DNA from: Anaeromicrobium sp. | GTDB lineage: Bacteria; Bacillota; Clostridia; Peptostreptococcales; Thermotaleaceae | Direction of reading: 5' to 3' | DNA length: 34,726 nucleotides | Assembly (NCBI RefSeq): GCF_025210435.1 | Contig: NZ_JAOART010000024.1 | Coordinates: 1 to 34,726, forward strand | Part shown: piece after piece, positions 1 through 34,726 of the stretch | How positions within the stretch are numbered: the first letter of the stretch is position 1 | How the letters are laid out: each line of letters begins with the position of its first letter | Translations under genes and position numbers: made by a program | Notes under the pieces: generated by a model | Database searches by the model: none | What the model was told of the DNA's origin: nothing | Seen by the model: only the letters and a program-made list of their open reading frames with translations

Positions 1-54
1 CCCCGGACACACGGCTTAGAAGGCCGTTGCTCTATCCAACTGAGCTATGAACCC
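1..54 (-). tRNA. tRNA-Arg (anticodon TCT), 3' end cut by window edge
   Basis: Read on the minus strand, the sequence starts GGGTTCA, then TAGCTC of the D arm, and has an anticodon stem-loop with loop CTTCTAA, giving anticodon TCT (Arg, AGA codons). The T arm and 3' acceptor strand fall outside the window, so the gene is partial here. It is the last of three minus-strand tRNA genes in a row. Confidence 0.9.
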
Positions 55-69
55 ACACTAAAACGATAC

Positions 70-143
70 TGGAGCGGATGATGAGAATCGAACTCACATA
101 ACCAGCTTGGAAGGCTGGAGTTTTACCACTAAACTACATCCGC
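70..143 (-). tRNA. tRNA-Gly (anticodon TCC)
   Basis: The minus strand gives a complete 74-nt cloverleaf: acceptor GCGGATG pairs with CATCCGC, the anticodon loop is CTTCCAA between CCAGC and GCTGG, the T loop contains GTTCGATTC, and CCA is encoded at the 3' end. Anticodon TCC reads GGA/GGG glycine codons. Confidence 0.95.
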
Positions 144-230
144 ATGCTTTAATCACCAAAATTTTATATTTTGTGTCATTAGAGTACTCACAAACTTTTA
201 GTTTTTGAGCTTCCCCTATCTATATAAAAG

Positions 231-307
231 TGGTCGGGGTGGCAGGATTTGAACCCGCGGCCCCCTGGTCCCAAACCAGATGCGCTACCAAACTGCGCTA
301 CACCCCG
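231..307 (-). tRNA. tRNA-Pro (anticodon TGG)
   Basis: The minus strand gives a 77-nt tRNA: acceptor CGGGGTG pairs with CACCCCG, the D arm is TAGCGCAGTTTGGTAGCGC, the anticodon loop is TTTGGGA (anticodon TGG, proline), the T loop is GGTTCAAATCC, and CCA is encoded. About 210 bases with no recognisable gene separate it from the next terminator. Confidence 0.95.
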
Positions 308-518
308 CTTTCACTGACGAAGATTAGTATAAAACATATGGAGTTCATAGTCAATAGATATAACATATCATTATTCTTAATAAAACAGTTTTTTCTCTTT
401 TTTTCTCTCTCTTTCTTCCTTTTTCTATAGGTTTCACTTTTTTTATTTTCAATTCCATAAATAGCCTTTCAATTATATATTTTCCATCAAAATGAATTTT
501 ATACATATTTTATTAACG

Positions 519-553
519 AAAAAAGGCTTAAAATTATACATTTCAAGCCTTTT
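519..553 (-). terminator. Rho-independent terminator after the phosphoesterase gene
   Basis: On the minus strand a stem AAAAGGCTTGAAA pairs with TTTTAAGCCTTTT and runs into a T tract. It begins a few bases after the TAG stop at 557 and would end the gerM-rph-rdgB-yfcE transcript. Confidence 0.85.
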
Positions 554-556
554 CTC

Positions 557-1024
557 CTATATTTCTATAATCTTAGCACGAACCCCATCTTCTTCCACCT
601 GTAATATGCCATAGGAAGCTTTGCTCCCCCTAGGTTTAGTAAGACTACCTGGATTCATTATTAGTACATCTTCAGTTTCTTCCTTTAAGTTTTTATGGGT
701 ATGACCATATAGGGCCACACTACATCCTAAGCTTTTAGCCTTGTAATATAAATTATTTAAAGTCATTTTCACATTATACTGATGACCATGGGTAAGTAAT
801 AATTTATGACCTTCTATATCCAGTATCATTTCATCCTCTGCATAATCTTCGTAATCACAATTTCCTCTTATTCCTACCACTTCTAATCCTAACTTATCAT
901 TTATATATACGGCATCTTTAAAATTGTCCCCTAAATGTATACATAAATCTACTTCTTCTTTTTTCACTATTTCTTCTGCTATAGTGGTATTTCCATGGGT
1001 ATCACTAAGTACTAATATCTTCAA
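557..1024 (-). CDS. YfcE/MJ0936-family metallophosphoesterase
   Basis: This is a 155-residue calcineurin-like phosphoesterase of the compact YfcE/MJ0936/YsnB type, which is cytosolic and hydrolyses phosphodiesters with two bound metal ions. The metal-binding motifs are all visible in order: SDTHGN near residue 7, HLGDN near 30, GNCDY near 53, LTHGHQ near 77 and LYGHTHK near 105. The start is a TTG codon preceded by AGGGGG at a suitable distance. It is the last gene of the run gerM, rph, rdgB, yfcE, 11 bp after the pyrophosphatase gene; the same order is known in Bacillus subtilis (gerM-rph-ysnA-ysnB). Family assignment is firm; the physiological substrate is unknown. Confidence 0.9.
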   Translation of the reverse strand: MKILVLSDTHGNTTIAEEIVKKEEVDLCIHLGDNFKDAVYINDKLGLEVVGIRGNCDYEDYAEDEMILDIEGHKLLLTHGHQYNVKMTLNNLYYKAKSLGCSVALYGHTHKNLKEETEDVLIMNPGSLTKPRGSKASYGILQVEEDGVRAKIIEI

Positions 1025-1035
1025 TACAATACCCC

Positions 1036-1626
1036 CTATAACAACTCTACTAGTTTCTCTCTTAATTTCACTAAGGCATTAGCCCTGTGGCTAATCTTAT
1101 TTTTTATATCTGAACCTAGTTCTGCAAAGGTCTTGTCATATCCGTCTACTATAAATAGGGGATCATATCCAAATCCAGAATTCCCCTTTTTTTCATATCC
1201 TATCTGACCTATACATTCTCCTCTAACATGGAACTTTCTGCCATCAGGAAAGGCCACAGATATGACAGATACAAATCTAGCTCTTCTATTTTCTTCCTTT
1301 TCTAGCATATCTATTAATTTGTTATTATTATCATCATCTGTAGCATTTTCCCCTGCAAATCTAGCTGAATATACACCAGGCCTATTATTTAGAACATCCA
1401 CTTCTAATCCAGAATCATCAGCTATTACTACAGCATTGATTCTATTCATAACTTCTACTGCCTTCTTCATAGAATTTTCTTCAAAAGTTTCTCCATCTTC
1501 AACTACTTCTAAATCTCCTAATCCAACTTGGTCTAGACTCTTAATATTAATATTAAATTCCTTCAATATTTCACCAATTTCTTCTAATTTATGTTTATTT
1601 CCTGATGCTAACACCATCTCTTTCAT
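1036..1626 (-). CDS. rdgB: XTP/dITP pyrophosphatase (RdgB/HAM1 family)
   Basis: This 196-residue enzyme hydrolyses XTP, ITP and dITP to monophosphates plus pyrophosphate, cleaning the nucleotide pool of deaminated purines. The N-terminal ASGNKHKLEEI motif is the family signature. Also visible are ADDSGLEVDVLNNRPGVYSARFAG (in two parts, near residues 68-92), SGFGYDPLF near 150 and KNKISHRANAL near 175, all typical nucleotide- and metal-binding segments. Length is normal for the family. The ATG has GGAGG 9 bases upstream. It lies 21 bp after rph and 11 bp before the phosphoesterase gene, so the three are almost certainly cotranscribed. The same pairing with rph is common in Bacillota. Confidence 0.95.
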   Translation of the reverse strand: MKEMVLASGNKHKLEEIGEILKEFNINIKSLDQVGLGDLEVVEDGETFEENSMKKAVEVMNRINAVVIADDSGLEVDVLNNRPGVYSARFAGENATDDDNNNKLIDMLEKEENRRARFVSVISVAFPDGRKFHVRGECIGQIGYEKKGNSGFGYDPLFIVDGYDKTFAELGSDIKNKISHRANALVKLREKLVELL

Positions 1627-1647
1627 TTTATTACTCCTCCATACTTT

Positions 1648-2385
1648 TTACCCTATCAATTGGGCCACAGAACCTAGGGCTTCCCTTTGTATTTCATTTA
1701 ATTCTCTATTACCCTTTTCTGCTAATTCTAATAATCTATTGAGTTCATCCCTTGTAAATGGACTTTCTTCTCCAGTTCCCTGTACCTCTACAAATTCACC
1801 CTTATCTGTCATAATAACATTCATATCAACCTTTGCCTTTGAATCTTCTTCGTAACATAAATCAAGTACAGGTTCTCCCTTAACTACTCCCACACTAATG
1901 GCAGAAACCATGCTCTTTAAAGGCATTTTCTTAATTGCCTTTTCTTCATATAGTTTATGTAAGGCTAGTCCTAATGCTACAAAGGCTCCCGTAATAGATG
2001 CAGTTCTAGTTCCTCCGTCTGCCTGCATAACATCACAATCAATCCAAATAGTCCTTTCTCCTAGGGCGTCTAAGTCTACTACAGATCTTAATGCTCTTCC
2101 TATTAACCTTTGAATTTCCTGTGTTCTACCTTCTACTTTACCTCTGCTAGACTCCCTTATCTTTCTAGATTGGGTAGATCTTGGTAGCATAGAGTATTCT
2201 GCTGTTACCCATCCTGTTCCTTTACCCTTTAAAAATGGAGGTACTCTATCTTCTATAGAAGCTGAACATATTACCTTCGTATTTCCCATTTCTATTAAAA
2301 CAGACCCCTCTGCATATAATAGAATATCCTTATTAATTTTAGTATTTCTTAATTGATCTATTTCTCTACCGTCAAATCTACTCAT
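1648..2385 (-). CDS. rph: Ribonuclease PH
   Basis: This phosphorolytic 3'-5' exoribonuclease trims the 3' ends of tRNA precursors. Family segments visible include [10 protein letters not shown] at the start, [18 protein letters not shown] near residue 60, [15 protein letters not shown] near 88, [20 protein letters not shown] near 117 and [13 protein letters not shown] near 205. Two ATG codons lie at the start; the second (MSRFDGR, at 2385) is preferred because AGAGG lies only 3 bases before the first but about 9 before the second, and because homologues start just ahead of the DGR motif. Upstream are two short repeat elements separating it from gerM. No promoter was identified with confidence. 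Confidence 0.95.
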
Positions 2386-2411
2386 TTCCATCTTCCTCTC
2401 GTTTCCTTTGT

Positions 2412-2572
2412 TAAGGCATATTCAAAAAATAAATTAGTCATTTCACTGGTTATTTGAATTATTTTCTTCGTTATGGAATCGCTTACATATGTTTAATATG
2501 GTCGCTCACCATGCCTCGAAAATAATCCAACTCCCTCAGAGTACTGACTAGTTTATTTCTTTCATATACCTA
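2412..2572 (-). mobile_element. 161-bp inverted-repeat element, family 1, copy A
   Basis: This 161-bp segment is the near-identical reverse complement of 24977-25137, with only a handful of mismatches. Its ends form imperfect terminal inverted repeats of about 28 bp (TAAGGCATATTC at one end, TAGGTATATGAA at the other, both running into ACTAGTCA or ATTAGTCA). It has no coding capacity. Size and structure fit a non-autonomous miniature inverted-repeat transposable element (MITE), though no clear target-site duplication is visible. It lies upstream of rph. Confidence 0.75.
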
Positions 2573-2647
2573 AAACATATTCATAACTATTTTACCATAT
2601 CTTTTATTTTCTCCTAAAGATATATTTTTATTGATTTTTAAATAATT

Positions 2648-2880
2648 ATAGATTTCGTAACACTAAGCTTTCTTTATACAGCAACTTGCCTATAAGGGAA
2701 ACTATTAAAAATCTTTGGAACCCTGGAACGTCACAACATCCTATGCTACTCCAACATGAATCATGAACCTATCTATGAAGATTCACACTTTCGCTTGTGA
2801 CAAGGACTTGGGTGGAAAAGATTTTCAATAGTTTCCTGAAGTAGGCTCAAATAAAGTAACTTTCCAAATAACAAATCTAT
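2648..2880 (+). mobile_element. ~235-bp structured inverted-repeat element, family 2, copy 1
   Basis: This segment matches 24208-24446 in the same orientation. The ends are inverted (ATAGATTTCG against ACAAATCTAT). Inside, AAACTATTAAAAATCTTT pairs with AAAGATTTTCAATAGTTT, and GTCACAA pairs with TTGTGAC nearer the centre. The best-conserved part between copies is the core from TTGCCTATAAGGGAAA to GGAAAAGATTTTC. It has no convincing ORF. It could be a MITE or a repeated structured RNA; together with copy A of family 1 it fills most of the rph-gerM gap. Confidence 0.7.
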
Positions 2881-2883
2881 CCC

Positions 2884-2916
2884 AAAAGGAAAAAGCCAAT
2901 GAAATCATTGACTTTT
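2884..2916 (-). terminator. Terminator after gerM
   Basis: On the minus strand AAAAGTCAATGA, loop TT, TCATTGGCTTTT then CCTTTT forms a hairpin with a T-rich tail. The hairpin begins at the gerM stop codon itself. It implies rph is not simply read through from gerM here, despite their conserved adjacency. Confidence 0.7.
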
Positions 2917-3922
2917 AATATTCATTAGCAAAGGTTGGCACAGCTACAGGTTCCTTATTTTCTTTCACTTCTAATTTTTTACCATCTTTAAAGAGCTTAA
3001 CCCCAACCACATCACCATATATTTCTTTTACTGTTAGAGCAAAGTATTTGGATACTTTTTGTGCAAGTTCTTTATCTTCTTCTATTTCACCAATTTCTTC
3101 CGATAGATTAATACATGCAACACTATCATTAATCTCTACTCCTATAACCCTAGTTCCAGCTGGAATATCACTATAAAGGCCACTTCCTTCTGGTGGCCCT
3201 TCCACTAGTGCATCTAGAGCATTTAATAGGGTCACACCTGTTTGAGCTGTTTTCTTTAATTCTTTAGTCACTGGAACAAAATAGGATTCGATTCCATTTG
3301 TAGTACTTTCATAATATACTACAGCCTTATGTTCATTTTCATTATTTCCCACATAATTTATGTCTTTTCTAGTCATACCATCAAGGCCCATATCTGTTCC
3401 AAATTGAAATTTGTTCACTTCCTTTCCTTCTATCATAAAATCTACCTTATCTATAGTATTAAACTCTGTTAATGTATATACTATTGATCTAAGTACCATT
3501 TCCTCTTCACTTTTTGAGGCAAGGTTTAAGAACTCTTTAGAAAAATTCACTGTACATAATCCATCTTTAATATTCATACCTTTAATTTGGGTACTTGATG
3601 GAATAACAGGCATTAAACCCATACCTTCCATTTCAATTTTATTCTCCTCTGTATTAATGAGTTTTTTAAGTGTTGCCTTTCCTATTCCTTCTTCCCAAGG
3701 AATTTTTCTCATTACAGGTACTAAAAATCCCTTATCGTCCTTATAATATAAAACAGTGTTTCTAAGACCCTCTTCTTCTAAATTAACCTCTGTACTATCT
3801 ACTATTTCAGAAGAATCACCATCTTTAAAAATTTCCATTACCATACTTATGGGATTTATATATATGACTACACCAACCATCATTACTAGGACCAAAAGTA
3901 TGGCTAAAATCCTATTTTTCAT
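2915..3922 (-). CDS. gerM: GerMN-domain sporulation/germination lipoprotein-like protein
   Basis: This 335-residue protein has an N-terminal hydrophobic segment (about residues 4-25) followed by two GerMN-type repeats. The first is about residues 55-170 (NTVLYYKDDKGFLVPVMRKI, then GLCTVNFSKEF); the second is about 195-310 (KAVVYYESTTNGIESYFVPV, then DSVACINLSEEIGEI). In Bacillus subtilis GerM is an outer-forespore-compartment protein needed for assembly of the SpoIIIA-SpoIIQ channel and for germination. No clear lipobox cysteine is visible, so membrane attachment is probably through the N-terminal segment. GAGGGG lies upstream of the ATG. Its adjacency to rph and the pyrophosphatase matches the Bacillus order and supports the name. 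Confidence 0.85.
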   Translation of the reverse strand: MKNRILAILLVLVMMVGVVIYINPISMVMEIFKDGDSSEIVDSTEVNLEEEGLRNTVLYYKDDKGFLVPVMRKIPWEEGIGKATLKKLINTEENKIEMEGMGLMPVIPSSTQIKGMNIKDGLCTVNFSKEFLNLASKSEEEMVLRSIVYTLTEFNTIDKVDFMIEGKEVNKFQFGTDMGLDGMTRKDINYVGNNENEHKAVVYYESTTNGIESYFVPVTKELKKTAQTGVTLLNALDALVEGPPEGSGLYSDIPAGTRVIGVEINDSVACINLSEEIGEIEEDKELAQKVSKYFALTVKEIYGDVVGVKLFKDGKKLEVKENKEPVAVPTFANEY

Positions 3923-4021
3923 AGAACCCCTCCCTAAAAACTATATCTATAAAAAGTATATTAGCTTTTTCCTCAACCTATGTATACTTTTTCTTTTAGA
4001 GAAGGATTATTTTAGGTTATA

Positions 4022-4054
4022 AAAAAACAGCCCTCAAAATTTGAGAGCTGTTTA
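4022..4054 (-). terminator. Terminator after the amidase gene
   Basis: On the minus strand AAACAGCTCTCAAA pairs with TTTGAGGGCTGTTT and is followed by TTTT. It lies immediately after the amidase stop at 4057. Confidence 0.85.
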
Positions 4055-4056
4055 TT

Positions 4057-6144
4057 CTACAACTTTGAATCAAAATATGCTTTTATACCTTCAAACATGG
4101 CTTGGGCAGCCCTTTGTCTATAATCATCTGTAGCTATATTGGCTTCTTCTTTATTATTAGATAAGAATCCCATTTCCGTTAATACGGCTGGCATTTTTGT
4201 TTCTCTTATTACTACTAGTTTTGGTCTATGTACAATCCCCTTATCTGGAGCATTTAATACACTTACCAATTTATTTTGCATTATCCTAGCAAAGTTTTTG
4301 TTGTCTCTAAATGGGTCATCTCCATTATAAAGAACTTGAACTCCCCTTACTTCACTATTTGGATGCCAGTTGTAGTGCACACTTACAAAGGCATCTGCAT
4401 TTAATCCATTTGCTATTTTAGGTCTTTCATAAAGACCCACATAGGTATCATTTTTTCTAGTTAAATGTGTTTTAAATCCAGCCTCTTGAAGTAATTTTTC
4501 AAGCCTAAAAACCGTATCTAAGGCCACGTCCTTTTCATTTACCCTTATGACAGAACCGTGGGCTCCTGGGTCCTTACCTCCATGACCTGCATCTAGTATT
4601 ATAAGTTTTCCTTTATACTTAGACCCAGCTATGGCCTGGTTAGTAAACTCTAACATTAGAGAACTAGTACTATTATCCATATAGTCTTTATAAGTGATTT
4701 TATCGTATAAGTATACATTTACATAATAGAACTTTCTATCATTCCTTATACTTATATTCTTCACTATGTCATCATACATTTCTAGGTCTATGTCCTGAAG
4801 CTTGGCATACTCTTTAGGAACACTTACTTTTAATTTATTTTTAATCCTATCATATTCAATGTGACTCTTTACATTTTCCTCTAATTTAATTGTTAGGGAT
4901 CCTCTTTCCTGAGACTCCTTGTAGTAATTGATAGTATCTAATGGTTTATTATTTATGTATATTACCACATCATTTTCCTCTGTAGATACGAATATATCTT
5001 CGGCACTTTGTCCTTCTTCTAAATCTAGTACGACCCTTACTATTTTATCATCTTTATCATAATTTATATCTGGTTCAAACTGAGCCATCCTTATGGACTT
5101 AAGGCCTGCCTTGTTTACATCTATTGTATTTTTATTTGTAGCTAGTTCTGCATTTAAAATATCCACAACCATCCTATTCCCTAGGTTAATAGTATTAATT
5201 ATAGGATATTCTTGAGTATTAATAACTACTGCATCTATACCTAACTTTTTAGTAATCTCAACATTTTTAACCCTATTGGAGAATTCAATTTTAATTCCCC
5301 CTTCTTTTTTATCATAGTATACTCTATGGGATCTTGGATGGGATAAATCAATAACTACCCTCGTTACCTCACGTGGTTCTTTTTCAAACAAGGATGCCCT
5401 AATTGAAGCTATACCATTAAAATTTATATCCTTTTTCCACAATCCTGTTATGGCAACATTGGAGTTTGGTATATCTAATGAAGCATTTGGTATATCTACA
5501 ACCAATCTATCTTGTCCTCCATATTTACTCCCTTCTAAGTACAAATACTTAGAATCTACTTCTCCTGTTGTTTTAATGCTAACATAAGAAGTAGCTCCTA
5601 TTTCATAATAGGAAATATCTTTAATAGATTGCTTTGGAAGGTCTACTGTAGCTGTCATAGTTTCACCAATCCAGTTTACTTCCATACCTAATTGTTCTAC
5701 TACAAATCTTAAAGGAACCATGGTTCTATAATTCCCGTTATACCCTAGAAGTTTTGCTGGAACATTATTAGGTAATTTTACTTTTTTTCCATTTACATAT
5801 GCTGTGGCACTGTCAATTTTTAAAACAATCATTTTATCATCTGATACTATGGTAGCTTCTTGTTTTTCTTGATTCCAAGAAATTTCAGCTCCTAGTTTCT
5901 CAACTACAAACCTTATGGGTACTAAGGTTCTGCTTTTGCCCTTTATAGTGTATAAAATAGATGGCACATCAGTGTAGACATCTTCGCCACCCATTAATAG
6001 GTTAACGCCTGCTACTTCCTGAGTTTTTTTGGAGATACCATCTACCACTTCTACCATACTTCTCTGCTCTTTTTCCCCAAAGGAAAGCATAGTAGTCGAC
6101 ATGAACATTAAAATAACTAACAATATTGATACGATACGTCTCAT
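4057..6144 (-). CDS. Secreted N-acetylmuramoyl-L-alanine amidase (stalk + AMIN + Amidase_3)
   Basis: This exported cell-wall hydrolase cleaves the amide bond between MurNAc and the stem peptide. The chosen start is MRRIVSILL at 6144, because AGGGGGA lies 8 bases before that ATG and a signal peptide follows directly; a longer frame reaches 6174. Domains in order: signal peptide (first ~25 residues); two copper-amine-oxidase-N-like stalk repeats (RTLVPIRFVVEKLG and RTMVPLRFVVEQLG); a long AMIN-type beta region (~170-500); and a C-terminal Amidase_3 domain. Its zinc ligands and catalytic Glu are recognisable in LDAGHGGKDPG, NEKDVAL, SVHYNWH and VLTEMGFLSN. At about 695 residues it is long but normal for clostridial amidases of this build. 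It is flanked by terminators, so probably monocistronic. Confidence 0.92.
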   Translation of the reverse strand: MRRIVSILLVILMFMSTTMLSFGEKEQRSMVEVVDGISKKTQEVAGVNLLMGGEDVYTDVPSILYTIKGKSRTLVPIRFVVEKLGAEISWNQEKQEATIVSDDKMIVLKIDSATAYVNGKKVKLPNNVPAKLLGYNGNYRTMVPLRFVVEQLGMEVNWIGETMTATVDLPKQSIKDISYYEIGATSYVSIKTTGEVDSKYLYLEGSKYGGQDRLVVDIPNASLDIPNSNVAITGLWKKDINFNGIASIRASLFEKEPREVTRVVIDLSHPRSHRVYYDKKEGGIKIEFSNRVKNVEITKKLGIDAVVINTQEYPIINTINLGNRMVVDILNAELATNKNTIDVNKAGLKSIRMAQFEPDINYDKDDKIVRVVLDLEEGQSAEDIFVSTEENDVVIYINNKPLDTINYYKESQERGSLTIKLEENVKSHIEYDRIKNKLKVSVPKEYAKLQDIDLEMYDDIVKNISIRNDRKFYYVNVYLYDKITYKDYMDNSTSSLMLEFTNQAIAGSKYKGKLIILDAGHGGKDPGAHGSVIRVNEKDVALDTVFRLEKLLQEAGFKTHLTRKNDTYVGLYERPKIANGLNADAFVSVHYNWHPNSEVRGVQVLYNGDDPFRDNKNFARIMQNKLVSVLNAPDKGIVHRPKLVVIRETKMPAVLTEMGFLSNNKEEANIATDDYRQRAAQAMFEGIKAYFDSKL

Positions 6145-6404
6145 GGCATGTCCCCCTAATTTTAATTTTGGCATAATTAGTCAGTATTTTTTAACATATA
6201 TAATTACAAATCGACTAATTACTCTACTTTAGATTGTATACGTTTTTCTAATGTAATTCAATGTCTATGAAACATTTGTAATATAGATGTAACCACTTAA
6301 CCCCTTACTCTTATTTTTTCAAAATGTATTTAACATATATTACATTTTTTTCAAGTAATAAATTAAATATTATTTCAAATACTATTATTATGGAGGGACT
6401 TAAT

Positions 6405-6581
6405 ATGGTAAACATCAATTGTTCTCTAGGTTGCATATATGAAGAAGACGGAAAATGCAATCTAACCCATATTGCATTCTCATCCTCAACTCCTCATGCC
6501 GAATGCATGTATTTTATTCCAAAAGCAACATCAGTTCCTTCCTCCCATTTATCTAGTAGCATATATAAAAAAACCGAGTAG
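6405..6581 (+). CDS. Small Cys-rich DUF1540-like protein
   Basis: This 58-residue plus-strand protein is one of the few genes on this strand. The start at 6405 has GGAGGG six bases upstream; an earlier in-frame ATG has no such site. Cysteines are spaced INCSLGCIYEEDGKCNLTHI and later HAECMYF, matching the pattern of DUF1540-type small proteins of Clostridia, presumed metal-binding. No function is known. The TAG stop lies in the loop of the following terminator hairpin, so the coding end and the terminator overlap. It is transcribed divergently from the amidase and convergently with the oppA paralogue. Confidence 0.8.
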   Translation: MVNINCSLGCIYEEDGKCNLTHIAFSSSTPHAECMYFIPKATSVPSSHLSSSIYKKTE

Positions 6582-6600
6582 GCCCTCGGTTTTTTTATAT
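6563..6600. terminator. Bidirectional terminator
   Basis: ATATAAAAAAACCGAG, loop TAGG, then CCCTCGGTTTTTTTATAT is nearly symmetric, with A/T tracts on both sides. It can end the plus-strand DUF1540-like gene and the minus-strand oppA paralogue. Confidence 0.9.
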
Positions 6601-6613
6601 ATGTTATATTTAA

Positions 6614-8251
6614 TTATTTCATATCCATGAATCCAAAGAAATAGTGACCTAACTTAGTTCTTTGTAAGTTAACTAGATTTTCCCTTTCTAAGGCTGGTTG
6701 AGTGTAGTAATTAATTGGCATTACTATCATTTCATCCATCATCATCTTTTCTGCATCGTATAACATTTTAAATCTTTCTTCTCCAGTTGTTGACTTAGCC
6801 CCTTCAATTAGCCTGTCATACTCTTTATTTTTCCATTGAGCATCGTTATTTCCAGAGTAAGATAACCATAAATCTAACATGGTCATAGGATCAGCATAGT
6901 CTCCTAACCATCCAGCCCTTGCTATAGAGAAGTTACCATTGTGTCTTGTATCTTGGAATACTGCCCACTCTTGGTTTCTAAGGATCACATTTATTCCCAA
7001 GTTCTTTCTCCACATTTCTTGAACAGCTTCTGCTACAGCTTTATGTTTCTCATTAGTGTTATATATTAATTCTAATTCAGGGAAGCCTTCTCCATTTGGA
7101 TATCCAGCTTCAGCTAATAATGCCTTAGCTTCTTCCACTTGTGCTTTATTTGGATCAATTCCATAATTTCCAGCAACTTCTCTAAATTCTTTTCCATTAT
7201 TATCTACTAAGTTTGGAGGAACGAATCCAGTAGCAGGAATTTCTCCACCTAGCATTACATTTTCAACGATTTGCTTTCTATCTATAGCTAAGGTTAAAGC
7301 TTTTCTTACCCTCACATCATTAGTAGGCTCTTTTTCTACATTGAATATATAATAGTAAGTTCCAACATATGGGTAAATTCTAAACGCTGATTCTTCCTTT
7401 TGAAGTCTTGGAATTTCTTGTAGAGGTATTTCAGATTCAACAAAATCAATATCTCCACTCTCATAAGCTGCCAATGAAGTAGACTGATCTACTATCATTA
7501 AAACTTCTGATCTATCAATCATAACTTTGTCCGCTTGCCAATAATTTTGATTCTTTTCTAAAACAATCTTATCCCCTAAATGGTACTCTGTTAAAATGAA
7601 TGGTCCATTTGATACTGCAGTTTCAGGGTTAATAGCCCATTTTGCTGGATCCTTATCTACCATATCCTTTCTTGCTGGCATGAAAGTATAAAATGCTGTT
7701 AATTCTAAGAAATACTGTGTAGGAGCAACTAATGTTACTTCTAAAGTCTTCTCGTCTATAACCTTAATAGCCACATCGTCTAAGGTCCCTTTTCCTTCAT
7801 AGGCATCTTGAGCACCTTCTATGTAGAATAATTGAAATGCATATTCAGCTGGTTGTGGAATTAAGTTAGGATCTAGGGCTCTCTTCCATCCATATTCAAA
7901 ATCAGATGCAGTTATAGGCTGGCCATCTGACCACAAAGCATCTCTTAATTTAAATGTATAAGTCTTTCCATCTTCACTTACTTCATAACTTTCAGCTACT
8001 GCTGGAACAATCTTTCCATCTACTTCTCTCATTAAACCTTCGAAGGTATTTGTAATAATCATACCTCCATCATGGGCACTATTTTGTTGTGGATCTAGTG
8101 TTTTTGGCTCAGTACCTAGATTCCATTTAAATACTTTTTCTGCTTTAGCCTCTTCTTTAACTTCTCCTGTTTCAGGCTTGCTACCACATGCTGCAAAAGA
8201 AGTTATAACTAGCATGAAGATAAGGATCAGTGATAATGATTTTTTCAACAC
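6614..8251 (-). CDS. oppA: Oligopeptide ABC transporter substrate-binding lipoprotein, copy 1
   Basis: This 545-residue SBP_bac_5 family lipoprotein binds oligopeptides outside the membrane and delivers them to OppBCDF. The start is a GTG with GGAGGG 7 bases upstream. The signal peptide ends in a lipobox (SFAAC near residues 17-21). Family landmarks are WNLGTEPKTLDPQQN, a run near residue 90 starting YTFKLRDALWSDGQPI, and NGPFILTEY near 215. It is a close paralogue of the copy at 15611-17233: most residues match and the C-terminal half is nearly collinear. It sits alone, outside the opp operon, after the surface-protein pair. It may widen the peptide range or be regulated separately; this is not shown by the sequence. 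Confidence 0.93.
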   Translation of the reverse strand: MLKKSLSLILIFMLVITSFAACGSKPETGEVKEEAKAEKVFKWNLGTEPKTLDPQQNSAHDGGMIITNTFEGLMREVDGKIVPAVAESYEVSEDGKTYTFKLRDALWSDGQPITASDFEYGWKRALDPNLIPQPAEYAFQLFYIEGAQDAYEGKGTLDDVAIKVIDEKTLEVTLVAPTQYFLELTAFYTFMPARKDMVDKDPAKWAINPETAVSNGPFILTEYHLGDKIVLEKNQNYWQADKVMIDRSEVLMIVDQSTSLAAYESGDIDFVESEIPLQEIPRLQKEESAFRIYPYVGTYYYIFNVEKEPTNDVRVRKALTLAIDRKQIVENVMLGGEIPATGFVPPNLVDNNGKEFREVAGNYGIDPNKAQVEEAKALLAEAGYPNGEGFPELELIYNTNEKHKAVAEAVQEMWRKNLGINVILRNQEWAVFQDTRHNGNFSIARAGWLGDYADPMTMLDLWLSYSGNNDAQWKNKEYDRLIEGAKSTTGEERFKMLYDAEKMMMDEMIVMPINYYTQPALERENLVNLQRTKLGHYFFGFMDMK

Positions 8252-8398
8252 AGTATTCCCTCCCGTTTTTGAAAAATTTTGTTGTTTCTGAAAATTATAA
8301 CATCTTCATAGGTTATTTGTCCAGTTTTTCTGGATAAAAATACCATCTGTACATATATATGTCCTAAAAGAAATTAAATACCATAAATTATTAATGAA

Positions 8399-8440
8399 AA
8401 TAAGGATATTTCCCCATATGGTAGGAAATATCCTTATCTT
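8399..8440 (-). terminator. Strong terminator after the surface-protein operon
   Basis: A perfect 13-bp stem (TAAGGATATTTCC at 8401 with GGAAATATCCTTA ending at 8436) is flanked by T-rich sequence on the minus strand. It ends the SLH/HID operon. Confidence 0.9.
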
Positions 8441-8448
8441 TTATTATA

Positions 8449-11400
8449 TTATTTATCGGTTTTTATTTCTAAAGTAAAGGTAATATCCTCATATCCTGTA
8501 GATTTTATAGTCATAGTATAGGTTCCCTTCTTAATATTTTTTATAAACCCATCCGTATGTGGAAATAAGTTTTTATCAAGAGTTATATAATAATTATGGC
8601 TTAACATTCTCTTTTCAATCTTATAATTTTCATTTTTGCCATTACTATTTCCATTAAATATAAACTCTGTGATATTACTTTTCCATTCTTCATCATGATT
8701 TTCTATTTTAAAGTCCACAGATCCCCATATTTCATAATCCTTCACTTCATCATTTATACTAGGAGCGTCTTTAAGCACTTCTTCATCTGCCTCTACAATT
8801 ACCTCTCTAGTTACTTCGTCTGCTGTATTTCCAGCCTTATCTGATACATTGTAGTGGATAGTATAAGTACCTACAACTGAAGTTTCTATTTTATCTACTG
8901 ATTTTCCTTCCTTTGTATAAGTAACTACTGCCTTTAAATCTTTATCCTTATTATCTGTAATAGTTACTCCCTCATCATCGTAATCATTTCCCTTTTTCAC
9001 AGTTACACTACTGTTTCCTTTTAATTGAATTAGAGGTTTTTCTGTGTCTGATTCTTCTGTAGGTTTTGAACTAGAATCCTTTTCTTTTACTATTATATGT
9101 AATTCTTTTTCCTCATAACCTTCCCCCTTTAAAATAATTGTATATTTTTTAGGAGTTTTAAAGTTATTATAATCTAATATTACATAGTAATAATCATCAT
9201 CTAACTTTTTAATTTCATAATTAGCATCTTTTCTCTCTATTTCTATAGTTCCCTTTTCTAAGGCATCTTTATACTTTTCTGGACCACTAAGCCAAGAATC
9301 ACCTATTTTAATCTCTAGGTCTTCACCCTTATAAATACTTTCTGTTACTGTCATAACAGATGATGGAACGGACTTTTTCTCAACTTCTGGGTTGGATGGT
9401 TCTTCTTTCTTTACATATTTCACTGTATAAGATTCACTAGATTTTAATCCATCCTCATCTGTAGTCTCTATAGTAATACTATTGTTACCTTCTTCTAAAG
9501 TCACTTCATACTCAATAGTACCAGCATTTGGTGTAACCTCAGTATTATTTAATTTCACTACTGGATTAATTTTTTCTCCTGAAACTGAATCTGTTGTTTT
9601 TACTGTGAATTTAAATACTTGACTATTTACTGTTTCATCAGATAGATTTGTTGTAATCTTTGGTGCTACTTTTTTCACTTCTTGGGATACTGTTGTATTT
9701 TTAAATCCATTGACAATAATTTCTATCTTATATGTTCCAAATGTACTAAATAGTGAAGCATTAAATGTTAATTTTCCATCTTCCCTTTGAACCTTATTTA
9801 ACTCCTTAGACTCTAAAGACCTATTATTTATCTTTATTTCTTGGATATTATTAATCCATCCACCACCATGGCTAAATGTTATTTCCATATCTTTTCCTAG
9901 ATAATTATCTGTTGTATCTGCATTTAACTGTGGAGCATCATGGTTAAATTGTGGTATTTCTTCTCCTGTTACGGTTATGTTAAATACTTTGTCCTTATAT
10001 CCAGCTGCCTTAAGTACTATTTCATAATCTCCAGGTTTATTGAAGTTTTTGCCTTTTATAGTAACATTTATAGGACTAATAGTTACTTTACTATCTCCAC
10101 TTAATTTTTCTTGTCCTAAGTATACTTCTGCTACCTTATATCCATCTATTTGAGATGGAACTTGTGATAAATCAATAACCAGGTCATTTCCAGTTCCTAT
10201 TTGGCTACCTCCCTGTAATCTAACCTGAGCAGGCACATCCTTAGGATTTGTTACCATGAATTTTATAGTTGATTCTTTATATCCATCTGCAGTGAATTTG
10301 ACAGTTACCTCACCTGGCGTATCGAATACAGAACCCTTTATTATAAACTTTCCATGTGAAGTGTTTGTATAGTAATCCGTATCTTTTGTTAAGGTCTTAC
10401 CATTTACTACTATTTTGTTTATGGCCTTAGTCCACTCACTTCCTTGAATAGCTAAATTCTCTGTTTTATTAATATGTTTAATATGTAAAAGGCTTGGTGG
10501 TGTTAATAATTGTCCTGGTTTGTCTACACCTATTTCTTTTACTATTTTTTCACTTATTTGTCCATCTTCATATCCATAGGCTACTATTTTTACAGCATAT
10601 GTTTTTGCTTCCTTAAATAAGCCTCCATCAATGATTATCTTACCCTTTAATATTTTAACTTTATCCTCTGGTACTTTAGAATCATCAATGGTAATTTCTT
10701 GTATACTTGTTCTAAAGTCTTGACTATCAGCAAAAGTAATTTCCACATCTTCTCCTAATTTAGTTTCTGGTGCTGAATTTAATGGAATTGCTGATTTTTT
10801 AACCCCTACAAATTCACTAGTAAAATCCTTTACTGGCACATTAAATTCTGCTTTTTCATATCCACCTGCTAAAACTTCAATTTTATAATTTTTTTCTTCA
10901 GAAACTACTTCCTTATTAATAAGAACTGACAATAGTTCCTTTGTATATTTTTCATTATCTATTACCACATCATTAACTTTCATTTCTTTTATGGCATCAA
11001 TCCATCCATATTGATTAACTGGAACACTTATCTTCACTCCATCTGTTGTGTTTGCCTCTGTTACAATAAAGTCTGGTAGACTTCCTACCATATGCTGAGT
11101 AAGCTCTAAATCTATATAATTTGTTGCTTTTATAACTATCTTATTACTTCCTTTTCTAAATACAGAAGAGTTTATAGTTATCTTCCCCTCATCTATTGAA
11201 TATTTCTCTCCATTTATGCTAATGTTTCCTACTACTATTTGGGTTATGGCTTCTCTCCACTTAGGATTATCATTTTCCCATGTAATTACCACATTTTCAC
11301 CTAAAGTACGCTTTGTAGTTTTAGCCCTTGGTACCACATCATTTATTGGATCAATTACAACATTTCCTTTTTCTAATATGAATTGTAACATTTCTTCTTC

Positions 11401-13251
11401 ATATCCATAGGATTTCATTGTAAGTGTTTGTCGGCTTTCGTCCTTAAATAAATTTTTATTTAATACGATCTTATTATTTTCAACTTTGTATCCCCAATTT
11501 CCTGATCCTACAGCTTCTTTGCTTAATAGTCCCTTTCCATTTAACATTACACTTTGAATATTTTTTGCAAAATCTTCTGTAACTCCTAATACGTTTATAT
11601 TTTGTCCTGTTTTATTTGTATCTGGATCAATGGATAAATCAATTGAAGATTTTTCAACGGATACATTCACCTTTGTGTCTTTGTATCCATTAGCCATAAT
11701 AGTAACTATATTCTTTCCCCTAGTAAATCTAGTACCTTTTAATTCTATTTCTCCATGACCCACTGTATACTCACTATCAAATAATATAGTTGATCCCACT
11801 TTGATACTTTCAATGGCATTTGCCCATTTTTCATCTGTAAATATAAGTTTTACCTTTTCTCCTAATTTTCCATCTTCAGGAGTAATAGAAGGTGCAGAAG
11901 GTAAATCTATTTGATTAAATGGTTGAACTTCACCATATAGACCATCTTCTAATACATATTTTACATTATATGGTCTATTCTCATAATCCTGAGCATTAGG
12001 GTCTTTTAAATAATCTTCAAATGTAACATGTTTATCCTTAGCCTGAGCATCTAAAACTCCATTAGTAAATCCACTCCATGCTACTATTCTATTTTCTCCA
12101 TCCTTTGTGGCAGCATCCTTGTGAGCACCATTCCAAACTGCTAGTACACTTTTTGAATTTTCTGTTTCTTTACCTATCTTTTGAAGAATTTTGGCATTTG
12201 AAACTAATTCAAAATCAAATACTAAATTGGCTAATTGGTCTAAACTTCCACCACCGCCTTCAGAACCTCCGTCAGAGCCACCTCCTCCAGATATGGACGC
12301 TCTACTTATAGCATCTATGGCTGGGGATTGGTGTGGACTTGACACTTGGCTTAAACTTGGTGCACTTTGAATTTCATTATCATGGTTTGTAGCAGGTAAT
12401 CCATAAGTTCCATCATTTTCTACTACTTTAAAGGTCTTTACAAAGTCTTTGTAACCCTTTGCCCTTATAGTTACCGTGTGTGTACCCTTAGTAATTTTTT
12501 CTAAAGCTTTATTTTCCAGTCTAACTATGTTAGATACCACATGGTACTCTTCACAATCACCTTTTAATTTTTCACCATCTAAAAGCACTTCATATATGGG
12601 ATTTTTCACTCTATAATTAAAATCTTTAAGTACAAACAATAAATCTAATCCTTCTACAGGCTTATAATCTGGATGTATTTCAAGTGTACCTTCTTCCACT
12701 ATATGTATAGTTATATTCTTTGTCTCATATCCTGTAGCATATATTTTTAATCTGTGCTCTCCATTAAAATCTATTGGCCTTGAATCACTATATAATGTAA
12801 TTTTTCCATCCTCTATTTTAAAATTCACATCTGACTCTAGGTTTTGATTCCCTTCTACATAATCAGATTTTCTTGTTATTCTATATATATTACTCTGCCA
12901 TTGTTTTGCCTCTACTTCATTATCATCAAAGGTTATCTCCACATGATCTCCATAATCCGTATCCTTTGTATGTAATTCTGGTATTCTATGGTCTACCGCT
13001 ACTTGTCCTTCGTTTTCCGTATCAAATAATACAGTTTTAGGCTCAATTCTTATTGTTCCATCTTTACCATAGTTTACTTGATGATAATCCCACTTTTTCA
13101 CAGTCTTATGGGCATGTATTTTACTTGGAGCTGCATATACAGAACTTGCAGATGTTAAAATCTGTGTGGCTATTAATGCAGCTGCTAATTTTTTATTAAG
13201 GTTTTTATTAAGGTTTTTATTAAGGTTTTTATTAAGGTTTTTATTAAGCAT
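8449..13251 (-). CDS. Giant secreted multi-domain surface protein with Shr HID-like (DUF1533) repeats
   Basis: This 1600-residue exported protein starts at an ATG with AAAGGAG upstream and has a signal peptide ending near SASSVYA (residues 34-40). Most of it is a chain of about 100-residue beta-rich units, each ending in a pattern like Y.V.I.A.GY.D (for example VTIRAKGYKDF, IVTIMANGYKDT, VVLKAAGYKDK-like). I read these as Shr hemoglobin-interacting domains (HID, old DUF1533), roughly a dozen units. A Gly/Ser linker (near residues 320-335) and a different domain (near 335-440) separate the first two units from the rest. An Ig-like unit lies near 1210-1290 and a DUF5011/cadherin-like unit (VGTYTIHYNVSDKAGNTADE) near 1410-1490. 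No LPxTG motif, SLH domain, NEAT domain or C-terminal membrane anchor is visible. It follows the SLH gene by 77 bp and is probably cotranscribed from a Fur-box promoter. Hemoglobin or heme binding is an inference from the domain family. Confidence 0.8.
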   Translation of the reverse strand: MLNKNLNKNLNKNLNKNLNKKLAAALIATQILTSASSVYAAPSKIHAHKTVKKWDYHQVNYGKDGTIRIEPKTVLFDTENEGQVAVDHRIPELHTKDTDYGDHVEITFDDNEVEAKQWQSNIYRITRKSDYVEGNQNLESDVNFKIEDGKITLYSDSRPIDFNGEHRLKIYATGYETKNITIHIVEEGTLEIHPDYKPVEGLDLLFVLKDFNYRVKNPIYEVLLDGEKLKGDCEEYHVVSNIVRLENKALEKITKGTHTVTIRAKGYKDFVKTFKVVENDGTYGLPATNHDNEIQSAPSLSQVSSPHQSPAIDAISRASISGGGGSDGGSEGGGGSLDQLANLVFDFELVSNAKILQKIGKETENSKSVLAVWNGAHKDAATKDGENRIVAWSGFTNGVLDAQAKDKHVTFEDYLKDPNAQDYENRPYNVKYVLEDGLYGEVQPFNQIDLPSAPSITPEDGKLGEKVKLIFTDEKWANAIESIKVGSTILFDSEYTVGHGEIELKGTRFTRGKNIVTIMANGYKDTKVNVSVEKSSIDLSIDPDTNKTGQNINVLGVTEDFAKNIQSVMLNGKGLLSKEAVGSGNWGYKVENNKIVLNKNLFKDESRQTLTMKSYGYEEEMLQFILEKGNVVIDPINDVVPRAKTTKRTLGENVVITWENDNPKWREAITQIVVGNISINGEKYSIDEGKITINSSVFRKGSNKIVIKATNYIDLELTQHMVGSLPDFIVTEANTTDGVKISVPVNQYGWIDAIKEMKVNDVVIDNEKYTKELLSVLINKEVVSEEKNYKIEVLAGGYEKAEFNVPVKDFTSEFVGVKKSAIPLNSAPETKLGEDVEITFADSQDFRTSIQEITIDDSKVPEDKVKILKGKIIIDGGLFKEAKTYAVKIVAYGYEDGQISEKIVKEIGVDKPGQLLTPPSLLHIKHINKTENLAIQGSEWTKAINKIVVNGKTLTKDTDYYTNTSHGKFIIKGSVFDTPGEVTVKFTADGYKESTIKFMVTNPKDVPAQVRLQGGSQIGTGNDLVIDLSQVPSQIDGYKVAEVYLGQEKLSGDSKVTISPINVTIKGKNFNKPGDYEIVLKAAGYKDKVFNITVTGEEIPQFNHDAPQLNADTTDNYLGKDMEITFSHGGGWINNIQEIKINNRSLESKELNKVQREDGKLTFNASLFSTFGTYKIEIIVNGFKNTTVSQEVKKVAPKITTNLSDETVNSQVFKFTVKTTDSVSGEKINPVVKLNNTEVTPNAGTIEYEVTLEEGNNSITIETTDEDGLKSSESYTVKYVKKEEPSNPEVEKKSVPSSVMTVTESIYKGEDLEIKIGDSWLSGPEKYKDALEKGTIEIERKDANYEIKKLDDDYYYVILDYNNFKTPKKYTIILKGEGYEEKELHIIVKEKDSSSKPTEESDTEKPLIQLKGNSSVTVKKGNDYDDEGVTITDNKDKDLKAVVTYTKEGKSVDKIETSVVGTYTIHYNVSDKAGNTADEVTREVIVEADEEVLKDAPSINDEVKDYEIWGSVDFKIENHDEEWKSNITEFIFNGNSNGKNENYKIEKRMLSHNYYITLDKNLFPHTDGFIKNIKKGTYTMTIKSTGYEDITFTLEIKTDK
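13189..13248 (-). repeat. 12-bp tandem repeat inside the signal-peptide coding region
   Basis: Four exact copies of the 12-mer GTTTTTATTAAG (plus strand) lie at 13201-13248, and one copy with a single change at 13189-13200. They begin immediately after the ATG of the giant surface protein and encode repeating Leu-Asn-Lys-Asn. A unit of 12 keeps the frame, so copy-number change would only lengthen or shorten the basic n-region. Confidence 0.95.
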
Positions 13252-13328
13252 AATAGACTCCTTTCAACTTCCGTTATTCTTGCATTTTTTAAATGAATCA
13301 ATTAAAATCCATCCTAAGGAGTTTCACC

Positions 13329-15374
13329 TTAATTAAATTTTATATGGATTTCCTTTGCTAGTCCTTCAAAATTATCTTGTATATTTTCAAACAAATCCTT
13401 TAATAATATTAATTTTATTACCTTAGAACCCCTTTGAATATGATTCGTTGCCTTTCCAACCATTTTTAGTTCTAAATTTTTATCGTCTAATCTGTTTATA
13501 TTTAACTTTAGTCCTGCTGGAACTGGTGTATCTTTAGGGATGCTAGCCCCTGTAATTCCATCTACATGTCCAGAATTAATAGCTGATGAAAATTTCACAT
13601 TCTTATCTTCTTTTATGGATAATTTAATGCTATTTTCAATGGCTCCATCATTTCTTTTAGTCTCTTTAAATTCTAATCCTTGGAAAATCAAATCTCCTAT
13701 TGTTAAGTCTTCTTTTTCTTTTATAAGGTCCTTTTCTCCAAACTTAAATGTTTCTTCTTCATTTCCATTTTTGACCTTTAACTCTTTAATATCTTTTTTA
13801 GATACTTCTGTTTTTAAAATAGTTCCCTGTTTATTTACCCTTTTCATGTTTACAGCTTTACCATCTAAGTAAAACTCGTAACCATCTACATTCCCCTTCT
13901 TTAAAGTCACAACAGCATATAGTACACTTTCGATTTCCATTATTTCTGTTCTATATGTGTCTATAATTTTATATCCATTATCTGGCTCTGGTTTTGAAGA
14001 TGAACTTGAGGATGAACTTGAGGAACTTCCTCCACCTCCGCCTCCGCCACCTGAAGGTCTTTTCTTCGATGCTGAAGTTTTTCCATCTATTTTGTCTTCA
14101 CTTTTCTTAATTCCCTTACCTTTTATATATATTTTTTGATTTTTTGCAACTTTCTTACCGTTTATTTTTACTTCTTTACCTTGAACTTTCAAATCATCTA
14201 TCTTACCTTCATTTTTTATCTCAATCTCTTTAACTGTTTTCCCAATCTCTAATTTCTTTATGTTAGAATCTTTCATCACTTCTATTTTGGCATTTTTTTC
14301 CATCTTCATGCTATCTACTTTTGTATTATCTTTTAATACAACACGTACTTTACCATCCTTTTTAGCAACTACAACTTCCCCAACTGATGAATTACTAAAG
14401 TAGATACTATTAAGACCCCCACCTTCTATAAAAACCTTCCCTAATATATGGGAGTTGTTTATTTCAACGTCTCCATCACCTATACCTTCTGTTAAATATA
14501 AGTTTCCTTTAACTTTTATATTTTCTAATATGATTCCTTGCCTATTTACAACTAAATTAGATGAAATAACCTTGTCCTTATAAGTTCCCTTTGTATTGTA
14601 TAGTTCTCCCATAGTATTATTTAATATGGATATACCTTCTGCTCTAGATAAGAGTTTTTTAGGTTTAAAAGTATTATCTTCATATCCACTTAAGTATTTG
14701 TTCCCTACTAATATGCCTATGTTATCTCTTGCATAGGATGCAATCTCTTTAGAGTCTTTAAAGGTTAATTTACTATGATCATGGCCATCTAATTTGAAAG
14801 CATTAACTACCATAGTACATGCTTCTTCCCTTGTTATATACTCATTAGGCTTAGCTAATAATTTTCCATTTATTTCATAACCCCTAAATATTCCAGCTTC
14901 TTTTCCCTTTAACATAGGTTCTTCATACCATTTAGAGGAATCTATATCTTCAAATATATTCTCACTCTTTTCTTGAAGTCTTAATATTTTTCCTATGATA
15001 GTTATGAATTCTGCTCTGGTAACAGATTTATCTGGCTTTAGGGTACCATCTTCATATCCACTTATTATTCCCTTTGATTTTAACTTACTCATCATGCCAT
15101 AGGCCCAATGATTTTCTTCCCCTAATTCCTTTTGTATATTTACATGTTTTTCTTCTATCTTTTTATTAATCTTCTTTTTCTTATCTATGATCCTTTTTAC
15201 TGGTTCTTTAGCTTTAGTGATTTTTTTTACGCCTTCCTTTGCAGTATCTTTTTTAGATGCACTAGATGTACTATCTGGCAAACTAGCATTGGCAAAAGAT
15301 GCACTAGTCATAGATCCGAGTATTAGTAGTGCTGTAAAGACATAGATTACAGTTTTTTTCATGTAACACTCCAT
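13329..15374 (-). CDS. SLH-domain surface protein with poly-Gly/poly-Ser linker
   Basis: This 681-residue exported protein is predicted to be held on the cell wall by S-layer homology domains. A signal peptide covers about residues 5-29. Three SLH domains follow: near 90-135 (HWAYGMMSKLKSKGIISGYE), 145-195 (with GIFRGYEING) and 200-255 (with YLSGYEDNTFKPKKLLSRAE). Residues ~265-430 are a repetitive beta-rich region (NLVVNRQGIILENIKVKGNL), then a linker of 8 Gly and 11 Ser, then a C-terminal beta-rich region of unknown family. The start at 15374 has AAGGAGG seven bases upstream; a second ATG four codons later (MKKTVIYV) also has GGAG and is possible. It is the first gene after the Fur-box promoter and could anchor or present the giant HID protein, which lacks its own anchor. 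That partnership is inference. Confidence 0.85.
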   Translation of the reverse strand: MECYMKKTVIYVFTALLILGSMTSASFANASLPDSTSSASKKDTAKEGVKKITKAKEPVKRIIDKKKKINKKIEEKHVNIQKELGEENHWAYGMMSKLKSKGIISGYEDGTLKPDKSVTRAEFITIIGKILRLQEKSENIFEDIDSSKWYEEPMLKGKEAGIFRGYEINGKLLAKPNEYITREEACTMVVNAFKLDGHDHSKLTFKDSKEIASYARDNIGILVGNKYLSGYEDNTFKPKKLLSRAEGISILNNTMGELYNTKGTYKDKVISSNLVVNRQGIILENIKVKGNLYLTEGIGDGDVEINNSHILGKVFIEGGGLNSIYFSNSSVGEVVVAKKDGKVRVVLKDNTKVDSMKMEKNAKIEVMKDSNIKKLEIGKTVKEIEIKNEGKIDDLKVQGKEVKINGKKVAKNQKIYIKGKGIKKSEDKIDGKTSASKKRPSGGGGGGGGSSSSSSSSSSSKPEPDNGYKIIDTYRTEIMEIESVLYAVVTLKKGNVDGYEFYLDGKAVNMKRVNKQGTILKTEVSKKDIKELKVKNGNEEETFKFGEKDLIKEKEDLTIGDLIFQGLEFKETKRNDGAIENSIKLSIKEDKNVKFSSAINSGHVDGITGASIPKDTPVPAGLKLNINRLDDKNLELKMVGKATNHIQRGSKVIKLILLKDLFENIQDNFEGLAKEIHIKFN

Positions 15375-15402
15375 TTCATAGCCTCCTTATAATCTTATGT
15401 AT

Positions 15403-15417
15403 CGATAATGATTATCG
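15403..15417 (-). promoter_or_regulatory. Fur box
   Basis: CGATAATGATTATCG is a perfect 7-1-7 palindrome and contains the classic GATAAT-N-ATTATC core of Fur operators. It lies about 16 bp downstream of the -10 hexamer and about 28 bp upstream of the SLH gene start, a position from which bound Fur would block transcription. This predicts repression by iron. Confidence 0.8.
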
Positions 15418-15433
15418 TTACCAACATTTTTAT

Positions 15434-15462
15434 ATGATACCACACTGGTTTTGACATATCAA
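15434..15462 (-). promoter_or_regulatory. Sigma-A-type promoter of the SLH/HID operon
   Basis: On the minus strand TTGATA (15462-15457) and TATCAT (15439-15434) are separated by exactly 17 bp. The Fur box follows directly downstream, near the expected transcription start. Confidence 0.65.
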
Positions 15463-15568
15463 CAATTATTCATATGTATTCTGAAATTTTTTTCAATATA
15501 TGAGTAATTTTTACATATTTTTTAATTATTAACAGTATATAATCCTCTAACTCCTCATTTTCCCCAAT

Positions 15569-15603
15569 AAAAAAAACTAGGAAATTATATTTCCTAGTTT
15601 TTT
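15569..15603 (-). terminator. Terminator after the opp operon
   Basis: AAAAAACTAGGAAA, loop TTATA, TTTCCTAGTTTTTT is a near-perfect hairpin with a T tail, just after the oppA stop at 15611. It separates the opp operon from the Fur-box promoter region. Confidence 0.9.
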
Positions 15604-15610
15604 ATTTAAC

Positions 15611-17233
15611 TTATCCTTGTATATCAGCAAATCCAAAGAAGAAATGTCCAAGTGGAGTCATTTCCCAACCTGTTACTTCAGGTTTAACTAATACTTTTTT
15701 AGTATAATAGTAAATTGGCATTACTATCATTTCATCCATCATCATCTTCTCTGCATCGTATAACATCTTAAATCTTTCTTGTCCAGTTTTTAACTTAGAA
15801 CCTTCAATTAAGTTATCATATTCTTTACTATCCCATTGTGCATCATTGTTTCCTGAATAGGATAACCATAAATCAAGCATTGTCATAGGGTCAGCATAGT
15901 CTCCTAACCATCCAGCTCTGGCTATGGAGAAGTTTCCACTATGTCTAGTATCTTGGAATACTGCCCACTCTTGGTTTCTTAATTCCACACTGATACCTAG
16001 GTTTTTTCTCCACATTTCTTGAATAGCTTCACCTATTGCCTTATGTCCTTCTGAAGTATTATATAGTACTTCTGCTGCTGGGAATCCTTTACCATCTGGG
16101 TATCCTGCTTCAGCTAATAATTTCTTAGCTTCTTCCAGATCAGAAGTTTCTTTAATTCCATAATCTCCTGCTACAGTTCTAAACTCATTACCTTCTGCAT
16201 CTAATAATCCCGGCGGTACAAATCCAGTTGCAGGAAGTTCTCCACCCTTAGATACGTTTTCAGTTATTTGCTTTCTATCTATAGCCAATGTTAAAGCTCT
16301 TCTTACCTTTGGATTATCAAATGGAGCTTTAGTTACATTGAATATATAGTAGTAAGTTCCTATGGAAGGCTTAATTTCAAATCCTGAATTTTTATCTTCT
16401 AAAAGTCTTGGTATTTCTTGAGGCGGTACACTTCCTTCATTAGCATGGATATCTCCTGATTCATATGCTGCTAAGTTAGTAGAATAATCAACTATCATAA
16501 ATGCTTCGATTTTATCCATTTTCACCTTATCAGCTTGCCAATAGTTTTCATTTTTCTTTAATACAATCTTATCTCCTAAAAGATATTCACTTAAAGTAAA
16601 TGGTCCATTTGATACGGCAGTTTCTGGGTTTGTTGCCCATTTAGCTGGATCCTTTTCTACCATATCCTTTCTTACTGGCATGTAAGTATAAAATGCTGTT
16701 AACTCTAAGAAATATGGTGTTGGAGCTATTAACTCAACTTCTAGGGTCTTGTCGTCTATAGCCTTAATTGCCACATCATCTAAACTTCCTTTACCCTCAT
16801 AGGCATCTTGAGCACCTTTAACATAGAATAATTGGAATGCATACTCTGATGGTTGTGGAATTAAGTTTGGATCTAATGCTCTTTTCCAAGCATACTCAAA
16901 GTCTCCTGCAGTAATAGCCTGTCCATCAGACCACTTTGCATCTCTTAATTTAAATGTATAAGTTTTACCATCTTCACTAATTTCATAACTTTCTGCTACT
17001 GCTGGTGTTACCTTTCCATTCACTTCTCTCATTAAGCCTTCAAAAGTATTGTTAATTACGTGTCCACCGTCAGCTGCACTGTTTTGCTGTGGATCTAGTG
17101 TTTTTGGCTCTGAACCTATGTTCCACTTTAATACTTTTTCACCTTCTACTACTTCTTCTTTCCCTCCACAACCTATTAATGTGGTAAATGCTAGCATTAA
17201 TACCATTGCCAAGGCAAGTATTCTTTTAGTCAT
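15611..17233 (-). CDS. oppA: Oligopeptide ABC transporter substrate-binding lipoprotein, copy 2
   Basis: This 540-residue SBP_bac_5 lipoprotein is the last gene of the opp operon, 79 bp after oppF. The ATG has GGAGGG upstream; the lipobox is TTLIGC near residue 22. It shares the landmarks of copy 1 (WNIGSEPKTLDPQQN, YTFKLRDAKWSDGQ, NGPFTLSEY, ARAGWLGDYADPMTMLDLW) and differs most in the region 260-300 and at the extreme C-terminus. Because it lies with oppBCDF, it is the natural partner of that transporter. Copy 1 lies about 7.4 kb away, with the SLH/HID pair in between. Confidence 0.95.
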   Translation of the reverse strand: MTKRILALAMVLMLAFTTLIGCGGKEEVVEGEKVLKWNIGSEPKTLDPQQNSAADGGHVINNTFEGLMREVNGKVTPAVAESYEISEDGKTYTFKLRDAKWSDGQAITAGDFEYAWKRALDPNLIPQPSEYAFQLFYVKGAQDAYEGKGSLDDVAIKAIDDKTLEVELIAPTPYFLELTAFYTYMPVRKDMVEKDPAKWATNPETAVSNGPFTLSEYLLGDKIVLKKNENYWQADKVKMDKIEAFMIVDYSTNLAAYESGDIHANEGSVPPQEIPRLLEDKNSGFEIKPSIGTYYYIFNVTKAPFDNPKVRRALTLAIDRKQITENVSKGGELPATGFVPPGLLDAEGNEFRTVAGDYGIKETSDLEEAKKLLAEAGYPDGKGFPAAEVLYNTSEGHKAIGEAIQEMWRKNLGISVELRNQEWAVFQDTRHSGNFSIARAGWLGDYADPMTMLDLWLSYSGNNDAQWDSKEYDNLIEGSKLKTGQERFKMLYDAEKMMMDEMIVMPIYYYTKKVLVKPEVTGWEMTPLGHFFFGFADIQG

Positions 17234-17312
17234 ATTATCCCTCCTAAATTTCTGATCCTTTTATGATAATATTTAGTACAAGGTTAACCTTGTACTAAAT
17301 AACCATACAAAA

Positions 17313-18293
17313 TTATCCTAATAAATGACATGCAGCAAAGTGGCCTTCACTGATTTCTATCATCTTTGGTTCAATTTCTGCACATTTTTCCATAGCATAT
17401 TGACATCTAGTTCTAAATCTACATCCAGATGGAGGATTTAGTGGACTTGGTACATCTCCCTCTAAAACAATTCTGTTAGTTTCCTTAATCACATCCGGAT
17501 CTGGCACAGGTATGGCAGAAAGAAGTGCTTGAGTATATGGATGCTTAGGATTATCATATACATCATCACTAGTTCCTATTTCCACAAGTTTACCTAGATA
17601 CATTACTCCAACTCTGTCAGATATATGTCTAACCATGGAAAGATCATGGGCTATGAATAAATATGTAAGACCTAATTCCTTTTGTAAATCAGATAACATA
17701 TTTACAACTTGAGCCTGAATTGACACATCTAGAGCTGATATGGGTTCATCACAGATGATAAATTCTGGGTTTACAGCAAGGGCCCTTGCAATACCTATTC
17801 TTTGACGCTGACCACCACTGAATTCATGGGGATATCTTACAGCGTGTCCAGGAGATAGACCAACCCTTTCTAAAAGATCATGGATTATTTTTAATCTTTC
17901 TTTTCCCGTAGCTATATTGTGTATATCAATAGCTTCTCCTATAATGTCACCTACTGTCATACGAGTATTTAATGATGCATAAGGATCTTGGAATATCATT
18001 TGTATCTTTTTTCTATAGGGCATTAATTCCTTTTGAGACATTTTAGCAATATCTTTTCCGTCATATTTAATTTCTCCACCAGTTGGCTCATATAATCTGA
18101 TTAGGGTTCTACCTGTAGTAGATTTTCCACATCCTGATTCACCAACTAGGCCTAAAGTCTCACCCTTATATATTTTAAAGGATACATCATCTACGGCCTT
18201 TACATGTTTTATATTTCCTCCAAAGAAACCCTTCTTAACTTGAAAATATTTCTTTAAATTATTTACTTCTAATAGTATCTGTTTATTTTCCAT
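17313..18293 (-). CDS. oppF: Oligopeptide ABC transporter ATP-binding protein OppF
   Basis: This 326-residue ATPase subunit energises peptide import at the inner face of the membrane. The nucleotide-binding motifs are complete: Walker [10 protein letters not shown] near residue 53, Q-loop [11 protein letters not shown], signature [14 protein letters not shown] near 159, Walker [13 protein letters not shown] near 178, and the switch His in [10 protein letters not shown]. The C-terminal [19 protein letters not shown] segment is the Cys-rich oligopeptide/dipeptide transporter tail. It starts three bases after the oppD stop, with GGAGGGGG inside that junction, so translation is tightly linked. 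Confidence 0.95.
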
Positions 18294-18296
18294 AAC

Positions 18297-19319
18297 TTAC
18301 CCCCTCCTTTTTACACCCGTATCTACTTCTATTTTCGGCGCATCCTTATGAAGTAACCAACACATGGATCTTTGTCCTGTTTGTGTTGTGAAATAAGGAG
18401 GTTGCTCTGTTTCACATATTCTCATAGTATAAGGACATCTAGCTGCAAAGGGACATCCCTTTGGTGGATTTAATAAATCTGGAGGAGTACCTTCAATTGG
18501 AACTAGTCTTTTATTTTCTCCTAAATCCATTCTAGGAATAGATTTTAAAAGTCCCATTGTATATGGATGTTTAGGATTATAGAATATTTCCTCTGTAGTT
18601 CCTTCTTCCATTACAAGTCCACCATACATAACAATTATTCTACTACACACATCTGCCACTACTCCTAAGTCGTGAGTAATTAATATAATAGATGTATTAA
18701 TTTCATCTTTTAATTTTTTCATAAGCTCTAATATTTGAGCTTGGATAGTAACATCTAAAGCTGTAGTAGGCTCATCTGCTATAAGAAGTTCCGGTTCACA
18801 GGATAGGGCTATGGCTATCATAGCACGCTGTCTCATACCACCACTAAATTCATGTGGATACTGGTCAATTCTCTCTTCTGGAGAAGGAATTCCTACTAAC
18901 TTTAACATTTCTATAGCCTTTTCCCTAGCTACTTTTTTATCTACTTTTTGATGCTTTATGATTGATTCCATTATTTGATTTCCAATAGTATAAACGGGAT
19001 TTAATGAAGTCATTGGATCTTGGAAGATCATGGCTATTTCATTACCTCTAATGGACTGCATTTTCTTTTCAGGTGTGTTTACTAGATTTTCACCTCTAAA
19101 TAGTATTTCTCCATTTACTATTTTCCCTGGATATTGTAATAGTTTCATTACGGACATGGAAGTAACACTTTTTCCACTTCCAGATTCACCAACTATACCT
19201 ATAGCTTCTCCCTTTTCTAAAGAAAAACTCACACCTCTTATAGCTTTTATCTCCCCAACATGGGTAAAAAACGACGTTCTTAAGTCTTTAACTTCTAATA
19301 TATTTTTCAAACTCATCAC
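18297..19319 (-). CDS. oppD: Oligopeptide ABC transporter ATP-binding protein OppD
   Basis: This is the 340-residue second ATPase of the importer. It has Walker A GESGSGKS near residue 45, signature SGGMRQRAMIAIAL near 160, Walker B LLIADEPTTALD near 180 and the switch His in LITHDLGVV. The Cys-rich tail reads CPFAARCPYTMRICE. The frame opens with GTG then ATG right after the oppC stop; ATG at 19316 or a downstream TTG may be the real start because AGAGGTG lies so close. It pairs with OppF as a heterodimeric ATPase. Confidence 0.95.
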   Translation of the reverse strand: MMSLKNILEVKDLRTSFFTHVGEIKAIRGVSFSLEKGEAIGIVGESGSGKSVTSMSVMKLLQYPGKIVNGEILFRGENLVNTPEKKMQSIRGNEIAMIFQDPMTSLNPVYTIGNQIMESIIKHQKVDKKVAREKAIEMLKLVGIPSPEERIDQYPHEFSGGMRQRAMIAIALSCEPELLIADEPTTALDVTIQAQILELMKKLKDEINTSIILITHDLGVVADVCSRIIVMYGGLVMEEGTTEEIFYNPKHPYTMGLLKSIPRMDLGENKRLVPIEGTPPDLLNPPKGCPFAARCPYTMRICETEQPPYFTTQTGQRSMCWLLHKDAPKIEVDTGVKRRG

Positions 19320-19321
19320 CT

Positions 19322-20248
19322 CTATTTACGTAAGCGCGGATCTAATGCGTCCCTTAGACCGTCTCCAAAGAAATTAAATGCAAGCATAGTAATACATATG
19401 GCAAGTGCTGGGAAGAACAATTGATGGGGATATGAATTAAGTCCTCCTAGTGCATCACTTGCAAGGGATCCCCAGGATGGCTTTGGTGCCGATACTCCAA
19501 GACCTATAAAACTTAAGAAAGACTCTGTAAATATGGCCGATGGAATCATCATTGTCATAGTTACTATAATAGGTCCCATTGCATTTGGAATTAAGTGTCT
19601 AAGTAATATTCTCTTTGTGCTAGCTCCTAAAGTTTGGGCTGCTAGTACATATTCTTGTTCCCTTAAGGTTAATATTTGTCCCCTTACAATCCTTGCCATT
19701 CTAACCCAATAAATTGTTCCTATGGCCAAAATAACACTAGTAAGACCTGGTTTAAATACAACCATCAATATGATTGCATAAAGTACTAGGGGTATAGTTG
19801 ATATAATATCTACTATTCTCATCATAGTATTATCTATTTTTCCACCTAAGTAACCTGATATGCCTCCATATATGACTCCTATGAAGAAGTTAACCACACT
19901 GGCCACTACGGCCACTGTTAATGAAACCCTTGCTCCATAAACTACCCTTATGAATAAGTCTCTACCATGGGCATCTGTTCCGAACCAATGCTCTGCACTT
20001 GGTCCTTCGTTAGTTCTCATTAAATCCTGGTCCGAGAAATTATACTTTGAAATAATTGGACCGAAAATTGCTATTAAAAATATAATTCCTATGGTTATAA
20101 GGCCTATCATAGCAAGGGGATTTTTCTTTAATCTTCTCCAAGCATCTTGCCAGTATGTTATGATAGGTCTTTCAATTCGCTCTCTATCCTTATCTGCATG
20201 AGGAACTTTTTCCCACATATCTGCAGAAATATTTTTGTTTATATCCAT
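19322..20248 (-). CDS. oppC: Oligopeptide ABC transporter permease OppC
   Basis: This 308-residue inner-membrane permease has a cytoplasmic N-terminal tail of about 35 residues, then six predicted membrane segments, the first near 43-65 (LAMIGLITIGIIFLIAIFGP). The binding-protein-dependent transport motif is near residue 205 (EQEYVLAAQTLGASTKRILL), the EAA loop that docks on the ATPases. The ATG has AAGGAG 8 bases upstream. It is 15 bp after oppB and 2 bp before oppD. Confidence 0.95.
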   Translation of the reverse strand: MDINKNISADMWEKVPHADKDRERIERPIITYWQDAWRRLKKNPLAMIGLITIGIIFLIAIFGPIISKYNFSDQDLMRTNEGPSAEHWFGTDAHGRDLFIRVVYGARVSLTVAVVASVVNFFIGVIYGGISGYLGGKIDNTMMRIVDIISTIPLVLYAIILMVVFKPGLTSVILAIGTIYWVRMARIVRGQILTLREQEYVLAAQTLGASTKRILLRHLIPNAMGPIIVTMTMMIPSAIFTESFLSFIGLGVSAPKPSWGSLASDALGGLNSYPHQLFFPALAICITMLAFNFFGDGLRDALDPRLRK

Positions 20249-20263
20249 CCTTGTAGCTCCTTC

Positions 20264-21187
20264 CTATTCATCCAGCTTAATTCTTGGGTCTATTAATCCA
20301 TATAGTATATCTACTATAAATACCATTACTATTAAAAACATTGCATAAAATATGGTTACACCCATGATTACTGTATAATCTCTGTTATTAACACTTTCTA
20401 CAAAGTATTTTCCCATTCCAGAGATAGCAAATATTCTCTCAACTACGAAAGATCCCGTAAGTATAGCTGCAACTAATGGTCCTACATAACTTACAACTGG
20501 TATTAATGCATTTTTAAGGGCATGTTTACCTATAACTGTAAATTCTGATAATCCTTTAGCCCTTGCCGTTCTTATGTAGTCCTGTTGCATAACTTCAAGC
20601 ATACTTGAACGAGTTAATCTTGCCACAAAGGATAGTGAAAATCCTGCAAGAGCTATAACTGGTCCTATATAATGCCTCCAAGTACTAAGTCCATGGGATG
20701 GCAATAGGTTAAGTTTAGTACTGAAGAAATGAACTATTAATGTTCCTAAAACGAAACTTGGTATGGTTACTCCCAAAGTTGCCATAAACATGGCCAGTTG
20801 ATCTTGCCATTTTCCTTGTTTCATGGCTGATATGATTCCAATTGGTACTCCTACTATTAGAACTACAAGTACAGATATACCTCCAACCCTGGCTGAGGTA
20901 GGGAATGTGCTCTTAATAATTTCATTAACAGTCCACCCAACTCTTTGAAATGACGGTCCTAAATCTCTATTTATTATTACATCTTTTAAGTATATTACGT
21001 ATTGTTCCCACACGGGCTTATCTAAATTAAATCTAGCCTCCACTACTTTCATTATGGCCTCTGGTAGTGCCTTTTCTCTAGAGAAAGGTCCTCCAGGTGC
21101 TGCATGCATTAGGAAAAAAGTTATGGTTATTACGAATAACAGAGTAACTACCATGGATAACATTCTATTAGCAATAAACCTTCCCAT
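20264..21187 (-). CDS. oppB: Oligopeptide ABC transporter permease OppB
   Basis: This 307-residue permease is the first gene of the opp operon. The N-terminal membrane segment (residues 9-28) is followed by the family motif HAAPGGPF, and the EAA loop is near residue 197 (MQQDYIRTARAKGLSEFTVI). Membrane segments fill the rest (for example ISVLVVLIVGVPIGIISAM). The ATG has AAGGAG about 11 bases upstream. About 200 bp of untranslated leader separates it from the best promoter candidate. Confidence 0.95.
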   Translation of the reverse strand: MGRFIANRMLSMVVTLLFVITITFFLMHAAPGGPFSREKALPEAIMKVVEARFNLDKPVWEQYVIYLKDVIINRDLGPSFQRVGWTVNEIIKSTFPTSARVGGISVLVVLIVGVPIGIISAMKQGKWQDQLAMFMATLGVTIPSFVLGTLIVHFFSTKLNLLPSHGLSTWRHYIGPVIALAGFSLSFVARLTRSSMLEVMQQDYIRTARAKGLSEFTVIGKHALKNALIPVVSYVGPLVAAILTGSFVVERIFAISGMGKYFVESVNNRDYTVIMGVTIFYAMFLIVMVFIVDILYGLIDPRIKLDE

Positions 21188-21400
21188 CTTATCACACTCC
21201 TTTTTTATCTTATATTCTTATTGTTTCCATAAATGTGTTTAAATACGTATATAACAAAAAAATTATAAAGATTTTAAGTCCTTCCTTCAAAATAGTTTTA
21301 CTATAGGCACCATTCCTCCTCGTTGCAGTTTATGAAATTTTTCGATAATTCACTTTCTTCCCCCAACAATTTCATACAGTATCAGTACAATTCCATACAT

Positions 21401-21429
21401 ATTCTATCATATTTTTTTGAATTTTTAAA
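21401..21429 (-). promoter_or_regulatory. Candidate promoter of the opp operon
   Basis: On the minus strand TTTAAA (21429-21424) and TAGAAT (21406-21401) are 17 bp apart. The region 21188-21618 holds no gene I can support. Upstream of the promoter, an 8-bp palindrome (AATTGATA at 21493, TATCAATT ending at 21516) lies where a regulator could bind, but I recognise no operator. Confidence 0.4.
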
Positions 21430-21618
21430 GTATGTATGCGTGGTAGATACATTCGTTCTTACAATTATAATTGAACCAGTATACAGAGATACAATTGATA
21501 CAATTTTCTATCAATTCCGCCTATGACGTACATTCAACCACTTATAACCGAATCTTTTAAATTTTTTAGCACTTTTATTTCGTATTTCTACTATATTAGG
21601 TTCCAGGAAAACATTTTC

Positions 21619-21994
21619 TTATTTTTTTCTTAAGATGTATAAAATTACTTCATTCATAATTTGAAGGTTGTCATAGCCCTTCGTTTTTCTCATGATAGCC
21701 CCGCAGGAAATCCCAAGACCTTTTTCTTGCCATTTTTATAATCTTTTATAGATTGTGGATTTTCTCCCAATACTTCTTTTACAATTTTACAATATCCTCT
21801 TCATGGTACAATTGAACTATTTCCTTTTCTTTCATTATTATTTCTGGATTTTCACCTATTTCATGCATTATATTATATAACTTTTTTGCCATATTATTAC
21901 TTATATGTCCATTTATAACTAATTTAAATAGATTTATGAAACTTAATATATGTTTTCCCAAAACAATCTCACACAAACCCAATTGCCATTTCAT
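21619..21994 (-). pseudogene. gatB: gatB 3' remnant (Asp/Glu-tRNA amidotransferase subunit B), frameshifted
   Basis: The minus strand encodes the C-terminal helical tail of GatB in three pieces. Piece 1 (to the stop at 21779) has FKLVINGHISNNMAKKLYNI and GENPEIIMKEKEIVQ, matching the family's LIDEGTIS-K-AKKVFEEM pattern. Piece 2, in another frame, reads [20 protein letters not shown] then LGF. Piece 3, after a further one-base loss, reads [20 protein letters not shown] and ends at 21619. Together they match the known GatB ending (AENPQSVEDYKNGK, ALGFLVGQVMKATKGKANPQ). It directly follows ligA, where Clostridia often have gatC-gatA-gatB, so gatC, gatA and most of gatB seem to have been deleted. 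Confidence 0.85.
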
Positions 21995-22000
21995 AAGTAT

Positions 22001-22026
22001 AAAGGCTAGTCTAAAGACTAACCTTT
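22001..22026 (-). terminator. Hairpin after ligA
   Basis: On the minus strand AAAGGTTAGTC, loop TTTA, GACTAGCCTTT forms an 11-bp stem with one wobble pair, but the following sequence is only moderately T-rich. It lies between ligA and the gatB remnant and probably ends ligA transcription. Confidence 0.6.
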
Positions 22027-22048
22027 AATTTTAAAATAATTAGGCATA

Positions 22049-24079
<2,031 letters not shown>

Positions 24080-24207
24080 TTATCATAAAAAGACAATAAT
24101 TAATTCAACCTTTGTCTTTGATGATTATTCCTCATAAATATGTATTTTATAACCTTTTAATACTTCTACCATATTATATGTTTTTCCTGTTTCCTATAAT
24201 AATATTT

Positions 24208-24446
24208 ATAGATTTCTTGATTTTAAAATTGTTTTATATAGTAACTTGCCTATAAGGGAAAATATATTGAAAATCTTTGGAACCCTGGAACGTCACAACA
24301 TCCTATTCTACTCCAACATGACTTATGAACCTCTCTACGAAGATTCACACTTTCGCTTGTGACAAGGACTTGGATGGAAAAGATTTTCAATATTTTTTCC
24401 TGAAATATTCACACATAAAGCTTGTTTATAATCAAGAAATCTGTAT
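24208..24446 (+). mobile_element. ~239-bp structured inverted-repeat element, family 2, copy 2
   Basis: This is the second copy of the element at 2648-2880, same orientation. Its outer ends are a better inverted pair (ATAGATTTCTTGAT against ATCAAGAAATCTGTAT). The inner stem has changed on both sides compared with copy 1 (ATATATTGAAAATC with GATTTTCAATATTTT), so pairing is kept. It fills most of the 500-bp gap between ligA and the next plus-strand gene. Confidence 0.75.
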
Positions 24447-24466
24447 AACCATTTAAAGTTTAGGCA

Positions 24467-24495
24467 CACCAATTTGGGACAAGGGGCATATTATA
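24467..24495 (+). promoter_or_regulatory. Candidate SigK-type sporulation promoter
   Basis: CACC at 24467-24470 and CATATTATA at 24487-24495 are 16 bp apart and fit the known mother-cell SigK pattern (AC, 16, CATANNNTA). This would place the Tyr-rich protein gene in late sporulation. The consensus is short, so the call is tentative. Confidence 0.4.
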
Positions 24496-24538
24496 TTATT
24501 GCAAAAGGACATACATAATGAGGGAGGTGAGAATATAA

Positions 24539-24979
24539 ATGAATAGAGCTTCCAATTTTAAATTTGAATATATACCTAATCCAGTATTATTAAACGATGA
24601 ACAACAGGAAGAATTTGATAAATTTAAAGCCCAATATGCAGATAAACCTAATAAATATATTCTAAGGGAAATGATGAGAGTAAAGGCCCAAGTACCTCAA
24701 GAGATGGTAGAAAAACATATTAAAAACCTTGATCTCATATGTGAAATGGAGGGATTTGATAAGGAAAGAATCCAACCAAGGGTAGATATGGTTAAAAGTT
24801 TACTAAGGATAAACATGCCTTCTCAAAATACAATCCAATCAGCAGAACCTATTGTAGATAGTCAAATTTTCTTCGGTGGTGCTTTATTACTATGGTTTTT
24901 AGCCCTAGCTGCCATATGGCGTTATCCATATTATAGGACCCCATACTATAGATCTCCTTACTACAGAAGATCTTATTAG
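24539..24979 (+). CDS. Unknown protein with membrane segment and Tyr/Arg/Pro-rich tail
   Basis: I do not recognise this 146-residue protein. Residues 1-105 are hydrophilic and probably helical (NDEQQEEFDKFKAQYADKPN), followed by one hydrophobic segment (about 111-128, FFGGALLLWFLALAAIW) and a short tail of near-repeats of the form YYRTP/YYRSP. GGGAGGTG precedes the ATG. The TAG stop is formed by the first bases of a 161-bp repeat element, so the original C-terminus may have been altered by insertion. A SigK-like promoter and the Tyr-rich tail, common among spore-coat proteins, suggest a sporulation role, but that is inference. Confidence 0.75.
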   Translation: MNRASNFKFEYIPNPVLLNDEQQEEFDKFKAQYADKPNKYILREMMRVKAQVPQEMVEKHIKNLDLICEMEGFDKERIQPRVDMVKSLLRINMPSQNTIQSAEPIVDSQIFFGGALLLWFLALAAIWRYPYYRTPYYRSPYYRRSY

Positions 24980-25137
24980 GTATATGAAAGAAATAAACTA
25001 GTCAGTTCTCTGAGGAATTTGGATTATTTTCAAGGCATGGTGAGCGAGCATATTAAACATATGTAAGCGATTCCATAACGAAGAAAATAATTCAAATAAC
25101 CAGTGAAATGACTAATTTATTTTTTGAATATGCCTTA
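24977..25137 (+). mobile_element. 161-bp inverted-repeat element, family 1, copy B
   Basis: It is almost identical to the reverse complement of 2412-2572 and exactly the same length. It begins with TAGGTATATGAAAG, whose TAG is the stop codon of the gene before it, and ends with TTGAATATGCCTTA. The ends are imperfect inverted repeats of about 28 bp. It is non-coding and lies between that gene and a bidirectional terminator. Confidence 0.8.
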
Positions 25138-25146
25138 ATACTAAAA

Positions 25147-25190
25147 AAACAATAAGCCCCTTAGTATTAACCATAAGGGGTTTATTGTCT
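25147..25190. terminator. Bidirectional terminator between convergent genes
   Basis: ACAATAAGCCCCTTA, a short loop, then ATAAGGGGTTTATTGT forms a long stem flanked by A and T runs. It lies between the plus-strand Tyr-rich protein gene and the minus-strand YjcZ-like gene. Confidence 0.8.
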
Positions 25191-25273
25191 CTATTAACCT
25201 TTGAACTTTAATTTCTAATTACTATGTCTATGGTAATCATATATGGAAAATACATTTAATTTCCTATCTTTCT

Positions 25274-25399
25274 TTAATATCCTCCAAATCCACCACAGAA
25301 TCCAGGACAACAGAATAGTACTACTAGTAATAGGAAGAAGAATAACAATTCACTACCACTATTAAATAAACCACAACCTCCACATTGCTTATCAGCCAT
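25274..25399 (-). CDS. Small YjcZ-like Cys/Gly-rich hydrophobic protein
   Basis: This 41-residue minus-strand protein begins MADKQCGGCGLFNSGSE, continues with a hydrophobic run LLFFFLLLVVLFCC, and ends PGFCGGFGGY. AAAGGAGGTG lies about 7 bases before the ATG. The GSELLFFFLLLVVLFC core resembles the short YjcZ-type sporulation proteins of Bacillota, which are small membrane-associated or coat-associated products of unknown function. A SigK-like promoter lies upstream. Small size makes chance similarity possible, but the strong ribosome binding site and clean composition support a real gene. Confidence 0.8.
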   Translation of the reverse strand: MADKQCGGCGLFNSGSELLFFFLLLVVLFCCPGFCGGFGGY

Positions 25400-25473
25400 T
25401 TAATCCACCTCCTTTATTCAGGTATGTAGATTTTAAATTTGCTGAATCACTATATGTGTTCTTTTTTCTAATA

Positions 25474-25502
25474 TAATTTATGCATAAACGAGCATATATG
25501 TT
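25474..25502 (-). promoter_or_regulatory. Candidate SigK-type promoter of the YjcZ-like gene
   Basis: On the minus strand AACA and CATAAATTA are 16 bp apart, matching the SigK pattern (AC, 16, CATANNNTA). The start would lie about 70 bp before the ATG. Confidence 0.4.
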
Positions 25503-25513
25503 ACTAATAAATT

Positions 25514-25578
25514 TAAGCCTATGAAAAAAAATAGACTAGTCAGGTGAAATGACTAGTCTATTTTTTGAATATGCCTTA
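25514..25578. mobile_element. 65-bp internally deleted copy C of family 1
   Basis: TAAGCCTATGAAAAA through ATAGACTAGTCA, a 7-base loop GGTGAAA, then TGACTAGTCTAT through GAATATGCCTTA: only the two terminal inverted repeats remain. The result is an almost perfect palindrome. Its right end (read on the minus strand, TAAGGC) supplies the TAA stop of pcrA and could also act as its terminator hairpin. Confidence 0.75.
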
Positions 25579-27762
25579 TATTACATTTATAGGTGCATAG
25601 GCTAACATTATTTTTTTAATTCCCGCATTATGAAAAGCTATGGTAATTTCCTTATCTCCTGCCTTATCCTTAATAGATATGATGGTACCCATACCAAACT
25701 TATCGTGCATAACCTTAGCCCCTGGGTGGATATTTTCAATGCTGGCCTTCTTTGTTGCTTTAGGGGCTTCATTTATAGTAGTTCCCCTATATATACCATT
25801 TCCAGGTGCAAGGGCCCTTCTATCTTTAGCTTCAATGGCTACCTTATCCCTATCTAATAGTTCAGAATCTATTTCATCTATGAACCTAGATATGGTATTA
25901 TAATTGGTCTTACCATATAACATCCTCATCCTAGCATGGGTAATATATAACATGTCCTCAGCCCTTGTTATACCCACATAGCATAATCTTCTTTCCTCTT
26001 CTAAGTCCTCATCAGAATCAAGTGCTCTAGATATAGGAAATATTCTCTCTTCCATTCCCGCTAAAAATACTACAGGGAACTCTAGCCCCTTAGCACTATG
26101 GAGGGTCATTAAAACAACCTTGTTATCATCATCATCCATAGAATCTAAATCTGTAGATAAGGAAGTTTTTTCTAAAAACTCCATTAAAAGTCCAGTCTCA
26201 CTATCCTCTTCAAATTCCTTTGCTACAGATAATAATTCTCGTAAGTTCTCTATTCTAGTTTGAGCCTCTATAGTATCTTCCTTTTCAAGTTCCTTTATAT
26301 ATCCTGACTCTTCTAAAACCATTTGAATTAATTCACTAGCCTTTATTTCATCCTTTAATTCTCTACATTTATTTACAATATTAGTAAATTGTTCAAATCC
26401 TGCCATTACCCTTCTAGAAAAGCCCTCTAACATATTTTCATCTAGTAAAACACTATAAATACTTTCTCCCGTTTTACTTGCCTTTTCCTCTAATCTCTCA
26501 ACAGTCCTGTTTCCGATGCTACGTTTAGGAACATTGATTACCCTTTTTAGAGATATATCATCTACTGGATTTTGAATAAGTCTTAGATAGGCCACAATAT
26601 CCTTAACTTCTTTTCTGTCGTAGAACTTAAGTCCTCCATATATCCTATAGGGAACATGACCCCTCATTAGCATATCCTCTATGGCACGGGATTGGGCATT
26701 GGTCCTATATAATATGGCACATTCCTTATAATTCCTAGCATCATTCTTAACCATATTCATTATATTTTGTACGATAAACCTACCCTCATCCTTTTCATCC
26801 ATAGCCCTATAATACTTTATCTTATCCCCATCTCCCTTGTTGGCAAAAAGGGATTTACTCTTTCTATTAATATTGTTTTTAATAACACTATTAGCCGCAT
26901 CTAATATGATTTTTGTAGATCTATAATTTTGTTCTAATTTTATAGTAACGGCATCTGCAAAATCCTCTTCAAAGCTAAGTATATTCCTAATATCAGCTCC
27001 TCTGAACCCATATATGGATTGGTCAATATCACCAACAACACATAGGTTTTGGTGACCTTCTGCAAGCATGGATACTAGTTTATATTGGGCCAAACTCGTA
27101 TCTTGATACTCATCTACCATTATATATTTAAATTTGTCTTGATATAAACATAGTATATCTTCATTTTCTGAAAAAAGCTCTATGGTCTTAAATATTAAGT
27201 CATCAAAATCTAGGGCATTATTTTTCCTAAGTTTCTTCTGATAAAGATTATATATCTTTGCAATTTCCTCCATTTGGAAATCACCCTCATACTTTTTCTT
27301 AAACACACTAGGAGTAAATAATTTATCCTTTGCAGAGCTTATCCTACTTCTGACCATGGCAAGTGGATATAATTTGTCGTTTATGTTAAGTTTTTTATAA
27401 CATTCCTTTAAAAGGGTCTTTTGGTCACTAGCATCATATATTACAAAGTTTCTATCATATCCGATCTTATCTATCTCACGTCGAAGTATTCTCACACAAG
27501 CAGAGTGAAAGGTAGTAACCCATAAATTCATAGGCCTATCTATTAGAGCCTCTACCCTCTCTACCATTTCCTTTGCTGCCTTATTTGTAAATGTTATAGC
27601 TAATATATTTCCAGGGTGTACACCCTTTTCTTCTACTAAGTATGCAATCCTATGAGTTAAAACTCTAGTTTTACCAGAACCAGCTCCAGCCAATATAAGT
27701 AGGGGTCCTTGTGTATGCAATACGGCCCTCTTTTGAGCCTCATTCATCATCGATAAATCCAT
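25576..27762 (-). CDS. pcrA: ATP-dependent DNA helicase PcrA (UvrD family)
   Basis: This 728-residue superfamily 1A 3'-5' helicase acts in repair and plasmid replication. The start MDLSMMNEAQ at 27762 has AAAGGAG seven bases upstream; the frame runs on to 27795 without support. Motifs in order: Q motif NEAQKRAV, Walker A GAGSGKT (near residue 27), TFTNKAAKEM, DEYQDTS (II), GDIDQSIYGFRGAD (III), QNYRST (IV), TLHSAKGLEFPVVFLAGMEE (V) and CYVGITRAEDMLY (VI). The C-terminal GAKVMHDKFGMGTIISI is the PcrA Tudor-like domain that contacts RNA polymerase. Its stop codon is within repeat copy C, so the last few residues may have changed. Confidence 0.96.
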   Translation of the reverse strand: MDLSMMNEAQKRAVLHTQGPLLILAGAGSGKTRVLTHRIAYLVEEKGVHPGNILAITFTNKAAKEMVERVEALIDRPMNLWVTTFHSACVRILRREIDKIGYDRNFVIYDASDQKTLLKECYKKLNINDKLYPLAMVRSRISSAKDKLFTPSVFKKKYEGDFQMEEIAKIYNLYQKKLRKNNALDFDDLIFKTIELFSENEDILCLYQDKFKYIMVDEYQDTSLAQYKLVSMLAEGHQNLCVVGDIDQSIYGFRGADIRNILSFEEDFADAVTIKLEQNYRSTKIILDAANSVIKNNINRKSKSLFANKGDGDKIKYYRAMDEKDEGRFIVQNIMNMVKNDARNYKECAILYRTNAQSRAIEDMLMRGHVPYRIYGGLKFYDRKEVKDIVAYLRLIQNPVDDISLKRVINVPKRSIGNRTVERLEEKASKTGESIYSVLLDENMLEGFSRRVMAGFEQFTNIVNKCRELKDEIKASELIQMVLEESGYIKELEKEDTIEAQTRIENLRELLSVAKEFEEDSETGLLMEFLEKTSLSTDLDSMDDDDNKVVLMTLHSAKGLEFPVVFLAGMEERIFPISRALDSDEDLEEERRLCYVGITRAEDMLYITHARMRMLYGKTNYNTISRFIDEIDSELLDRDKVAIEAKDRRALAPGNGIYRGTTINEAPKATKKASIENIHPGAKVMHDKFGMGTIISIKDKAGDKEITIAFHNAGIKKIMLAYAPINVI

Positions 27763-27863
27763 GAAGTTTCTCCTTTCCTTTTTCCATCTATACATATGTT
27801 ATATTATTTTAGCCATTTATACAAATGTTTGTTCGTTTTTTTTGAGAAAGTTTTTTGGGCAAT

Positions 27864-27900
27864 AAAAATACCATTAGTCAAATAAGCTAATGGTATTTAT
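27864..27900 (-). terminator. Terminator after cas6
   Basis: AAATACCATTAG, loop, CTAATGGTATTT is a 12-bp perfect stem followed on the minus strand by TTTTATT. It isolates the CRISPR-Cas transcript from pcrA. Confidence 0.85.
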
Positions 27901-27944
27901 TTTATTTAATTTTTCATACGGATACCCAAAACCCTCCCCCATAT

Positions 27945-28736
27945 TTATTTGACCAACTTAGTTTCCCCCATACCCATAGTAGTTTTATATCCCGTTCCAC
28001 AGAATATGGAAAAACCTATCAAATTATTTATTATATCCTTTGTATTTTCATCTAATTTCCCATCTATTTCATAATAGGATTTTCCCCTAAATCCTACAAT
28101 CTTATATTGAGACATGTTCATTATTTCTGTGTTTATATTGTGCCTTATACAGAAGCAATTTTCTTTAATAATTTCTAACACTTGTTCATCTATACTATAT
28201 TCTTCTCCCACAACATTATTCCATCTACTCATATAACTCTTAAATATATGGGCCACATCTGGAAACAAGTAGTTTCTCCCCAATTTTCTAAAGCTTGTGG
28301 GAGATAAAAACTCTAATGCAAATCTATTATTTTTTATATTTCTTTTATTTTTCATCTCATCAATGGACATGACTTCTTTCAGATTCAAATTTTTAATAAT
28401 AAAATTTATATTCCCAATGGAAATTATTTTTTTATTTATGATATATTTATATACAATATCATAAAAGGCTTTAAATAAATTTTCATCTAAAAAAGATCCC
28501 TCTAGGGATACCTTCTCACCTGAGCTTATGTAATATATCCAGTTTTTTAATTTTTTGCTCCTTAGTATGGATACGGTATAGGGTTTGGCATTGTTCATAT
28601 TATGTAGCTTTTCACTCAATTCTTCATCTTGTTCTTTTAATAGTTTAAAAAACATACCATGAACTAACCTTCCATTACCATAGGCTAACGTACCATCATT
28701 TAAAGCTTCTAATTCTATACTCACTTTAGTAAACAA
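27945..28736 (-). CDS. cas6: CRISPR repeat endoribonuclease Cas6
   Basis: This 263-residue RAMP-fold nuclease is expected to cut the repeat RNA and leave the 8-base ATTGAAAC 5' handle on crRNAs. The N-terminal RRM-like half starts FTKVSIELEAL with MVHGMFFKLL-like spacing near residue 27 (GRLVHGMFFKLLKE). The C-terminal Gly-rich loop reads FCGTGYKTTMGMGETKLV, a hallmark of Cas6. The start is TTG at 28736 with GGGAG just upstream. Length is typical. It lies 26 bp after the cas1 remnant, and a decayed second copy of its 3' half lies on the other side of the array. Confidence 0.9.
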   Translation of the reverse strand: MFTKVSIELEALNDGTLAYGNGRLVHGMFFKLLKEQDEELSEKLHNMNNAKPYTVSILRSKKLKNWIYYISSGEKVSLEGSFLDENLFKAFYDIVYKYIINKKIISIGNINFIIKNLNLKEVMSIDEMKNKRNIKNNRFALEFLSPTSFRKLGRNYLFPDVAHIFKSYMSRWNNVVGEEYSIDEQVLEIIKENCFCIRHNINTEIMNMSQYKIVGFRGKSYYEIDGKLDENTKDIINNLIGFSIFCGTGYKTTMGMGETKLVK

Positions 28737-28762
28737 ATTTCTCCCACCATTTCATCATTATT

Positions 28763-28910
28763 TTATATAAAAGAATCTAATAGGCTAAAATATAATTTTG
28801 CCTCTAATCCTTCATATCCCCTTAACTCATGAATATTTTCCTCTACTTGTTCTGAATTACAATTTCTATTATATCTCATAAGGATAGTTCTTTCACTTTT
28901 TAATTTTCCC
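28763..28910 (-). pseudogene. cas1: cas1 remnant
   Basis: On the minus strand, joining GKIKK at the end of the cas4 frame with the next frame gives ERTILMRYNRN, then SEQVEENIHELRGYEGLEAK and LYFSLL, ending at a TAA at 28763. This matches mid-Cas1 sequence (GKIKNQRT-LMRYNR, later L-GIEG-AAK-YF). The first ~90 residues, the stretch between the two matches, and the whole C-terminal integrase region with its metal-binding residues are missing. It lies between cas4 and cas6, the usual place for cas1. Confidence 0.8.
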
Positions 28911-29429
28911 TTCACATCTATTGTCATTTATGGGTGGAGGAATTATTTCTTCTTCTATTATTTTATTTGCATTTTCTATTGCATTAATTGTAAGTTCCCT
29001 TAGTTCCTCAGTAAAATATACCTCTCCTTTTTCATAGGAACTTGAATAGTATATATATCCCTTTTCTAAGGATACATTCATATTCGCCTCTATTAAAAGG
29101 GCTTGGCAGCAAAGTTGTACATGATCATTAATGTTATTTTGTTTTTTCCCTTTTTTATATTCTACAGGATAATATTGACCATCCTTTTCTTCTATCTCAT
29201 CTAATACACCTACCATATTATACTCTTCTGATTCTAGATATACATTTCTGATTTTACTCCTTTCCCTAGTTTTTAATTTTTCTTTTTCATTTCTTTTATT
29301 TTCTTCTATTTTCCCTTTCAATACATGATGGTTATAGTCATTTGCCTTTTCCATAACCCTATAGTAGAAGTTACGAGGGCAGTACAAAATTTCACCTATG
29401 GCCGATATAGGTATTCTTATTCTTTCCAT
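28893..29429 (-). CDS. cas4: Truncated Cas4 fused in frame to a cas1 scrap
   Basis: Cas4 is a RecB-like nuclease with a four-Cys iron-sulfur cluster that prepares prespacers for Cas1-Cas2. Here the 178-residue frame keeps the first cluster Cys (C17, EILYCPRNFYYR), the nuclease residues D77 (GVLDEIE) and E90-x-K92 (PVEYKKGK), and Q109 (CCQALLIE). At the C-terminus it has PPPINDNRCE, one Cys of the usual RCxxCxxxxxC, and then GKIKK, which belongs to Cas1. The last two cluster cysteines are gone, so the product is probably inactive or unstable. AAGGAG precedes the ATG. Its leader carries a degenerate CRISPR repeat. Confidence 0.8.
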   Translation of the reverse strand: MERIRIPISAIGEILYCPRNFYYRVMEKANDYNHHVLKGKIEENKRNEKEKLKTRERSKIRNVYLESEEYNMVGVLDEIEEKDGQYYPVEYKKGKKQNNINDHVQLCCQALLIEANMNVSLEKGYIYYSSSYEKGEVYFTEELRELTINAIENANKIIEEEIIPPPINDNRCEGKIKK

Positions 29430-29444
29430 TCTTACATCTCCTTA

Positions 29445-29476
29445 GATTCCCAAAGGGAATTAGTATTTATTAGATT
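29445..29476 (-). repeat. Orphan degenerate CRISPR repeat in the cas4 leader
   Basis: GATTCCCAAAGGGAATTA keeps the palindromic core of the array repeat, and the following TAGTATTTATTAGA resembles the rest of the repeat. It lies 16 bp upstream of the cas4 start, just before its ribosome binding site, and about 110 bp from the array end, with a terminator in between. Confidence 0.75.
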
Positions 29477-29538
29477 CTGCATAAGAATCTGTTATCTAAA
29501 GATTCTCCAATAATCATTCTTTTAATTCATGTATTATG

Positions 29539-29578
29539 AAAAAAGGTTATTACCTTGTAAGCGGCAATAACCTTTTTT
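29539..29578 (-). terminator. Terminator at the distal end of the CRISPR array
   Basis: AAAAAAGGTTATT pairs with AATAACCTTTTTT around a 14-base loop. With transcription on the minus strand it lies just beyond the last repeat and would end the pre-crRNA. Confidence 0.8.
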
Positions 29579-29587
29579 GTATCTCAT

Positions 29588-30852
29588 ATGTAAATTCCCA
29601 AAGGGAATTATATGTTCTTCTAACGATACAGTGATGGAAGATAAAGTGGACCTGAAGAAGAGTTTCAATTCCCAAAGGGAATTATATGTTCTTCTAACAA
29701 GGAAGGTTTTCGTTCTTTGGTATAGGTAAAAAGGAAGTTTCAATTCCCAAAGGGAATTATATGTTCTTCTAACAAAAGGATATAAGTGTATTCTTAGCTA
29801 TAATAAATGCTTTGTTTCAATTCCCAAAGGGAATTATATGTTCTTCTAACCTTTAGAAAATAGATTGATACCAAAGGTTACAAAATCTACTCGTTTCAAT
29901 TCCCAAAGGGAATTATATGTTCTTCTAACTAAGAGAAGTTAATAATGACTTTCAAGACGCCAATATATTTGTTTCAATTCCCAAAGGGAATTATATGTTC
30001 TTCTAACGTAATAGATGCTATAGTTTGGTTATCGGTCCGAATTGTACGTTTCAATTCCCAAAGGGAATTATATGTTCTTCTAACATAAAATGGTCAGGGA
30101 ATCATCACACCAATAAAAGTTCAGTTTCAATTCCCAAAGGGAATTATATGTTCTTCTAACAGGAATCAATTATAATTGATTAGAATAACTGGAATTGAAC
30201 AGTTTCAATTCCCAAAGGGAATTATATGTTCTTCTAACAAAGATATTGATGATAATTTATTTGAGTTTCCTAAAAAACAGTTTCAATTCCCAAAGGGAAT
30301 TATATGTTCTTCTAACGTGAAAATTATAAAAAAGGATTAACTACTAAAGAATATAAGTTTCAATTCCCAAAGGGAATTATATGTTCTTCTAACTTGTTTT
30401 ATTGTTGTTACTGAGAAATTTAATTTTGATAGTTTCAATTCCCAAAGGGAATTATATGTTCTTCTAACTAAATATCATCTTAGAGGAGATAAGTTAAGCC
30501 GAGCAGAGTTTCAATTCCCAAAGGGAATTATATGTTCTTCTAACTAAAAATATTAGCTAAATTAAAAAACAAAGAAGAAATAAAGTTTCAATTCCCAAAG
30601 GGAATTATATGTTCTTCTAACTGAAATTAGATTTAGCACAAATGAGAAAAAATGTAATAGCGTTTCAATTCCCAAAGGGAATTATATGTTCTTCTAACAT
30701 GAAGCTTCAACAGTTTATGAATTAAGGAACGTAGAAAAAGTTTCAATTCCCAAAGGGAATTATATGTTCTTCTAACATAATGGCAGAACATGGACAGGCT
30801 ATTAAATGCGAAATAGTTTCAATTCCCAAAGGGAATTATATGTTCTTCTAAC
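29588..30852 (-). CRISPR. CRISPR array, 17 repeats of 37 bp, 16 spacers
   Basis: Full repeats start at 29662, 29737, 29814, 29893, 29971, 30048, 30124, 30202, 30280, 30357, 30432, 30508, 30585, 30662, 30740 and 30816; a first copy at 29588 differs in three of its first five bases. On the plus strand each starts GTTTCAATTCCCAAAGGG and ends ATGTTCTTCTAAC. Read on the minus strand the repeat ends ATTGAAAC, the usual type I-B/III crRNA handle, so transcription runs from 30852 to 29588, as for the cas genes. The degenerate copy at the distal (left) end agrees. Spacers are 37-42 bp and no two look alike. The handle and the neighbouring Csm genes fit type III-A use. Confidence 0.98.
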
Positions 30853-31028
30853 TCTACCCATCTGAAACCATTGGAATCACTGGGCTAATTTCCCCAAATG
30901 CGAGGGTCTCACTTTTTTCATGAAATTTCACCTATGTGATTTAACAAAAACCAACTCAATCCCAGTAATATACTCATCGAGGGTCTCCAGGCTTTTTTCC
31001 TACGCAAAGACCCTCGCAAAATATTTAT
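30853..31028 (-). promoter_or_regulatory. CRISPR leader with repeated CGAGGGTCT motif
   Basis: This 176-bp gene-free stretch abuts the leader-proximal, intact repeat. CGAGGGTCT occurs at 30901 and 30978 on the plus strand, and AGACCCTCG at 31008 on the minus sense. The last two form a 9-bp stem; the outer pair is 11 bp with flanking TG/CA. Nothing here codes for protein. Confidence 0.7.
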
Positions 31029-31211
31029 TTAACCAAGATAGTTTCTAGTTCCACAAAACATGGAAAAACCTATTAATTTATTCATTATATCCTTTATATT
31101 TTCATCTACCTTCTTCTCTATTTCATAATAACATTTTACTTAAAATCTTACAATCTTATATTGTGATATATTCATAATTTCTGTATTTATGTCATGTCTT
31201 ACGCAAGAACG
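31029..31211 (-). pseudogene. cas6: cas6 3' remnant
   Basis: The minus strand reads RSCVRHDINTEIMNISQYKI then VRF, stop, VKCYYEIEKKVDENIKDIMN and LIGFSMFCGTRN. This closely matches the C-terminal part of the intact Cas6 (CIRHNINTEIMNMSQYKI, YYEIDGKLDENTKDIINN, LIGFSIFCGTGY). DNA similarity to about 27999-28160 is plain by eye. An internal TAA (31140-31142), loss of the Gly-rich loop, and absence of the first two thirds make it a pseudogene. It lies between csm4 and the leader. Confidence 0.9.
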
Positions 31212-31241
31212 GCTTTCTAAAACCTATGAAAGATATACACT

Positions 31242-32171
31242 CTAATTCAAATCTATTTCTTCTATATATGCTGGTATACTTAAGGAATATCCACATTGAA
31301 CAACCTGTGGATGCTCATAGCTTATATTTGATACTAATCTTCCATAATAATCCTTTACTTCAGTTGTCCAAAAAACAGCACCAGGCTTTATCATTAACAC
31401 AGGTCTTTTGAAAGGATTTGCTGATAAGGCATATCCTTGTCCCAATTTAGGATGTTTTATAAACGTTTTGTATTGTCCTCTCGTAGGGTCTTCTTCTTTG
31501 GGTACATAATTTGATAAATTTACGAAACAATTCACTTTATCAGGAATTTTAAACCCTTGAAATTTTTCTATTTCCTGTATGGAGAACTGTCCTTTCCCTG
31601 TTGAAATCTTCTTTCCAAAACCTGTGATAGACAATCTTTTAAATAGGTCAAATAACTTATCTTTATACTCATCCTTCACCTTCACATATATAGATATATG
31701 ACCTTCATCTAAGAAATACTCATTTTGTTCATATAAAGATCCTTCAATAGTAGCATCTGAAAATCTAGAAATAGAATTATGCATAGTTCTTGTTTGCTTT
31801 TCTTTATTTTCTTTTGATTTTATGATAACCTCTCTGTTGTTTATAATAGAATTAAATTCATCTATTGTTAACCAATCTATTTTCTTATTCTGTTTTTCCA
31901 ATTGCATATGCTTTAATATATCAGATTTACTTCCTTTCATATCTTCTAAAGATATTTTCCTTGCCACGGGTTTAGGTAATAAATCATTTATAAACCCATT
32001 TGAAACTACGAAAGGAACATTATTTTGTCTATATCCTTGTAAAAATTCTTTTAGTACCTTCTCTCCTTCATAATTTGCAATAACCCAACATAAACTCCCA
32101 AATATAGTATCGCTTTGCCACGGTGTAATATAGCTGGATTTAGGTTTTATTTTTATCCTATATAATTCCAT
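31242..32171 (-). CDS. csm4: Type III-A effector subunit Csm4
   Basis: This 309-residue Cas5-like RAMP protein caps the crRNA 5' handle and contacts Cas10. The N-terminal part (YRIKIKPKSSYITPWQSDTI then FGSLCWVIANYEG) and SNGFINDLLPKPV are typical of Csm4, as is the central KQTRTMHNSISR. A Gly-rich segment (LSITGFGKKISTGKGQF near residue 180) follows. The ATG has AAGGAG upstream, and the gene lies 11 bp after csm3. Length is normal. Instead of csm5, the gene is followed by a decayed cas6. Confidence 0.9.
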   Translation of the reverse strand: MELYRIKIKPKSSYITPWQSDTIFGSLCWVIANYEGEKVLKEFLQGYRQNNVPFVVSNGFINDLLPKPVARKISLEDMKGSKSDILKHMQLEKQNKKIDWLTIDEFNSIINNREVIIKSKENKEKQTRTMHNSISRFSDATIEGSLYEQNEYFLDEGHISIYVKVKDEYKDKLFDLFKRLSITGFGKKISTGKGQFSIQEIEKFQGFKIPDKVNCFVNLSNYVPKEEDPTRGQYKTFIKHPKLGQGYALSANPFKRPVLMIKPGAVFWTTEVKDYYGRLVSNISYEHPQVVQCGYSLSIPAYIEEIDLN

Positions 32172-32182
32172 AATTACACTCC

Positions 32183-32872
32183 TTAAATAGTAAACTCTTC
32201 TCCATTTAACTCCATATCTATAAACTTAACCTGTCCATATCCTCTACTTCCTGACCCGCCTAAATATGAATTTTCTACAGATTTTAAGGATTCTTTTAAG
32301 AAATTTTTCATTCTTGTTTCATCATCATTCTTAAAAATTTGTAGGACTATTTCTAAATCAAATTTAGCCCCTGATGGTACTCTTTCAATGTATCTAAAAT
32401 CATTTGATGTTCCATTATTTCTATTTATAATATTCTCTATTTTCACCTCTAAATATGGTTTTCCGCTTTCCTTCATAAACTTATTCATGTCTCTCCTAGT
32501 ATCTTCATTCATAACTGCATCTCTTATTAACATTCTAGTAGGCCCTAAGTTATGACTTGTATTTTTATGTGCTCCAAACATAGTACATATCTCACAATTT
32601 TTGTCACCACACCCACAAGGTTCTCCAATCTTTATTTTCTTGCCCCTAATTTGTTTTTCTTTTATATTCACTTTCCCTCTAATTTTTTCCATTTGAGAAC
32701 GCATCTTTCCTTTTAGTGATGATCCTGGTATATACGGTTCATTTGTTATTGGATGTTTTATAACCTCATTGTCTATACCTCCAATATCTATTCCTTCAGA
32801 GTTTCCTCCAATAAATAGCCCTGTAATACACTTGATTTTTCCTTTTACTATTAAAACTTTATCTAATTTCAT
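32183..32872 (-). CDS. csm3: Type III-A backbone nuclease subunit Csm3
   Basis: This 229-residue Cas7-like RAMP forms the filament along the crRNA and cuts target RNA at 6-nt steps. D34 in IGGIDNEVIKHP corresponds to the known catalytic Asp (Csm3 D33). Also visible are PYIPGSSLKGKMRSQME near residue 45, a Cys cluster CGCGDKNCEICTMFG near 87 that probably binds zinc, and the C-terminal GGSGSRGYGQVKF Gly-rich loop. All key parts are present, so target-RNA cleavage could still work if the complex assembles. GGAG precedes the ATG. Confidence 0.95.
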   Translation of the reverse strand: MKLDKVLIVKGKIKCITGLFIGGNSEGIDIGGIDNEVIKHPITNEPYIPGSSLKGKMRSQMEKIRGKVNIKEKQIRGKKIKIGEPCGCGDKNCEICTMFGAHKNTSHNLGPTRMLIRDAVMNEDTRRDMNKFMKESGKPYLEVKIENIINRNNGTSNDFRYIERVPSGAKFDLEIVLQIFKNDDETRMKNFLKESLKSVENSYLGGSGSRGYGQVKFIDMELNGEEFTI

Positions 32873-32909
32873 AATTAATACACTCCTATATTATTTATTA
32901 TTTACAACA

Positions 32910-33344
32910 CTAAAGGTAGTACGTAAAGTATGCTACTACCGCTTGAAAATGAGGTATAAATCCTTCAATAATATCCTTTTTATTTTGTATGTTATTAATA
33001 TTCATGCATACAAACTTATAAAACTCCTTCGTAACACTTTGATTACTATTCTTTTTACTACTTGCATAATGAACAGCAGCTTTTAACTTTGCAATCTCCA
33101 AAACAAATCTTTCCTCATCAAGTTCTAATCCACTTACACAATATACACGTTCCATAGTTTTTACATATCCATAAAACTTCCTCAGTTGATTAACTGTCAT
33201 TCGCTTACCAAAACTTTTTGCAACTTTTTCTGCTATTTCATCTATTAATTCTTTTCTTAAATTACCATTTTCATTAAAGTAACCATTTGCCAAATAGCCC
33301 ACTGGAAAATTTGACCTGATGTGTTTATTATCTGATTTACCCAT
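32910..33344 (-). CDS. csm2: Type III-A small subunit Csm2
   Basis: This 144-residue, mostly helical protein forms the inner filament along the target RNA. The family segments MTVNQLRKFYGYVKTMER (near 49), KLKAAVHYASSKKN (near 86) and the C-terminal FIPHFQAVVAYFTYYL are clear. The ATG has GGGGAG upstream, two bases after the cas10 stop, so the genes are translationally linked. A 37-bp gap separates it from csm3. Confidence 0.92.
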   Translation of the reverse strand: MGKSDNKHIRSNFPVGYLANGYFNENGNLRKELIDEIAEKVAKSFGKRMTVNQLRKFYGYVKTMERVYCVSGLELDEERFVLEIAKLKAAVHYASSKKNSNQSVTKEFYKFVCMNINNIQNKKDIIEGFIPHFQAVVAYFTYYL

Positions 33345-33346
33345 AA

Positions 33347-34702
33347 TTATCTCCCCTTACTTGCCATTACAGCATACTCCATAGCTACACCTAAATTTAT
33401 CAACGATGGGTTTGCCATATCAAATAAACTCTCTTGCCAATTTACAACTTCTCTCACATCCTTGTTACTTTTTTTCTTTTTTCCTATGTGATAGGCTAAA
33501 AAAGGCTTGTATTTCAAACCCTGCACATTTCCATTAATATAAAAATCTTGAAATAATTCATCATACTCTTTTAGTCTCCATAGATCTCCATGAGTCATCA
33601 ATCCTTCTTTTATCCATTTAGTAAGTTTCTTTCCATCATCTATAGCTTTTTTAAAATCCTGCCACTTCATAGTTCTGTTGAAAATAGTAACATGATTTTT
33701 CCCATATTCCTCACCTTTAACAATCCTACCTTTTGATTCTTCCAATTCACCTTCCACATAATCAGCTACTTTAGATACGGGTGTACTTACATTTGCCATT
33801 GATATTCCTGCTGAAATAGTAATATTAGCATTATTGCCTACAAAACTTCTAAATTCTTCCTCCATATATATGCTAAAATCTATAATTTCACTCCATGGAC
33901 CTATGATAAATAAATCATCGCCGCCAGAATATACTACATAACAATTTTCATATTTCTTCTTTATAATTTCACTAATTCTTCCTGTAAAAAATATATCCAG
34001 CATCCTACTTAATGTGGTAGTTCTAGATATATTATTCTTATTAATCATTTTTCCTTCTACATCTTTGTTAAAACCTAAAGAAAATATACTTCCTAGATTA
34101 TCAACGTCAGCTTTTAAATATGCCAACTTATCTGTTCCAATAGATTTTTTTCCTAATTCATCAAAACTTATAGTCTTGTGATTATCCATTGGTACATTAT
34201 TAGCTATAAATTTAAATTTATTTGAAAGTTTAGGATATATCTTTGAATCGTTTATATTGTAAATAAAATTTTCACTTTCACCAGGTACATCTTTATGAAG
34301 TTTTACCCCATAATTACTAAGTATCTTAATATGTGCTTCACTACTATCTGTAATTTCTATATACTTTAATTTTGGTAATATGGAACCTATATTTATGTGA
34401 TTTTCACATTTTAAACAAATTTCTTTATTTCCATCTATAAAATCTACTTTACAACTTTTACACAATTCTTTTTTACCACTATGGTTTAAATTAAATACAA
34501 ATTTTTCTTCTTTCCAATAATCTTCTATTAAACTATTTGAAAAACTCATACTTTTCTTTTTATCTAATTTTGTTCTAAGTTTAGATACGTAAGTTTTGTA
34601 CAAAAATAGTCTATTCTTTTGGATAATTATTCTTTGGTATTTTAGGCAAAAAATAACTAAAGGTAATACCATATCCCTTATCGAAGTAGTGTTTTCCCAC
34701 AA
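33347..34702 (-). CDS. cas10: Cas10/Csm1, 5'-truncated (Palm2 and C-terminal part only)
   Basis: Cas10 is the large type III subunit: an HD nuclease, then two Palm domains that make cyclic oligoadenylate. Here only about 451 codons are open. They hold a Cys4 linker (C81, C84, C96, C99), KADVDNLG near residue 198, the cyclase motif YSGGDDLF (GGDD at 260-263) and the C-terminal helical domain (about 188 residues after GGDD, as in full-length Csm1). The N-terminal HD and Palm1 regions, some 300 residues, are absent. An in-frame TAG lies at 34706-34708, two codons upstream of the TTG used as the nominal start. Residues 1-30 do not look like Cas10, so the homologous part starts around LYKTYVSKLRTKLDKKKS. 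The gene is either truncated by a rearrangement or frameshifted; the window ends too soon to tell. Confidence 0.85.
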   Translation of the reverse strand: MWENTTSIRDMVLPLVIFCLKYQRIIIQKNRLFLYKTYVSKLRTKLDKKKSMSFSNSLIEDYWKEEKFVFNLNHSGKKELCKSCKVDFIDGNKEICLKCENHINIGSILPKLKYIEITDSSEAHIKILSNYGVKLHKDVPGESENFIYNINDSKIYPKLSNKFKFIANNVPMDNHKTISFDELGKKSIGTDKLAYLKADVDNLGSIFSLGFNKDVEGKMINKNNISRTTTLSRMLDIFFTGRISEIIKKKYENCYVVYSGGDDLFIIGPWSEIIDFSIYMEEEFRSFVGNNANITISAGISMANVSTPVSKVADYVEGELEESKGRIVKGEEYGKNHVTIFNRTMKWQDFKKAIDDGKKLTKWIKEGLMTHGDLWRLKEYDELFQDFYINGNVQGLKYKPFLAYHIGKKKKSNKDVREVVNWQESLFDMANPSLINLGVAMEYAVMASKGR

Positions 34703-34726
34703 ACTCTAACGAAAGGTGGTATTACC
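34611..34726 (-). other. Foreign or frameshifted segment at the broken cas10 5' end, with a 9-bp inverted repeat
   Basis: GGTAATACC at 34662-34670 and GGTATTACC at 34718-34726 form an inverted repeat ending exactly at the window edge. In a different frame from cas10 this stretch reads FVGKHYFDKGYGITFSYFLP then KIPKNNYPKE and a stop at 34611. That looks like the end of some protein, but I do not recognise it. It may be the tail of an inserted or neighbouring gene, or shifted cas10 sequence. Confidence 0.4.

Follow-up and report, generated by a model that had tools for sequence, protein, structure and literature searches.

The window analysed here is the whole stretch of 34,726 nucleotides from an Anaeromicrobium sp. 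contig, and it carries on its minus strand an operon of two genes. The upstream gene (13329-15374) encodes a protein of 681 aa with SLH domains, hereafter the SLH partner, while the downstream gene (8449-13251) encodes a protein of 1600 aa with a long row of HID (PF07550) repeats, hereafter the HID chain. Ahead of both lies a promoter-like TTGATA-17-TATCAT sequence with a TG extension (15434-15462, minus strand), found by sequence scan, and behind this promoter stands a perfect 15-bp Fur-type palindrome, CGATAATGATTATCG (15403-15417), which has two mismatches to TGATAATNATTATCA and lies with its end 28 bp upstream of the ATG at 15374. A likely terminator, read by eye on the minus strand (8400-8437), follows the HID gene, with a perfect 14-bp stem, a T-rich tail and a 10-base loop that is too long for the rule of our stem scan; the scan itself reports a terminator-like stem upstream of the operon (15571-15603). 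The first-pass annotation had described a two-gene SLH/HID operon behind a 17-bp-spaced promoter and a perfect Fur palindrome, with the anchor on the partner protein, and had proposed profile searches of both proteins. The open reading frames, the Pfam searches and the site scan bear out this anatomy.

The SLH partner begins with a signal peptide, recognised by eye, and matches SLH (PF00395) in three stretches (E 6e-31, 106.6 bits, cut-off 20.8) that cover about aa 85-265 (14580-15122, limits approximate). A motif scan found three flavinylation-like motifs in it: DSTSSAS directly after the signal peptide (aa 34-40, 15255-15275), DGKTSAS ahead of a Gly/Ser linker (aa 430-436, 14067-14087), and the canonical ApbE motif DGITGAS (aa 605-611, 13542-13562). 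The C-terminal part consists of two modules that we call a (about 79 aa, 13737-13973) and b (125 aa, 13332-13706). DGITGAS lies within b, between predicted strands.

The HID chain matches PF07550 in 12 stretches (E 2e-137, 448 bits, curated cut-off 22.3). Repeats 1 (12700-12969) and 2 (12427-12612) are followed by a further motif, DAISRAS, degenerate at the Gly position (aa 313-319, 12295-12315), and by a family-defining domain that we call FDL (about aa 336-455, 11887-12246). Behind FDL come repeats 3 (11656-11874), 4 (11386-11628), 5 (11089-11325), 6 (10828-11055), 7 (10543-10764), 8 (10252-10452), 9 (9967-10137), 10 (9673-9927) and the weak repeat 11 (9088-9342), then a bacterial surface Ig-like domain (PF16403, aa 1408-1486, 8794-9030) and repeat 12 (8464-8718). 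At the start of the gene (13190-13251), in-frame 12-bp tandem repeats encode five LNK(N/K) units, possibly a start of variable length.

Relatives of the operon

Among 298 genomes taken from the order, 45 contain PF07550, and from 19 of these 45 we sampled 20 regions, together with 13 loci from named genomes. A class-wide search matched five of 391 genomes, the window's own included, and added four further loci. With four duplicates dropped, 29 non-redundant proteins share the FDL domain. Neither FDL nor the a and b modules match Pfam; structure prediction gives FDL an alpha/beta fold and b an ordinary Ig-like sandwich, with no known flavin domain among the structure matches listed for b. The named carriers of FDL and HID include a Tepidibacter MAG, Clostridioides mangenotii, Clostridium sp. 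CCUG 7971, Clostridium tarantellae, [Clostridium] symbiosum, Lacrimispora celerecrescens and, oddly, Zooshikella ganghwensis, a gammaproteobacterium. The contig labelled with this last name (L062) has an a-module and FDL/HID pair, either by horizontal transfer or by contamination.

In 14 of the 29 loci, the a module of the partner is fused to the HID/FDL chain as one polypeptide, and in those fusions whose sequence was read through, the a module runs directly into the sequence that opens the separate HID protein. In 12 others the a module lies in the gene adjoining the FDL/HID gene, and in three (L037, L046, L047) the profile did not find it. The fusions support the view that the SLH partner and the HID chain form one two-part unit. 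The three loci missed by the profile belong to family f11; by eye, the C-terminal end of their SLH partner resembles a divergent a module, and their HID chains have motifs such as DVITGATVDAVS near the N-terminus.

Fur-type sites

Site number gives nothing in favour of Fur control. Promoter-like matches in the region are no more frequent than expected (48 vs 58), exact GATAATNATTATC sites occur eight times in the 3.96-Mb genome, as does the reversed control, and one-mismatch Fur-type sites are rarer than their control (63 vs 118). The company of the sites is more telling. Two of the seven other exact sites precede feoAB operons (FeoB confirmed by family search), one lies 19 bp before a flavodoxin gene and one opens a Zn/Mn-type ABC operon, the flavodoxin and the binding protein again being identified by family search. 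The remaining sites, with genes read by eye, are found inside a coding frame, before an RND-efflux-like operon and before rpsD. Flavodoxin is an iron-sparing flavoprotein.

Boxes with at most two mismatches, no more than 150 bp upstream of the first gene, were found at 10 of the 29 orthologous loci, compared with 13 of 324 other ORFs. These ten comprise nine of 25 loci (the window, L031-L033, L039-L042 and L061) and one of the four class-wide loci (L149). A box inside the operon of L038 was left out of the count, and the 19 loci with no such box include two, L063 and L067, for which a contig edge at the start of the locus prevents a judgement. Because of the company of the sites (feoAB, flavodoxin, the ABC operon) and the conservation of boxes before orthologues, the operon is probably regulated by Fur and switched on at low iron.

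Flavinylation motifs and the apbE link

Flavins are electron-carrying vitamin derivatives. According to the available part of PMC12052999, ApbE puts FMN on the last residue (Thr or Ser) of D-x-x-[S/T]-G-A-[S/T], replacement of Gly by Ala in this motif cuts the flavinylation of one model protein to about half, and Thr is a better flavin acceptor than Ser. The motif of the operon proteins equals the published one, save for a frequent Ser in place of Gly. In the form D-x-x-[S/T]-[G/S]-A-[S/T], it is present 28 times in 39 HID or partner-like proteins, where composition shuffles give an expectation of 0.52, and the 265 other ORFs in these regions have it a single time.

The position of the motif recurs as well. 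Ahead of FDL, a loose form is found in 27 and a strict form in 18 of the 29 non-redundant proteins. Since the motif was first noticed in the earlier sequences, the later-fetched loci are the cleaner test: among the non-duplicate loci from named genomes, eight of nine have the loose and seven the strict form, and among the class-wide loci three of four and one of four, respectively. The FDL profile was built from an alignment that includes the motif columns; the nine named-genome loci, which lie outside that alignment, match the profile with E values between 5e-36 and 4e-50, and L062, which has no motif, is one of them. All 14 aligned sequences keep the Asp of the motif, while the linker around it is otherwise variable and predicted to be disordered (model residues 245-294). 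None of the seven HID ORFs that lack FDL has the motif; one of these seven is short and adjoins an FDL chain.

In the window's own chain, DAISRAS, with Arg at the Gly position, may be weak as a flavin site, and the best candidate would be the canonical DGITGAS in the b module of the partner, a protein whose export is read by eye from its signal peptide. The genome encodes one ApbE (301 bits). FMN_bind (PF04205) is absent from the Pfam lists of both operon proteins at E values up to 1, and the only match in the genome lies elsewhere, in an rnf operon read by eye.

ApbE also serves RnfG-type proteins. Because of this, and because the genome has the rnf FMN_bind protein, the presence of ApbE alone, found in 15 of 15 multi-HID genomes searched, proves little. 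In five of the 29 loci (L039, L040, L042, L045 and L063), the next gene downstream of the HID gene is apbE, for the FMN transferase, and the four searched genomes with such an operon apbE each have a second one elsewhere. Moreover, in four genomes with the two-gene layout of the window and no adjoining apbE (G000, G091, G195 and G236), the only apbE found stands behind a Fur-like box with one mismatch, located 26 bp before the start in G000 and G091 and 40 bp before it in G195 and G236. Each of these pairs shares a genus, with two families in all, so that four out of four are not four independent events and maybe only two. The other 18 apbE genes of the multi-HID set have no box of up to two mismatches within 400 bp directly upstream. 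Similarly, in 15 operon-less genomes of the window's family, a Fur-like box precedes none of 20 judgeable apbE entries (of the 21 found, L135 begins at a contig edge; it and L141, both from G112, may be the two ends of a single gene). Two results fit the link poorly: in seven of the 15 multi-HID genomes, namely G199, G174 and G234 of family f4 and all four of family f11, apbE is neither boxed nor in the operon, and the ApbEs of HID loci do not form one clade.

Discussion

Much of what the first-pass annotation had read at this locus holds: predicted Fur control, an SLH anchor on the partner, no NEAT domain found in the genome and a two-part unit. Its proposed function, the capture of hemoglobin, gains no support from these results, and it had missed the flavinylation motifs and the apbE link. 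Because both proteins carry likely flavin attachment sites, the operon looks more like an iron-reducing, iron-freeing surface device than a simple hemoglobin trap. We favour, with a probability of roughly 0.6, the reading that it encodes an iron-starvation-induced, S-layer-anchored and covalently flavinylated complex that reduces ferric iron for the co-regulated FeoAB transporters.

Under plentiful iron, Fur, whose binding to the palindrome we infer, would repress the operon. Once iron becomes scarce, the SLH partner would anchor the unit in the wall and use its C-terminal modules to hold the HID chain. FMN would be loaded on the DxxSGAS-type sites of the partner, DGITGAS being the best of them, by the single ApbE detected in this genome, whose gene also stands behind a Fur-like box; the enzyme would perhaps also flavinylate the degenerate site before FDL in the HID chain. 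Electrons from the membrane would then travel through the flavins to ferric iron, whether this is free or bound in heme or hemoproteins held by the Ig-like HID chain, and the resulting ferrous iron would be taken in by FeoAB. As for the electron donor, the genome has the rnf operon, but nothing links it to the HID operon. The degenerate motif of the chain and the Ser that replaces Gly in two of the three motifs of the partner speak against flavinylation. It is also tempting to speculate, rather more tentatively, that the operon encodes a capture-and-reduce receptor, in which the HID chain would hold ferric or heme proteins while covalent flavins on the b module, on the linker before FDL and on the wall-side linkers reduce the iron on the spot; Fe2+ would pass to FeoB, and apbE, whether in cis or in trans, would have been recruited to the Fur regulon for loading of the flavins. 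If true, such a receptor would be a new class of iron-acquisition machine.

The simpler proposal, a NEAT-free wall trap whose HID repeats bind hemoglobin or heme and pass heme to an importer with no redox step, now seems improbable to us. Membership of PF07550 speaks for it, as do the best PDB matches of the HID profile, which are the Shr HID2 structures 6dkq and 7cud (E 0.001). However, PF07550 (formerly DUF1533) is not specific for hemoglobin; it is also reported in an SLH beta-glucanase (available part of PMC4765114), and the model of two HID repeats shows generic Ig-like domains. Among the contact residues given for Shr HID2 (R196, Y197, Q209, I224, S225 and M238; available part of PMC10912661), only Q209 can be compared, as the alignment does not reach R196 and Y197, and the loops that hold I224, S225 and M238 cannot be aligned; its position holds Q in none of 11 comparable repeats, with one repeat gapped. 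A search of the genome (93% complete) for NEAT (PF05031) gave no match, while the same search was positive in G244 (4e-26). In addition, the three strong FecCD operons of the genome have neither a Fur-like box nor an IsdE-level binding protein, their binding proteins scoring far below the IsdE cut-off, and a trap would leave the flavinylation motifs and the apbE link unexplained. A role for heme is nevertheless possible, because in one relative (L044) an IsdE-like binding protein (274 bits, cut-off 298.65) is encoded behind a Fur-like box in an operon adjoining a fused HID gene.

The motifs and the apbE link would also suit a flavinylated system of extracellular electron transfer to some other acceptor, respiratory or detoxifying, that is expressed at low iron as flavins replace iron-containing cytochromes, with iron uptake not its purpose. 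The exact site of the same kind before flavodoxin fits this idea, and the available part of PMC8238504 notes that multi-flavinylated clusters containing SLH proteins are likely to be redox systems of the wall. We regard it as unlikely: the HID chains point to iron, as do the IsdE-like binding protein and a FeoB-like gene, recognised by eye, at L044, and no cytochrome or reductase partner stood out when the loci were read. Less likely still is an S-layer adhesin or stalk, in which HID repeats and the a and b modules would be Ig-like spacers and the DxxSxAS peptides would mark some other modification or processing. The predicted Ig-like folds, the Gly/Ser linkers that surround several motifs and the use of PF07550 as an accessory module of a surface glucanase (available part of PMC4765114) agree with such a structure, but it explains neither the apbE directly downstream in five loci nor the contrast between Fur-boxed apbE genes in four of four genomes and in none of the 20 entries from operon-less ones.

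Two further sets of genes met in these searches may act on tetrapyrroles or cobalt. At L044:269-6194, a Fur-boxed operon encodes a NifH-like protein, the IsdE-like protein, two nitrogenase-component-like proteins and, by eye, a permease and an ATPase; the operon may provide a nitrogenase-like enzyme whose substrate is an imported tetrapyrrole. At L118:3021-6685 and L119:124-5204, FecCD operons adjoin CbiK-type cobaltochelatases, one of them with a lipoprotein-like N-terminus by eye, and have no Fur-like boxes just upstream; these transporters probably serve cobalt or cobamide uptake.

From IlsA and BslK, NEAT-SLH surface proteins of Bacillus, the operon differs in that it has no NEAT domain, combines an HID chain with flavinylation motifs and places the anchor on a separate gene. 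The likeness to such Bacillus proteins lies in an iron-regulated surface protein for heme or iron (IlsA; available part of PMC2777315). Shr of Streptococcus pyogenes consists of two HID domains, a linker, NEAT1, LRR and NEAT2 (available part of PMC10912661) and is likewise an iron-related surface protein with HID repeats; in contrast, the operon has no NEAT domain, 12 instead of two HID repeats, an SLH anchor on a separate partner, a Q209 position that is not kept, and flavinylation motifs with an apbE link.

Also comparable are the ApbE-flavinylated extracytosolic and multi-flavinylated wall proteins (available parts of PMC8238504 and PMC11334425), with which the operon shares DxxSGAS-type motifs, an apbE in cis or apparently co-regulated, and a wall-binding domain; PMC8238504 mentions SLH proteins that lack annotation within multi-flavinylated clusters. 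The operon departs from these proteins in having no FMN_bind match, motifs in linkers and in an Ig-like module, an HID chain and Fur-like boxes. The terms DUF1533, Shr and NEAT do not occur in the main text of PMC8238504, nor do DUF1533, SLH and hemoglobin in PMC11334425. The P19/FTR1-associated system is also comparable, since flavinylation is proposed there to serve iron uptake in Gram-positive bacteria (available part of PMC8238504), while the carrier here would be an S-layer HID chain. The literature already describes iron systems that are flavinylated, and multi-flavinylated clusters that contain SLH proteins (available part of PMC8238504). A Fur-linked HID chain with flavinylation motifs, a, b and FDL modules and an iron-boxed apbE did not appear in our literature search, which had limited coverage.

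Pfam's hemoglobin-interacting label for PF07550 rests on a streptococcal protein, and it would mislead if these chains are flavinylated and iron-regulated. Tepidibacter, Clostridioides mangenotii, [Clostridium] symbiosum and similar anaerobes may then have a NEAT-free surface route for electrons to iron. Moreover, under our preferred reading one would expect new substrate modules of ApbE and an ApbE that is controlled by iron.

The surroundings of the operon have features of their own. Two genes for binding proteins that are of OppA type and very similar by eye (6614-8251 and 15611-17233) flank it, as if the operon had been inserted between copies, and G091 (L031) has the same layout. Further along the window, a CRISPR-Cas region (27945-34702) encodes Cas6, a Cas4-like protein, a RAMP protein and part of Cas10, and includes an array of 16 repeats of Rfam type CRISPR-DR63 (29662-30852).
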